This document shows, piece by piece, positions 1 through 64,000 of a stretch of DNA of 64,000 nt; positions within the stretch are counted from its first letter, which is position 1, and every line of letters starts with the position of its first letter. Made by a program: the position numbers and the translations under genes. Below the pieces are notes generated by a model, which saw only the letters and a program-made list of their open reading frames with translations, was not told the origin of the DNA and did no database searches. Where the stretch lies: positions 1 to 64,000 of the forward strand of contig CAJNDS010002492.1 in the NCBI GenBank assembly GCA_905221605.1, in the 5' to 3' direction. Origin of the DNA: Symbiodinium natans. Lineage: Eukaryota; Sar; Dinophyceae; Suessiales; Symbiodiniaceae.

Positions 1-707
1 GGTTGCCAAGTTGCCGCCAGCACTGCTGACCCGTCCGGAAGTATGAACGTTGACTCGGAGGAATTTTGTGCAAGCAGAATGTCCTGGAATTCGGTAGCTT
101 GGCTTTCCAGTGCAAGGACGGCATGTGTGATGTTGCTGACTCTCGTCCGAGTCCAGGTGGATGTTGACGATGTAGATGTCGACGATATAGATGTTGACGA
201 TGTAGACATCGACGTGCTGGACGTGTGCGAGGTGGATGTTGCCGTGGACACTGTTGATGAAGAAGCTGAGGTGCTTGACGTGGAGGCAGAAGTGCTTGTA
301 AATGAGCTTGTGGTTGTTGTGATTGTTGTTGTGGAGGGAGCAGGGGGAGCGCACCCCACAGTGCTTGGGGTGTAGAAGGATGTGCAGCCGGGAAAGCTGC
401 GAGTGGGCTCACTTGGAACATCCTCTGCGCAAATTGCCTTGTCCTTCAGCCAGCACTTCGCAGGAGAATGGCACTTGGAAAAGCCATTGCAACCTGCAGT
501 TGTGTCGCACGCCGCCGCACATGCGCCAGGCGTGCCGTCGTCTGGGCTCGAGATAGCGTCGAACGCGACGTTGCCAACGTCATTGCCTTCACTTTGCCAA
601 ACAATATCCTTGCCCGGCGTCAGATATGAGGCAGCAGCAGGGTACAGCCAGACCCAGAAGAGGAGCCAGAATCGGGCAAGAGCGGCCCTGAAGCAGTAGC
701 CGGTCAT
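1..707 (-). CDS. Secreted cysteine-rich (PAN/apple-like) protein with Thr/Ser-rich tract, 3' end cut off
   Basis: An uninterrupted minus-strand frame of 235 codons runs from the ATG at 705-707 off the left edge. Residues 1-27 look like a signal peptide: a hydrophobic FWLLFWVWLYPAAAS stretch after two Arg. Cysteines lie at about 63, 67, 73, 79, 85, 93, 108 and 119, and the GCNGF...CWLK pattern resembles PAN/apple domains, which bind proteins or carbohydrates outside the cell. Residues 125-185 are almost all Thr and Ser, a mucin-like linker common in dinoflagellate surface proteins. A new acidic/hydrophobic segment follows before the edge. The plus strand reads as an Asp/Val repeat over the Thr/Ser tract, which is a shadow. 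The domain name is a motif-level inference; secretion is better supported. No intron is seen in the visible part. Confidence 0.6.
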   Translation of the reverse strand, partial: MTGYCFRAALARFWLLFWVWLYPAAASYLTPGKDIVWQSEGNDVGNVAFDAISSPDDGTPGACAAACDTTAGCNGFSKCHSPAKCWLKDKAICAEDVPSEPTRSFPGCTSFYTPSTVGCAPPAPSTTTITTTTSSFTSTSASTSSTSASSSTVSTATSTSHTSSTSMSTSSTSISSTSTSSTSTWTRTRVSNITHAVLALESQATEFQDILLAQNSSESTFILPDGSAVLAATWQ

Positions 708-1545
708 GATTGCCCATCAGGAGCTTCGGCTGAATGTCTTGCTCTTAAACGGGCTGTGCCCTTGTAGAAGAAGCCCGTTGCCCTACTTGCCTTCTTCCGG
801 GATTTTGGGGTCCCTTTGTCTTAATTGACAGGGGAGGTTAGAGTTGAGTTCAGGGATTCGTTTTGTCTTCCGGGGGGGGTGCGGGTCAAGCATCACTGGA
901 GGAAGCTGGAGGCTGAACCTCTGCCCGCACGCATCTTGCTGATTGAAGCTTGGTGAGGGGGGTTTAGGGTTTAGGGTTTAAGGGGTGCTTTCTGTGTTTG
1001 TGTGGTCGGGTATCTGGCTTCCAGCGCTTGCCGTTCCGAGCTCCCTTGCATGAACCCTATCCCATGAAAACATGAGCATGTTTAGCAGACGGGGGTATAC
1101 GAAAGTAAGCGACCCCACATTTCGACCCCAAATAGTAGGATTCCCTTAGAGTAAGGACCCCAATAAGATTCCTAGCCCTAAACCCCAAACCCCAAACCCT
1201 AAACCCTAAACCCCAAACACAGATATTCAAGCCCAGGGGTTTGCCCACGGGGGCCCCATGCAGCCTCGGGATTGGGGATCCTAGCAGGTTGGGATGTTTT
1301 AGGGTTTAGGGTTTAGGGTTTAGGGCTATAGGGGTCGGAATCTATAGTGATCGGAATAACTACGAATCTTATTCCCTTATGGCCCCTTTATGATTGTACT
1401 AGAATGAACCCCCAAACCCCCATTCAAATTCTTAAGGCTCCTAAGTTGCGCGGGCGTCGGCCGACATCAGGCAGCCAAAAGCCCGCCTGCACTCTGAACT
1501 GTATGCCCCTCCTTCCTGCGACCCTCCTTAGAGGACATCACACAG

Positions 1546-1615
1546 TTTAGGGTTTAGGGTTTAGGGTTTAGGGTTTAGGGTTTAGGGTTTAGGGTTTAGG
1601 GTTTAGGGTTTAGGG
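1546..1615 (+). repeat. TTTAGGG array, ten perfect units
   Basis: Ten uninterrupted TTTAGGG units. The perfect sequence suggests recent addition or homogenisation compared with the degenerate arrays nearby. Confidence 0.98.
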
Positions 1616-3055
1616 CAGTCCTTTCGCACGCTCCATGGACTGAAAATACCACAGGAACACCGCCACAAAGACCCTTGATTCTCAAGAGTCCCCAAAGCTC
1701 TGCACAGGGGAACATACAAGACCGTGCTCCCGGCTTTGGGAGAGCCATCCCCTCTGGGGACCTTACGGTCATTAATGTCAAGCGGTATCGGGTTCACCTT
1801 CTCAAGTCTCTCAAGTCTTACACACAGGGCTTTCGAGCACACAGGTAACGCAAGCCGAGAAGGTGTGACAAAGGACAACCTCAGCGAACCTTGCTTGCGT
1901 GCATCATCCGGTCTCTCTTACGTCCGACGCGATTCAGTTCATGCAGCCTTTCCGGGCAGAGCGCCCGGTGCCAAGTTGGCAAGAGACTTGGCGGTTAATG
2001 CCGCTAGTTCAGGCAGCGATATGCCTCGGCTGCTGAACTGGCTGCTCATACAGCACAGCCAAGACATTCAATGCTTAGCCACATTGATGGTGCCCTGCTT
2101 GTTTTGCAGGGGTGGAAGGGTTTCCCCCTTGTATACTTACAGGTACCAGAGGGATCGGAATGATTACTAACTGTATTCCCTTAGGGTCCCTTTATACTTA
2201 TACTACAATAACCCTCCGGAAAACCCTATTCTAAATTTTCAGCCCCTCTATTGCTTTTTTTTAAACGGTGTTTTTTTAAGGTGGACGATTCGGGTTCGGG
2301 TTGATCGTGGGTTTGGACTATGGGCCGCCAAACTCATACACATGGGGGTTTACGAAAGTATAGGGGACCCCAAAATATAGATCCCCAAAATAGTAGGATC
2401 CCCTTACAATCAGGACCCGAATAAGGTACCCCCCTAATTTCGGAGACTCTCGCATGAATCTGAGACCTGAAGCTAAACTCAGCCTTTGTCTGAGCGGCTG
2501 TGGCACTGTTCCCACAGAATTGCGTCAGCGTTGTCCTGGCGAGAACTTCTAAAGCCTTCGCGATCAATAACCAAACGAGGTTGATGGGCAAAGAACTACC
2601 TAAACCCAGGCTTGCGTGGTCTTTACGTGGTCGGCAAGTATGCAAGGAAGGAGCACTATGGGGCGCACACGTTGAGGGCCTCAGGGCCTCCAGAGCACTT
2701 GAGCCAAGTGGCATCACACCAATGGGGATGAACTGAAGCACGGATAGCCTCCAATGGGAGTTTATGCGAGTTGATGAGTTGATGGGGTTTTGGGGTTCCA
2801 TTTGCAGCCTGAACTGGCAGTGCCAGATGCTTCTGGCCAGGGGCTTGTCATCTAGGGAAGCCCTTAGTGGGATCTTTTCTATGTTTCTTCTTGGGTTTAA
2901 GAGGATCATCTTCGGGAATATTTTTCAGAGGGCTTTAAGGGCCATCCTAGTTATGTTTCATGGTCTCAGGGCCTCGCTGGGTTGAAGGTTCTGGTTCACT
3001 GAAATCTCGCAGGTGTCAAGTGGGGTAGTTTATCGAGTCTCTCTCCGTGTTTTTG

Positions 3056-3155
3056 CCTAAACCCTAAACCCTAAACCCTAAACCCTAAACCCTAAACCCT
3101 AAACCCTAAACCCTAAACCCTAAACCCTAAACCCTAAACCCTAAACCCTAAACCC
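3056..3155 (-). repeat. CCCTAAA array, about 14 units
   Basis: About fourteen near-perfect CCCTAAA units. A second short array follows at 3,258-3,305 after an island in which the phrase GCGACACATCC occurs twice (near 3,173 and 3,235 with small changes). Confidence 0.97.
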
Positions 3156-5020
3156 ACTCAACAAGAATAGTAGCGACACATCCAACGCGCCCTACCGAGT
3201 TTACGAGTCTCTTCATCCCAACAAGGAGAGGTAACGACACATCCCACTCGCCCAGCTAACCCTAAACCCTAAACCCTAAACCCTAAACCCTAAACCCTAA
3301 ACCCTACTTGCAGCCAGGAAGCAGCGACCAACCTAACGGCATCCCAAGAAGCGTCAGCGGCAGCACCTTTCCTTCGGACTCCAGCTCATCACCTCGAGGG
3401 TTTAGGGTTTAGGGTTTAGGGTTTAAGTTTAGGGTTTAGGGTTTAGGGTTTAGGGGTACCTTCGAATCTTGGGGTCATAAGGTCACAGGGCTTGGTTCAG
3501 GGCTGCTGGTAGCTAGGCAGGGTGTAGAGACAAGGTCACAGGGCTCAGTTTGGTGCTTTAGGGTAGCTAGACAGGGTTTTGGGCATGGCCCTGCGGTCAA
3601 TTTTTGCCGATGGAAGAAGACAGAAGCCCTAAACCCTAAACCCTAAACCCATAACCCCTAAACCCTATAAACCCTATAAACCCTAAACCCCTAAACCCTA
3701 AACTTAAACCCGAACTCTTCGCGAGTCTGTTCTCAGCCCGGCGGCCAAGGCAGCTGATAAGCTCCGCTGCCTGCTCCAGCTCTGTGGGCGAGGGGTCCGG
3801 TGGCATGACCTTAAGACTTTGGGGTTTTTTCACCCTAAACCCTAAACCCTAAACCCTAAACCCTAAACCCTAAACCCTAAACCCTAAACCCCAAACCCTA
3901 AACCCTAAACCCCAAACCCCAATTTTGGGGCGTCGGGGGGGTCGGATGTGGGGGGACCCTGGGCCCCAGGGCTGGCGGGTCTCTGCCAAGGCACTCCCGT
4001 GATGCTCTGCGACATCTTTGGCATGGTGCAGGTACTCCTTCGCAATTTGGGAGGAAGCCCTAAACCCTAAACCCTAAACCCTAAACCCTAAACCCTAAAC
4101 CCGAAACCCGTCGAGACAGAAGTAATACAGGGGCCTTAAGAATTAGAATAGGGTTTTGGGGATTATGATAGTGTATTTATCAAGGGACCATAAGGGAACT
4201 ACTATTAGTAGTTATTCCGACCCCCAAAGTAATCAACAACTTCCTGTTTCTGCAGCGCGATCTGGCGAACCCAGGCTACCCGAAATGCTGCGCTGCTAGC
4301 TGCTCACTTCACTAGTGAACACAAGCAATCCAGAACCAGCATTGCTGTGACTGATGCGAACCATGCTGGGCCTAGGCTCAGGGTTTCGGGTTTAGGGCTC
4401 AGTGGTTGAATCGCTCACACTCGGACAACCCAGGCGTCCCAAAGTTTATCTTCGGTGAAGCCCATTCGGGCCGCTGTGATACTAAGCTCTGTTTCCGGGT
4501 GCTACTCTGGGTGATACTCATTCGAGAAGACTCAGTTGCCAGTTACTTCCAGGATACATACTAGGATTTAGGGTTTAGGGTTTAGGGCTTTCGTCGCCGG
4601 GGCGCGTTCTGTACCTCATGCTCGTCATGAGGGTGCGCGATCGGTTCAGCAAGAACCGATGTCGCTCCTGAGCATGCCATGGACTCCCAAGCCCTGACTT
4701 TTCTAAGCGCCATCGCAGCCCAACGGTCCTCAACCCCCCGAAGCACAACATGCCCTTCAATGGCCACGCATGCATCCCTAAACCCTGAACCCTGAACCCT
4801 ACATCCTAAACCCTAACAAAGCTGCCGCCCAAGACTCGGCAGACTGATTGACCTGAGCCGCAGTAAGGGGGGATGTCAGCAGCCAGCTGCACATCCCTGA
4901 AGCACCAACACAACCCTAGAGGTTCATCTGGGGGGTTTACGATGCAAAGCTGGGAGTACGCACATTCGCAATGCTGGACCCGACTTGCTGCACAAAGCTT
5001 CGCTCCCCCAAAACCCTGCA

Positions 5021-5107
5021 GGGTTTAGGGTTTAGGGTTTAGGGTTTAGGGTTTAGGGTTTAGGGTTTAGGGTTTAGGGTTTAGGGTTTAGGGTTTAGGG
5101 TTTAGGG
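5021..5107 (+). repeat. TTTAGGG array, about 12 units
   Basis: Twelve TTTAGGG units followed by the phrase GGGCTACCAGTGCGAGTT, which occurs twice in tandem around 5,105-5,140. Confidence 0.97.
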
Positions 5108-5163
5108 CTACCAGTGCGAGTTAGGGCTACCAGTGCGAGTTCCGGCTTGAGGATTTAGGGCGC

Positions 5164-5217
5164 CTCGTTTCCCAGGTAGACCAAGACGAAGATGGACACC
5201 ATGAGCGAGATGCTGAC
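5164..5217 (-). CDS. Exon-like segment: hydrophobic, possibly transmembrane
   Basis: Eighteen codons read VSISLMVSIFVLVYLGNE, a typical membrane helix. The segment follows an AAG acceptor and ends before a possible GC donor. It lies among heptamer arrays and may belong with the exons at 6.5 and 7.0 kb on the same strand. No family can be named. Confidence 0.4.
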
Positions 5218-5279
5218 CTTGCTTCATGGGCTCCCTTTGAAGCTCAGTTAGCACACCGGGAGCCCTCGAACCCAAGAAT

Positions 5280-5370
5280 CCTAAACCCTAAACCCTAAAC
5301 CCTAAACCCTAAACCCTAAACCCTAAACCCTAAACCCTAAACCCCTAAACCCTAAACCCCTGAACCCCTG
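5280..5370 (-). repeat. CCCTAAA array with degenerate end
   Basis: About nine perfect units, then CCCCTAAA and CCCTGAA variants, as if the array decays towards one side. Confidence 0.95.
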
Positions 5371-5521
5371 AACCCTAAAACCTCCAGGCTCTGAAGCCCT
5401 CAACCCCCGATGCTTGCCCTCCTGAAGAACTCTGCTTCAAAAATCTTCTGGGACCGAGGAGTCAGGGCTTAGGGAATAGGCCTCACCCAAAAAAACAACG
5501 AACACCCAAAACCCCATTAAA

Positions 5522-5715
5522 AGCACCATGCAGCCTGAACCTCCAGAATCCTAAACCCTAAACCCTAAGCCCTATTAAGCACCATACCTGAACCTCCAGA
5601 ATCCTAAACCCTAAACCCTAAGCCCGATTAAGCACCATACCTGAACCTCCAGAATCCTTAACCCTAAACCCTAAGCCCTATTAAGCACCATAAAGCCCGA
5701 ACCTCCAGAATGCTT
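5522..5715. repeat. Compound tandem repeat of about 56 bp containing heptamers
   Basis: Four imperfect copies of a unit that reads AAGCACCAT, then CCTGAACCTCCAGAATCC, then two or three CCCTAAA heptamers. The telomere-like block has been duplicated together with unique flank, so copying here acted on the composite and not only on the heptamer. Confidence 0.85.
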
Positions 5716-6417
5716 AAAAAGTGGCGGTGCCGGCCACCACCAGGGAGGCGAGGTTGACCCCGCTGAATTCCGTGTAGTCCTTGCGTTTCCGGGTTTAGGG
5801 TTATATGTGCGGTTGAGGGAGCTCATGGCGGGGTGCATGACTTGAACGAACAGTCTGGCTGCTTTAAGGTTGAGCCCGTTTAGGAGCTTTTGCAGGCTTC
5901 AATCCTCGCAGAGTTGCAGGATCTTGGTGTGCTAGGGCGCACGTGCATCTTGTCTACACTGCGTGCGCCCAACGAGGATTGAATGCATTGCCGTCACCAG
6001 GCTCTTGTTGGGAATGACGCCGAGCTGGCGGGTGGGCATCGCATATCACATGTTATATATTCGCATCGGCCTCGGCCGAGAGGCCTCTAGAACAAGCAGA
6101 CCAGGACTTGGTCTTCTCCCTTCCCCCCGCCCCCCCCGCCGCCTCGCTGGGACCCCTTCTCCGGGATCAACTCTAAACCCTAAACCCTAAACCCTAAACC
6201 CTAAACCCAAAAACCCCCCCAACCTCACTTATGCTGCTGGTGCAAAGATTCAGGATTGGACAGTCGACGTGAGCGTCCGGTGGCTTGGGCCGGCCCGGCT
6301 GCCCAGGCGGCGCGCGCAAGCGCTTATACGTCTATTTTCGTATACGGGACTTGTCGCTGTCGAAATCTATTCTCCAAGAGAAAAGGTCAGAGCATAACTG
6401 GCAGATATGTGATAGCA

Positions 6418-6442
6418 TATATATATATATATATATATATAT
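6418..6442. repeat. (TA)n microsatellite
   Basis: A short pure TA run followed by a GTGTGTGTATG segment. No coding content is seen around it apart from the exon-like segment on the minus strand at 6.54 kb. Confidence 0.95.
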
Positions 6443-6538
6443 GCGTGTGTGTATGAACAAATAAACGGTGCAAATACAAACGAAAAACAATATAGACGCA
6501 AACCTATGCATGTATGTGTTGAAAAGTGCTTTCGATAC

Positions 6539-6640
6539 TTGGTGGCAGACACTTGCGCGGGCGAGCTTCCTCGATGAGCATGCCGGCGACCAAGTCGCCC
6601 AGGATGAGGATCAGGAAGAAGAAGAACTCTGCCTTATAAC
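6539..6640 (-). CDS. Exon-like segment of a membrane protein
   Basis: The minus strand reads KAEFFFFLILILGDLVAGM and continues LIEEARPRKCLPP: a membrane helix followed by a polar, basic stretch. A GTATCG donor follows directly. Together with 5,164-5,217 and 6,942-7,025 it suggests a multi-pass membrane protein, possibly a transporter or channel, on the minus strand. The family is not recognisable and the exon order is an inference. Confidence 0.5.
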
Positions 6641-6941
6641 GGCCGGCGGCCTCTTTTCTGTTTCCCTTATACCTTAATATAGCCCCCCTAGAGACCCCAA
6701 CAAGAACCCCCGACAAAACAGAAACGTACTTAAAGAGACCACCAACCAATATGAACTCTGCCGGAAGAGGCTAAGAAATCCCGGCGCAAGTTGTTCCGTA
6801 TGCATGGCTTAGCCCCCAAGGAGAACTTCAGCCAAATTGAAAGAATCCTAAACCCTAAACCCTAAACCCTAAACCCTAAACCCTAAACCCTAAACCCTAA
6901 AAACTCCGAAAGCCAGGGCGAGGAGCGGAGAACGCACGCAC

Positions 6942-7025
6942 CCTGAGGTGGTAGAACTTGCCCCACTCGGTGCAGAGCTGCCGTAGCTTGCGCCAGCCCG
7001 CCACGGTGTTGACGTCCTCCAGAGT
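6942..7025 (-). CDS. Exon with clean splice sites beside a heptamer array
   Basis: Exactly 28 codons (TLEDVNTVAGWRKLRQLC, then TEWGKFYHLR) lie between a CTTAG acceptor and a GTGCGTGC donor, with phase 0 at both ends. The acceptor is part of the degenerate edge of the heptamer array at 7,028-7,083, so the array lies in the upstream intron. The content is amphipathic and Trp-rich; no family is recognised. Confidence 0.6.
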
Positions 7026-7027
7026 CT

Positions 7028-7178
7028 AAGGGGTTTAGGGTTTAGGGTTTAGGGTTTAGGGTTTAGGGTTGAGGGTTTAGGGTCTCACGCCTGCGAAATG
7101 CGAAGGGTTTAGGGTTTAGGGTTTAGGGTTTAGGGTTTAGGGTTGAGGGTTTAGGGTTTAGGGTTTAGGGTTTAGGGT
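7028..7178 (+). repeat. Two TTTAGGG arrays split by a short spacer
   Basis: Two arrays (7,028-7,083 and 7,107-7,178), each carrying one TTGAGGG variant unit, flank the spacer TCTCACGCCTGCGAAATGCG. The shared variant suggests one array was duplicated. Confidence 0.9.
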
Positions 7179-8204
7179 TCCGTGTTATGGTCCCTTAGGT
7201 TGTCTAGGGTATAGAAGGGGTAGATAAGGGGTCCCCTTTTTAAGGCCCATATTCAGAGATCATGTAACTACCCTAAGACAGAGGGGTCTGAGGGGCCTAT
7301 GGGTGTTCTCGTAGGTTCTGGGATTCTAGGACATCAGGGTTTTCGTCCACTAAACCCAGGAGTAACCCAGGAATCAAAAGGGTGCCCTTTTGGTTGTAAG
7401 GGGAGTATAAGGGAACCCCAACCCTAAACAAAAGAAATAAGGGCCTACTCCGGGTCCTAGTAGCCCTAAACCCTAAACCCTAAACCCTAAACCCTAAACC
7501 ACATCTAGACCAAGGGGCTGAGAGGTCGAGCACCGGAAGCATGTCGACCTGCCCGGAAAACCGAACGGGAGAAAGGTTTAGGGTTTAGGGTTTAGGGTTT
7601 AGGGTTTAGGGTTTAGGGTTTAGGGCTTAGGGTTTAGGGTTTAGGGTGACCTAGCACTCATGGGTCGGGTAGGTGAGGGAGCCATGAATTCTTCGCAATG
7701 TTGTCAGACAGGCCCCTGCTTCTGAACCTCGGCTTAATAAATTTCAGCTCGAGTGGTCATACCAAGCTCCATGCCTACATGCGATTTCCCAAACACTATC
7801 CTCCTGACGTACCAGTCGCTTGAATTTACGGTTTAGGACTCCTAAACCAAAAGCCCCGGGCTCTGCCCAACCCAAGGGGCAGAACCCTAAACCCTAAACC
7901 CTTTTTGCAACTGGGCTTGAGGACCTGCCAGATACTTGCATCACGGCCATTCGTGTTCACCCAAAACCCTAAACCCTAAACCCTACACCTCTTCCGTCCA
8001 TTCCCTTCCTTACTGTCCGCCTCGGCCGGGCAGTGGCGGCGAAACTCACGGGAGACGGACAGCATGGCGGCACAGCTGCGCATCAGAGACCGCCGCCTCC
8101 GGGAGTCAGGGTTTAGGGTTTAGGGTTTCGGGTTTAGGGTGTAGGGTTTAGGGTTTAGGGTTGGGATAGTATTAAAAATCTAAGTTTCTATTCCTGAGCC
8201 AAAA

Positions 8205-8305
8205 TGAGATGTTCCCCCTTATACTAAGAGTCCTTCATAGGGATTATACTAGGGAATGCTAGAATCCCCATTCAGGGCTGTTCGTGTAAGGGCGTACATC
8301 CCAAG
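8205..8305. mobile_element. Palindromic MITE, GATGTTCCCCTTATAC family
   Basis: The left arm GATGTTCCCCCTTATACTA pairs with the right-end GTGTAAGGGCGTACATCCC. Inner arms AGTCCTTCATAGGGATTA and AGGGCTGT also pair. Copies of the same hairpin occur at 15,505, 23,773, 32,602 and 43,571. No coding capacity, so it must be moved by enzymes encoded elsewhere. Confidence 0.75.
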
Positions 8306-8393
8306 AGCCCAAATAGAGACCCCCCAAATAGTAGGATTACCTTAGAATAAGGACCCCAATAAGGCACCCCTATTTTCGGAAACCCCCATATGG
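8306..8393. mobile_element. Copy of the TACGA/CCCCCATAT TIR element
   Basis: This copy shares AAATAGTAGGAT, then TAAGGACCCCAATAAGG, with copies at 1,081, 2,340, 11,633 and 17,693. It abuts the preceding hairpin element without a gap, so one inserted at the edge of the other. Confidence 0.65.
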
Positions 8394-10458
8394 GCTGTAG
8401 GAGTCAGGGAGGCTTGGGTTCTTTGCTTGCTGGTGCACTTATCGACTTGTGCATGTCCCTAGGCAGGGCCATGCGCTTATACTGGCTTAAGGTGTCCAGC
8501 CTTTTCACCCCCTAAGCCTTTCTGTAACCCAGGAGCCCATATAACCGTCAAACGTTAAGCCCTGGGCTTCAGGATTTGGGAGCTTAGGGTTGAACCGCAG
8601 TGCAAGGTTTGGGTGTGAGGGTCCTGGGGGCTTGGAGTATGTGGGGGCTGGCGCAAGGTTTTTCAGGATGTGCCCGGCTTTTTCAGGGGGAGTTTGGCAT
8701 GCTCAACATCTTCAAGCTGGTCAATCCTCGGTGCTTGGGCAAGGCAGTGCTTTGACTCCGTGGGCTTCACCATTATTTGTTTTTTTAAAATCTCTTGTTT
8801 GAGGGGGCCCAAGTGAAGGGACCCCTTGGTAAGCTACTGCTACCATGCTTGGAGTGGGAGGCTTCGGGGTCTAGGCAGTCGGCAATCGGACTTGTCTTTC
8901 TGCGAGATTTCTGCAGGGCAAGGCTTCGGATGTGGCATTTTGTGGTACATGGGAGGACTTGGGGTTTAGACAAGACCTTGAACCCGAAACCCGAAACCCT
9001 AAACCTGTCCCCTAAACCCTGAACCCTAAACCCCTTTTTTGTCAACCCAGACTCCTCACCTGAACCCTAAACCCTAAACCCTAAACCCTAAACCCTAAAC
9101 CCTGAACCCTGAACCCTGAACCCTGAACCCTGAACCCTGAACCCTGAACCCTAAACCCTGAACCCTAGAAGGCAAAGGATGCCAAAGCCTCCACATGTCC
9201 ACACCACCGACGGCAATGAAACTCAAGGATGAAAGCATGCCTTAGGCCAGCAATTACATCTAGGATTCTTTTTTGCCACTCGCCTCGAAAAAACTCCTGG
9301 AGGCTACTGCAGAGATGAAGGAAACATACTTAGACTCTGCCCACAATAAGTATCCAAACTTATGAAGTCGCGGTCTTGGAAAATATTGTCCAGAGGATTG
9401 CTCGCAAGTTTGCAGGATTTAGGGCTTAGGGTTCAGGGTCAACGGCTAGATCAGAGGGCCACTTCCTGAACGAAATTCCGTTTTGGGTTCCTGTTGTGCT
9501 ACTACTGTCCCCGCAGGGAACTGTGCCCCATTGGCCATCTGAACTTCTTTTTTTACCCGGGTTGCAGAAAGGTACGTGGCGCTTACGGGCTCATACATGG
9601 CAGGCCTTTCCTCTCAACATTGTCCTTTTCATGCGAAAATGGGTTACCTGGGTTAGGGTTGAGGCACGTGCCGTTTGCAGCAAAGCAGCAAAGAAAGTTG
9701 GATGGCCAGAAGCCAACGACGAGGATGGTCGACGCGGTTTCTGACATTGCTGCCAAGGCTCTTCGGGTTCAGGAAACATACACTACCCTACACAGCTTCC
9801 ACGGCACACATGACTGCAGTTACACCTACAAGAGGCTTCCTGAACTTTCCGAAGCTCTTGGGGAAAGGTTAAAAAAACACGCCTCGGGGAGTTTGCAGAG
9901 CTTCAGGTTCTTGGTGGGTTGGGGCTTTGGAGTTCGGTCCTGGCCCGAGGAACCAGCCAGTGTTCCGCCAGCGCAGGAAGGATGGAATGAAGATGGCGAT
10001 CAAGGTCAGGACCAGATTTCTTGGCAGAGCAATGTTGGGAGTAGGGTTCGTGGAGCACTAGGAAATTCGTTCAGGCTTTGTGCCCCCCCCCTCTCCCCCC
10101 CCGCCCCCCAAGAAAACGCAAGATGCTTGAAGGAGCTTGTCGTTGTAGTGAGTGTAGTGCTGAAGCTTCCAGTCGAGTGGATAACGTGGTCAGGGTGCAG
10201 GGCATGTGTTGCATCGAAGCTGCTGGGTTCAGACGATCAGGGTTGCAATCATGCATTTAGGAAGGCTTTGACTCTGTAAGCATGGCACGGAATCGGCAGT
10301 CTTCTGCCTTCTTCATCCTGCTTCCACGCTGCCCCAGCAAAGCCTAAACCCAAAAACCCTAAAGCCTGCAACCCTAAACAAACGCTTAGAACCCTTAAAC
10401 CCTGCAAAACCAAGCCTAAATCCAAAACCCGAAATCCTAAACCCCCACTCCAACCGGG

Positions 10459-10511
10459 TTGGGGGGGGGGGGGGGGGGGGGGGGGGTGGGGGGGTTTGGA
10501 GGGGGTTGGGG

Positions 10512-10543
<32 letters not shown>

Positions 10544-10630
10544 CAACACTGCACCATATATATATATATATTATATATATATATATATGTGTATGTAGGT
10601 ATGTATGTATGTATATATATATATAATACA
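10459..10630. repeat. Long G-tracts and (TA)n
   Basis: Interrupted G-runs of more than 20 bases (10,459-10,545) lead into (TA)n with GTATGTA interruptions. Read on the minus strand this gives poly-Pro frames, which I take as low-complexity artefacts. Confidence 0.95.
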
Positions 10631-11355
10631 CAGACATTTTTGTTTTTCTATGTGGGACTCGATTCGTTGCCGCTGCCCATCCTGCGGCAGATAGCCATCT
10701 ACACATGTAGCGCGCCTCACTTTGCAAATGCAGCCGAAGCGCATGCGGACCAAAGGGGGTATAATCACCTGGCAACAGAGATTCGACCCTGAAAGGTCCA
10801 ACTGTGGATTGCAGGTGTAGCCTTTGTCTGCGCTTGTCATTTTCGCAGCGGTTGCACTGGCATCCGGCTGTCGTTTAGAAAAGAAAGTGGAAGCCTCACT
10901 TCCATCATTACACACGCACAATGTCCGAGTCACTTTCGGGCCTAAACCCTAAACCCGAAGCCCTAAACCCATAGGGTTTAGGGTGTAGGGTTTAGGGTTT
11001 ACTCATTAAAGCTGGGGTCTCCTTCGAGCTCCCCTCGCCCCATCTCTCTCCAAAAAATCACAATCATCATCAACAACAAACCCTAAACCCTAAACCCCAA
11101 ACTCCAAACCCCAGAGTTTTTAGTCGTAGCACTCACATTACAGCCAAGAACAAAACCATCAACAACCAAATGCTGAGGTCGTGGGCTCTGGCAGGGGGAT
11201 ATGGGGAGGGGCTAAGGGGCTGAACGGGTTTGGGCAGACTGCTAGGAGACCCTAAACCCTAAACCCTAAACCCTAAACCCTAAACCCTAAACCCTTTTTT
11301 GCAACTGGGCCCGCGGACTTAGCCCCAAAACCCTAACCCCCCTGGGCCTTCTCAC

Positions 11356-11417
11356 TGCGCACAATAGCGCGCAGGAAGTAGAGGAACCTCAATCTCACGT
11401 CTGACATGTTTTGGCGG
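11356..11417 (-). CDS. Exon-like segment, basic
   Basis: Twenty codons (RQNMSDVRLRFLYFLRAIVR) lie between a GGAG acceptor next to CCCTAAA units and a GTGAGA donor. The donor is a good match to the eukaryotic consensus. The product is unknown. Confidence 0.45.
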
Positions 11418-11544
11418 CTCCGGGGGTTTAGGGTTTAGGGTTTAGGGCTTTTCTGGGGTTGGAAGCCTACTATTTGGGAGTTTCTGTTCGGGGGCCCCAT
11501 ATTTTTGTAAACCACCACGTGCATATGAAAAAAAAATGCGCGAA

Positions 11545-11640
11545 CGTGATAGGTGTTCGAGGAGCAGGTCCTCGATAGCGACCTCTCCGCCTGCCTCCGC
11601 CGTCTTAAAGAGCCTGAGCGCGCTCTCACAGATATGGGGG
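11545..11640 (-). CDS. Exon-like segment beside a TIR element
   Basis: The minus strand reads SALRLFKTAEAGGEVAIED, then LLLEHL, with good codon structure. The TIR element at 11,633-11,754 begins where the frame reaches its upstream end. Removing the element and one copy of the flanking AGAGC joins the frame to the open stretch at 11,756-11,840 (ending GFCKVLHGRFNSSQ). That join is an inference from the duplicated AGAGC and no canonical splice pair restores it. The combined segment weakly recalls a pentatricopeptide unit (TYNTL...C...A..LF). Confidence 0.4.
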
Positions 11641-11754
11641 CTTACGATATTAGGGGGTACCTTACTTGTTGGCATTGGGGTCCTTATTGTAAGGGGATCC
11701 TACTATTTGGGGTTCTGTTTTAGGGGTCCCCTATTTCGTGAACCCCGTATCTGT
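11633..11754. mobile_element. TIR element (ATACGGGGTT...TACGA family) inside an open frame
   Basis: The ends CACAGATATGGGGGCTTACGA and its inverted partner CACAGATACGGGGTTCACGA form terminal inverted repeats. AGAGC is duplicated directly outside them. The interior holds GGGGATCCTACTATTTGGGG, shared with the copy at 17,693-17,795. Confidence 0.7.
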
Positions 11755-11972
11755 GGCTCTGAGAGGAATTGAACCTGCCATGTAGCACCTTGCAGAAACC
11801 AAGGGTGTTGTACGTACAAGTGGCTTCTTGCACGTTCGATCATTAGGGTTCAGGGTTTAGAGTTTAGGGTTGCACAAGTAACAAGGGGACTGCCCGTTTG
11901 CGCTCTACGCTTTCGGGGTCCTGTGCATCGGCTGCAAGGCGAACACTACTAAAGCTGTCCAAGATTGGCCCC

Positions 11973-12079
11973 GGAGCTTCTTCTCCCGCTCCAGACGCTC
12001 CTGCTCCAAACGCTCCTGCTCCATCTTTGCCTCAATTTTCAGGTCCTGGCAGTCGCGGTCTTCCAAGCTTGCCACGATA
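11973..12079 (-). CDS. Exon-like segment with charged coiled-coil sequence
   Basis: The minus strand reads SIVASLEDRDCQDLKIEA, then KMEQERLEQERLEREKK, a strongly helical heptad-like sequence. The acceptor CTTCAG adjoins a CCCTAAA array, and the frame is followed by GC-rich sequence where the donor is unclear. Confidence 0.5.
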
Positions 12080-12172
12080 CTGAAGGGTACCCTAAACCCT
12101 AAACCCTAAACCCTAAACCCTAAACCCTAAACTACCCTAAACCCTAAACCCTAAACCCCCAAACCCCTAAAC

Positions 12173-12258
12173 CAAGGAACATCCTGCAGGCTTTTGGGGA
12201 TCAAAGTTTTCCGGAGTCCTTCTTGCTCATGGTCTTCTGCTTCTCGGTAATCCCTCGC
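12173..12258 (-). CDS. Exon-like segment bounded by heptamer-derived splice sites
   Basis: The frame ARDYREAEDHEQEGLRKTLI, then PKSLQDVPW, follows a CCCAAG acceptor and ends at G|GTTTAGGG, where the first heptamer of the downstream array would supply the GT donor. It lies upstream of 11,973-12,079 on the same strand, and both are charged and helical, so they may be neighbouring exons. Confidence 0.45.
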
Positions 12259-12259
12259 C

Positions 12260-12718
12260 TTGGGGGGTGTAGGGTTTAGGGTTTACGGTTTAAGGTTCAG
12301 GGTTTAGGGTTTAGGGTTTACGGCTTAGGGTTCAGGGTTTAGGGTGCCCCCTCCCAGGCTTACGGAGGCGCTTTAGGCCTGAGGGATATTCAAGGAGGAA
12401 TGCAATTCCCCCTAATATCAACCCCCCCCCCCCCCCCCCCTTCCCTTGCGTTTAGGCTTCAGGGATGTTCAAGGAGTGGTTTTGGCATTGGGTAGGGTAG
12501 GCAAAACTGAGAGCCAAGGTCCTGGCACAAGGGTAAGACTCATGACAAGCCCGGCGCACGACGCGGTAGTAGGAACGAAGCTCTTCTTCTCAGCGGGCTT
12601 TCGGGGTGACCGTGTCACTGATCGAGTAGCGATGGCTGGGCCATCTGGTGAAACCAGCGTCTCTTCCTTCCTTCCGGTGCACTTAGCCCCCGGATCTGCT
12701 GCCCCTAGGAAACCAGCA

Positions 12719-12762
<44 letters not shown>

Positions 12763-15700
12763 GCTATTCGACACTCTGGCCAGTGCTTTGCAGTATCTCC
12801 ACACTTCCTGCACCTTGAAATGAAACCCTAAACCCTACACCGAAACCCGAAGCATCCTTGAGCCCGAGACAGCAAGGCTCCCTTCACTGTCATACCCACC
12901 CTGTTGACAGAGCCGAAGGTACAAGTAGTGTACTGTTTGTTGAAGAAGTTTGGCAAGGATATAACCGACAAGCTCTCCAGCTATGCAGCTATGTGATCTC
13001 GTGACGGATACAATTGCCTTGCAGGACTTCGAGCTTACACCCTCAACCCTGAAAGCCCCACGTCCAATGCTAGTTGTGCGTAACGGGTGGGCAAACCGGC
13101 TCAGTTCCCCACGAGTTGTCGATCAGACTGTTTCCTCGGCGTCTAGGTTCGTGGGCACGGGCTCTAAGACAGCGAATCCAGAGACGAGCGATTGAAGCTA
13201 CTCTTTCGGGGAGAGGATTCGGGCGACACTTAGGGATATAGACCCTCTGAAAAAGGTCCCTGTTTAAGAGAGCCAGAAGTAGGTTCAGAAGGGTTCCCTC
13301 TTGGGGTCCCCCTTTGTCCTACCTGGACTGTTGCAGCTTCATCCCTGGGAGCGGCTTGCATTCTTCTGGTGTTATGGCGTAGCCCTCGCATCTTGAAGCC
13401 CTTCTGGCTGGTTCTTAGTAGGGAATGAGGGAATGAAGGGCCTCTATCATCCCTTAAAGCCTTAAAGGGTATAAGTAAGGCCCTCGCTCCCTCTTTCCCC
13501 ATTTCGAACCAGGGAGCCTTGTAAAGCACAAGGGCTATTCCAGGGACATTAGCTTCAGGGTTCAGGGTTAAGGGTTTAGGGTAGTTGGAGTCCAGGAGTT
13601 GGGGCTTCAGGGCTCCTACTTTTCGAGTTGCTGTCTAGGGTTTAGGGTTTTGACTCATCCCCCCCCCCCCCCCACACACGCCCAACACCGAACCCCACGA
13701 AACCCTCGTGCGAACCAAACCCCTAAACCCTAAACCCTAAACCCTCAACCCTGCAACCTCAACCCCCCCAGAATTCCCACAGCACCCTGACAAGGTGCGC
13801 AGCTTGCCGATCGATCTCGCCCTTCGCGGAGTGTCTTTGGGGACTGGTGGGGATCTCACAAGGTGGCAGATCACTAAGACGGGCCTGTCGCTTGGTTAAG
13901 GGGGTGTTTAGGGCACGGTAGAAGCAACGATGACTCAATCAATGTCTGATTTGACAGTAACCCATGGCCAAGGAGGGATCGAGTTGCAACATGTGAAAGC
14001 CTGAGAACCCAGCTTTCGACTGAACAAAGCCTAACACCCTAACCCCAGAGCCCCAACAAGCCCAAGGGTACAGCTAAGCAAAGCTTTCAAACTGCCGCGA
14101 CTATACAACTATAAGGCTATTCTCTAGACTATTTAGGGGGGGGGGGCTCAAAGCCGCGACCTGAGGGGTCTTGAAGGGCTTACATTTCGGAGATTAGGGT
14201 TTAGGGTTTAGGGTTTAGGGTTCAGGGTTCAGGGTTTAGCGTTTAGATCTTGAGGAGCGTGTTGGAATGCGCTAAAGTAGCACATTGCCGCTTTGCAGAT
14301 TGAGCTGGGCAAGTTTGGGGCTCAAGGCCACCCTAAAGCCTAAACCCTAATTAAACCCTAAACCCTAAACCCTAAACCCTAAACCCTAAACCCTGAGCGT
14401 TAAGGAAGAGCATCTGTGCTATGCCAGGTGGCGCATCAGCCTGCAGCTTCTCCCTGAGCACCATGTTGAGTGTTGAAGATGCTGTTTGGGACCAGTAGGA
14501 TTAAGAGTCCAGCGAAGGAGTCATGATGGAGCCACCCTAAATGCTAAACCCTAAACCCTGAACCCAAAGCCCTTTTTGCCACTGGTCTGAGGTCTAAACC
14601 CTTTTTTGAAGCATAGAGGTCTAAACCCTAAACCCTATAAACCCTAAACCCAGCCCCTGGAGCCCCCTGTACCCACTTGGACTCCGCTCTATTTCGCTCA
14701 CTCCACCTTCTCGAACGGAGCCTTCCATCTGAACCTGACAACCTGCAGCCGAGTGGGCCTTACCTGGATTGGCGTTTAAACCAGGTGAAAAATGTAGGAA
14801 AATGCAACACATGCCAAGAGCCAACCTAGCTATAGCGGCCCTTATCTTGGTACCCAGCAACCGTTGTTTTAAATCAGGGTGCCCTTTTCTGGGTTGGTTG
14901 CTCTATACGGGAACCTTGGGAACCAACAAAAACAGGGTGGTAAACCCTAAACCCTAAACCCTAAACCCTAAACCCTAAACCCTAAACCCTAAGTTACAGC
15001 CCCATGGCCTCGTCATCGTCATTGTCATCTCCATGCTCGCTGCCCGGATGTCGTCATCCTGCGGGCTTTCGCTCTTTGACCTCGGAGGACATTGTAGGTT
15101 TAGGGTTTAGGGTTTAGGGTTTAGGGTTTAGGGTTTAGGGTTTAGGGTTTAGGGTTAGTGTTGGGGAGGGGCGGGGGGGGGTGGGGGGGTGGAGTTAGGG
15201 TCTAGGGTCTAGGGGATTAGGGTTTGGGGTGTGGGGTTCAGGGTTCAGGGTTTAGGGCAAATTTCACGCTGTACTTGCTTGGGCTACGCAGGGTCGACAG
15301 GCTTGTGTCTTTGTTCCTTGGTACAAGGTTTGTGTGAGTGGCGATGTAGTGCTCATGTAGGTTACAAGGATCTCCCTTTTTCATGAAACCCCACGAGCGC
15401 AAGAGTCAGATGAACTCCAGAAACCCCGAACCCCAAAATACCAAACCTTTCACTCGTACAACCCCTAAAGGCCTAAACCCTACAACTACTTTGACGGCTG
15501 TAGATTGGGATGTTCCCCTTATACTATCAGTCCTTAATCGGAATTACAATAGGGGGTACTATACTCCCTACTAAGGACTGTTGGTGTAAGGGGGAACATC
15601 CCAAGCTGTAGACCCTGAGCCCTAAACCCTAAACCCCCTAAACCCTAAACCCTAAACCCTAAACCCTAAACCCTAAACCCTAAACCCTAAACCCTAAACC

Positions 15701-16248
15701 CTAAACCCTTTTGCAAGCCAGGCGCCATGCGGTGATGCGCCGACGCGCAGCTTTCCGAGTGCGCGAGTTGGGCCGGAGCAAGTCTCCGGTGGGTGCCTCG
15801 AAAGGGAGGTTTAGGGTCTAGGTTCATAGGGTTTAGGGCTTAGGGTTTGGGGTTTAGGGTTTGGGGTTTAGGTGGGTTTGGGGTTTAGGGCTGAGGTGCT
15901 GAACGTTTTAGAGGCAAAAGGGGTCAAGGGCTCTGGCTGTCACTTTTCAGGGAGAGATCGAGGGTTCACACAAGAGAATCACCTGCTATCTGAAGGAGGG
16001 GACCCTTGTAAGGGACCTGAGGGGTTCCGTTGGGGTAGGGCAACTCAAGGGACTTAAGGAGGAGCCCTGACAAGGGACCTCAGGGGTTCCTTTGGGGCTT
16101 ATGTAGGGGCTACTGAGGTATATAGGGACTGTGTGAGGTATGTAAGGGTTGTATGGAGGTAATAAGACTCAAGGTCCCTTCGAGGGTCCCTCCTTATACC
16201 CCTCAAAGTGCGGTAGTTGCAAGAGCTCGGGACTCCGACTCATGAGCG
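12260..16248. other. Repeat-rich stretch with weak coding islands
   Basis: The stretch holds C-tracts at 12,422-12,440 and 13,658, (TC)n at 12,722-12,759, heptamer arrays at 14.2, 14.4, 14.95, 15.1 and 15.65 kb, and a hairpin element at 15,505. The stretch 12,861-12,994 reads on plus as TLLTEPKVQVVYCLLKKFG, then KDITDKLSSYAAM and a stop, which is protein-like, but the minus strand is open there too. I do not call a gene. Confidence 0.5.
15505..15604. mobile_element. Palindromic MITE, best-preserved copy
   Basis: The copy starts TTGGGATGTTCCCCTTATAC and ends GTAAGGGGGAACATCCCAA, nearly perfect inverted repeats with a central ACTCCCTACTAAGG. The whole 100 bp could fold into one hairpin. Confidence 0.85.
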
Positions 16249-16360
16249 ACACGTGCAGCCCGGGGTTACGATGCTAGGCGACAGCAGAAACTGCACGTTC
16301 TCCATGAAAGTGCTGCACAAGTACAAACGAAGCTTTCGCAAATTGCGACTGGTACCCCTC
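16249..16360 (-). CDS. Exon-like segment
   Basis: The minus strand reads RNLRKLRLYLCSTFMENVQF, then LLSPSIVTPGC. It follows pyrimidine-rich sequence with a CAG acceptor. It lies downstream of the better-bounded exon 16,496-16,576 on the same strand. The family is unknown. Confidence 0.4.
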
Positions 16361-16495
16361 CCTTCCCCCCTCCCAAGCAACTCCGACTTTACACTTGCAG
16401 GAGCCATGTCAGTAGGAGGTATTTTCGTACGGTGCCCCCTAAACATCCCTGGAAGCCCTAGCTAAGCAGGCAGGGCGCAAAGAACATGGTCTTAC

Positions 16496-16576
16496 TGGAC
16501 ACGTCCACCCGCTTGCGGAGCGAGAGTAAGTCGTACTCGCTTCGCGGCCACGGCAGAAACTTCACCGAAATCTCAC
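16496..16576 (-). CDS. Exon with consensus splice sites
   Basis: Twenty-six full codons (EISVKFLPWPRSEYDLLSL, then RKRVDVS) lie between a CTCAG acceptor and a GTAAGA donor, the strongest donor match in this part of the window. The overlapping plus-strand frame at 16,486-16,992 is longer but low in character and ends in heptamers. The product is unknown. Confidence 0.55.
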
Positions 16577-17115
16577 CTGAGTGGCCGACTTCTCCCCAAA
16601 CCCGAAAAATTCCAAGCTTGCAAGTAGGAGAGATGTCAGACTGGCAGCTTTTGCAGGACTGCCGGGCTTTAGAGCATCCTGGTTCCAGACCCTGCGTCCA
16701 ACGATACGTCCAGAACACGCAAACCATACCGGGCCAGCGGAGAAGGCGTACAAGCCTTAAACCCTGGAGCCAAAAGGCCCCCCTGCCCTGCACTCGAAGC
16801 AGATGCAGTCTCGACCCTACTCAGGTTTCACCAGAAGACGCCTTCCACTCGGGCTTCCAAGATGCTGCGTTGAGCACGCGAGCCGATGACGCCGACCTTG
16901 CAGAATGTGGGGCTTCCGAGAATAAGGGCCTCCACCGTGTTTTCCCCAAAACCCAAAACCCAAAACCCAAAACCCAAAACCCAAAACCCTAAACCCTAAA
17001 CCACTTCGAATACTCCCCCCACAGCCGTTGCAGTGCAATTCTCTCCCTAAAACCCAGGCTTCAGGGACCATCGCCTGGTCCGAGTCTCCGTCCGTCTAGC
17101 CCCAAAACCCTGCAT

Positions 17116-17320
17116 CTAGGGTTTAGGGCTAGGGTTTAGGGTTTAGGGTTTAGGGTTTAGGGTTTAGGGTTTAGGGTTTAGGGTTTAGGGTTTAGGGTTT
17201 AGGGTTTAGGGTTTAGTGTTTAGGTTTAGGGTTTAGGGTTTAGGGTTTAGGGTTTAGGGTTTAGGGTTTAGGGTTTAGGGTTTAGGGTTTAGGGCTAGGG
17301 TTTGGGGTTTAGGGTTTCGG
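17116..17320 (+). repeat. Longest uninterrupted TTTAGGG array (about 29 units)
   Basis: About 205 bp of TTTAGGG with a few GCTAGGG, TTTAGTG and TTTGGGG variants. It sits immediately downstream, in the minus-strand sense, of the exon-like segment 17,340-17,427, consistent with an intronic position. Confidence 0.97.
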
Positions 17321-17339
17321 GGGCAGTAGTCGTAGAAAT

Positions 17340-17427
17340 CATGGCCGAAGGGGCGAAGGCGACCTCGGCCTGCAGCTGAAAGTTCTCCTCCGGGATGACG
17401 TACCAGCCCGGGAGCATGTTCTGAAAC
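17340..17427 (-). CDS. Exon-like segment
   Basis: The minus strand reads FQNMLPGWYVIPEENFQLQ, then AEVAFAPSAMIS, after a CTGCGAG acceptor. Amino-acid content and GC-rich third positions fit coding DNA. The donor could be the GTCGCC within the segment or lie downstream in the array. Confidence 0.5.
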
Positions 17428-17603
17428 CTCGCAGAGAGATTTGGGTTTAGGGTTTGGGGTTTGGGGTTTGGGGTTTGGGATTTAGGGTTTAGGGTTTAGG
17501 GTTTAGGGCTTTTTGCGGGTGGTTTGGGGTTTAGGTCTCAGGGTTTCTTAAGTTTCTCAGAGACTGGCGTTTAGGGTCATTCAGGGAATCAGAGTGGAAA
17601 TAC

Positions 17604-17689
17604 CTTGAACCGGGCCCCCGGACGCCACGATCTCAAGAACTGAAGCTCTGACATGCATGCATCCACTCATCCACTCGAAAGCAAAATGA
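17604..17689 (-). CDS. Exon next to a TIR element
   Basis: Twenty-eight codons (HFAFEWMSGCMHVRASVLEI, then VASGGPVQ) end at a GTATTT donor. The acceptor CCCCCCGAG is the terminal sequence of the TIR element at 17,693-17,795, so the element appears to form the upstream intron's 3' end. The product is unknown. Confidence 0.55.
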
Positions 17690-17692
17690 CTC

Positions 17693-17795
17693 GGGGGGTT
17701 TACGATATTTAGGGTACCCTACTGGGGTGCTTATAAGGGGATCCTACTATTTGGGGGTCTATATTTTGGGGTCCCCTGTTTTCGCCAACCCCCGT
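17693..17795. mobile_element. TIR element copy supplying a 3' splice site
   Basis: Ends GGGGGGTTTACGATATTTAGG and CGCCAACCCCCGTAT are imperfect inverted repeats. The interior matches the copy at 11,633 over GGGGATCCTACTATTTGGGG. It lies directly against the exon at 17,604-17,689. Confidence 0.7.
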
Positions 17796-17865
17796 ATGTA
17801 GGCGTTGAACATGTGTGCTCTAGCCGACCTCGGCGAGAAGGGACTTTCGTTTGCACAAGCCTAGC

Positions 17866-17931
17866 CAGGTGGCGTTTTGTACTTATCGTTGATGATCTCG
17901 CGGTTGAACTTTGTCCACGTCTCGGTGGAAC
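17866..17931 (-). CDS. Exon with GC donor
   Basis: Twenty-one full codons (STETWTKFNREIINDKYKTPP) lie between an ATGAG acceptor and CCTG|GCTAGG, a GC donor. GC donors are established for dinoflagellate introns. The other two frames contain stops or are compositionally poor. The product is unknown. Confidence 0.5.
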
Positions 17932-18007
17932 CTCATCTGCATGGCGAGGTGGAGGGGGAAGCAGAGCGAGAGAGCAAGAACAAGATACTATTGAATCCTC
18001 ATGACAC

Positions 18008-18225
18008 CTGTCCATGAGCAGAATGTTGTGCAGCTCTCTCGTCCGCAAGCAGTTGGCTTTCCAACGCCAAGCAGTTTTGTATACAGAGTTAAAGGTGACT
18101 AAACCAAGCTCCCAGGAACAATACGCATACTTGGTGGCAATGGGCGCGTTCCTCCGTTCAGAGAAGGGCGATTTTTGGTGGCGGGGTTCGACGATGTAAC
18201 GGAAAGCGTTGGCACGAGCCATCAT
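18008..18225 (-). CDS. Exon-like segment, about 70 codons
   Basis: The minus strand is open from MMARANAFRYIVEPRHQKSP through ELHNILLMDR to a CAG|GTGTCA donor. It could contain the start codon (MMARAN) because no acceptor is obvious before it, or continue from upstream. It is probably part of the same gene as the exons at 17.6-17.9 and 18.9 kb. Confidence 0.5.
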
Positions 18226-18369
18226 TTTTATGTAGGGTTTAGGGTCTAGGGGTTTTGGGTTTCGTCGGCATTCATCTCAAAGGACTAAGGGATTTCAGGG
18301 GTTCTTTAGGGGTTATTCAGGGGCTGATTCGGCATATACAGGCTCTATAGGGTATATGTTCTGCGTAAT

Positions 18370-18392
18370 CGACACCCCCCCCCCCCCCCCCC
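18370..18392. repeat. C-tract and nearby CACAGGGGGGG repeats
   Basis: A run of about 18 C is followed over 18,400-18,760 by five occurrences of a phrase like GAACCACAGGGGGGGAGAG, spaced irregularly and mixed with degenerate heptamers. Confidence 0.8.
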
Positions 18393-18886
18393 AAACCCTG
18401 CCCGTTACCCCGAAGAACGGCACGGACCACAGGGGGGGAGAGACAAGCCTCAACCTGAACCCCAAACCTGAACCCTAAGCCCGAAAACCTAAACCCGCCA
18501 GTGACCCACAGGGGGGATAAACCCGAAACCTTAACCGCTTTAACCCTGAACCGTAAACCCAGCACGAACCACAGGGGGGGAGAGGGGAAACCATAAACCT
18601 ACCATGACCCCAAACCTTGAACGGTAAACTCTAAACCCACCGCCAATGGACCAAGGAGGTCAGAGTGAACATCCTGAACTCTACAGCCTAACCCTAAACC
18701 CTAAACCCATGAGCCACAGGGGGGGGAGGAACCCAGCACCCAGCATGAACCACAGGGCAGGGAATTACTAAGGGGGCGAGGGGGGGGTGCGGCTATGCTG
18801 GCTCATATATAGGGGGGCTATATAGGGGAATAAGATGAAGGGTCCCTTCTAGGGGTCCCTCCTTATATAACGTAATCATCGTGGAC

Positions 18887-19025
18887 CAGCATGCTTCCCC
18901 CTAAGCGATGGCCCGCTCCTCATGAGCAGGCACATGAGGGCAAACTTCTTCTCGATGAGCATGACTCCGGGAGGATCGACCAAGATGGTCAGCATAATGC
19001 TTGCAAACAAGCCTCCATGACGCTT
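18887..19025 (-). CDS. Exon-like segment of a membrane protein
   Basis: The minus strand reads KRHGGLFASIMLTILVDPPG, then VMLIEKKFALMCLLMRSG: one hydrophobic helix and a second amphipathic one. It starts after CTTCAG next to a heptamer array and ends at CTG|GTCCAC. It is consistent with a multi-pass membrane protein continuing into 18.2-16.2 kb, though order and membership are inferred. Confidence 0.5.
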
Positions 19026-19679
19026 CTGAAGGGTTTAGGGTTTAGGGGCTCGGCCCTAAACCCTAAACCCTTAGGGTTTATAGTCGTCCTGGTCCTTGAA
19101 TAGATGGAATTTGGGTTTCGGGTGGATTTTAATTCTTCGGGGTTTTGGGCTTTTTCCCACGTTTTTTAAGGAGCCCATAGATAGAATCCTGAAGCCCATA
19201 GATAGACTATCGCAAAGAGTCTCAAAACCCAAAGATAGAACATTTTCGGGACCCCGAAAAAACACCGTTTTCGGCTTAACCGTTCAGGTCCGCAGGGGTC
19301 TTGACACTGTTTTCTGTAGAGACACAACAGTCTATACACGCATGTATAATCATCCTGGAATAGATGGCGTCTTGGAATTGCTAGCTGTTTTTTGTGAAAT
19401 TCTGTGTTTGCCGAACCCATTGATAAAATATCCTTGTGTAAGAACAGAAGAGGAAGAGGACAGGAAGAACTCCCCAACCCCCACCCCCACCCCTGGGAAC
19501 CCATAGATAGAATCTAGTTAACCCCGACGGCCCCCACCCCTTATCAAATGTAACATGGGGGGCGGGGGGGGGGGGGGCATAATGCAAAACGGTAATTTTG
19601 ATGTTTTCAGGTTTGCGCCGGAGGGGAGGGTAATTTGGGGGCCCCCAAAATCCCACCCCCTCAAACCCACACCATCGGT

Positions 19680-19830
19680 GTCATGGTCGAAGCGCATTTC
19701 GGGTCCGCCCGATCGTGAACGGGGGTGTGCGTTTCAGGTGCGCCGCGCGTGGCCGCGGAGGTGCGTTTCAGGCTCAGCTGGAATGCGTTTCGTACAGGCC
19801 AAGGTGCGTTTCAGGTCCGGCACCACCATG
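19680..19830. repeat. Degenerate GTGCGTTTCAGG repeats with an inverted counterpart
   Basis: Four to five copies of GCGTTTCAGG with variable spacing. The complementary form, CCTGAAATGC or CCTGAAATTCG, recurs at 20,620-20,750 on the other side of the heptamer block, giving a loose inverted arrangement about 1 kb wide. Confidence 0.6.
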
Positions 19831-20127
19831 ACATGAAGCCACAAGTCCGAAGCCCCTGAAGCCACCCGCTACAAGCCATGTCAGGCCGCGTCCAGGTTTA
19901 TAGGGTTTATTGTATTTATAGGGTCCAGGACTTATAGGGTTTAGGATTTAGGGGTTTAGGCTTGAGTGGACTTAGGGTTTATGTGAACTGTCATGTGGAC
20001 TCCTGAAGCAATCAGCTTGAGGGATTTTGTTTTGCGGGGGCGGCCCTATGCAGGGTGGAAGCGCGTTCCCCCCCCCCGCCACCCCTAAAATCGCTAATGT
20101 CCAGAAACCCTACAATGCCCTACAACC

Positions 20128-20609
20128 CAAACCCTAAACCCTAAGCCCTAAGCCCTAAACCCTAAACCCTAAGCCCTATGCCCTAAACCCTAAACCCAAA
20201 ACCCAAAACCCAAAACCCAAAACCCTAAACCCGAAACCCTAAACTAAAACCTAAACCCTAAACCCTAAACCCTAAACCCTAAACCCTAAACCCTAAACCC
20301 TAAGCCCTAAACCCTTAACCTTAAACCCTCGACCGTAAACCCTAAACCGTAAACCCTAAACCCTAGACTCTAAACCCTAAACCCTACACCCGAAACCCTA
20401 AACCCGAAACCCTAAACCCTAAAACCTAAACCCTAAACCCTAAAGCCTAAACCCTAAGCCCCCTAAACCTTAAACCCTAAACCCTAAACCGTAAACCCTA
20501 AACCGTAAACCCTAAACCGTAAACCCTAAACCCTAAACCCCAAACCCGAAACCCTAAACCCGAAACCCTACACCCTAAAACCTAAACCCTAAACCCTCAA
20601 CCCTAAACC
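20128..20609 (-). repeat. Heterogeneous CCCTAAA block
   Basis: About 65 heptamers with frequent point variants (CCCTAAG, CCCGAAA, CCGTAAA, CCCAAAA). Variants recur at regular offsets, for example alternating CCGTAAA and CCCTAAA near 20,490-20,525, which suggests older local duplications. Confidence 0.95.
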
Positions 20610-21559
20610 TCAAGCACTGCGCCTGAAATGCACCATGTGTGCGTCTGAAATGCCCCCGGTATGGTTCTGAATTGTCTCCCGTCGGGATCCCGAACACCGG
20701 GCCTGAAATTCGTACCTGAAATGACCCTAGGTGCGTCAGAAACGTACAACGCTCCCGGTGCCATAACTTCTCTTGCGCCCTCCCCCGAAAAGAGCACCTC
20801 CAACTCCCCTGGGAACCCATAGATAGAATATATAGCTAACTCCGACCGCGGAGGCGCCTAAACTCTAGGCCAGGGTTCTCAGGCTATGTAAGCCTCAAGA
20901 GAGGCGTCTGCCAGTGATGCCTACTTTGGGCTGCTTGGAGCCTTACATTATATAGCTTAGAACCCTAAACCCGAAACACGAAACCCCAAAAACCCAAATC
21001 CCCGACTCAAACACTGTCAAAAAGAGGAAACCCATAGATAGAATATAGTTGACCCCGGTGCGCCCCTTGGCCCTAAACTTTAGGCCAAAATCTATCCAAC
21101 GTTTTGGGGCTTTTGAAATTCGATTTATCCTTTTGGAAAGGGGTTTTGTTTTTTCGGATTTTCAAATATTGAATCTACTTAAGGATGCTTATAGGGCTAT
21201 GCGTTCAGCAGGGTGGCGCTCACACAGAATCATGCCTATGCCCGTGATCACTGAATGATTGCAGCGCTTTCTTCAAAGAGCATCGTCTGGCTCCCGTTAC
21301 ATCCGGTTGGGTGCTGGAACTCAAGGCTGGAGGATGAGTTTAGGGTTTAGGGTTTGGGGTTTAGGGCTAGGGTTTCGGGTTTAGGAAACCTACCATCCAC
21401 AAGGCTTCATTGCCACCATCCTCAGAATTCAGAAGCCTTCCCCTGACTACTGTTTGCTTAAGAACCCCCCCGCAAGAAATACCCAGGGTTTCCAGCTAAA
21501 GCCTCGCCCGAGGTCCGAAGTATTTCCCCAGGGACCGTTTCAATCATGGTAATCTAGGG

Positions 21560-21681
21560 CCCCAAAAATGCACATAAGCAACAATTAGGATAGGGATATC
21601 CCATATAAACCCCCCTACAAGGAAGCCCAGTAAGGTAGGGATATCCCTATAAAATGCTTATGCTTATGTCCTTTTTGGGTG
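21560..21681. mobile_element. Palindromic MITE-like element with GGGATATCCC core
   Basis: The left arm CCCCAAAAATGCACATAAGC pairs imperfectly with GCTTATGTCCTTTTTGGG. TAGGGATATCCC occurs in both halves. It has no coding capacity. Confidence 0.65.
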
Positions 21682-23772
21682 CCTAATAATCCGGGAAAGT
21701 TGCCACAACTGAGGGGACGATTGTGCGACAGTAGCGGTTGATTGAGGACTTTTGACTTGGGGCTTCTTCACCTCGTTTAGGGTTTAGGGCTCTTTCTCCA
21801 TCCAAGAGAAACCGGCAGAGAAAATCCGGCGCCGTATCCTCCATCCGTCTTTGTTTCGGGGTGGCTTGTACGAAGCGAAAGCAACGCTTTTCGCGTGTTT
21901 CGCCACGACTATTTGAACCAGCTGCTATCCTGACTGCTATCAGCGGCTGAATGTAAGGTTTGTGATTTTAAGTATGTTCGGGCTGAGGGCTTGCACTTTG
22001 GGCTACTTTATGACATTCGAAGGCTTACCCTGGGGCCTCGGATCTAACCCTAAACCCTCTGAGGCGACTCAACGCATAAGATGCCTGGCTTGTTGAGCTC
22101 AGACCCCAAAAACCCAATTAACCCAAACCCTGAAGCCCAGCAAATAGAAGGACTAGACCCAGGAGTAACCTGCTGCAAAAAGGGTGCCCTTTTTTGTTTT
22201 AAAGGGGATCATAAGGGAACCTAAACCCGGAACAAGGGCCTACACTGTGTCCTAGAGAAACCCTCAACCCTCAACCCTAAACCCTGCCAAGGAGCACATC
22301 CAAAGAATGAATTGGACCACAAAGGAGGGGTGGCCTCGGTACTAGTCTTTAGGGGACCCTACCTTGGGCCCCATAAGGTTGTACCCTTGGCTTTGGGGAC
22401 CCCTTTTTTGGGGATTTAGGGTTAGGTTCTTTTTTAGGGTTTAGGGTTTAGGGCTTAGGGTTTGGGAAAGATCCTCTACTAAGTGGGGCCATATTCGGAG
22501 TATATCAAAATAGAACGCCAACCCCTCAAACCCGAAACCCTAAACCGCGCGCTTTTTTGGCGAACCGGCCCGTAAGCAGCGCGCCGCCACCGGAAATCAA
22601 CTCATGCAAGGTGTGAAGGCAGGAACTCTTGCAACTGGACTGCGAACGACTGCCCGGAAAAGCACACCCTAAACCCCTATAAACCCTAATGACACCGGTA
22701 AAACCATACAACAAATCCTAAGAACCTGCAACAGCCCTAAGCGCCCTTAACCATTCACTCTACTTTGGAGTAGACCCTGGAAAAAAGTACATACTTCTTA
22801 GGTGTAAGTGTAAGTAGCTACAAATAGGACCTAAGAACAAACAAAAAACATTAAAGTATAGTCCCTCAACCCCTAGACCCTAAACCCTAAACCCTAAGCC
22901 CTAAACCCTAAACCCAGTTCAGGCTTCACTGCTGCAGCAGGTGGCGTGCAGGCCAGAATCCGCGGTTGATGAGGCCGATCCGCCCCCCGTACCTGAACCC
23001 TAAACCCTAAACCCTAAACCTTAAACCCTAAACCCAAAACCCTAAACCCTAAACCCTACACCCCAGGATAAAGCGATTTTTGCCCACCCGTTTCGCAAGC
23101 GATTTAGGGTTTAGGGTTCAGGGTTCAGGGTTGAGGATCCTGCAAATAGGGACTGTGGGAATCCCCCGAAAATAGGGGCCCTTATACTCCAATAGTTGCG
23201 TGCTGATGTTTATGTGGATTTTTGGGCCCTAGATTTTGCCACCCGCCTAGCAAGCGCGCTGCACGTGACAGTTTTGTGCAGCTGATAAGGTTTGGGGTTT
23301 GGGGTTGAGGGTTTAGGGGTACCCGCAAGCCCTAAACCAAAAGAACTGTCAATGACCTGTGACAAGTTTTGGGGCAAAAGGTCAGAGCTACAGCCCCAAC
23401 CCAGAAATCTGGTGTGCACACTAGTCTGGTTTTCTTAGGGGCTGAACACCCTAGCCCAAAAACATTGTTAACCCTTTAATTGTACTAGGATTACAGAACA
23501 AAAAAGGCGAAAGGCTAACTACCCAGTCCCTAAGTTCTCAAAGCACCTTTTACTTGTAATAGGATTACATCTAACCCCAAAGGTTAAAACCCTAAACCCT
23601 AAACCCTAAACCCTCGACCCTAAACCCTAACTACCCAGCCAGGACACATTATCAGCAGCAAAGGAATGCTGAGAGGTCCAAGCCTCGGCGCGACGACATC
23701 CTACAAGCGGGGCTTGCTCCCAATTACCCCGGGTTTAGGGTTTAGGGTTTAGGGTTTAGGGTTTAGGGTTTA

Positions 23773-23867
23773 GGGATGTCCCCCTTATACTCACAGTCCT
23801 TAATCGGGATTATCATAGGTCCCCACGAACCATGAAGGACTGTTAGTACAAGGGGGAACGTCCCAAG
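23773..23867. mobile_element. Palindromic MITE, GATGTTCCCCTTATAC family
   Basis: The copy starts GGGATGTCCCCCTTATACTC and ends AAGGGGGAACGTCCCAA. It is inserted at the end of a TTTAGGG array, again coupling hairpin elements with heptamers. Confidence 0.8.
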
Positions 23868-24409
23868 GTTTAGGGTTTACGAGGGTTAGCCAGCGCTGCA
23901 GCCGATCCTGAAACCACTCTAAGCTTGAACGCCTCTCAACACGAGACTTCCCCAAACAAGCCCCTAAACCCTAAACCCTAAACCCTAATCCCTTTTTTCA
24001 CAAGGGACTCGACTGCTGGTCTAATCCCTAATCCCTAAATCCTTGGCCCTTGGACAGCCAAGCTGCACTGTGTAAAGCATCTGACCAACCAATTCCTCAG
24101 TGCACGTGTCTGACACACATATCTATAGCTTGCAGACGACGGGTTTGCACCTTCCCTTCCAGCACTAGCGCCACGATGATGTCGGATATTCCCAAGAACG
24201 ATTATCGCGCTTATTGCTGTTATGGCTCCTGCTACTCTGATTAGGATTCCGCATCTGCATATTGCTGATGTTCTGACCGTGGTTCCCATTCCTGCTGCTT
24301 TTACTATTGCTACATAATGATTATATTTGAATAACAACTAGAGAAACGGATGCATAACACACATACATACATACACACACACATACAGTAATAACTTCGT
24401 CACATATAT

Positions 24410-24431
24410 ATATATATGATATGATATGATA

Positions 24432-24500
<69 letters not shown>
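24410..24500. repeat. (ATGAT), (AAAT)n and (AT)n microsatellites
   Basis: A compound microsatellite; a similar compound is at 31,800-31,935, which also ends in (AG)n. Frames across it are repetitive artefacts. Confidence 0.95.
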
Positions 24501-24501
<1 letters not shown>

Positions 24502-24654
24502 CGTATTACGTATGCACATGCATGCACAACAGTACTGGATGTCGCACCAGCTAGCAGCAGCCCTCTCTTCAACCAAACTCCCTGCTGAGGTTTTTGAAGA
24601 ATTCATGGGTCCGAAGAACTGGGTCCGAAACGCTGGCGACTCAATGCTGCCCAA

Positions 24655-24794
24655 GCATCAATGACGAAGACCCGGTAGTGGAAGACTTCGGAGACTTCAC
24701 TGATCCAGCTTTCCAGGTCTTCATGGAAGATTTGTGCAGTGGCAGCATGACCCATGTCCGGGTCCATGTCCGACATCTCAGGACCAGGCTGTCG
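24655..24794 (+). CDS. Exon-like segment, acidic (strand uncertain)
   Basis: The plus strand reads INDEDPVVEDFGDFTDPAFQ, then VFMEDLCSGSMTHVRVHVR, up to CG|GTAGGG next to heptamers. The minus strand is equally open and protein-like (IFHEDLESWISEVSEVFHYR). I favour plus because the better-bounded exons downstream (25.2-26.9 kb) are on plus, but the strand is not secure. Confidence 0.4.
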
Positions 24795-25199
24795 GTAGGG
24801 TTTAGGGTTTGGAGTTTGGGTTTTAGGGTTTAGAGGGTTTTAGGAGTTAAGGGTCTACATATGGGGTTAATAGGGATTATTGAGAGGTTTCCGGGTTGCC
24901 TTAGCGTTCTTGGAGGTTCCCTCTACATGGTAAATGCACGTCCTACCAGCGACATGTCCCCCCCCCCCCCCTCCCCGCCCGCCCCACCTGACTGTTGGCT
25001 CTCAAGTGTCCTGATATTGAAACGCCCCGCAACGCTCCAGGCCTGATAGTTGCATGGTGGCTTGGCACTTCCTTGACAGCAACCCGGGAGTCAGGTAGAA
25101 AGCCTTTTGCAACAGGCTTACCACTTCGGCTCTTAGGTAGAAAGCCTAAACCCTAATCCTGAACCTGAGCTTCGAAACCTTAAGGGGTTTAGGGTCTAG

Positions 25200-25283
25200 G
25201 GTCACCTCAGACAGAACTGCCCCGATGTCTGTGTGTGAGGAAGCTTGGGAGGAGGACTTGCCTGAAGAGCTTGAAACCTTGTG
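25200..25283 (+). CDS. Exon upstream of an introner, acidic
   Basis: The plus strand reads APMSVCEEAWEEDLPEELET, then LW, and is cut by an inserted element. Splicing TG|GC...AG at 25,284-25,470 joins it in frame with the next exon to read LETLWFYEGLPTCLPSPAR. The other strand reads poorly. The product is unknown. Confidence 0.55.
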
Positions 25284-25470
25284 GCTCTATGACTTAGTAG
25301 CCCAGTAACCATATTATAACAAGGGCACCCATTTTTTTGGTTGGGCACTTTATAAGGGAACCAGAACCTAAACCATAAACCCTAAACCCTAAACCCTAAA
25401 CCCTAAACCCTAAACCCTAAACCCTAAACCCTAAACCCTAAACCCTAAACCCCAAAAAAGGGTACCACAG
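25284..25470 (+). mobile_element. Putative introner (CTTAGTAGCCCAG end) acting as a GC-AG intron
   Basis: The insert begins CTTAGTAGCCCAGTAACC and carries about ten CCCTAAA units. Its far end, GGGTACCACAG, is truncated relative to the family. GGCTCTATGA on the left and GGTTCTATGA on the right look like a target duplication with one change, and the left copy supplies the GC donor. Confidence 0.6.
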
Positions 25471-25563
25471 GTTCTATGAAGGCCTTCCAACTTGCCTCCC
25501 GAGCCCAGCCCGATGGCAAAAAAAACCCACGCCTGGGCAGATTCGCAAAGTGCGCCCGCAACA
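25471..25563 (+). CDS. Exon downstream of the introner, basic
   Basis: The frame FYEGLPTCLPSPARWQKKPT, then PGQIRKVRPQQ, ends before a second possible GC donor (CA|GCTAAAACCC) that leads into heptamers. It is phase-compatible with 25,200-25,283. Confidence 0.55.
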
Positions 25564-25599
25564 GCTAAAACCCTAAACCCTAAACCCTTTTGGACCCAG

Positions 25600-25775
25600 A
25601 CTCTGAACGTCAGCTGGCACGATGACAATTGCATCGACTTACTTCCAAGAACCGAAATGCAACATCCAAGAACATCAAGCGATCTCAACCTCAAGACCTG
25701 CAAATCGACGAGCCCACGAAACATCCTCCAACCGGCATATGGACAGCAGCACCCCGTGATCATGCCACAACGTGT
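25600..25775 (+). CDS. Exon-like segment
   Basis: The frame TLNVSWHDDNCIDLLPRTEM, continuing to QPAYGQQHPVIMPQR, follows TTTTGGACCCAG and ends at GTGAAC beside heptamers. Its phase relative to the preceding exon could not be reconciled, so either a small exon is missing or one boundary is wrong. Confidence 0.4.
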
Positions 25776-26260
25776 GAACCCTAAACCCTAAACCCTAAAC
25801 CCTAAACCCTAGAATCCTGCGGGCTGGAGGCCCGTCTCCAATTCCGTGTCCTGTGTGACTTCCTTCGGCGTGGCGGCGTTGAGGCAAGGGGGTGAGGATC
25901 TGAAGTTGAAAACCCTAAACCCTAAACCCTAAACCCTAAACCCTAAACCCTAAACCCTAAACCTGAGGTTGGGATGTGCGTAGAGGTCGTCCAGCTTCAT
26001 CTAGGGCTTCTACCTTGGACCCTTAAGCTTGTACCCTTGGGGGTTTTGGGGTCCCCTTTTTAAGGATCCCAAAGGTTGTATAAGGGCCATATTTAGGGTT
26101 TAGGGTTTAGGGTTTAGGGTTTAGGGATCAGGAGTATATTCAGGGGAACCTTCAGGGGTACAACCTTCGGGGTAGGAACCTTCATCGCTTGACTTGAGGG
26201 TTGCCAAGGTCGCTAAGGTTCCCTGCGCCCATCTCCTGCTACCCCCAAGCAGAACCCAGC

Positions 26261-26434
26261 CTCGGTAGCGCAGTAAGCATCTTATATTAAGGCTTACCCT
26301 CTTTGTGGGGTTGGTTACTTGTATAAGGGAACCCAGAATCCAAAAACAAGGGCAAAGGGTTAGGGTTTAGGGTTCAGGGTTCAGGGTTCAGGGTTTAGGG
26401 TTTAGGGTTTAGGGTTTACCACTGGGCTACCAAG
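26261..26434 (+). mobile_element. Introner-like element, CTTGGTAGCCCAG family
   Basis: Ends CTCGGTAGCGCAGTAAG and CACTGGGCTACCAAG are imperfect inverted repeats. The interior has GGTTACTTGTATAAGGGAACC as in the copies at 29,185 and 47,232, and a heptamer block. The flanks CAGC and AAGC match at three of four bases, so the target duplication is uncertain. Confidence 0.65.
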
Positions 26435-26608
26435 AAGCTTGAACAAAAACAGAGAATCGCAAACAGGCCTCCGGAATCACAGAGACCTGATCCACGGGCC
26501 GCTTTGTCTTCAGGTCCTTGCAAAGACAGCTCCACAAAGGGCTGGGGACTCAAAGATCCAAAGGAAGGGCTCAAGTTATGTTGTTTGTTTTTTTTGCCAC
26601 CCGCTTAG

Positions 26609-26678
26609 CTGACCTCTCGGACACTCTGCAGGGAAATTGGCTGAAATGTCTGACTGGATTCAAGACCTCATTGTTTGG
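26609..26678 (+). CDS. Exon with TTTTGCCACCCGC-type acceptor
   Basis: Twenty-two full codons (DLSDTLQGNWLKCLTGFKTS, then LF) lie between TTTTTGCCACCCGCTTAG and TTTGG|GTTTAGGG. The donor is the first unit of the downstream heptamer array. It leaves two bases (GG), completed by the first base of the next exon. Confidence 0.6.
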
Positions 26679-26764
26679 GTTTAGGGTTTAGGGTTTAGGG
26701 CTTAGGGTATAGGGCTTAGGGCTTTGGGTTCCGGGTTTAGGCTTTTGTTTTGCCACCCGCCCAG

Positions 26765-26940
26765 CACTCGGGCACACAGCGGGGGATACCTCAACCTCAG
26801 AGGGTCTCCACAAATTAAGGCATTGCGGGTTAGTTTCGGGCTGAATAATATGCACCCTTCCCACAATCAAGAGTCGCTGAACCTCAGGACCCAGACGTTC
26901 AGGCACAAACCCGCAAGTACTCCATTCGGCCTTTTTTGGG
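26765..26940 (+). CDS. Exon phase-compatible with 26,609-26,678
   Basis: After TTTTGCCACCCGCCCAG the frame TRAHSGGYLNLRGSPQIK continues about 55 codons to STPFGLFWGG. Its first base completes the GG left by the previous exon (GGC, Gly). The intron between them (26,679-26,764, 86 nt) is largely heptamers. The 3' limit is unclear; a stop occurs at about 27,018-27,020. The product is unknown. Confidence 0.55.
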
Positions 26941-27600
26941 GGGGATCCAGGGGCCTCTACACAATCATGTGTACCGATTTCGCTGGAAGTCTAGGAATAA
27001 CCACCCTTCCACAATCATAGGCTGTTACACGCTCAGGACCATCTCCAGTGTACGCCTGTATTGCCCTTGGGTAAACCACAGCAGACCACGAAACAAAAAG
27101 CACAAAGGAAGTAGCTTCGAGGTTGTGTAGGCTGGAGGACCCGTCTTCTTACAAGACTGCTGGTCGTTATTCGGGATATGCTGCATCTACTCCCCTTGTC
27201 CTTCAACATCAACCACCAGCATCTAGGACAGGGCTGGGATGTCTATCGTTCGGGGAGCAGGTCGACCCGAACGGCTGGTTGAAAAGACCATTGTCCCTAT
27301 GGTGGGTGCCGGCCAGCATGCACTGAACCCATGGACTGATAAGGGTGCCATGGCCCATCTCATGCCTCGAGTAGTGCGCGGTTGGGGTTCTTGGCTCTCT
27401 GTGCCGAGTTGCAGTGGACGCTAAAAATGCAATAAGCGCGCGGTTGCTGAAGCTACAGTGGGCACCAATTCCGAACCCTTGGCGCTGGGTGGCGCTTTGC
27501 TGCAGATTGCCCATTGACGACTCGAAGGGTGAAGTTTGAAGCCACGCGCGCGTTGCTGTTCGAGTGGCCTGTGTTTGCTTGGCTGTTTGCTCTGAATACA

Positions 27601-27710
27601 GTAGACTCCAGAAAGTTGGAGCATGGTTTAAGGGTGATTAGGGCTGGGATTCCCTTTAGTGTACCTTTTGGGGTATGGGGATAAGGATGTTCCAACTTTC
27701 CGGAGTTTAC
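27601..27710. mobile_element. MITE with about 21-bp inverted ends
   Basis: GTAGACTCCAGAAAGTTGGA at the left end is nearly complementary to TCCAACTTTCCGGAGTTTAC at the right end. It abuts the dispersed repeat at 27,711-27,820. Confidence 0.75.
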
Positions 27711-27820
27711 CTTGGCTGCACTCAGGAGGGTAGCTATAAATTAAACTTTTAGCTGCCTTAAGAAGAAACCCAATAAACCCAAAAAGGAAAGGATCTAAAG
27801 TTACAGTAAAGTACCACAAA
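27711..27820 (+). repeat. Dispersed repeat, copy 1 (CTTGGCTGCACTCAGG)
   Basis: About 110 bp that recur with a few differences at 46,134-46,246. Both begin CTTGGCTGCACTCAGGAGGG and end AGTACCACAAAG. No coding frame is conserved between them. Confidence 0.9.
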
Positions 27821-28307
27821 GTTACAGTCGTTCATACTAGGAAGCTAGGCAATGCCAGCTGACAAAGAGAAGTGAAACAGATTCCGATGAAGCTTCTCCC
27901 GGCGTGGATTCCTAGTGCGCATTCTCGCTCGAAGAACGGATCCGCAATGAGGAACCCTAAGCCCTAAACCCTAAACCCTAAACCCTAAGGAGCACATGCT
28001 TTTGGTTCAGCTGTTGCTCCTAATTGAGCCCGGCAGGGAACCTACAACGTGAAGTCAAACTTCTGGCCCTCGACCCTGCGAACTAAAGTCCTTAACCCCA
28101 AACATCCCCCCAGGAACATCAGAGTTGATGCCCCAAACCCTCAACCCTCAACCCTCAACCCTCAACCCTAAACCCTCACCCCTGTAGGCTGACAGAAGGC
28201 GGCGGGACCCTGAACCTGAACTCAACCTTGACGTCCGAGAATCCTCCTGGGACCAGGAAGCCGGCTGAGAGTCCACATCCTTGGGCAAGACTACAGGGGT
28301 GTGGGTT

Positions 28308-28425
28308 TAGGGGTTAGGGGTTAGGGGTTAGGGGTTAGGGGTTAGGGGTTAAGGGTTTAGGGTTTAGGGTTTAGGGTTTAGGGTTTAGGGTTTAGGGTTT
28401 AGGGTTTAGGGTTTAGGGTTTAGGG
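28308..28425 (+). repeat. Array switching from TTAGGGG to TTTAGGG
   Basis: Six units of TTAGGGG are followed directly by about ten units of TTTAGGG. The abrupt switch of unit type fits duplication of two different seeds. Confidence 0.95.
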
Positions 28426-28439
28426 CAATTATATACCAT

Positions 28440-28635
28440 TTGCTTAAGAACCCCAAAAGAATATTCTTCTTTATAAGGGCAAGACTACTATTTGCTTAAG
28501 AGCCCCAGAATAATCAATAATACTCTTCCTTATAAGGGTAATACAGGGAGATTAGTTACTACTTGCTTAAGAACCCCAAAGATAATAACACATCTTCTTC
28601 CTCATAAGGGCAATACAGGGATTATTTTTCTTTTA
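28440..28635 (+). repeat. Three imperfect copies of a TTGCTTAAGA-CCCC unit
   Basis: TTGCTTAAGAACCCC or close variants start at 28,440, 28,492 and 28,563, each followed by A/T-rich sequence and TATAAGGGCAA. It directly follows a heptamer array. Confidence 0.75.
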
Positions 28636-29184
28636 ACTTTTTGGGGGCCTCTTGAGCAAATAGTTGGAAGGCGCTGGCAGGCTTCAGGGCTGAGAGCCGC
28701 CTGTGGCTGAGGGTTTAGGGTTTAGGGTTTTAGGGTTTTAGGGTTTTCGGGTTTTAGGGTTTTAGGGTTTTGGGTTTTGGGTTTTGGGTTTTGGGGTGTC
28801 GCAGACGAGGTCTGCGTAGGGAATGGCAGCCAGCCAGGAAAAAAAGAAGGGTGCAGCTTTTGGGTTAAACGGGCTACCCTGGGTCATAGGTAGGATTTTC
28901 GGAGCTCTTCAGAGCTTCAGGGGCTTGGGGACAAGGGGCTTGGGGGTGACACTCTTCTGGAGGAAAAATCAAATCAAATGTCCCAGTTCTTGAGGGGCCC
29001 GTGCAGTTAGAGTGGAATTTGGTGTTTATGAAAGCTCACCGCCTCTAAGTCTGCAAAGAATCCCCCCCCCCCCCCGCCCGAAAACTGACCAAGCAGCAAC
29101 AACCTTCAGCTCACCATTCTCGCCTGGCCAGAGAGGGTTTAGGGTTTAGGGCTTAGGGCTTAGCGGAGCTGGAGCCATCTATGC

Positions 29185-29330
29185 CCTGGTAGCCCCAATC
29201 ACAATATTTGAATAGAGGTACCCTTATTATTTTTATTTATTTTTATTTTTGGGAGGGGGGGGCTGGTTACTTTATAAGGGAACCTTGAACCAAACAAAAA
29301 AAGGAAAAGGGTTACCACTGGGCTGCCAAG
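29185..29330 (+). mobile_element. Introner-like element, CTTGGTAGCCC family
   Basis: Ends CCTGGTAGCCCCAATCAC and GTTACCACTGGGCTGCCAAG are inverted repeats. The interior GGTTACTTTATAAGGGAACC is shared with 26,261 and 25,284. This copy has no heptamer array, so the array is not a required part of the element. Surrounding exons are not evident. Confidence 0.65.
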
Positions 29331-30928
29331 GTGTTTATCCGTTAGGGGCCGGGGTCTAGGCCTTGGTGGGGTTTAGGGTTTATAGCTTTATAGGTTTATA
29401 GGTTTACAGGGTTTATAAGGTTTACAGGGTTTATAGGGTTTTTGGGTTTGTGGGTTTATAGGTTTTTAAGGCTTTTTAGGTTTTTTAGGCTTATATCTTT
29501 ATAGGTTTATAGGTTTATAGGGTATGGGGTATAGGGCTTAGGGTTATCAGCTCGCGCCTTCGGAGTTGATGCATGCAGCAGGAGCACAGCCTCCCACAAG
29601 CTGGCAGCTGGGGGGTCTTTGCTTCGACTCGGAGCTTGCTTTCGCTAGGTTTAGGGTTTAGGGTTTAGGGTTTAGGGTTTAGGGTTTAGGGTTTAGGGTT
29701 TAGGAGCTGGCCAGAGAGCTGGGGCCCCAAACTTCAACCCTTGGAAGGTTGCCCAGCATCCACGCATCGGTAGCCCTAGAGATCGAAGGGAGTCGGCCGT
29801 CTCTGCAAGTTGACTTAGAGTTCTCAAGTCCGAACCACGACGCAGAGAGCCCCTGCCTGCCATAGCGAGGCGTAGTCTGGGGGCCCGCTGTGGACGAGGA
29901 TTCGTGTGAATCCTAAATGCTACGAATGCTACGCTGCTGCCGTCTCGTCACGTGAAGCATGGGCATGCGCGATTCATGCTGACTTTCATGTATTCCTCAT
30001 GACGTCTGACTTTGCTCTGCTTGTTGCACATATCAGACTCTTTTCTCAAGTTCCCATGCTGTTGGCCTGGGTGCCCATTCCAAGCTGCGAAGAGCAGGAT
30101 CGAGCAAAATGCAGTGCAGTTCGCCACTGACATGGTCTGCTTGCGCGATACCAGTACAGTCCATGGCAGGTTTGCCACCCTCGGGAGTTGACAGGTCTCA
30201 CCATGTCGCACCCAAAAACTTCTGTTCCAGATTAAGGCGTAAGCGCATGATGGCGTGATGAACTCGTTGTTTTGTCTTCAACGGCCCAGGTCCTCAGGCT
30301 AGGTCAGCAGTGCTTCAGCAAGTGAAACGATTTTTTCGCACTCCTCGCTGGAGAGGCCTCATCCACAGGGATATCTACAACCCGAATATGGGGGGACTCA
30401 GTGCTTAGAATAAGGGTCTTGGGATGTTATTAACGTAGAGTTATAACCGGGCCATAAGGGGATAGATGCGTAATTCTTCCGACCCCTTTGTTGGCCCCCA
30501 TCTCTGATGACCCTGAGCCCCTGTAGGCTGCACAACTTAGTTGCGGTTTAGGGCTTAGGGGACTAAGGCTAAGGCTTCTGAGGTTCTTTTTTTTCGCGGC
30601 CAGCCAATCCGGAGAGGTTTGGGTTCGTTGGGCCTGTGTCAGGCTAGAAATCCTAAACTCTGACATCCACCCTAAACCCTAACCCTAAACCCTGAACCCT
30701 TTTGCATCCGGGCTTGGGCAATCGGCCGGGGATGGAAGTCACCAATATCTAACTCTAAACCCTAAACCCTAAACCCGAAAAAGTACCCTGTCTAGACAGG
30801 CACTACGGGGTTGCAGCCTAGGAGGAAAGCCGTCACTTGGGGATTAGGATTCAGGGTTCCCTCCAAAGCTAAACCCTTCTGAGCAACGGACTTTGGAGGC
30901 TGCTGGCAAACATGCAACTTCTTAGAAG

Positions 30929-31028
30929 CTAAACCCTAAACCCTAAACCCTAAACCCTAAACCCTAAACCCTAAACCCTAAACCCTAAACCCTAAACCCT
31001 AAACCCTAAACCCTAAACCCTAAACCCC
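30929..31028 (-). repeat. CCCTAAA array, 14 perfect units
   Basis: Fourteen units without a variant until the last one (CCCCAAG). Similar long perfect arrays are at 31,545-31,632, 33,476-33,556 and 44,887-44,967. Confidence 0.97.
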
Positions 31029-32601
31029 AAGTCCTGAAGCAGCAAGCTTCAAAAGCCCACTGGACCAAGGCCGGCTCCAGTTCTGGGCGCCTTGACAATG
31101 GTAGCATGGGGACAGGCGCCGCCCATATCTTCCACCTCATCTTGTAGTGAGTTCGGGGGTTTAGGGTTTAGGGTTTAGGGTTTAGGGTCTAAACCCCAAA
31201 CCCGAAACCCTGAACCCTAAACCCGGAACCCTGGACCCTAAACCCTCCTTTAACCTTTTTGACTCCGATGACGCAACCCAAAACCCAACCCTAAACCTTT
31301 CTCGCATTCTTTAAAGTTTGAGGGGGGGTCCGAGGTGGTCTTGGGATGAACCTTTCAAGGTTCAGGACCTTTTGGGACATCAAAACCCTAAACCCTAAAC
31401 CCTAAACCTTTTGGGACATCAACGGGCATGGGCCCTAAAGGGTTTAGGGGGTGCAGCCCTGCGGTGCGAACCCCGTCAAGCCGGGGTGCCTGCCTTATCC
31501 GGGGTGTGTGTGCACATCGCGGGGAACAAGGTGCGTACCCAATTCCCTAAACCCTAAACCCTAAACCCTAAACCCTAAACCCTAAACCCTAAACCCGAAA
31601 CCCTAAACCCTAAACCCTAAACCCTAAACCCTCATTCTTGACTAAGAACCAGCAAGCTTCAAAGTGAGGGCCCTGGCATTTCCAGGATCGTCATCCACGA
31701 AGAGAAGCTTCGAGGCGGGGAGGCCTCTGGGCAGGTGCGGGAGATGCAGAGGTTTAGGGTTTAGGGCGGTTTTAGCTTCTTTTTGATATAATACGTGTAT
31801 ACATAAATAAATAATTCCATAAATATAAAAAACAAATAAATAAATAAATAAATAAATAAATATACAAATATATAAAAAATAAATATATATATATATATAT
31901 ATAATATATAAAGAAGAGAGAGAGAGAGAGATAGATTTCATATCATCGTGCAATATTGTTTGGGGGTTAGAGTATGAGTTACATTACCCACAACCTCGGC
32001 TTCACTGTGGCTCCGTTTTTCACAAGACAGAAACCCAAAGGGCACTTTGCCACTCGTCTAGCACCGCTCCATGGGGCTACCGCGCAGATGGAGGAGATCT
32101 CCATTCGTGCTAGTTCGGGTTTACGGTTTGGGTTTTGTTTTTCGGGAGGGTTGGATAGTTCAGGCAACTTATGCTAAACTCAGATGGGGATGATAGGGGG
32201 CAATCAACTCCTTTTGTGCCCATGAACCCGAAGCCCTAAACCCTAAACCCTAAAAGCAGCGCAACTTGCCCTCTGAGGCACCCGTCGAAGCCTTTGACTC
32301 AGCACTACCCCAAACCACCAAACCTCTAACCCTAAACCCTAAACGTCTAACTTCTAGCCCTAAACCCTAAACCCTAAACCCTAAACCCTAAACCCTAAAC
32401 CCTAAACTCTAAACCCTAAATTAAACCCTAAGCCCTTTTGCATCAGGCCAAACCCCACGCCCCTGCATGAATAAGAGCTTGGCACCCGGCGCAGAGCTGC
32501 CAGAATGCGCTCCCGGACGACGGCGCTCTTTGGCACCTCGTCGCCTGGGGAGCGCGACAAAACGTTTTAGGGCCCTACATTAAGAGTTTATAGGGATTAC
32601 T

Positions 32602-32698
32602 TTGGGATTATACTAACTTAACAGTCCTTAATAGGGATTCTAGTACCCCCTCTGACAACCCCATCAAGGACTGTTCGTATCAGGGGGAACATCCCAAG
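32602..32698. mobile_element. Palindromic MITE with damaged left arm
   Basis: The right arm AGGACTGTTCGTATCAGGGG with AACATCCCAAGG is intact, while the left arm has lost GATGTTCCCC. The downstream phrase TTTGGCACCCCACAG is followed by CTGGACGA, as at 45,561-45,582. Confidence 0.7.
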
Positions 32699-33475
32699 GA
32701 TTATCTTTGGCACCCCACAGCTGGACGATTATTATCTAAGGCTTAGGGTCCGGGGTTTGTACCTGCAACCCCAATTGCCTGCATTTTCATGGGTTGTACC
32801 TAGGTTTTTAAGGGGTAATTACTACTAAACTGTAGGTAATTCGGGTTACAGGCACGGGCGAACGGGTTTCTAGGGTTTCTGGGGTTTGGGGATCAGGTGG
32901 AGGGGGTGTCTGCTGAGAGACTCTGGCTTCTTGCTTCTTGCTTTCGGCTTTCGCGAGTCTAGCTTAGGGTTAGAATTTTGACACACGCTCGCTGCAAGCA
33001 GTTCAGGGATTTAGGATGTAGGCCTATCTTGTATGCACAGAGAGGGACGGAGGAAGTATTGAAGCCTAAACCCCTCTGTTTGAACTCCTAAGCTTCATAC
33101 CCTAAACCCTTATACGTTGTAACACAAGTACAGCTCCGATATCTTCTACGACCCTCCAACATCCTAAGATCCCAAGTTCTCAGCTGACGCTGTCGTTGGC
33201 TCATTTGTGACGGGCCTGTTCTGGGCTGTTGTTTTTTTTTCTTGGGGGGGGGGGGGCTTAAAAACTCCAAGCACTTTTTTTTGAGCAGGGGCTGCCGCGC
33301 ACCTTGCCCTGATCCTTCAGCTGCCACAATGTTTGCAAAACTCCTAAACCCTAAACCCTAAACCCTAAACCCTGAACCCTAGAACCAAAAAGCTGCAGGC
33401 AATCCAAGGGAACCATCTCGCGCTGCACCCTTTTCTGCCTTAACCCTGAACCCCAAGCCTGAGAATCTTGCGCCG

Positions 33476-33556
33476 CCCTAAACCCTAAACCCTAAACCCT
33501 AAACCCTAAACCCTAAACCCTAAACCCTAAACCCTAAACCCTAAACCCTAAACCCT
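33476..33556 (-). repeat. CCCTAAA array, about 11 units
   Basis: A perfect array between GCGCCG and TGCACTTTAAACTTT. The flanks are not coding by eye. Confidence 0.97.
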
Positions 33557-33872
33557 GCACTTTAAACTTTAAACCCCAAACCCCGCAAATCAGCAACAGA
33601 TGGGAGGCCAGGCCGAAGTCTTCAAATCCAAAGAGCAGCTCCGGATGGAAGAACCTGCTTCGCACCAGTTTCAGGAGGGGGGGTGGTGCCCGTGTTCAGG
33701 GTTTAGGGTTTAGGGTTTAGGGCTAAGGGTGTTTAGGGTCTAGGGGTTGGTCGACTTCGGCCTTTTGTTTGCAGGTTGGTTGGGGTGGGTCTAGGGCTGT
33801 TGCGCTCTCGTGTTCGTGCGCAAGTCGAGGGTTTTAGGGGCAGAATATTGGCCTAAGCCCACATGCTCAATC

Positions 33873-34243
33873 CCGCTCCCTCGCTCCCTCGCTCCCTCGC
33901 TCCCTCGCTCCCTCGCTCCCTCGCTCCCTCTCTCCCTCTCTCCCTCTCTCCCTCTCTTCCCTCTCTCCCCTCTCTCTCCCTCTCTCTCCCTCTCTTCCCT
34001 CTCTCCCCTCTCTCCCCCCTCTCTTCCCTCTCTCCCCTCTCTCCCCTCTCTCCCTCTCTCCCTCTCTCCTCTCTCCTCTCTCCCTCCTCCCTCTCTCCCT
34101 CTCTCTCTCTCTCTCCCTCTCTCCCTCTCTCCCTCTCTCCCTCTCTCCCTCTCTCCCTCTCTCCCTCTCTCCCTCTCTCCCTCTCTCCCTCTCTCCCTCT
34201 CTCCCTCTCTCCCTCCCTCCCTCCCTCCCTCCCCTCTCTCTTG
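33873..34243 (+). repeat. (CTCCCTCG)n grading into (CTCCCTCT)n
   Basis: A 370-bp polypyrimidine minisatellite. It begins with CTCGCTCC units and continues with CTCTCCCT units. Long Ser/Pro/Leu and Arg/Glu/Gly frames across it on both strands are artefacts. Confidence 0.98.
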
Positions 34244-34354
34244 CTTGCTTGCTTGAGAGCGTGTAACCCCTGGTGGGGGTCGCCCCGAAAGGCACGCTTC
34301 ATACCGGGTCAGTCGGTGTGGACTTGGGGGTTTGGATGTGGTCGGACAACCTCC

Positions 34355-34540
34355 CCCCTCTCTCTCTCTCTCTCTCTCTCTGGCTCTCTCTCTTCTTCTT
34401 CTTCTTCTTCTTCTTCTTCTTCTTCTTCTTCTTCTTCTTCTTCTGCAGGGCTTGGGGGAAACCCCCGCGCACCAGGCGCGCCCGGAGGTGGCTCTCTCTC
34501 TCTCTCTCTCTCTCTCTCCCCCTCTCTCTCTTTGAGCAAC
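34355..34540 (+). repeat. (TC)n, (TTC)n, (TC)n compound microsatellite
   Basis: A strand-asymmetric pyrimidine run with about 18 TTC units in the middle. TTC/GAA runs of this kind can form triplex DNA. Confidence 0.98.
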
Positions 34541-35423
34541 AGCAGCAGACCCTAAATCCCAAATCCGCTTGAGGAGGGGTGAGGGGTCGAGTGCGAACTT
34601 CCGGCCCTATCTGATCTTCAAGCATAAGGCATTGGGTTGCAAATAGCTGCTTCACAAGAGGTCTTTGTTGCTACAAGTCTTTACCGAAACCCTAAACCCT
34701 AAACCCGAAACCCGAAACCCGAAAACCTAAACCCGAAACTAGTAGGAAGCTTAGGGTTTGGGGCTTAGGGTCGTCAATGAACAAAGCAGTGACTTCCCAG
34801 CCATGCCTTTCGAGCCCCACTTGTCTCAGGGCCTGGCAAGATCGGCTCAGGGGGTCCAAGAAGAACCAAGAGCTCCCAAACCCTCTTCGGGTTTAGGGTT
34901 TTTAGGGTTTAGGGTTTAGGGCTTAGGGTTTAGAGTTTAGGGTTAGGGCTTAGGGTGGTTGTTGGTTGTTATTGCATTCTTGTATTCTCATAGTGGCGTA
35001 CTAATATATTGTTCCATTATTCTTGTACTAGTATATTGCTATATGACTACATTGTCATATTTTTTGCGGTACTAGTTGACATATACAATTCCTTTATTCT
35101 TATGCTATTATATGATTGTCTTCTTGGACTTCTTGGAATACATTTGGGTGTCTCTGCATTCGCCCTTCTAGCAAGGGTGGCTTTCTGTCGGTTACTCAAA
35201 GCGCTCAAGGGTATAGGGACTGAACAAGTACGTCAGAACTCCTACGGGCCCAGGGGGTTTAGGCTTTACAGTTTGGGCTGCGCTGGCTTGGCCATGCTCA
35301 AGGGGAAGACCCGATGCCCGAAACCCTGGACAGGTATGTAGATACATATACACATATAGACATGCGCGTGTAGTCACGTATATGTGTCCGTACATGCATA
35401 TGTGTATGTATATGCATGTATAC

Positions 35424-35455
<32 letters not shown>

Positions 35456-35569
35456 GCTCACCCCCCCCCCCCCTACGACAGACCCCGGAAGCGAAAAAAA
35501 GGCTACGGACAGCATAGCTGCACACAGCAGCCAGACACGTTAACAAACAATAGATATATACATATATAT

Positions 35570-35684
35570 ATATATGGGTGGCTGTCAAAATTCTAACCCC
35601 TTTTGGGGTACCCCTAAATATTAGGTGCCGTACTATAATAGGGATCCAAAAGGGACCATCAATTTGACAGCCACCCATATATAT
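35570..35684. mobile_element. MITE with perfect ends ATATATGGGTGGCTGTCAAA
   Basis: Ends ATATATGGGTGGCTGTCAAA and TTTGACAGCCACCCATATAT are a perfect 20-bp inverted repeat around about 75 bp. The TA-rich ends suggest insertion into the microsatellite. Confidence 0.85.
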
Positions 35685-35759
35685 GTGTGTGTATATCTAT
35701 ATATGGTACCTCCCCCCCCAAAAAAAAACGTCTCCCTATGCTCTTCCCTGAAGTCCGAC

Positions 35760-37130
35760 AGATAGGGTTTTACTAATTCATTAAATATTTACTCAACTTC
35801 ACAGATTTGTCTACCGTAATTGATTTCAAACACTTTCGTTAACTTCGTTGATTCCAAAAAGCTTAATTCACATAATTTGATCCACTCAGCAATTGCTCGA
35901 GCGAGTGCTCAAACAGAAGTGACCTGAACAATTTGCTGGACATCGTGGATTGCTATTAATTTCAAGAAGATTGCTGTTAGTTTTACTTGGGTTCCTATTA
36001 AATTTAATAGGATTCATAGGGTTCGTATGAGTTCAATAGGAATCCCATTTAAATCAATAGGAAACCCATTAAAATGAATGAGAACCCTATTGAAATTGAG
36101 ACGAGTCTTTTGTGAAAACTTAGTAAGAATCCTAGTACAATCAATAAGAACCTGGTTGAAATACGTAGAAGCTTATTAAATGAACAGGGCTCCTATCAAA
36201 TTTTCTTGGAGTCCTAAATTCAGAGGAATCATAGGAAGGCCATTGAAATGAATAGGAACCCTTTTGAATTCATAGGAATGCTATAAAAATTAATAGGAAC
36301 CTTACAAAAGAATCTATGAATTCTTTTAAGAGTAACAGGAATCCGTTTAACATGAAGATGAATCCTATTAAAAGATAAGAGGAGCCAATAAAATTCTAAA
36401 AAAAAAGTAACGTGGACGCCTTAAAACTTGAAACAATAAGAGTCGTACTGTTAGAACTATGATGAACCCTATTAAAGCTTTAATAAATAGGATTGCTAAT
36501 AAAATTAATAAGAGTTACAATAACATTACTTCGAGTCCAAGTGAAATGAATAGGGAACAGGATTTAAAAGCATAATCGGAGCACTGTGGAATCTAGTAGG
36601 AATCCTATGAACATTATTAGGAATCCTGTCAACATGAATGAGAAACCCTGCTAAAATGAATACGAAGCCTATTCCAATTAATCAGAAGCCTGTTACATGA
36701 ATAGGAAGCTTGTCAAAGCAAACGGAATCCAATTAGAAATTGTACGACATCTTATGAAAATGAACAAGAAGCCTATTGACATGAATAAGAATATGTTTAA
36801 AGTTTGTTATGATGCTTATTAAAATTCTTAGGCTAATTTATTAAAACTCTTATTAAAACTAACTAGGAATAAGAATGCTATTAAAATGACTAAGAATCGT
36901 ATTCAAATTACTTGGCATTTGAGTAAAATGAATAGGAATCAATCTTAAACCCAATAAAGCCTTTAATAGGCATCCTTTAAAATTCAATACGAACCTCATT
37001 AAACAAATACAGGAACCCTATTGAAAATCACTTTGAATGCTAGTAAAATGATTAGGAATCTGATTCATTAAATAAGGACCCCCATTAAAGTGAACAGGAG
37101 TATTATCAAATTGAATAGGCAGCCTAAATC
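35760..37130. repeat. Degenerate AT-rich array around CCTATTAAAATGAATAGGAA
   Basis: About 1.35 kb in which phrases like AATAGGAA, CCTATTAAAAT and GAATAGGAACC recur every 20-35 bases, never exactly. The motif is itself partly palindromic. No open frame of interest. Confidence 0.75.
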
Positions 37131-37179
37131 ATAATAAGGAATCATATAAGAATCCCTGAAAAAATCTTATCCAAACTCC

Positions 37180-38160
37180 AGTTTCCAAAATTCCAAAAAC
37201 CAAAATCCACCCCAAAGGTTTGGATGGAAACTCGAACGGGAGCCTCAAAATCCAAAAATCGAGCAAATTCCTCGAGTTTCCAAAATTCCAAAAATCCAAA
37301 AAAAAACCACCCCAAGGTTTGGAATTTTGGAAACTCGAGGAATTTGCTCGATTTTTGGATTTTGAGGCTCCCGTTCGAGTTTCCAAAAATCCTAAACTTG
37401 GGTTGGAATTTTTGGGTTTTTGGAATTTTGGAAACTCGAGCGGAAGCCTCCAAATCCAAAAATCGAGCAAATTCCTCGAGTTTCCAAAATTCCAAAAATC
37501 CAAAAAAATCACCCCAAGGTTTGGAATTTTGGAAACTCGAGGAATTTGCTCGATTTTTGGATTTTGAGGCTCCCGTTCGAGTTTCCAAAAATCCTAAACT
37601 TGGGTTGGAGTTTTTGGATTTTTGGAATTTTGGAAACTCGAGCGGGAGCCTCCAAATCCAAAAATCGAGCAAATTCCTCGAGTTTCCAAAATTCCAAAAA
37701 TCCAAAAAAATCACCCCAAGGTTTGGAATTTTGGAAACTCGAGGAATTTGCTCGATTTTTGGATATTGATGCTCCCGCTCGAGTTTCCAAAAATCCGAAA
37801 CTTGGGTTGGAGTTTTTGGATTTTTGGAATTTTGGAAACTCGAGGAATTTGCTCGATTTTTGGATTTTGACGCTCCCGCTCGAGTTTCCAAAAATCCGAA
37901 ACTTGGGTTGGAGTTTTTGGATTTTTGGAATTTTGGAAACCCGAGGAATTTGCTCGATTTTTGGATTTTGACGCTCCCGCTCGAGTTTCCAAAAATCCGA
38001 AACTTGGGTTGGAGTTTTTGGATTTTTGGAATTTTGGAAACCCGAGGAATTTGCTCGATTGTTGGATTTTGGGGCTCCCGCTCGAGTTTCCAAAAATCCG
38101 AAACTTGGGTTGGAGTTTTTGGATTTTTGGAAACTCGAGGAATTTTGGAGTGTTGGTCTT
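37180..38160. repeat. 101-bp tandem repeat, partly palindromic
   Basis: GGAATTTTGGAAACTCGAGG recurs at 37,826, 37,927 and 38,028, a period of 101 bp. To the left, units alternate in orientation. Since 101 is not a multiple of three and the unit lacks stops, frames on both strands stay open for up to 390 codons. These are read-through artefacts until expression is shown. Confidence 0.85.
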
Positions 38161-38285
38161 CCGCCCCCTTCCTGGACAGACTGGAAATGCAATTCCAGGG
38201 TCTGTCGTAGGGGGGGGGGTGACCATATATATATATATATATATATATATCCACCATTTTTGCAGAAACACGTATGAAAGTGCAT

Positions 38286-38510
38286 GCATGCTGCATCGGT
38301 GTGTGTCGGGACATGTGTGTCCGTGTGTCTGTGTGTCCGTGTGTCCCTGCGTCTGTGTGTCCGTGTGTCGGTGTCTGTGTGTCTGTGTGTCCGTGTGTCC
38401 GTGTGTCGGTGTGTCCGTGTGTCTGTGTGTCCGTGTGTCTGTGTGTCCGTGTGTCTGTGTGTCCGTGTGTCCGTGTGTCCGTGTGTCTGTGTGTCTGTGC
38501 CTGTGCGTCA
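38286..38510 (+). repeat. (GTGTGTCY)n minisatellite
   Basis: About 25 units of an 8-bp GTGTGTCC/GTGTGTCT repeat just outside the right boundary of the 2.8-kb segment. Confidence 0.97.
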
Positions 38511-39017
38511 CACGCTATCGCCTGGCAGCGCCTGGCTAAGCGTGTGAATCCCGTCCTTCTTGATCTTTAACTGTCTGCATGGAGCCACAGAGGCCAGATG
38601 GTAAGGATATCTTCCACCCTCTTGTGTTGACTTTTTTTCGTCTACCTCCCATCTCCTCTCCGAATAGCAAACCCTCAAGCTCCAGGGTTTACATCCCAGC
38701 CCGAAGTACTTTCACCCTAAACCCTAAACCCAATACCCTAAACCCTGAATCCTCAACCCTAAACCCTAAACCCTAATACAGCTCCAAGGGCGCCTTGGCG
38801 GCAACGTGGCGTGAGTTGCGCCTCAAGGCAATGTGAAGGTGATGCCGCTTCAGTGCTTCACAGCTTTGGGGGGGGCGGAGGTTGAGATTGCAAGGGTCTG
38901 GTCATGTCTGGTCCTTTCGAGGTGGTCGTGGGCCTGGGTTGCTGCATTCCATTACTTCAGTTGCGCCCAGGCTCTACCCGCTCCAAAAGCGCAAGTGAAC
39001 TTCCTAGGCCATCTCAC

Positions 39018-39064
39018 TGGCGATCATTTTCTCCGACGAGTGTTCCAGGCTGCCCTGGTAGAAG
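39018..39064 (-). CDS. Exon 3 of a phase-consistent trio
   Basis: FYQGSLEHSSEKMIA with a GTGAGA donor. Its first base completes the two bases left by the exon at 39,137-39,225 (CG plus C, Arg). The acceptor is GAAG. The product is unknown. Confidence 0.55.
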
Positions 39065-39136
39065 CTTCGGGTTCAGGATGTGTCTCTAGCCGTAATCATG
39101 GTGTGCGCTTCAGCCAGGGGATTCTGCGGACGTTAC

Positions 39137-39225
39137 CGGTGCACGGCCGCGATGCGGCTTCGACGCAGCTGCGGCAGCGAATTCCAGGCCATTTGGAGGC
39201 CTTTGGAGCCCTTGTGGCCGAAGGG
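39137..39225 (-). CDS. Exon 2 of a phase-consistent trio
   Basis: PFGHKGSKGLQMAWNSLPQL, then RRSRIAAVHR, runs from a CTTCGAG acceptor to a CCG|GTAACG donor, starting in phase 0. Overlapping plus-strand frames are longer but lack splice logic. Confidence 0.6.
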
Positions 39226-39622
39226 CTCGAAGCCCCAAAGGCATGAGCGCTTCTTTGTTCATGCTTCAACCCGGAAGCTTTTTTGCACCCGAAGCCCTGA
39301 ACTCGTTTTGAGCACGCGGCTCATGTTTGTCAAGCCCTATAAACCCTGAAGTCCACATGTAGGCTAGGGTGTTGTGATCCCTTGCATAAAGGATTTTTGG
39401 TCTATTTGGGTACCAGTCTGGAATTTGGAAAAAGCCCAATTGAGCATTAGTGTGGGACCCAATTCCAGAATGGTGCTACCAATGGTTGAAGGCATCAGGA
39501 ACCAATCAGCATGTGAACTCTGAAATCTTTGCTACCTAGGTCGCCCTGCCTCGAAAATAGACTCTTGACGAAGATTCTCTAGAACCCAATGAGGGAACAT
39601 CGAACATCAACCAAGCGCCTAC

Positions 39623-39736
39623 CTGGATACTGTAGTTCCTACGCATCAGTTTAGCCCATCCTTCTCTGAAGGATAGTAGCGCCGATCTACTTCGACTGAC
39701 CTCTGCGCCAAAGTCAGCACATAGCGCAAGCAGCAT
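39623..39736 (-). CDS. Exon 1 of a phase-consistent trio
   Basis: Exactly 38 codons (MLLALCADFGAEVSRSRSAL, then LSFREGWAKLMRRNYSIQ) run from a GCGAG acceptor to CAG|GTAGGC, phase 0 at both ends. A TTTAGGG array at 39,747-39,765 lies in the intron upstream. A further open stretch, 39,776-39,878, may be the preceding exon. Confidence 0.6.
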
Positions 39737-40536
39737 CTCGCACGGGGTTTAGGGTTTAGGGTTTCGAGGCTCCAGGAAGGAATGCTCGTGCGGGCCTGCG
39801 GCTCTAACGGCCTGGGACGAAATTCTACTCGAATCCTCAGATAAAGAAAATCCTCGGAGGAGGCTTTGCTTGTGCCCAATGGGTTATGTACATCACAGAT
39901 GTGACTTCAAGCGGGGCTCTGCCCTTCTTGCGCGAAGGTCCTGATCTTGACAGAGAGATTCCTAAGCATGCAAAAGAGAGGGAGTGGGAGTCTCCGTGGC
40001 TTGAGTCTGTGGCGTACCTTCGATTCTAGGATGCCTTCCAGCGCACGTGTACATGTTTGTGTCCACGCTCTATGATTGGTACTGGTGCGAGACAAGGTGG
40101 CACAAGGCTGTCGGCCGTTATGGGTTCACATGGGGGGTACCCTAACCTTTAAAGCTAAAGCGTAATTAAAACTCTAAGGGAGGGGGGGGGAGTCTGGCTC
40201 CTCCCACTCCCGAAACTACAGCTGCAGACCTGGAACCCGTGTGGGCTGCCACCCAGGTGGCGGATGGAAGAAGATGAGCTCCTGCTCCGGGTGCTTGTAG
40301 ACACGCAAAACTCATTCTAGGGTGAGAGGGTACCTGGAAGTCTAATTACCGACAGTTTAGTAGTAACTAGCCTTAACTAGTAGGTATAACTTAAACCCAT
40401 AAAACTGTAGCCCTAAACCCTAAACCCTAAACCCTAAACCCTCAAAGAGGGCCCCAGGTAGAGATCTGAAGGCCAAGTCCTCTTCCTTTCGGGCCGGTTC
40501 CCTGCGGCGCCTCGGCGGGCAACCCTGCATCTGCTG

Positions 40537-40628
40537 GTTTAGGGTTTAGGGTTTAGGGTTTAGGGTTTAGGGTTTAGGGTTTAGGGTTTTGGGTTTAGGG
40601 TTTAGGGTTTAGGGTTTAGGGTTTAGGG
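40537..40628 (+). repeat. TTTAGGG array, 13 units
   Basis: A near-perfect array with one TTTTGGG unit. A second array of eight units follows at 40,751-40,810. Confidence 0.97.
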
Positions 40629-41282
40629 ATCGAGCGCTGCACAACGTGTACTATGTTCAGTCACCTTGAACCCCAGTCCTCACACATTCTGCAGCAAAGG
40701 ACCCTGAGAAAACTGAAGCGACATGCCCCACCCGAAATTTGACAAACACTGGGGTTTAGGGTTTAGGGTTTAGGGTTTAGGGTTTAGGGTTTAGGGTTTA
40801 GGGTTTAGGGACTGCTGGCCCCATGGGTCCAACGTTCAGTAGACGCCCAGTCTGAGGCTTTTGGGAACTTCTGGGCTGTATAGGTCATTTAAGGAAGTTT
40901 GCCAGGTTCACCAAGGGACATGCAGCAGCTGCAGCAGCGGCAGAGACCTCACGAGGATACTTCCAACGTAATCAGCTGTGGGTCTTGAGGTGTCATCCAC
41001 CGGTCGTTCGCCAAGAGGGTATTGGGGGGGGGGGGGGGGCTGACCCAGGTTGTAGTAACCTGAAGCCCAAACAGACCCATGGAGCCAAGGATCAGTTGCC
41101 CACCTTGTGGCAGATGCCCCAGAACCACAGGCAAGCCTGAGGTTAATTACTTTCTAAACACCCTTTTTTCTTGTTTTTTTAGTTTTAGGGTCTCAACCCT
41201 CTCGAAAGCTAGTCACCGCAGGGGGGTGGCATGCAGCGAGTCGGCAGGACTTGGAGCCGCCGGCGCAGCTTTTTCCGTATTT

Positions 41283-41412
41283 CAGGCACATGCTTCAGGT
41301 GGCGTCCCCCGCTGGAACCCCGTGTCGCAAACGAAGTTTAGGTACAGGGACGCTCTGTTCAGTACGACCTCTGCAAAGTACCACAGACCTTCAGAGCATG
41401 GTGACTGTGGGG
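41283..41412 (-). CDS. Exon-like segment
   Basis: The minus strand reads SEGLWYFAEVVLNRASLYLN, then FVCDTGFQRGTPPEACA, a strongly protein-like sequence with hydrophobic and aromatic residues. It may precede the trio at 39 kb. Boundaries are uncertain because G-rich tracts begin at 41,410. Confidence 0.45.
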
Positions 41413-43387
41413 GGCGGGGGAGGACCTTGGGGTGGGGTGGGGGGGGACCTTGTGGGGGGGGGGGACCTGAAGGTGGTAGGGGGGGGGCCCCCGCCCCCCC
41501 TACCTTATCCCACACGCAACCACCTTAAAGGAAGGGGGGGGGGGGGGGGGGCCGGCACCTTATCCTTCGAAAATGCTTCATGGTGAGGTGAGGGGGGGGG
41601 GGGGCCCACCCCCACCTTAAGTCTTGGGTTTCGGACCTGTTAAGGTGTGGAACCCTTTTTTTCCCTGGAAGCTTCTTAACAAGGTGAATACCAGTGCATG
41701 GGTAAACGACAACTCCCGCCAGCTCCACAGAGCTAGCTTTCGTGACTAGCAGTGCAGCAGTATTCCCTTAGGGTCGCTTTATATTGACACTACAGTAACC
41801 CCTTCTAACTAAGCCGTCGACCCCGAGTCGTGCTCCTAAACCTTGAACTGGCGGCCCCCTTGACCGCGCCCGACGCCCAGCTGAGACTGAAGCCCCCAAA
41901 CCCTAAACTCAGGGCATAGGCCGGCCCCCCTACGTCGGGGGGCGGCGCTTAAGCCCTTTGACCTGGATGGCACAAGCCGACCCAGGTCGCTCGCCCGCCT
42001 CCCACAGCATGGGGGTCGGTAGCGCCCACGATGGGCCCGGTACCGGAACACGTTCTCCTCGGGACCAGTACTGGTCCCTGAGAAAAAAAGTAATTACCCT
42101 AAACTCCAATCCAAGGATTTGTGCCAGAAGGTGGCTGGCATTCTCGAGGGGGTACCCCCAGGGCAGGGCAGGAGGACCCGGACCCTCTCGCCGCTGCGTG
42201 TCCAGGGACCAGGGGGTCTCAAGCTGGTCCAGGCAGGGTGGGTGCTGAAAAAGTGTTTTTTTGTGCCTTTTCTGGGTCCCTGCCTGCTGCGTCCTGGCGC
42301 CTTGGCCCCCCTGACCTCTGGCCCCTGTGGCCTGTCTGGGTCTCGGCTGATCCCTGACTGTGTGCCTGGCCGTGGCCGAGCCCGCCCCTCTGAAACTTGC
42401 TGCAACACTCCCTGAAACTGCCTCTGTTTTTTTTTTTAGAAGTGGGCTGTTGTCTGAGTTTAGGCCTAAACCCTAAAAGGAATAGGTTTGGGTGGCTTTG
42501 CCGCCTTGGACGGCGTGGGGTGGGAGAAAAGTGTTAGATGGCCCTCCACAATCGGGCCAATGCTGCTTTTTGCACCTCACGAAGCTTTCGAGCTTGTTCC
42601 GAAACCTAACCTTCACAGCATCTACGCCCTATCACAGCAAACCCCAAACCCCAAACCCTAAACCCTAAACCCCAAACCCTAAACCCTAAACCCTAAACCC
42701 TAAACCCTAACGGACTCTTGGAGCCATGTTCCTGCATTTTTGGGCCGGGGAGCAGAGGCCAGGCAGCAGCCTCCCAGACCGCCACCAACTGCCACAACAG
42801 AAGGCGCAACAGGGTTTAGGGTTTAGGGTTTAGTGTTCAGGGTTTAGGGTTTAGGGTTTAGTGTTTAGGCGCAACAGAATGCGAATTTGGTTGCTGAGTT
42901 CATAAGCCCCCTAAAAGTGTAAACTTTCAGTTTTATAGGGGGTTATGGTATCCCAAAAATTGTACCGTGTACTCACTCAGCTACTAAGCAAAAGCTTCTG
43001 TTCCTGCTTTGTGAATCATCGTTGTGCTGTTGCACCGTGTGTCTGGACGGCTGGGTTGCCAAAAACCTGCCGAACAGCACGGACGAGGGTCCCTCGTCCC
43101 TAAACCCTAAACCCTAAACCCTAAACCCTAAACCCTAGGCCTACAGGCGCAAGTTCCTGCCTTGGGCAAGCAGAACCGGTTCTTCCCACCACTGCAGCTC
43201 GCGCTCGACGAGATATGGGTTGTCCTAGGCCGGTTTTACATGTGAAGTAGGGTATATATTTCTTATACCCCCAAAGGGACACCAGGTATATACACTCACC
43301 AAAAATAAAAGGGAACCTGATATACACTCACCAATTACAGTAGTATAAACCCTGCTTCATGTCGGCTTAGGGTACTGTAGGGCCTAC
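41413..43387. other. G-rich tracts and repeats, no confident gene
   Basis: Long G-runs at 41,410-41,610 are followed by GC-rich sequence at 41.9-42.4 kb that is open in several frames on both strands, then heptamer arrays. The GC-rich island resembles CpG-rich noncoding DNA; I see no domain in any frame. Confidence 0.55.
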
Positions 43388-43567
43388 TGTCGGGTGTTGG
43401 CTTCATTGCATCTCCTGTCGGCAGAAGAAGGCGAGTCAAACGGATGATGAACTGTAGGAAAGCAGAGTCCCCCAGGTAGAGGCAAGGCGCACATTGCACA
43501 TCGCCCAGGTAGATGATGCCGGCCTCCAGAGTCAAGACATGCTGATTCCATGCAGCAAACTGGGTTT
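43388..43567 (-). CDS. Exon, about 59 codons, beside a MITE
   Basis: The minus strand reads TQFAAWNQHVLTLEAGIIYL, then on through FLQFIIRLTRLLLPTG to a CA|GTAGGC donor. The acceptor CCAAG is the terminal sequence of the hairpin element at 43,571-43,653. AAACTC and AAACCC flank the element like a six-base target duplication, and removing one copy keeps the frame open upstream (LDLDETQF). The product is unknown. Confidence 0.55.
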
Positions 43568-43570
43568 CTT

Positions 43571-43653
43571 GGCATGTTCCCTCTTGATAGGGATGATAAT
43601 CGGAGGTACTATACTCCCTATTCAGGACTGTTAGCATAAGGGGGAACATCCCA
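43571..43653. mobile_element. Palindromic MITE in a candidate intron
   Basis: This is a shortened member of the GATGTTCCCCTTATAC family. Its ends GGCATGTTCCCTCTTGATAG and GGGGGAACATCCCAAT still pair. It lies between two stretches that read as one frame when it is removed. Confidence 0.7.
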
Positions 43654-43659
43654 ATGAGT

Positions 43660-45844
43660 TTCATCCAAATCTAGGGTGGCACACCATACCGTGCACACGA
43701 TACCTTAAGCCTCTTCGCTCTCCGCCATTCTCCTAATTTTCCTATAATCCTAGATCCTAAACCCTGGCCCTAAACCCTTAGAAGGTCCAATGAGTCCGAG
43801 GAACATCTGCTGGGACCTGCGTGCTCGAAGCTTGCAAGCTTGTGGTCGCTTCCTGAGCGCCAAGACATCGTGGGTCTTTAGGGCACTGGTGCACGCCTTA
43901 ACAAAGTTGGGACGTGCTTCGAACAACCTCCGACAGCAAAGTCCCGTAACCCAGCAGAACGAGAAGGGAGACATCAGGCATCTTGAGATCTGTTGAGAGT
44001 ACCCTGCTTCTACGCAGCAGATGTCGCGGTTTAGGGTTTAGGGTTTAGGTTTAGGGTTTAGGGCCCTTCCAAGCGTCGATTGCGGGCTCTTCCGTCAGCG
44101 CAGCTGCAAAGGTGGTAGTGATTGGCCTCGACAGGCCCTAAACCCTAAACCCTAAACCCTAAACCGGATGTGTTCCCGCATGTCGTTGTAAGCCCAACAA
44201 ACTGAGAGCGTGCAGCCAAAAAAGAGACAGCAAGAGCCAACAAGCAAAAAACACTTTTACCTATATATATATATAAATATACGCACATATATCTTCAACT
44301 TAATTTACCTAGGTTTCTACACATTTCTGTGCACATACTAACAAACTTGAGGCAGCAGTTCCAAGATACTCACCACCCGAAATCTAAGGGCATGGCAGCG
44401 TTCGAAGCCATGGCTCCTCGGAGGTCGTTGACGTCACAAGCCGGTCCTCTCATGGCTCGGCTTCGTAAGACCAAGTCGCAAGCCTCACAAACCAGACTCC
44501 ATCAGCTCACAACCTGAAGCCCCAAAAGCCCTAAACCCAAAACTCTAGACCCTATCCCCGAACCCCTAAAGCGGCACAAGGTTGCAGAACTCCTGACCCC
44601 CAAGCCCATGGGCATCACCAGTCCGGATGAGCTCGGCATAGAAGTTGAACGGGAGCTGATGCCTGGCATCAGTGGGGGTTTCGGGCCTGTGGTTTAGGGT
44701 TTAGGGTTTAGGGTTTAGGGTACAGGCAAACGACAAGCAGATGTGCAGCTTGGTGGGGGGGGGGGGGGGTGGCGGCCCATCATACTTTTTGCCATCAGCC
44801 ATCATCGATTTCAGAATCAAATTCGTGGGTATCTGCATCAAGTCGGAGAAGTCTTTGTACACAAAAGTCCGCAAACCCTAAACCCGCCCTAAACCCTAAA
44901 CCCTAAACCCTAAACCCTAAACCCTAAACCCTAAACCCTAAACCCTAAACCCTAAACCCTAAACCCTGAACTACTCAGCCGATGGACTCCAGTCAGCTAC
45001 ACAAAGCTCCAACAACAACACGGCCCCAAAGCTCAGAGTCGATGAGATTCGATGTCGCAAGAGCTCGAGGCAAAAGAGTGTGCATGTCCTGCAGGGAAGT
45101 GGCGTGTCTACCCTCCTAAGGGTTTAGGGTTTTAGGGGTTTAGGGGTTTAGGGGTTTAGGGGTTTAGGGGTTTAGGGGTTTAGGGGTTTAGAGGTTAGGG
45201 TTAAGACCCTAAACCCTAAGAGGTGACGTGTTCAGCTTGTGAAATCGAGACAATTCGTGAGATTTGAGTATTATACCCTCCCCCCTCTCCCCCTCCAGCC
45301 CTCTCATGTGTTAATATACCTACCATGGTGTATTCCAAGTGCTTTATAGGGAACATGTTCTATTGTGTTATAGGCTGGGGGGGAGGTTTACAATGCCGCC
45401 AACATAGTGCAAATTCGGTGTCAACGACTTTCGGGGGGGTCGTGCCCACCTCCAGTGATCACCACTGAATCCGGTGCGCACCATGGCTAATGCTTTCGCC
45501 GAGCTCGCTGGGTTCAGGGTTTAGGGTTCAGGGTTCAGGGTCTAGGGTTTAGAGTTTTTTTGGCACCCGCATAGCTGGACGAACCACTCCGCAGAGAGTT
45601 TAGGGTTTAGGGTTTAAGGTTTAGGTTTTAGGGTGTTGCCATGCTTCAGTCCCCCAAGGGCTGACGAGCCATGGCTGCTCAGGGTAAAGCGCAAGCCCGT
45701 CCGGCTGCTCAAGGTTTCTCACTAGCGCAAGCAACTCGCTGCATGCAAGAACAGCGTGCCCAAAAAACACTAAACCCTATACAGCCTATCAACCCCACAA
45801 ACCCTATACACCCTATAAATCCTATACATCCTATAAACCCTAAC
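43660..45844. other. Repeat-rich stretch, no confident gene
   Basis: Open stretches at 43,790-43,996 and 44,329-44,517 (both plus, both containing NLRQQ) lack splice support. Heptamer arrays lie at 44,031, 44,136, 44,694, 44,887 and 45,119. The rest is unique sequence without recognisable content. Confidence 0.5.
45132..45190 (+). repeat. TTTAGGGG octamer array
   Basis: About seven units of the 8-bp variant TTTAGGGG, distinct from the surrounding heptamers. Confidence 0.95.
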
Positions 45845-45962
45845 CCCTTTTTTGCTGGCGAGCTTTCTGGCAAGGACGTACTCAGGCATAGCCTCCCGTG
45901 TGTGCAAACAAAACCTACTCGACTCCGGCTTTCGATATTGAGAAGAGTCCTGTCCTGCTACC
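45845..45962 (-). CDS. Exon-like segment
   Basis: VAGQDSSQYRKPESSRFCLH, then TREAMPEYVLARKLASKKG, lies between CTACAG beside a TTTAGGG array and GGG|GTTAGG. Good amino-acid content; no recognisable family. Confidence 0.5.
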
Positions 45963-46133
45963 CTGTAGGGTTTAGGGTTTAGGGTTTAGGGTTTAGGGTT
46001 TAGGGTTTAGGGTTTAGGGTTTAGGGTTTAGGCGAATGTAACGACTGCATAAAAGAGCAAGAGTAACAAGGTTAATGATGAACACTATACAGGTAACAAT
46101 GTAGTAATAGTAGATGAAAATCAACAACGGAAA

Positions 46134-46246
46134 CTTGGCTGCACTCAGGAGGGTAGCTATAAATTAAACTTTTGGCTGCCTTAATAAGAAACCCAATAAA
46201 CCCAAAAAAGGTAAGGATCTACAGTTACAGTAAAAGTACCACAAAG
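46134..46246 (+). repeat. Dispersed repeat, copy 2
   Basis: This matches 27,711-27,820 with only a few substitutions and single-base gaps. It has no accompanying MITE here. Confidence 0.9.
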
Positions 46247-46252
46247 GAAACA

Positions 46253-46384
46253 AGCAACAACATCTGCCGGAGAAGCACTGCTGGATGTCGCTAGACACCC
46301 TCATTGTGAAACGTGTCGTTCGGGGACAGGTTCTTTTGCTGCCTTCCGATGTCTTAAGGATTAAGGAGGACATGCGCACTTCAT
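46253..46384 (+). CDS. Possible terminal exon (strand uncertain)
   Basis: The plus strand reads KQQHLPEKHCWMSLDTLIVK, then RVVRGQVLLLPSDVLRIKED and a TGA stop. The minus strand is also open (46,164-46,379) but less protein-like. Neighbouring genes are on minus, so this would be a separate transcript. Confidence 0.35.
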
Positions 46385-46951
46385 GATGGGGTTTAGGGTT
46401 TAGGGTTTAGGGTTAGGGTTTAGGGTTTAGGGTTTAGGGTTTAGGGTTTAGGGGCGGGCGCGGAGACTTATCGCACCCCCCCTTCATCTCACGCGTCCTC
46501 ACTGACCAAAGCCACTGACCATGTGCACAGGAGCTCTCTGGAACGCTCTCAGTTCTCAGAGTTCCCCCGACTTTTGGGGGACCAAATGAACCCTACAAGG
46601 GTTTAGGGTTTAGGCTTTAGGGTTTAGGGCTCACAATACCCCATTAGGGATTCGTGTAGAGGGTGTGGGATCTCCCAATCTTCGGGTTCATCTGGTCCTC
46701 AAGGAGTTCCCCTAAACCCTAAACCCTAAACCCTAAACCCTAAACCCTAAACCCTAAACCCTAAACTCCTTCTCTTTTTTTTGAAAGGCGCACTCACCGG
46801 GGCTCGGCCACGCGCTCCTTCAGCTCCTCGATCCAACAGTCCTTCACTGAACTTGGTAGGGTTTAGGGTTTAGGGTTTAGGGTTTAGGGTTTAGGGTTAG
46901 GGTTTAGGGTTTAGGGTTAGGGTTTAGGAATTAGAGTACCCGGAAAAAAAC

Positions 46952-48643
46952 ATATTCCCAAGTAGGCCGAAGAGTCCCTCATCGCCTCGGACTCGGCGGC
47001 AAACTCCCCGGGCGTGAACTGCACCTCTCCTCGGATGGCCATTAAGGGTTAAGGGTTTAGGGCTTCCAGGGTTTAGGGTTTAAGGGTTTAGGGTTTCAAG
47101 GGTTTAGGCTGAAAAATGTTCCTTAATGTGATATCCTCTTCAACCCAAAATAGACGAAAAAAACATATGCCAAGGGCATACCTAGGCTCCAATTGGGGGT
47201 AGGTGGACCTGGAAAGCCCAGGGGATGAAGCCTTGGTAGCCCAGTAACCATATTATAATGAACCATTTTTTTGGGTTAGGGTTTAGGGTTTAGGGTTTAG
47301 GGTTTAGGGTTTAGGGTTTAGGGTTTAGGGTTTAGGGTTTAGGGTTTAGGGTTTCGGGTTTAGGGTTTAGGGTTTACATAACCGAAAAAACAAGGGTAAC
47401 GGGTACCACTGGGCTGCCAAGAAGCTGTCATCGTTGGGGATCAAGGTGATCGTCGCGCGGGCGATGTCCTCGGAGGTGTAGTAGACCAGGTCACGGTCCT
47501 CCTTCTTGCTCCAGTAGACCTTTACTGTACTGAACTTGGTGCCCATTTTAGCCCCTAAACCCTACACCCCAAACCCTAAACCCAAACATTAAAACACAAA
47601 AGTTTAAACCCAAAACCCTTAACCTAATTCCGCTTGAGAAGCATATAGCTTTAGCTGTTCCTTAGGGGTTACCGTAGCCAAAAATTGAGAATGTTTCTTG
47701 AGTGCCCCCTAAGAGACGAGGCTGCCGTTCTTGGCGATCCACATCTCGCGCTCGAACCAGTCTTCCTCTCAGGGTATGGGCCCGTAAATGGGACCCCTTA
47801 CATACCCGGTATAGACCCTCTGCAACGCAAGGGCCCATACATCAGAAGCCTTTCTAGGTGGTAGGGGACCACATTAGGGCCCTAAACCCTAAACGCTAAA
47901 CCCTAAACCCTAAACCCCAAACCCTGAGATCCTCCTTCCGCCGGTCGCCCTCGGCCTTCACCTTCCACAACTTGGCCTTGAAGACCGGAGCAAACTGGTC
48001 TTTCCTCGGTTTAGGGTTTAGGGTTTCGGGTTTAGGGCTTCGGGTTTCAGGTAAGCCAAAACCCTCTGGAAAGATCGGAATCCTAAAATAGCATCCTGTT
48101 ACAAACCCAAGAAGGGACAATGCAAAATCAATTCCAATTGGGGCCTACCTAGTTTCTTGTCCTCGCCGACCTTCATGCGGCGATTCTTGACATTCAGCCT
48201 GAACTGCTTGATCTCGGCGGCCACATCCCCACCCAGGCGCATCGTCTGGATGGCACCGTCCATGTTGGCGGTGTGCAAAAGGAGTCCCGTCCATTTCGTG
48301 TACTCTTCGGGTGACTCCGCAGAGAAGCCAATGTTCACATCCTTCTCATGCCTTGGTAGCCCAGCAACCAGACTATGGGCTTTAGGGTGTTAGGGTTTTA
48401 GGGGTTGTGAAGAAGTAACGGGCAAAGGGCTTTGCGCTGGCCGGAGCTGAGATTGGCCTGGAGTTTGTTAAGGACTGTGAGTACAAGAGGGAAAATCCCA
48501 AGGTGCCCACTAGGGCTACCAAGATGCTCATCTTGGTTGTAGCACTGCAGCCTGAAGGCGTACTCGCGTGCGGCTCCCACCAATGGGGTCACCTTAGCAC
48601 CGGTGAGCTTCGAGCCGTCCACCAGGACCAAGCGCTTGTTCTC
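46952..48643 (-). CDS. Tandem PH-domain protein, seven phased exons (partial gene)
   Basis: Exons on minus: 48,643-48,528; 48,351-48,149; 47,999-47,923; 47,765-47,718; 47,534-47,426; 47,231-47,209; 47,024-46,952. All six junctions keep the frame. Exons 1-2 give the C-terminal half of a PH domain (REYAFRLQCYNQDE, then FSAESPEEYTKWTGLLLH, ending on the hallmark Trp helix). Exons 4-7 give a second PH domain start (EREMWIAKNGSL, VYWSKKEDRDLVYYTSED, ATITLIPND, EFAAESEAM). PH domains bind phosphoinositides or proteins at membranes. Introns are 149-194 nt and all contain TTTAGGG-like sequence; two are recognisable inserted elements with GC donors. The gene continues upstream of 48,643 (acceptor CTACCAAG) and probably downstream (46,795-46,855, DCWIEELKERVAEP with a GTGAGT donor). 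The PH assignment is by motif; the exon structure is seen directly. Confidence 0.75.
47025..47208 (-). other. Intron 6 of the PH gene (GT-AG)
   Basis: The donor is CAG|GTCCAC and the acceptor GAGAG. The 3' half is a run of TTTAGGG, TTAAGGG and TTTCAAGGG variants reading on plus. Confidence 0.6.
47232..47425 (-). mobile_element. Introner forming intron 5 of the PH gene (GC-AG)
   Basis: On the minus strand the insert starts CTTGGCAGCCCAGTGG and ends ACTGGGCTACCAAG. GCTT is duplicated on both sides. The left GCTT provides the GC donor, and the AAG of the right inverted repeat provides the acceptor. Splicing restores the uninterrupted frame (NDDS, then FIPWAFQ). About 100 bp of TTTAGGG units (47,272-47,374) lie inside. 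Confidence 0.85.
47535..47717 (-). other. Intron 4 of the PH gene (GT-AG)
   Basis: The donor is CTC|GTCTCT and the acceptor ACCAAG. It contains degenerate CCCTAAA units (47,552-47,580 on plus). Confidence 0.6.
47766..47922 (-). other. Intron 3 of the PH gene, donor made of a heptamer variant
   Basis: The intron begins GTTTGGGGTTTAGGG, so the 5' splice site is itself part of a telomere-like array (47,880-47,922), and ends GAGAG. It also contains an inverted pair around GGTATGTAAGGGGTCCC. Confidence 0.65.
48000..48148 (-). other. Intron 2 of the PH gene (GT-AG)
   Basis: The donor is CTAG|GTAGGC and the acceptor GAAAG. Four to five degenerate heptamers sit within about 40 bases of the acceptor (48,008-48,047). 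Confidence 0.6.
48352..48527 (-). mobile_element. Introner forming intron 1 of the PH gene (GC-AG)
   Basis: GCAT is duplicated at 48,348-48,351 and 48,524-48,527. Inverted ends are CTTGGTAGCCC and GGGCTACCAAG. Splicing GA|GCAT...CCAAG|GCAT restores GAT GAG CAT GAG AAG (DEHEK). The interior carries part of the TAAGGACTGT...ATCCCAAGG hairpin family and a few heptamers. Confidence 0.85.
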
Positions 48644-48702
48644 CTTGGTAGCCCAGAAACCACCTTTTGTTCAGGTTACCCCCTTTTTTAGTTAGCACAG
48701 GG

Positions 48703-48816
48703 GACGCCTGTCGGTAAGATGGTCCCAAAACCCATACCCCCCCCTACGCTTTTACACCTATAACAAATAAGCCTAATCAAATAGGGAGTTCTAAAAACCA
48801 TCTTCCCAACAGGCGT
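48703..48816. mobile_element. MITE with 20-bp inverted ends
   Basis: ACGCCTGTCGGTAAGATGGT at the left matches ACGCCTGTTGGGAAGATGGT from the other strand at the right, 18 of 20. It lies in the intron just upstream of the first phased PH exon. Confidence 0.8.
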
Positions 48817-49025
48817 GGCCAGGTTGATAGAATTTATGGTAAATTTAGGGTTTCAGGGCTTGGGGGTGGGAAAGCCTGAAGCATCTGCCCTGCTGGGGCA
48901 CTTCATCCTCGGCTACCTCTACGAAGAGGTGCGCCAGACAAGTTTAATCTTTGGAGCTCTGCAAGTGCTCTGCAGTCACGTCGTGCATTAAATGCATCAG
49001 CCAAGAGCAAGTTTGAAAGTTTGTT

Positions 49026-49066
49026 GAAGCCATTTGGGTTTCAGCACCAAAGCATTTTGCCACTTG
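49026..49066 (+). other. Two relict spliced-leader-like sequences
   Basis: GAAGCCATTTGGGTTTCAG and AAAGCATTTTGCCACTTG lie in tandem 15-55 bases before an ATG. Both resemble the dinoflagellate spliced leader core (TAGCCATTTTGGCTCAAG). Such relicts mark genes that passed through a trans-spliced mRNA. The match is degenerate, but the pair recurs before the next two genes. Confidence 0.55.
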
Positions 49067-49080
49067 TGAGCCTTTGAGCA

Positions 49081-49347
49081 ATGGGTTACGAGCAGAACTA
49101 CAAGGTTCGGAGTGGCACACCAGAAGAGCTACACGACAAGTTCTGCGACGACGTTCATTTGAAGATTACGAAGGCACACTACAAGAGAAAGAGCAGGATG
49201 CGAAAGCTAAAGAAGTGGGAACCTTCCGACAGATACGATAAGTCTCTGCGGCACACTCTTCGTCGCGTCAAATACTGCCTAGCGACCGGCTCTCTCCTCT
49301 ACGAATACTTGATTGAGAGCAAACCAGAGAAGATGCTGGTGTATTGA
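49081..49347 (+). CDS. Small basic protein, 88 residues, unknown
   Basis: ATG to TGA without introns. The protein is rich in Lys, Arg and Tyr (KAHYKRKSRMRKLKKW) with no signal peptide or membrane helix. The basic character would suit nucleic-acid or ribosome binding, but no family is recognised. It is followed by a spacer that resembles the spacer after the next gene. The lack of introns and the leader relicts upstream suggest a retroposed gene. Confidence 0.6.
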   Translation: MGYEQNYKVRSGTPEELHDKFCDDVHLKITKAHYKRKSRMRKLKKWEPSDRYDKSLRHTLRRVKYCLATGSLLYEYLIESKPEKMLVY

Positions 49348-49368
49348 GCCGAGCAGTGCTGACCCTTT

Positions 49369-49502
49369 TGTGCAAGTGCTGACCTACCCTGTGCAGATGT
49401 AGTGTTTGCCTTGCGACCAAAACCTCGTACAGAAAAAAGCCCTTTTAGTACAGCCAAGGGCTACCACAAACCTTTGGAGAGAACACGAAAGCCAGTGAAA
49501 AG
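49369..49502 (+). repeat. Shared intergenic cassette, copy 1
   Basis: GTGCAGATGTAGTGTTTGCC, then AGTACAGCCAAGGGCTACCA, then CGAAAGCCAG, occur in the same order after the next gene (51,241-51,410). The proteins upstream are unrelated, so the conserved part is the spacer. Confidence 0.65.
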
Positions 49503-49590
49503 GTAGCTTTTCTGTTGCTTGAGCGTTGTTGTCACATTGTGCGTTCTTGCATCAGTTGAGACAAAGCATGAGCGACTTGTTTGCTTATCA

Positions 49591-49632
49591 GAAGCATTTT
49601 GCTTCAAACAAGTTGAAGGCATTTTGTCTTGA
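49591..49632 (+). other. Two relict spliced-leader-like sequences
   Basis: AGAAGCATTTTGCTTCAAAC and TGAAGGCATTTTGTCTTGAC lie 27-68 bases before the ATG of the ubiquitin-like fusion gene, the same arrangement as at 49,026. Confidence 0.55.
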
Positions 49633-49658
49633 CATACCTACCCTCGTCAGCTTCAGAG

Positions 49659-51050
49659 ATGGCTCCCTCCAGCTCTTCCAGCTCTTGTAGCTCTCCACGC
49701 GCTTTCTTGGAGAGCCTCGCAAGTGGTGAGACTACTCCTTCGTCGCTTCCTGACATCAACGAGGGCAACATCTGCATCAGGTATGCAGTTTGCGACTCTC
49801 GTCGTCCAGAAGGGACTATGGTGAGTGATGGTCAGTGGGTGCTCCGTGTCTCTACCAATGCGCGACCCTTGGTCGTGGCAGATGAGATTTACCAGCGCCT
49901 GATGAGGGACGACTTTTTCCTCATCAACTTCAGCGATTTTGAGTGGCAGGTGTCCTTTCTTTGGTGCGAGAGCTTCCCGTTTCCGAACTCCAGAACCTAC
50001 CCCCTCAACCCACGGACAGTCTTGGTTGATGGTGGCTATGTTGTGGTGCGTCTTGGTTTCAAGGATGCAGAGGCTTCTGCCGAGAACGAGGACACCGAAA
50101 GCGATGCAGAATCTTCTGCTGAGAACGAGGGCACCGAAAGCGATGCAGGTTCAGACACACCGAGTCTCTCTTGCTTCCTACCGTTGTCCTACTTGGAGGA
50201 CGGCTCTGACCTTTACAGCGATGATGAGGACACTCCTGAGGATGATGACGGCGCCTTCGTTGAGGTCAGGGACAACCACAATCGCCCTCGTCTTCATCTC
50301 AAGCGCATCGGGAGCCTTTGGAAGACCGTAGACAACCTGAAGGAGATGATTACGGAAGAGGTGCGAAACCTTGTGCCTTCCAGTCAGCCATCTCTGACCG
50401 TTTCGGACTTCAACCTTGTCCACAACGGCGTTGTGATGCAGAGCGACGAGTACATCGCCGACTTCTTGAACTACCCGACCGAGCGGAAGCTGGTGGTTCG
50501 GATGATCTTGAGGCTTAGAGGTGGTGGCAAAAAGGGTGTCAGAAACGATGCCACCAAGCAGAAGCAGAAGGAGAAGAAGGTTGAAAGCAAACTCTTGGCT
50601 GTCAGTGAGGGTCTGAAGTCTTCAACTGTGACTGCTGATGCCATTCCGTATTGCCTCGGTGTCAAAAACGACACTCGGAATGTGATTAGTGGAGCAGACA
50701 GCAATCCTCGTGAGACCATGAAGCACCTCCTAGAGTACAACTGCGTGGACAATCTCCAGAAAGCCTTTGACAAGTTGGACGAGGCTGGTGAGACAGACAA
50801 GAAGGTTGCCATCGCTTCTCACTCCTTGTTCGGTCCGAATGGCAACTCCTTCCACAAGCTCTATGCGGAGTTGGAGGTGATTTGGAGCACATCGCGCGTT
50901 GCCTTCCAGTACTTGTATGAGAAGTGCGATTTCAAAGATGTCAGGGAACTCAAGGACCTGATTAGGAGCGTAAGAGACGTGAAGATTGGGCAGTCTTTGG
51001 CACAGGCAGGATGTCTCAAACCCCCTAGGGTTAGCTTTCAAACCCCCTAG
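49659..51050 (+). CDS. Ubiquitin-like fusion protein, 463 residues
   Basis: The start is the ATG at 49,659 (MAPSSSSSS); the frame is open further upstream only through non-ATG codons. Residues 1-130 are an unknown N-terminal region with a Ser-rich start. About residues 138-170 hold two acidic repeats (AENEDTESDAESS and AENEGTESDAGSD). Residues about 205-288 form a ubiquitin-like domain that ends MILRLRGGG, the ubiquitin C-terminal signature. A Lys-rich linker (KKGVRNDATKQKQKEKK) and about 150 residues of unknown fold follow. In ubiquitin-ribosomal fusions a hydrolase cuts after LRLRGG; the same could release the C-terminal part here, which is an inference. The last eight codons and the stop lie in a 22-bp tandem repeat, so the original C-terminus may have been different. 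Confidence 0.75.
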   Translation: MAPSSSSSSCSSPRAFLESLASGETTPSSLPDINEGNICIRYAVCDSRRPEGTMVSDGQWVLRVSTNARPLVVADEIYQRLMRDDFFLINFSDFEWQVSFLWCESFPFPNSRTYPLNPRTVLVDGGYVVVRLGFKDAEASAENEDTESDAESSAENEGTESDAGSDTPSLSCFLPLSYLEDGSDLYSDDEDTPEDDDGAFVEVRDNHNRPRLHLKRIGSLWKTVDNLKEMITEEVRNLVPSSQPSLTVSDFNLVHNGVVMQSDEYIADFLNYPTERKLVVRMILRLRGGGKKGVRNDATKQKQKEKKVESKLLAVSEGLKSSTVTADAIPYCLGVKNDTRNVISGADSNPRETMKHLLEYNCVDNLQKAFDKLDEAGETDKKVAIASHSLFGPNGNSFHKLYAELEVIWSTSRVAFQYLYEKCDFKDVRELKDLIRSVRDVKIGQSLAQAGCLKPPRVSFQTP

Positions 51051-51146
51051 GGTTAGCTTTCAAACCCCCTAGGGTTAGCTTTCAAACCCCCTAGGGTTAG
51101 CTTTCAAACCCCCTAGGGTTAGGTTTCAAACCCCCTAGGGTTTAGC
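51017..51146 (+). repeat. 22-bp tandem repeat, six copies, overlapping a stop codon
   Basis: CAAACCCCCTAGGGTTAGCT starts at 51,017, 51,039, 51,061, 51,083, 51,105 and 51,127. The unit contains an inverted AACCCCCTAGGGTT and resembles two head-to-head heptamers. The first copy is coding and the stop is in the second. Confidence 0.95.
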
Positions 51147-51240
51147 CCATCAGGCATCTTCTTCTACAGCCCCAGCCGAAGCTCCTGTGGCGATGATGCC
51201 GTGAGCGCTTGAGTTCCGGCAGTGCAGTGTGCAGACCCTG

Positions 51241-51410
51241 TGCAAGTTTTGTGCAGATGTAAGTGTTTGCCCTTGCAAACTATTAATTATTAAGATTATA
51301 TGGCTCATACAGACGGCTGGACTAGCCCACCAGCGCTTGTACATGGAACTCTCCTCAACAGCCCGTTTGTACAGTTAAGGGGCTACGACAAACCAAGAAA
51401 GCCAGAACAA
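51241..51410 (+). repeat. Shared intergenic cassette, copy 2
   Basis: GTGCAGATGTAAGTGTTTGC, then TGTACAGTTAAGGGGCTACG, then AAGAAAGCCAG, in the same order as 49,369-49,502. Confidence 0.65.
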
Positions 51411-51505
51411 GAGTAGTGACAAACATCGCTGGTGAGCGCGTGTGCTTTCCTGCCCTAAACCTCAAACCAGCTTGTGCAGTTGAGAAGCCACGCGTGAGCT
51501 ACATC

Positions 51506-51545
51506 TGAAGCCGTTTTGGTGAATTCGTGGCATTTTGCCTGTAGG
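51506..51545 (+). other. Two relict spliced-leader-like sequences
   Basis: TGAAGCCGTTTTGGTGAATT and CGTGGCATTTTGCCTGTAG lie about 40-80 bases before the ATG of the 231-residue gene. Confidence 0.55.
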
Positions 51546-51583
51546 TTTCCAGCCCTAGACCTCCCTCGGCTTCTTTGAGATTC

Positions 51584-52279
51584 ATGGCTTCAGGCTCCCC
51601 TTCTACCGGCTTCGGCTTGTTCTTCAAGGCGTGGAAGCTCTACGTCCAAAATCGTCAGGAGCGCGAGACCGACGCCATCCTCAAGCTCCAAGCCGAGAAC
51701 CAAGCCCTCAGGGTAGCCATGCACAACATCGTTGAGGGTGGCTTTCAATCGGATGTGGTCTTCGGCGTCACCGCGGACATGATTGAGGAGCTGTACTACA
51801 GAGACTTCCACAGAATTCCTCCCACGCCCTCCTTCTTCACGAAGGCTGACGTAAAGGTGGTGAAGAAGGCTCTCATGTATGACGAGTTCGTGGAGCACGT
51901 CATCATTGAAGATTTCACCGCCTACTGCTTGAAGCGAGTTCATTCGGCTCTTGGCTTTCCGATTCAAGTTCTGTGGTGGCGCGAAAGCACCAAAGAGCTT
52001 TTGGCTCTCCAGCTCAATTTCGCGATTGACGAAGACCGCGAGTTTTTGGATTTGAATCTTAGTCAGCTTGAAGAGCAAGTTTGGGATGAGTGGGATGACA
52101 TGCTGACTGAGGATGGCTTAGACTTAGACTCAAAGATGCTGTTCCGCACCTTCCCGCAAGGGTACATCGGCAACTACACCGGTCCTCGTAACATTTCCCG
52201 TTACGAAGTGTTTGATGAGGACACTAATTTACAGTCTAGGGCTGAATTCCGTGCTTGTTTTGAAATGTTTTTCAGGTAG
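51584..52279 (+). CDS. Unknown protein, 231 residues, intronless
   Basis: The ATG at 51,584 is the first in frame. The protein has an amphipathic N-terminus with a predicted coiled coil at about 22-48 (RQERETDAILKLQAENQALR), then a mixed acidic/aromatic globular part ending RAEFRACFEMFFR. No signal peptide or membrane helix is seen. I do not recognise a family. The upstream leader relicts and spacer link it to the two genes before it. Confidence 0.65.
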   Translation: MASGSPSTGFGLFFKAWKLYVQNRQERETDAILKLQAENQALRVAMHNIVEGGFQSDVVFGVTADMIEELYYRDFHRIPPTPSFFTKADVKVVKKALMYDEFVEHVIIEDFTAYCLKRVHSALGFPIQVLWWRESTKELLALQLNFAIDEDREFLDLNLSQLEEQVWDEWDDMLTEDGLDLDSKMLFRTFPQGYIGNYTGPRNISRYEVFDEDTNLQSRAEFRACFEMFFR

Positions 52280-53044
52280 GGGGCTTCTGTAGCTCCCACA
52301 ATTCGCGACTGTATGAGTGCAGGTTTTGATGGTTGTCCCATGTTCCTTTGTAGCACAGAGAGCTCAGAGAGCTTCGTCGGACGAGGCTTCTTTGATGCCA
52401 AGCAGTACAGTGCAAATGCGAACATTGTGGATGCTGTTTAAATCCTTGCAGTTCCAACAAACGTTATGTCTCAACAACGACCGAGGCATCAGAAACTCAA
52501 GCCCAGAGTGGTGAAAAATCTTTGCACCCGCTATTCTGCAACCCTACCCCCAACCCTCCTAAGAATAAATCCTAAACCGCGCGTAACAGGTGAACGACTT
52601 CCAGGCGGACTTTGACCTCGGTGACTTCGTGAAGGTTCGTCCCTTTTAGGGTTTTTAGGTTTAGGGTTGTTAGGGGTTTCGCCTTTGAAGGCTTCTTCGG
52701 GAAAAGGATTGGCTCTGAGAGCCAAACAACCATCTCAGAACTGGAGCGCTGTGTCTTGCAGACTTTTAGGTTAGGGTTGTAGGGTTGTTAGGGGGCTTTA
52801 GGGTTCGCGCTCACAGAGTGAGCACGAGCACTTCGTGTTCTACAACCCCTAAACCCTTAAGCCCTAAGCCCTAAACCCTAAACTGGATTTGTTCCCTCTT
52901 CGGGAAAAGGATTGGCTCTGAAGAGCTGAGCGAACAACCATCACAGAACTGGAGCGCTGGGCATTCCAACTACTTAGGGTTATAGGGCTTTAGTTTTTGG
53001 GTTGTAGGGTTTATTGGCTACCGCCTTTCCGCTGACCCAACAAG
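52280..53044 (+). other. Gene-poor end of the host sequence with one small exon
   Basis: A 15-codon exon-like segment at 52,590-52,634 (VNDFQADFDLGDFVK) lies between CAG and GTTCGT. A block of about 65 bp (GGGAAAAGGATTGGCTCTGA through AACTGGAGCGCTG) occurs at 52,699-52,752 and again at 52,908-52,962. Heptamers are degenerate and end at about 52,885. Confidence 0.55.
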
Positions 53045-53110
53045 AGAAAACAAGTAAAAATAAAACATAAAAAATAAAAAATAAAAATAAAAAATAAACA
53101 TAAAAATGAT

Positions 53111-53140
53111 TAATACAATATTTTAAATATTATTGTATTA
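53111..53140. terminator. Perfect hairpin at the integrase stop codon
   Basis: TAATACAATA and TATTGTATTA flank a 10-base loop. The integrase stop (TAA, minus) lies inside the right arm. Similar AT hairpins sit at other viral gene ends, so this is likely a 3'-end signal. Confidence 0.5.
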
Positions 53141-54049
53141 AACTTTTAACAACTCGTGCCTTAAGTATGCCCTTTCGTTCCCCTCTACATAAAAATACTG
53201 TTGCCCCAGTTTCTTATCAATTTTTTCTATGGTGTAGCGGTTTTGTGTGAAATTGCCGACTCTCTCTTTTTCATTGGGTTTTCGTTTCCTCAGTATTTTA
53301 ACAGTGTCTCCAACATCCAGTTCAGGATAGATGCGATTCTTTTTAGCGTTCATGGACAACTTCAGTTTAACATTTAGCTCATTCTTCTTCTTACGGGCTT
53401 CTATGGGTTCCAAACCATGGGAGGAGTGTTTCATAGCATTGTTGTATGTTAATAAAATCTCATGTAAATAGTCACCCCATTGAATGTTTTGTTTACCCTT
53501 TTTCTCATCATTTTCAACCCTCTTGTAAAGCATATCCTTAAGTGTTCTTATCGCCCTTTCGGCGAATGCTGGGTGTCCTCTTGTTCTGTGTAGTTCTATA
53601 TTTTCATCCTTCAAGTAGTCTATAACACTTTGATTATTAAAGCTCCCTTCGTCGTCTATATAAATTAGTCGGGGCTTCCCATCCATCTTTTTTATGTTCT
53701 CCATAACACCTGCTAATATGTCCGGTGGCTGTTTGGATGAAATCGGCACCGCGTTCATATACTTACTAAACACATCTATGCATATCATCCCTACCCTAAA
53801 TTTTTGATTAGGTATATCATTAATAAAAAACAGATCAATTTGAAACTCATAATAGGCATTGGGAGCTACAAAGGAGTTTTGTCCTGTTGGCTTTCGCTTT
53901 TGCTCCACGTTTTTCCTAAAAAACTCGTTAACATCTTCCGCTGTTATACTCTTATCTTTCTTTCTTGCTTCTTGAAGCGTCCTAGCTTTACTGCCAAACC
54001 CCCCGCGGTCAAAATAAGTATCGTTAATAATATCTTGTTTAGAACTCAT
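53138..54049 (-). CDS. Retroviral-type (rve) integrase, 303 residues
   Basis: It probably catalyses insertion of the viral DNA into the host genome. Start MSSKQD at 54,049; the longer frame upstream is a run of Ile/Met. The catalytic triad is visible: D72 (FQIDLFF), D133 (YIDDEGSF) and E164 (HPAFAERAIRTL). D-E spacing is 30 residues, slightly shorter than the usual 35. An N-terminal helical part precedes and a basic SH3/chromo-like C-terminal part (DVGDTVKILRKRKPNEKERV) follows. It resembles Polinton and Ty3-type integrases. It lies last in a minus-strand pair, 44 bases after the replicase. The frame is intact. Confidence 0.88.
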   Translation of the reverse strand: MSSKQDIINDTYFDRGGFGSKARTLQEARKKDKSITAEDVNEFFRKNVEQKRKPTGQNSFVAPNAYYEFQIDLFFINDIPNQKFRVGMICIDVFSKYMNAVPISSKQPPDILAGVMENIKKMDGKPRLIYIDDEGSFNNQSVIDYLKDENIELHRTRGHPAFAERAIRTLKDMLYKRVENDEKKGKQNIQWGDYLHEILLTYNNAMKHSSHGLEPIEARKKKNELNVKLKLSMNAKKNRIYPELDVGDTVKILRKRKPNEKERVGNFTQNRYTIEKIDKKLGQQYFYVEGNERAYLRHELLKV

Positions 54050-54093
54050 TATAATAAACAAGATATTATTAATAATCATTTTTATTATCATAA

Positions 54094-57000
54094 TCATTTA
54101 GCACTGCAGTTACAGTAATGACAGTATGCTATACAATTATCTTTAACATGCGCTGTTTGATTATTTAGACGCTGGGCTGTTAGATTACTCACCACCTCCC
54201 CGCATTTAATATCAAACTCAAACCCGCAACCACACTTGTTACATCTGCTGTTCATCCTATCAAACAGCCATTTCACATCAATATAATCGGCATCTTCTAT
54301 AGTCCTACCTGCCTTCAGGTCTTGTATCTTATAGCGCTTAACCTTGTTATCTAAGTATCGCATCAACGTAGTCTCGTTTAGTTCATCATCTCTCTCGGAT
54401 GCTTTATAGAACATAACCTTATTAATATCGGTAGCGCGTGTGATGCTCGTATACAGCCACTCTCTCGTTATTAAGTGTTGCTTCTGCCACTCGTGTATCG
54501 TTATGGATTTATCAACCGAGTTACCTTGTGACGAATGACAGGTGGCACAGTACGCATATCTAAAATGCTCATCTAATGTAGATATACTGGTGTTATATAA
54601 CTGATTGGTTTTTATGTTCTGTAGCACAACCCCTTCGGCTCCGATGCTCTTAATCTGATACTTAAAGTTGACATTGAAGGTCGTCCCCCCTTCCTTCTTA
54701 TACTTTCTGCATATCATGTGCTCACCCACTTCATACTTCAGCTTCTTGCCGAGGTTCTTTCGTATCGTGTTTGATACATACAAGCACCGTTTATTCGTAT
54801 ATGCTATGTTGTGCTCGGATGCCATCATATCGTCAGTTGTTTTAAAGTGTTTCTCCACAATCTGCTCAATGGGCAGTTTGTGTTTCCAGATATCATCATA
54901 TATATGCTTAAGTTTTATTTTGTCGCTCCTCTTCTTAAGTCGCTTTGATATTTTAAGATAAATCCGGTATTTAAATATTTGGTTAATGCATTCGTTCAGG
55001 TATGTCTCGTGGTCTCGTGTGTTGGTTATATCCTTTATTGGTGGCAGTTGTTTCCCGTCGGAGGTGGCTATTATGATTTTATCCTTGGCGTGTTTCTTAA
55101 CGAACTCCCTTATCTTATTTAATACATACATCCCTCCCATACCCACCTCGTCAAACACTATGCAGTTATACTTACTATGGTCAAACGCTTCCATTTTATC
55201 TCCCTTCTCCATAGGTATGGCGAAGAACTTGTTATTAGTTGTGGCATCGGTTTGGGTGTTTTGTAGCAGTTGGTTGGTTGGACACACAAACAGCACGTTA
55301 TAACCCAAATTCCTCATATACTCTCCTATGTAGCTCTTACCCGAACCAGCGTATTTAGCTTTTATGATTACTGGGTTCTGTTCCACTATTTGCCGACATA
55401 TCGCCTGAGTATCCCATTCATCCTCTACCATTACCCTTTCGTTCTCGTAGGTAGGTATTTCCACGAGCTCGTTGGGTTTCATTTCGTAATCGTCGGTTGG
55501 GGCTACAAACAGCTTTCCTTTCTCAACTCTCCAGCCCCCGATGTCCTTTGAGAAGTTAAGTAGTTTCTTAGCCTTTTTTAGGTCGGCGGTCTTGATCAGA
55601 AAGGCGTCGGTCTTAACATAATTGACCTGAACCCCTGCCTCTACCAACTTGTAGTAGTCCTCATACATCCTGAAGTTATGCATCTGTAGAAGCAGTTCCT
55701 TAATGTATTTAAATCCGTTTGTTAGATTGGCTGTGTCGCTTACAGTTAACGTGTAGTATTTTGCCTCGGTTTCCTTCTCTACTGTTTCAAACCCTTCATC
55801 ATCATCATCATCATCATCCTCTATCTCCTCATAATGTCCGCTGATTTTGTTAATCCTTCCTCCGTGTATGGTTTGATGATATAAAGCCTCGCTTAAGGTG
55901 TCAAACACGAGGCTTTTCTGTGCCTTGTTCGTCCCCTTCTCTAGTAGTCCTATGTTTACGTTAGCTATCAGTTTTTTGACTTTATTGTCTTCCATCTCTG
56001 TGTGTGATATGGTGGTATCCCACAGTTTCTCGGTGATGCTTTTATAATTGACCTTGTGAGTGTGTGAGGGGCATTTGTAGTACAAAATCTCGCATTTTCC
56101 GCGAAAGTGCTTTAAAAACATACCGTAGATTAACAGATAGGGCTTGTTAAAGAACATCTTAGCCTCCTCCACAGCCCTCACGAGATAAAGAGTCAAATCA
56201 TTAAAATCATGTTTATCGTAAGGCTTCCAGATATCAAACTCGCAGAACACGGGCACCTCAACAATCTGGTTATAAGCCCAAGTGTAAGCCTTTCTCCTGT
56301 CAATCTCTACACAATGCTCACGAAATAGATAGTAGGTTTTTATATCAGTCTCTAGGTCCCTATTATAATGAATCTGTGGTATTCTGCCACACGGTGCTAT
56401 CGTGTGGCACTGCTTAAAGATCTCCATATCGGATTCATTATAATAGGATTTATGCAGTGGGTTAAACAGCGCCTGATTGAAATCATACATCGCCCTTGAC
56501 ATGTTATTATAAGTCTGTTCGGCTTCTACTGTTATGCTTCCGTCCATTGAGTCCTTAATCAGGTTCTGTGTCTTTACTTTATACGATATGGTTTTATACT
56601 GCTTCTTTGATACTCTCACTTTAAACCTGAAATTAAGCTCCGAAACCACCCCGGCAGTAAATTTAATATATGGTTCGTATCCCGCCTGTTTGCTTTGATA
56701 GTATAACTCTGCCAGGTTGTTTCTTCTGTATATCATCGTGTATTCATCGTGTTCGGTGTGCTTGTTGATATCGTCCATGCTGTCTATCATCCTGCACTCA
56801 ACCGGTGCATCGCGCTCGTTTATGTGGTAGTCGCTTGATGCCTTAACGTTTATGTCGTGCTCTCGCTCTACTGCCATCAACCCCCTCAGCTTTTTAAGAT
56901 CTGTATTTATAGTATAAATATGGTCGTTCTTCACTAGAGCATAGAAGGTTTTATAATTATGGTCTCGTTTAGGCGGGTCGTATGAAAAAATTAGGTTCTC

Positions 57001-57978
57001 CATATAGTCATATATCCGAGCAGTTATGCGATACTCTCTAAACACCTTGGACATATCCTCTATAGATGCTCCCACGTTTTTGAATTCATCCTCTGTGGTT
57101 CCTATCAGGTTAAGCACCGTCTCTCTGGTCATCTGTTGCTTTCTCTTCTCTCCCATGAGGCTGTCCTTGTAGAAATCAGTCAGGGTATTTATCCAGCACT
57201 CGTGTTTAACATAGTGCTTGACCCTTATGGCTTCGGCGAAGGTTTCGTATTCGGGGTCCAGTTCTGTTTCTATGAACCTGTGATATATACCTATGTTATC
57301 GGAGTTGCGCAGTTTCCTCTTTTTGGGGTCGTACTTCTCACCATCACCATCTACCACAGTTGCACTGTAAATCTTTAGGGCGTCAAACCCATATGATAAA
57401 AACATCTCTATAATTCCATCTATGTCTTTGTCTTGCCTTAAGATGCTCACCATCTTAAAGAATTTAGCGCTGTCATCTTTTTTTATAATCTTTTTCCTAA
57501 CCTCCTCCTCTATGTCCTTGGTCGTCTTTACATTAGCCACTACAGGCTCTGTTTTGAAAGGATATAGGGGTTTGCCACTACTGTCTCTAAATGACGGTTT
57601 CATTTTGTTCTTCTTTTCGTCCCCGTAGGTAAAGAACATAACCTCAAGCGAGTATGTCCTTTGGGCTGTTCGTTTGCGCCTTTCGGTGTTCTCCTTCTTA
57701 CTGGCTTCCATTCTTTCCCCTAGTGGCTTTTTTGACTCGTGGCTCTCCATCAGCTTCTCATAGTTTGCCCTCGCCCGTTCCTTGTCCTTCTGGGTGGTAG
57801 CCGTTACCAGCTCGTTTATCATCTTAGACGCGGTGCTGACCTGCGCTATCTTACGGTCCTCGTAGAGTTCTATTACATCTCTGACCTTTTGCTTGGTCGT
57901 CGGCGTTAATCTGTTTCTGTTAGCCCTCAGTGTTCCCTCTAATGCTTTTATGTTTCTTTGGATAGATTTGCGTGTCAT
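54094..57978 (-). CDS. Replicase: PolB-like region, SF1 helicase and C-terminal zinc cluster, 1294 residues
   Basis: It probably replicates the viral genome. The helicase is clear: Walker A (YAGSGKSYIGEY, about residue 880), Walker B (CIVFDEVGMGG, about 943), motif V-like HSSQGNSVDKS (about 1150) and motif VI TSITRATD (about 1179), as in PIF1/RecD-type SF1 enzymes. The polymerase part is weaker. EIDRRKAYTWAY (about 558) resembles PolB motif A, KLIANVNIG (about 673) motif B, and YVKTDAFLI (about 789) motif C with KTD in place of DTD. An acidic run (EIEDDDDDDDEGF) lies between B and C. The C-terminus has CNKCGCGF...CHYCNC, a zinc-cluster pattern. Residues 1-250 are helical and basic, with no visible exonuclease motif. 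The frame is unbroken across 3.9 kb. Confidence 0.78.
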   Translation of the reverse strand: MTRKSIQRNIKALEGTLRANRNRLTPTTKQKVRDVIELYEDRKIAQVSTASKMINELVTATTQKDKERARANYEKLMESHESKKPLGERMEASKKENTERRKRTAQRTYSLEVMFFTYGDEKKNKMKPSFRDSSGKPLYPFKTEPVVANVKTTKDIEEEVRKKIIKKDDSAKFFKMVSILRQDKDIDGIIEMFLSYGFDALKIYSATVVDGDGEKYDPKKRKLRNSDNIGIYHRFIETELDPEYETFAEAIRVKHYVKHECWINTLTDFYKDSLMGEKRKQQMTRETVLNLIGTTEDEFKNVGASIEDMSKVFREYRITARIYDYMENLIFSYDPPKRDHNYKTFYALVKNDHIYTINTDLKKLRGLMAVEREHDINVKASSDYHINERDAPVECRMIDSMDDINKHTEHDEYTMIYRRNNLAELYYQSKQAGYEPYIKFTAGVVSELNFRFKVRVSKKQYKTISYKVKTQNLIKDSMDGSITVEAEQTYNNMSRAMYDFNQALFNPLHKSYYNESDMEIFKQCHTIAPCGRIPQIHYNRDLETDIKTYYLFREHCVEIDRRKAYTWAYNQIVEVPVFCEFDIWKPYDKHDFNDLTLYLVRAVEEAKMFFNKPYLLIYGMFLKHFRGKCEILYYKCPSHTHKVNYKSITEKLWDTTISHTEMEDNKVKKLIANVNIGLLEKGTNKAQKSLVFDTLSEALYHQTIHGGRINKISGHYEEIEDDDDDDDEGFETVEKETEAKYYTLTVSDTANLTNGFKYIKELLLQMHNFRMYEDYYKLVEAGVQVNYVKTDAFLIKTADLKKAKKLLNFSKDIGGWRVEKGKLFVAPTDDYEMKPNELVEIPTYENERVMVEDEWDTQAICRQIVEQNPVIIKAKYAGSGKSYIGEYMRNLGYNVLFVCPTNQLLQNTQTDATTNNKFFAIPMEKGDKMEAFDHSKYNCIVFDEVGMGGMYVLNKIREFVKKHAKDKIIIATSDGKQLPPIKDITNTRDHETYLNECINQIFKYRIYLKISKRLKKRSDKIKLKHIYDDIWKHKLPIEQIVEKHFKTTDDMMASEHNIAYTNKRCLYVSNTIRKNLGKKLKYEVGEHMICRKYKKEGGTTFNVNFKYQIKSIGAEGVVLQNIKTNQLYNTSISTLDEHFRYAYCATCHSSQGNSVDKSITIHEWQKQHLITREWLYTSITRATDINKVMFYKASERDDELNETTLMRYLDNKVKRYKIQDLKAGRTIEDADYIDVKWLFDRMNSRCNKCGCGFEFDIKCGEVVSNLTAQRLNNQTAHVKDNCIAYCHYCNCSAK

Positions 57979-58127
57979 ACAGTAAGCTAGATTATAATTA
58001 TATAGTTGTCATTTCTTTAAGACGTTTCTTCCTTGAATGGTTGCTTATACTTTCATTTTAGGTATTTTCCCTTTCTGCGTTTAAGGTATTTAAAGGAATA
58101 AACATATATATACTATTATTGAAAATA
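57979..58127. promoter_or_regulatory. Divergent promoter region between replicase and small ORF
   Basis: About 150 bp between two divergent ATGs. CATATATATACTATTATT precedes the plus gene, similar to TATTATATATACTT before the capsid gene. The replicase side has ATTATAATTATATAG. These are TATA-like by eye only. Confidence 0.4.
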
Positions 58128-58406
58128 ATGGTAAAAATATCCAAATATCACGATATAACAAAGGATTTAAACCCTGATGACTACACAATGGACGAAATCA
58201 ATAAAAATCTGGCGATATACAACAGGTTGTATTACTTGAAGATGAAACAACGGGAGGGGTGGATAGAAGACAAGAGAGCAAAAATAAGAAGGGCATACCG
58301 TCAAAAGGCAATAGCGCAAATGATAAAAGACGACAATATAAATGTTAATGAGCTTTCCAGTCCTTATGAACTTTTGAATGCACTGACGAGAAACCCAAGT
58401 AAATAA
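58128..58406 (+). CDS. Small basic helical protein, 92 residues, unknown
   Basis: Start MVKISKYHD at the ATG 58,128. It is Lys/Arg-rich and helical (NLAIYNRLYYLKMKQREG, KRAKIRRAYRQKAIAQM). It is transcribed away from the replicase and converges on the next gene, from which it is separated by a perfect hairpin. A DNA-binding or early regulatory role is possible but nothing specific is seen. Confidence 0.65.
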   Translation: MVKISKYHDITKDLNPDDYTMDEINKNLAIYNRLYYLKMKQREGWIEDKRAKIRRAYRQKAIAQMIKDDNINVNELSSPYELLNALTRNPSK

Positions 58407-58443
58407 TAATAATATGTTTTTATTAAAAATATTATTATTATTT
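58401..58443. terminator. Perfect 15-bp hairpin between convergent genes
   Basis: AAATAATAATAATAT and ATATTATTATTATTT flank a 13-base loop, overlapping the stop of the plus gene. It could serve as a bidirectional 3'-end signal. Confidence 0.6.
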
Positions 58444-58462
58444 GTTTCCTTTTTAATATTTA

Positions 58463-59299
58463 TTATGAGCCTACGGACTGAACACTTGTTCGCCTTGAAC
58501 TGGTTCTGCTTCTTATGTATTCTATGGTTTCCTGTGAGCGCCTTGAACTTACAACACTTTGCGGGGGACTTGGTTCATCAACATATTCTATCGTACGATT
58601 ACTTGGAACTGAACTTTGCACTGATACAGGTGGAGAGGAATGAATGTGTTCACTTAAGGCTTCCTCTTCAATAGGTAATAATGCACTTCTGTTTGAACTT
58701 CTGCGAGAACTTGATGATGATGAAGGCTCATAAGATTTTTTAACATTCATTGGCAAACTATCATCGCTCTCTTCAGTTTGTTGTTTCTCTACAGGCGGTT
58801 CACTCTCCTCTTCTTGTTCTATTTGTTGCCTTCTACTTCTCATGTCGCGAATGCCTCGCGAGGCTTCTGCCGAAGCGTCCTCTCTTTCCTCTGCGAATTC
58901 ATCTTCTCCAAACATGGCATCGTAAACTCTACGCATTACTGATTTTTTCTGTGGTTGTTCGCGTTCTCGTTCAGTTTCCTTTTCTTTCTCAATACTTTTT
59001 ATACTTGATACGCTTTCGTCTGTTTGAGTCTGTTTTACTTCTTCTTCTATTGTTTTCATGCTTTCACTTTCTGTTATGCTTGGTGTTTCGTTGAACACAT
59101 CCGTTTGTGTTCCTTTATCTGGGTTCTCATTCATTAATATTGTTTTCTTATCGTATTTACCTAAATCAAAGTCATCAAAATCAACATCATCTAATAATAA
59201 ACCTTGTTGTGTTCTTTTCTGCTTCTCTGGTAGTATTCTTAATCTGTGTGTTCTCACTTCCCTTGCAATTTCTTCGTATGTGGGGCGCAATCTTAACAT
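58463..59299 (-). CDS. Viral protein with N-terminal LRLRPTYEE motif, 278 residues, unknown
   Basis: Starts MLRLRPTYEEIAREV, a motif shared with the neighbouring gene at 59,407. The rest is low in hydrophobics: acidic and Ser/Gln/Glu-rich with Arg-Ser patches (RRSSNRSAL, RRSQETIEYIRSRTSSRR) and a central RRVYDAMFGEDEF. It is probably largely disordered. Position next to capsid genes suggests a virion or assembly role. It contains one copy of the GCCTCGCGAGGC palindrome (EASRGIRD) also used in the zinc-finger gene. Confidence 0.7.
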   Translation of the reverse strand: MLRLRPTYEEIAREVRTHRLRILPEKQKRTQQGLLLDDVDFDDFDLGKYDKKTILMNENPDKGTQTDVFNETPSITESESMKTIEEEVKQTQTDESVSSIKSIEKEKETEREREQPQKKSVMRRVYDAMFGEDEFAEEREDASAEASRGIRDMRSRRQQIEQEEESEPPVEKQQTEESDDSLPMNVKKSYEPSSSSSSRRSSNRSALLPIEEEALSEHIHSSPPVSVQSSVPSNRTIEYVDEPSPPQSVVSSRRSQETIEYIRSRTSSRRTSVQSVGS

Positions 59300-59406
59300 T
59301 TTATATTAATATATTATACTGGTAAAAATGATTTTGCTATTGCTGTTGCTCCTGCCTTTGCTAATGTTTCTACTCCTGCTTTTGCTCCCGCTACTGCTAT
59401 GTCTCT

Positions 59407-60318
59407 TCAAGGTGTTGATGATGATGCTGGTTGTGAAGGAACCAATTCTCCTGTTCCACTTGATGATGCCGATTGTTCTACCCTCTTGGATTTTACACGT
59501 CTTCGCTCTCTTTTAAACAGTCGTTTTTTACGATGTAATTTAGCGCTGTCAAATTCGGCATTCCATTCGTCTAATTCTTTGTGACCCTCTATGATTGATA
59601 TTAGGTATTGCTTCTTTTTCTGGTCTGTTGGTATTTTATTTAATAAATCCACCATTTCGTCTGTTAATAAGTCTCTAACAAACAACTGAAACATTAGTCC
59701 TCTATAAGTAACGCTATCATCATTGAAGACCTTTTCAGGGTCAAAACCGTGCGTGTATGCTACCTTTTGTTCTAATGCTGTTACTTCTTCTGCGCTCTCA
59801 TCATCATTTTCTTCTGGAGTATCCATTGAATGAACTTCAACACCTGCTGGTAATGACTGATGATGAACATCGTCTAAGTCTTCCTTAACATCTTCTACGT
59901 GCCTTCTTTGTTCTGCTAGATCCTTCACTCTTCTCAATGCATCGTCTAAATTCCGAATGTGGTCTGGATACCCCTCGTCTTCACTTTCATATGCTTCTGC
60001 CGGTGTATCGTATCCACTTGTTGTTGCACTTGTTTGAATTCCTGCTACAGCAGTTGATACGCCATTCATAACACCGTGATGATTCAACTGTGCTCTTCGT
60101 AAATCATTCTTGACTTTGTCCTCTTCCTGCTTCTTCAATCCTAAAAAGTCAATGTTATCAAACTGACTTCCGAACTGATTGTTTCTAAATAATGTTGCTC
60201 TCCTATCTATCATTTTATCTAACGGTGGTCTGTTTTCGTCACCTTGGCTTTCAATCATACCTACCATTTCATCATAGGTTGGCCTAAGTCTTAACTCTGC
60301 TTTTAATGTTTTAATCAT
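59407..60318 (-). CDS. Viral protein with N-terminal LRLRPTYDE motif, 303 residues, unknown
   Basis: Starts MIKTLKAELRLRPTYDEM, paralogous at its N-terminus to the gene downstream. The middle is acidic and coiled (RNLDDALRRVKDLAEQRRH). A helical globular part (YRGLMFQLFVRDLLTDEMVD) is followed by basic residues (LHRKKRLFKRERRRVKSKR), then a Ser-rich tail ending at TGA (59,407-59,409). The frame stays open for 30 further codons to TAA (59,314-59,316), giving an Ala-rich amphipathic tail if the TGA is read through. The function is unknown; a structural or DNA-associated virion role is plausible. Confidence 0.7.
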   Translation of the reverse strand: MIKTLKAELRLRPTYDEMVGMIESQGDENRPPLDKMIDRRATLFRNNQFGSQFDNIDFLGLKKQEEDKVKNDLRRAQLNHHGVMNGVSTAVAGIQTSATTSGYDTPAEAYESEDEGYPDHIRNLDDALRRVKDLAEQRRHVEDVKEDLDDVHHQSLPAGVEVHSMDTPEENDDESAEEVTALEQKVAYTHGFDPEKVFNDDSVTYRGLMFQLFVRDLLTDEMVDLLNKIPTDQKKKQYLISIIEGHKELDEWNAEFDSAKLHRKKRLFKRERRRVKSKRVEQSASSSGTGELVPSQPASSSTP

Positions 60319-60328
60319 ATAATATATA

Positions 60329-60649
60329 TTATATTATTTCTGCTATTATATTTTTTAATTCTTGTTGTTTTTTCATAAGTTCCTCTTTTGTTCTTACTGG
60401 CATCATTGGACGCTCTAATTGTCTGTTAACATCATCCAGTTGACCCTGATAAAGACTCTTCTTCTGATGTTGCACCCAGTCATTACGCAAAGCAACATTT
60501 TTACCTCTATTTTCTGCTTCTTCAATTCTTAATTTCATATCCTCTAAATATTTCCTACGTGATGCTACTCCGAACGTATCTTCAACATCGTAATATTGTT
60601 GAACCTGTGGCATTCTTTTAAACTCTGGTTTGCTTTTGAACATACTCAT
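60329..60649 (-). CDS. Small helical viral protein, 106 residues
   Basis: Starts MSMFKSKPEFKRMPQVQQ and is almost entirely charged helix (RRKYLEDMKLRIEEAENRGK, MKKQQELKNIIAEII). No motif is recognised. It lies in a minus-strand run between the zinc-finger gene and the LRLRPTY genes with 10-35 base gaps, which suggests co-regulation as late genes. Confidence 0.65.
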   Translation of the reverse strand: MSMFKSKPEFKRMPQVQQYYDVEDTFGVASRRKYLEDMKLRIEEAENRGKNVALRNDWVQHQKKSLYQGQLDDVNRQLERPMMPVRTKEELMKKQQELKNIIAEII

Positions 60650-60685
60650 TATTAATAATATTAGATTAAAAATATTATTAATAAT
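60648..60685. terminator. Perfect 15-bp hairpin after the zinc-finger gene
   Basis: ATTATTAATAATATT and AATATTATTAATAAT flank an 8-base loop, touching the stop of the upstream gene and the start of the next. The core ATTATTAATAAT recurs at 54,065-54,076 between replicase and integrase. Confidence 0.55.
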
Positions 60686-61395
60686 CAGAACATTTTTGAC
60701 TTAAAACTGTTTATTTTTTGCATATGTTCCTCTCGTTTTGCTCTTCTTATTTCTTTATAAGATGCCTCTAATATTTCTCTTGCTGTTAGTTGCCGTGGTT
60801 GTTCTTCCATTCTAACGGGTTTATACTGTGTTTTAACCTCAATTGGATCACTATATTGGACGCTCGTCAGAGCCTCGCGAGGCTTCGCGACGCTCGTCAG
60901 AGCCTCGCGAGGCTTCGCGACGCTCGTCAGAGCCTCGCGAGGCTTCGCGACAACTTCATTTTGTTTAGGTTGCTCTTGCTTTGAATATTTTGCTTTCATC
61001 TCTTCTTCAATTTCTTTCCTTAATTTTTGCTCCACCTTTGCCCCATAACTGGCTTTCTGCCTATTTACTGGTAATGTTTCTGTTGGTTGACCCTTACAGT
61101 AATGTGGGTGGGTGTTTCTTAGGCTCTTGGGCAACATCTTTTTGTTACAGGCTTCACATTCAACCAGTTCCACTACCTTAACGCTTCTGGCTAGTTTCTT
61201 TGGTTGTGCTTTAGGTTTTGCTTTTGCTGTTGGTTGCGTTTGTTCTGTTGTTTGTTCAACAGGTGCTGTTGTTGTCTCTTCTTGTTTGATTGGTTCAGTG
61301 GGTTCTTCTTCATTGGTTGTTTCAATAATTTCATTTGCTACTGGTTCGGTTGCTTCTTCAGTTTTATCATCGGTAACTGCTTCCTCACTGCTCAT
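60685..61395 (-). CDS. Zinc-finger viral protein with in-frame decapeptide repeat, 236 residues
   Basis: Starts MSSEEAVTDDKTEEATEP. The acidic, Thr/Glu-rich N-terminal 65 residues look disordered. A single zinc finger follows: C80, C83, H96 and C100 (VECEACNKKMLPKSLRNTHP). Next are a helical basic part and three exact copies of VAKPREALTS, encoded by a 30-bp GC-rich repeat at about 60,860-60,950. The C-terminus is Arg/Lys-rich (SYKEIRRAKREEHMQKIN). Single CxxC...HxxxC fingers of this sort occur in many PLV and virophage proteins. It may act in DNA binding or late regulation. Confidence 0.7.
   Translation of the reverse strand: MSSEEAVTDDKTEEATEPVANEIIETTNEEEPTEPIKQEETTTAPVEQTTEQTQPTAKAKPKAQPKKLARSVKVVELVECEACNKKMLPKSLRNTHPHYCKGQPTETLPVNRQKASYGAKVEQKLRKEIEEEMKAKYSKQEQPKQNEVVAKPREALTSVAKPREALTSVAKPREALTSVQYSDPIEVKTQYKPVRMEEQPRQLTAREILEASYKEIRRAKREEHMQKINSFKSKMF
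60858..60950. repeat. 30-bp GC-rich repeat with GCCTCGCGAGGC palindrome, three copies
   Basis: GACGCTCGTCAGAGCCTCGC with GAGGCTTCGC repeats three times inside the zinc-finger gene. The palindrome AGCCTCGCGAGGCTT stands out in AT-rich DNA. A fourth, solitary copy of the core is at 58,853-58,866 in another gene, in frame. Confidence 0.9.
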
Positions 61396-61432
61396 TATTA
61401 CTATAGTCTAGATTTTTCTATTTAGATATTTA

Positions 61433-62269
61433 TTATCCCCTGAAAAATGTTAAGGTAAATGAGATGTCCACCCCATTTAAATTTATAACTTGGTTCAGAT
61501 GGTTGGTTAATCTGAAATTTAGCCTTCTTAATAATTTGTTAGAGACATCAATATAATCAACACTGCTTAGCTCATTATCATTTATAACGCCAAGATATGG
61601 AACTGTTACGTTTATTTTCTTTACTATTGATGAATTACCTGCTACTGTTAATTGGTTGTAGTTGCTAATTTCGTTACAATGTAAATACAAACTCTTGAAG
61701 GGGACAAGGTCAACAAAGTTTGTAGTGTAAGGTGCCACATTAGTATACGCATCAGTTGCTGGTGTTGTGTTACCGATTACTCTGTTTATTGAACTTAAAT
61801 TATTCACGTCAACAGGGTCTGAAAATGAACCAGCTAATGGTGCTATTTCCCCATCAGTCAGAAGAACAAAAATAACAGTTGCATAATTAGAGCTGACTGT
61901 AAATTTGTTAGTTGATGTGTTGTAGCTTAAAGAATATGTGTTAGGTCTGTCCACTGTATCAACCAATAAGTTAATTGCAATTTGTATTGTTTGCGCTAAA
62001 TCAACCGCTGTGTAGTTACCTTCCGGGATTGTTACTTTACGATAAGTAATACCTGCTATGACACCTGGAGGAATGACTTGATGCATCCAATAAATATTGT
62101 TGTTTGTGCTGTTTATTGAATACCACGAGTGGGGAATGCTTACCTCATGTATTTGACATAACATGTTCTCATCTAACTGAACTGTTTCAGGTAAATCAAT
62201 AGTAAATTCCGATGGTGTACCACTCACTTTATAACTGCTATCAATATAAACCTTTTTGAATTTGAGCAT
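61433..62269 (-). CDS. Candidate minor capsid (penton-like) protein, 278 residues
   Basis: Start MLKFKKVYIDSSYK at 62,269. The N-terminus DSSYKVSGTPSEFTIDLPET and the beta-rich body (IPPGVIAGITYRKVTIPEGN, YSLSYNTSTNKFTVSS) end in NGVDISFTLTFFRG. This layout (short N-terminal strand with a TPSEF-like motif, then a single jelly-roll-like body) resembles minor capsid proteins of PLVs and virophages. It sits divergently to the lipase and close to the major capsid gene, as expected. The assignment is by pattern and position; a structural search would settle it. Confidence 0.6.
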   Translation of the reverse strand: MLKFKKVYIDSSYKVSGTPSEFTIDLPETVQLDENMLCQIHEVSIPHSWYSINSTNNNIYWMHQVIPPGVIAGITYRKVTIPEGNYTAVDLAQTIQIAINLLVDTVDRPNTYSLSYNTSTNKFTVSSNYATVIFVLLTDGEIAPLAGSFSDPVDVNNLSSINRVIGNTTPATDAYTNVAPYTTNFVDLVPFKSLYLHCNEISNYNQLTVAGNSSIVKKINVTVPYLGVINDNELSSVDYIDVSNKLLRRLNFRLTNHLNQVINLNGVDISFTLTFFRG

Positions 62270-62311
62270 TATAGTATTAATGAGATAAATTAATTTATAA
62301 ACTATTTTATA
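62270..62311. promoter_or_regulatory. Short divergent promoter between minor capsid and lipase genes
   Basis: Only 42 bases separate the two ATGs. The sequence is almost pure A/T (ATAGTATTAATGAG, AATTTATAAACTATTTTATA), so both promoters must overlap. Confidence 0.45.
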
Positions 62312-62953
62312 ATGCACAAACATAAGCGAAGAAATGAAGGTATTTTATATGAACCTCCTAAAGCAAGAAATAAATTACATAATGAAGTTAGAGATGAATT
62401 AAATGAAAATGAAACATTTTTAACTGATACTCAAGGATTAAGACTTGCGTACGAAAACCCAGAAGGCATTTATCAAAATGGTAGCATTTTATACATTGCT
62501 GGAACGAAAAGCGGGAGAGATGTATATGATGATTTAAAATTACCGTTTTATCAAACAAGAAACACGAAGAGATACAAAGACGTTGATAAATTTATTAAAG
62601 ACGGAACTATAGAGGTTGATGGTAAGAAACTCACAGGTGTAACTGATATTATTAGTCATAGTTTAGGTTCAGCGGTAGGACAACAAATAAATAATGATTA
62701 TGGTAATATTTTTAGAAGTAGGAGTTATGGTTCTCCTTTTGTTTCAGGACAACAACCAGATGAGACAGGGACAAATTTAAGAATACGAAAGGCTGGTGAT
62801 GTCGTTAGTATGTTTGATAGAGGAAGCACAACATTAAATAGAGGAACATTAAACCCACTTGATAATCATAGTTATGCTGATATTGCTAATGTTCACAATA
62901 AACCAGGCAACTTACCTATAACAACAGATGAGTTTATGCAACAATTTAATTAA
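62312..62953 (+). CDS. Lipase-like alpha/beta hydrolase (class 3 type), 213 residues
   Basis: The nucleophile elbow is ISHSLGSAVG with S117. RSYGSPFVSG about 20 residues later, D163 (RKAGDVVSMFD) and H186 (NPLDNHSYAD) complete a triad in the order and spacing of class 3 lipases. The first Gly of GxSxG is replaced by Ser. No signal peptide is seen. Lipases of this kind occur in PLVs and could help membrane crossing at entry or release, which is an inference. All catalytic residues are present. Confidence 0.75.
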   Translation: MHKHKRRNEGILYEPPKARNKLHNEVRDELNENETFLTDTQGLRLAYENPEGIYQNGSILYIAGTKSGRDVYDDLKLPFYQTRNTKRYKDVDKFIKDGTIEVDGKKLTGVTDIISHSLGSAVGQQINNDYGNIFRSRSYGSPFVSGQQPDETGTNLRIRKAGDVVSMFDRGSTTLNRGTLNPLDNHSYADIANVHNKPGNLPITTDEFMQQFN

Positions 62954-62972
62954 TTTCTCAATAATATTAATA

Positions 62973-63164
62973 ATGTTTGCTTATAAATCTAGCACTTATG
63001 AAAAGTTAGAGAAACCAAAACCAGATAAAAAATTCAAACAGAACAGTTATGAAGAAATACGTAAACTTGTTGAAGATAATGAGGGGAATGACGTAGTGAA
63101 AGATATTAAGAATAAGAAGAAAAATAATAAAGAAATTTCATATAATTTCAAATTATTTGATTAA
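62973..63164 (+). CDS. Small Lys-rich protein, 63 residues
   Basis: Start MFAYKSSTYEKLEKPKPD at the ATG 62,973, 19 bases after the lipase stop. It is strongly basic and hydrophilic (KDIKNKKKNNKEISYNFK). No family is recognised. It lies between lipase and capsid on plus and is probably co-expressed. Confidence 0.55.
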   Translation: MFAYKSSTYEKLEKPKPDKKFKQNSYEEIRKLVEDNEGNDVVKDIKNKKKNNKEISYNFKLFD

Positions 63165-63189
63165 ATATAATATTAACAATTATATTTAA
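63161..63189. terminator. Perfect 11-bp hairpin at the small ORF stop
   Basis: TTAAATATAAT and ATTATATTTAA flank a 7-base loop. The stop TAA at 63,162-63,164 lies in the left arm. The next gene's TATA-like run starts right after it. Confidence 0.5.
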
Positions 63190-63194
63190 TTAAA

Positions 63195-63218
63195 TTTCTA
63201 TTTATATTATATATACTT
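63195..63218 (+). promoter_or_regulatory. TATA-like sequence before the capsid gene
   Basis: TTTCTATTTATATTATATAT is followed by ACTT and the ATG. TATATATACT also precedes the gene at 58,128, so it may be a viral late-promoter motif. Two cases only. Confidence 0.4.
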
Positions 63219-64000
63219 ATGGAATCGTTCAGCCCAGAGGATATCCTCATTGACAACCTGTCATTTAAATTAAACAAAGGTAGTTCATATATAACTGATA
63301 GAAGAAGTGTTACATTTTGGCCTTCTGGTTCAAATATCTATAAACCTACAAGTGGTAACCGTGTATTGAAATTTTCATTAAACGCTGAAGATAATGCTTG
63401 GTTAGACCCTCAATCAGTAAGAATTTTCTTTACACTACAAAATCTTGACGCTGGAGCATTTAATAACAAACTCCGTCCATTATCTCCTCCTTATAGCTTC
63501 TTCAGACGAATGAGAATTATTGCTGGTAATCAGGTTGTTGAAGACTTTGATAATTACAACCGAGTTCATCATATGTTCTCTAAAATGATGTCCCAAGGAG
63601 CACGAAAAGATGAATCAAATGAAGGGTTTGGTTATCGATATGATGACGAAATTAAAACTCTCGTTAATGACGGTGACACAAGACTAAAATATGAAGTTAA
63701 TGGTTTAACTTGTCAAGGCTTTAAGGATAAAATGATTGTTGGATTTAAACCATTATGTGGTTTATTCAGTCAGTTTAAATATTTACCTTTAAAGTATATG
63801 GGAAATTTAACAATTGAATTAGAATTGGTTACTAATGCTACTGATTGTGTAATTGACCCTACAGATGTTACAACGGCAGATGCTGTAGGAAATAGGTTTG
63901 TAACTGACGTTAATCCTGCCACAGAAGCAGACGCTGAATTTAGAAATACAAGCACTGATTGGGAAATTAATAATGCTCGTGTTGTTTGTGATGTTTGCAC
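63219..64000 (+). CDS. Major capsid protein (double jelly-roll), 3' end cut off
   Basis: It runs from the ATG at 63,219 to the window edge, 260 codons and still open. The N-terminus MESFSPEDILIDNLSFKLNK and the strand pattern (RSVTFWPSGSNIYKP, NRVLKFSLNAEDNAWLDPQS, VRIFFTLQN, RRMRIIAGNQVVEDFDNYN, YLPLKYMGNLTIELELVTNA) match the first jelly roll of PLV-type major capsid proteins, which form the trimeric hexon-like capsomers. The usual length is 500-650 residues, so about half is outside. No stop or frameshift is seen in the visible half. Confidence 0.82.
   Translation, partial: MESFSPEDILIDNLSFKLNKGSSYITDRRSVTFWPSGSNIYKPTSGNRVLKFSLNAEDNAWLDPQSVRIFFTLQNLDAGAFNNKLRPLSPPYSFFRRMRIIAGNQVVEDFDNYNRVHHMFSKMMSQGARKDESNEGFGYRYDDEIKTLVNDGDTRLKYEVNGLTCQGFKDKMIVGFKPLCGLFSQFKYLPLKYMGNLTIELELVTNATDCVIDPTDVTTADAVGNRFVTDVNPATEADAEFRNTSTDWEINNARVVCDVC

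Follow-up and report, generated by a model that had tools for sequence, protein, structure and literature searches.

A probable complete endogenous Polinton-like virus and its GC-rich accessory module in an apparent Symbiodinium genome

Where does viral DNA begin at this locus, and is it the DNA of a virus, of a transposon, or of an assembly error? In the window (the whole 64,000-nucleotide stretch analyzed, from contig C2180), GC content drops in a step from about 0.50 to 0.36 at position 53,045, and the sequence-only reading took this position as the insertion border of a Polinton-like virus (PLV). The identification as an endogenous PLV is upheld by terminal inverted repeats (TIRs), target duplications, and several insertions at different sites. 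The border is wrong, as TIRs and a 5-bp duplication place the ends at 48,690 in the window and at 70,622 of the contig. The locus very probably carries a complete endogenous PLV (Preplasmiviricota), one of a large family integrated in a genome that is apparently that of Symbiodinium.

Ends and insertion sites of the element

The element is 21.9 kb long, and 4.4 kb of supposed host sequence falls within it. Its TIRs (173/174 bp, AGTTAGC...GCTAACT) lie at 48,690–48,862 on the forward strand and, beyond the window, at 70,449–70,622 of C2180. The two arms are identical at 169 of 173 aligned bases, with one gap and with all differences confined to one short cluster, which lends mild support to the earlier suggestion that the window insertion may be young. 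A direct repeat of TTTTT flanks the element; it was identified by eye and, lying within a T run, is weak when taken alone. A 5-bp target duplication was found in six of seven elements, with C180 lacking one at the ends chosen for it. TIRs with a short duplication are as in integrase-bearing PLVs. The family falls outside the strict Polinton definition (an rve integrase with a 6-bp duplication): the integrase is present, but the duplications are 5 bp. Duplications are typically 6 bp, and 5 to 6 bp for PLVs (PMC12220804).

The sharpness of the GC step could also reflect a chimeric assembly, with a viral contig wrongly joined to a host contig. This is exceedingly improbable, and we reject it: the GC step falls within the element, whose true ends bear the TIRs and the 5-bp duplication, and an equivalent internal step occurs in C791 and C1869, independent insertions at other sites. 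Flanks and target duplications differ among the C2180, C791, and C1869 copies. We likewise reject the idea that the element is cut short on the left at 53,045, as the supposed flank is enclosed by the TIRs, and the sequences and duplications outside them differ. Nor did C791 arise by a segmental duplication that copied the window locus, since outer flanks and target duplications are not the same in the two copies; the flank they seemed to have in common is part of the element, between its TIRs.

Gene content and known relatives

The AT-rich block (53,138–64,000) has a coding density of 94%, and its longest open frame spans 1,304 codons, whereas none of 200 Markov shuffles gave a frame longer than 202. 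Rfam families and tRNAs were not found in the window, nor was a dinoflagellate spliced-leader relic when up to 3 mismatches were allowed. The sequence-only reading had described intact frames and a set of integrase, replicase, capsid, and lipase genes. Recognized core genes bear out the former, with the qualification that a small open reading frame (ORF) beside the integrase in C1869 is missing from the window copy. The integrase, replicase, penton-like, lipase-like, and major capsid protein (MCP) genes are all present with unequal support, the penton and lipase assignments being putative.

The retroviral-type (rve) integrase (53,138–54,097, reverse strand) was matched by Pfam rve (E value, 0.0015) and the NCBIfam IS481 transposase (8.9e-9), both under their curated cut-offs, and its dN/dS is 0.01 to 0.07 against C1869 and C791. 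Next to it lies a replicase of 1,294 amino acids (54,094–57,978, reverse strand), laid out as N-terminal domains, a protein-primed PolB palm, an SF1 helicase, and a C-terminal four-cysteine finger. Palm followed by SF1 helicase in a single frame is the Tlr1-type pPolB-S1H arrangement, S1H being the "Tlr1-like helicase." Upstream of the palm, Cys261 and His353 are invariant in 110 of 110 sequences, in a region that may be a vOTU protease domain. The alignment to phi29 begins at phi29 residue 3, such that an exonuclease remnant may exist, and among BFVD matches the polymerase of mavirus ranks third. The 759-Mb genome contains at least 36 loci for this replicase, 33 of them without a stop. A search of viral_contigs with the replicase alignment gave 38 loci that matched the helicase part only, and the one inspected (L001) is phage-like by its ORFs. 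Nothing useful came from searching PDB sequences with the alignments of the replicase and the MCP.

The MCP gene (477 amino acids, forward strand) occupies 63,219–64,000 of the window and 63,219–64,652 in full. A double-jelly-roll fold is indicated by a low-confidence model of its relative P0150, which is 68% identical to the window fragment and was predicted with a mean pLDDT of 54 and values below 50 in the last third. Past 64,000, where the sequence-only reading had proposed looking for a packaging ATPase and a protease, an A32-type ATPase is encoded at 67,521–68,312 of the contig and matches Pox_A32 (E value, 5.6e-10; 39.5 bits versus a cut-off of 22.8). A capsid protease was not recognized among the ORFs scanned with Pfam, a scan that divergent proteases could escape. 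The element also encodes a fiber with an S74 chaperone domain.

The 278-amino-acid product of 61,433–62,269 (reverse strand; start as in most listed relatives) is a putative minor capsid protein, labeled a penton from gene order. It has 309 relatives at an E value of 1 or less, at least 120 of them listed; of four relatives scanned, two passed the Pfam DUF5901 cut-off and two missed it, and the window protein itself was unmatched. Its neighbor (62,312–62,953, forward strand, 213 amino acids) resembles class 3 lipases by its motif residues SHSLG, GSPF, GD, and NHSY, which are also present in two other copies; searches of the protein gave no profile match. The remaining ORFs encode 92 amino acids (58,128–58,406, forward) and, on the reverse strand, 278 (58,463–59,299), 303 (59,407–60,318), 106 (60,329–60,649), and 236 (60,685–61,395) amino acids; the 278-residue product of 58,463–59,299 is constrained (dN/dS, 0.13 to 0.25 against six copies).

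The sequence-only reading called PLV integration in dinoflagellates little described, a view contradicted by Bellas et al. 2023 (PMC10120064) and by Haro et al. 2025 (PMC12721341), who reported PLVs of Oxyrrhis. The former counts 2,535 capsid genes in Polarella glacialis, reports a "Dino" capsid group, and gives dinoflagellate PLVs a length of 15 to 30 kb, about half of the high-quality ones bearing TIRs. Those polintons and PLVs share with the present family many integrated copies, TIRs, and sometimes a GC contrast. OmPLV of Oxyrrhis marina (PMC12721341) is similar in its helicase-PolB fusion, AT-richness relative to the host, TIRs, and many copies. It differs in that its helicase is N-terminal and its integration enzyme a tyrosine recombinase, whereas the window element has a C-terminal helicase and an rve integrase. 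Furthermore, OmPLV lacks a target duplication, whereas the window family has 5-bp duplications; many of its genes are broken and its minor capsid protein is not recognized, whereas most replicase frames here are open. The P. glacialis polymerase reported by Haro et al. is about half the size of the Oxyrrhis fusion and thus smaller than the 1,294 amino acids here. Tlr1 of Tetrahymena and other pPolB-S1H PLVs share the rve integrase and a protein-primed PolB carrying a C-terminal SF1 helicase (PMC11071308); that paper describes GIY-YIG or HNH domains at the C-terminus, where the window replicase has its four-cysteine finger. The window element also has the S74 fiber and a GC-rich accessory module. 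Mavirus-type virophages share the rve integrase, a double-jelly-roll capsid, and perhaps a PolB whose exonuclease is no more than a remnant (PMC11071308); unlike theirs, the window replicase has a fused SF1 helicase.

Viral cycle or transposition

The many copies in one genome, the TIRs, and the target duplications would suit a self-synthesizing transposon that spreads inside the nucleus only, with its capsid genes as passengers, as would the lack of any relative in the viral_contigs collection when it was searched with the MCP (as fragment and as alignment) and with the penton. (The MCP fragment also had no match in the phage collection.) We consider this explanation quite unlikely. The MCP and packaging ATPase genes rank with the most constrained ones: comparison of close copies shows purifying selection on both to be strong (dN/dS, 0.03 to 0.07; for the MCP, against four close copies, two compared in part), and intranuclear replication would not need those genes. 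In addition, the S74 fiber shows the weakest constraint among the large viral genes (0.28 to 0.36), as a receptor-facing protein might, and synonymous divergence between copies differs gene by gene, a mosaicism as in recombining viruses. Such purifying selection shows a lineage that stayed functional between copies, which need not hold for the window copy. For an endogenous virus, the integrase would insert a linear viral genome whose ends are capped by protein; this DNA would be copied through protein priming by the fused PolB and helicase; the A32 ATPase, capsid, penton, and fiber would build and fill particles; and these may infect anew and exchange sequence with related elements. New copies would then arise mainly via the viral cycle and not by transposition alone.

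The GC-rich accessory module

Between the left TIR and the GC step lies a module of host-like GC content (about 50%; 48,863–53,045) that is common to C2180, C791, and C1869, with about 0.5 kb missing from C1869. In 24 blocks aligned between C2180 and C791, identity is 96 to 100% in 13, 88 to 94% in 7, and 60 to 66% in 4. The module encodes a 463-amino-acid ORF (49,659–51,050, forward strand), without a Pfam family, in which a stretch ending in LRLRGGGKK, ubiquitin-like in look by eye only, precedes a variable C-terminal part, and a 231-amino-acid ORF of no known family (51,584–52,279, forward strand). A 22-bp tandem repeat array of 5.8 units (51,016–51,142) also occurs in three other elements, C1923, C2467, and C180, in the left arm of each.

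Possibly, although we think it doubtful, the module came from the host, as plain DNA or as a transposon, was caught up by accident in an ancestral copy, and has no viral role. Its host-like GC, the third-position GC of its ORFs (GC3, 0.64 to 0.66), and their dN/dS of 0.53 and, for the 231-residue ORF, 0.86 between copies, a constraint far weaker than that of the viral genes, all point that way. So do the failure to find these ORFs in the left arm of C1923, C2467, or C180 and the fact that, of the two distant relatives of the 463-residue ORF, each matches a different half. Against it, the five matches to the 463-residue gene in the 759-Mb genome are all in or beside PLVs; the module's open frames persist in all three close copies; and telomere-like heptamers are sparse, with 14 in 48,000–54,000 compared with about 13 per kb across 1–53,040. 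Moreover, the divergent element C2323 holds a distant relative of the C-terminal half of the 463-residue product (29 to 32% identity) at the equivalent place, between TIR and integrase; elements with relatives of the gene's halves have replicases only 43 to 47% identical. Recent capture from a host gene was rejected, as no host paralogue was found in this genome; an origin elsewhere is possible. Alternatively, in a tentative and rather improbable proposal from sequence features, the module would be an element-specific accessory. Its 463-residue product may act for the virus as a ubiquitin-like effector or as a protein that processes itself, expressed in host codon style, for example during the integrated state. 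On this reading, LRLRGGGKK would be a processing-type end followed by a swappable C-terminal part. The proposal is weakened by the absence of a profile match for the ubiquitin-like stretch and by the two distant relatives covering different halves.

In sum, the dinoflagellate PLVs described here have exactly placed ends and insert at several independent sites, and selection has been measured on many of their genes. "Virus or transposon" becomes a numeric question, in which capsid and packaging genes are constrained like enzymes. GC steps can mislead on insertion borders because part of an element resembles the host, and a PLV-associated gene family such as that of the 463-residue product would be missed by a composition search. 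Such insertions are already known in dinoflagellates; the present one carries an odd gene, seen in this genome only within or next to PLVs, in host-looking DNA.

Borders and integration of the element

In the sequence-only reading, the viral genes began at 53,045 and ran to the end of the window, with everything to the left of 53,045 taken as host DNA. The viral genes stand, since the block is coding beyond chance (94% coding; longest open frame of 1,304 codons versus no more than 202 in any of 200 shuffles) and GC drops there from about 0.50 to 0.36. The border does not, as the true left end of the element is at 48,690. On the full contig (C2180, 395,724 bp, in a searched assembly of 759,417,921 bp and 2,543 contigs), the missing viral genes are present to the right of the window, and host composition is regained near 70.4 kb. 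An inverted-repeat search of other Polinton-like virus (PLV) copies from the same genome gave a 174-bp terminal inverted repeat (TIR) with 100% identical arms in the C791 copy, matching window positions 48,690–48,862 and C2180:70,449–70,622. These TIR positions therefore define an element of 21.9 kb at 48,690–70,622, with termini AGTTAGC...GCTAACT and arms agreeing at 169 of 173 bases, the 4 mismatches and 1 gap forming a single short cluster.

Duplications of 5 bp, read by eye, flank six of the seven elements tested: TAAAC in C791, CTTTC in C1869, GGTAG in C1923, CTTTT in C2467, CTGTT in C2323, and TTTTT in the window element, the last lying in a T run and weak alone. C180 had no duplication at the ends chosen, despite 684-bp TIRs of 97%. 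TIR identity was 99% over 201 bp in C1923, 99.7% over 573 bp in C2467, 95% over 174 bp in C1869, and 92% over 302 aligned columns in C2323. A replicase search of the genome, in which 36 of 435 candidate places were scored and all counts are lower bounds, found at least 36 loci (38 rows, two loci having two rows each); at least 33 are without an in-frame stop, and at least 31 of the 36 have no stop and reach within 3 residues of the query end.

TTTAGGG/CCCTAAA heptamers number 685 in window positions 1–53,040 versus 2 in 53,041–64,000; such telomere-like motifs are dispersed over host DNA, with few in the accessory module (48,863–53,045). Positions 35,000–38,000 hold AT-rich low-complexity repeats (GC, 0.31 to 0.40) whose open frames resemble repeat translations rather than viral genes. 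The minus-strand open reading frame (ORF) at 3–716 has a PAN domain (Pfam, 8e-7) and is probably a host exon. No spliced-leader relic was found within the window.

Gene content, constraint, and mosaicism

From left to right, the element carries the accessory module, integrase, replicase, five unknown ORFs, penton-like and lipase-like proteins, the major capsid protein (MCP; 63,219–64,652, 477 amino acids [aa]), a fibre with Peptidase_S74 (64,707–67,001), the minus-strand A32 ATPase (67,521–68,312), and a final three small ORFs extending to 70,368. Integrase profile scores were weak and below cutoff (Pfam rve, 0.0015; NCBIfam IS481, 8.9e-9), with the label nonetheless supported because target duplications are present. 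The lipase label is putative: no profile or PDB match supported it, and it rests on class-3 lipase hallmarks (SHSLG, GSPF, GD, and NHSY residues) that two other copies share. The earlier naming of a minor capsid protein is probable for the penton-like protein; the DUF5901 cutoff was passed by two of four relatives scanned and missed by two, and the window protein itself gave no match. An entry marked as window encoded in the protein search for penton relatives (P0001) was assigned a contig of 243,897 bp, versus 395,724 bp for C2180. No capsid protease was recognised among the ORFs scanned with Pfam.

Nei-Gojobori dN/dS values (own script) compared the window element with close copies C791, C1869, C1923, and C2467 where covered, and are partial or absent for several ORFs lying wholly or partly outside the compared pieces. 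They were 0.01 to 0.07 for integrase (C791 and C1869 only), 0.11 to 0.15 for replicase, 0.03 to 0.07 for MCP (four copies, with C1923 and C2467 covering 319 and 208 of its 477 residues), and 0.03 to 0.05 for ATPase. Penton gave 0.10 (a single copy), lipase 0.13 to 0.14 (two copies, one of them partial), and fibre 0.31 to 0.36. With C180, which is more distant, replicase gave 0.10, MCP 0.15, ATPase 0.02 (in part), and fibre 0.28. Integrase dS was saturated or undefined against C1923, C2467, C180, and C911. Between C2180 and C791, dS ranged from 0.04 (120-aa ORF) and 0.08 (integrase) up to 1.13 (lipase), and C1869 is close in MCP (dS, 0.11) but, among the four close copies, the most divergent in ATPase (0.72). 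Because the order of relatedness thus differs by gene, the copies are mosaic, as expected of recombining viruses.

The accessory module

GC in the module at 48,863–53,045 is host-like, and the two plus-strand ORFs there (463 aa, 49,659–51,050; 231 aa, 51,584–52,279) have GC3 values of 0.64 and 0.66, versus 0.17 to 0.51 in the window's viral genes. The module is a component of the elements, not of the host: C791 and C1869, two distinct insertions, carry it at the equivalent position (C1869 being without about 0.5 kb of it), and all five genome matches to the 463-aa ORF (13 of 13 candidates scored) lie in or beside PLVs. Besides these three copies, the matches are in C2323 (32%, query residues 286 to 450), inside TIRs with a 5-bp duplication and adjoining divergent PLV integrase (63%) and replicase (43 to 47%), and in C2078 (38%, residues 239 to 309), adjoining a divergent PLV replicase (43%); the two relatives therefore match different halves of the ORF. 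The accessory ORFs are absent from the left arms of C1923, C2467, and C180 (loci L055, L057, and L059), which instead hold free-standing GIY-YIG-like endonuclease ORFs (by eye) and other small ORFs.

Of 24 blocks aligned with C791, 13 are 96 to 100% identical, 7 are 88 to 94%, and 4 are 60 to 66%. The four blocks of lowest identity lie side by side (about 50,486–51,145, covering accessory gene and array) in mostly 92 to 100% identical surroundings; there, C791 and C1869 are 97 to 100% identical and the window copy is 60 to 66% identical to both. This pattern suggests that old alleles swapped the part after LRLRGGGKK. Accessory-ORF dN/dS values of 0.53 and 0.86 indicate weak constraint, the 0.53 including the seemingly exchanged block. 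To the eye, the letters of the 463-aa ORF look ubiquitin-like; Pfam gave no ubiquitin-like match. Four elements have a 22-bp tandem array in their left arm (window 51,016–51,142; L055, 2987–3074; L057, 7283–7370; L059, 8776–8907), with CCCTAGGG as its core in three cases. The array, which may act as a signal for regulation or replication, occurs nowhere else in the window or in 225 kb of loci from the searched genome.

In the passages retrieved from earlier papers, PLVs are described in Karenia (PMC13037468) and cryptophytes (PMC12220804), 5-hydroxymethyluracil is enriched in Maverick elements of Breviolum (PMC11071213), and further PLV work is reported (Bellas et al.; Haro et al. 2025, PMC12721341). 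Literature searches with other aims found no description of the accessory gene. In sum, the window element is a real, complete dinoflagellate PLV, ordinary in kind, with a strange accessory gene.
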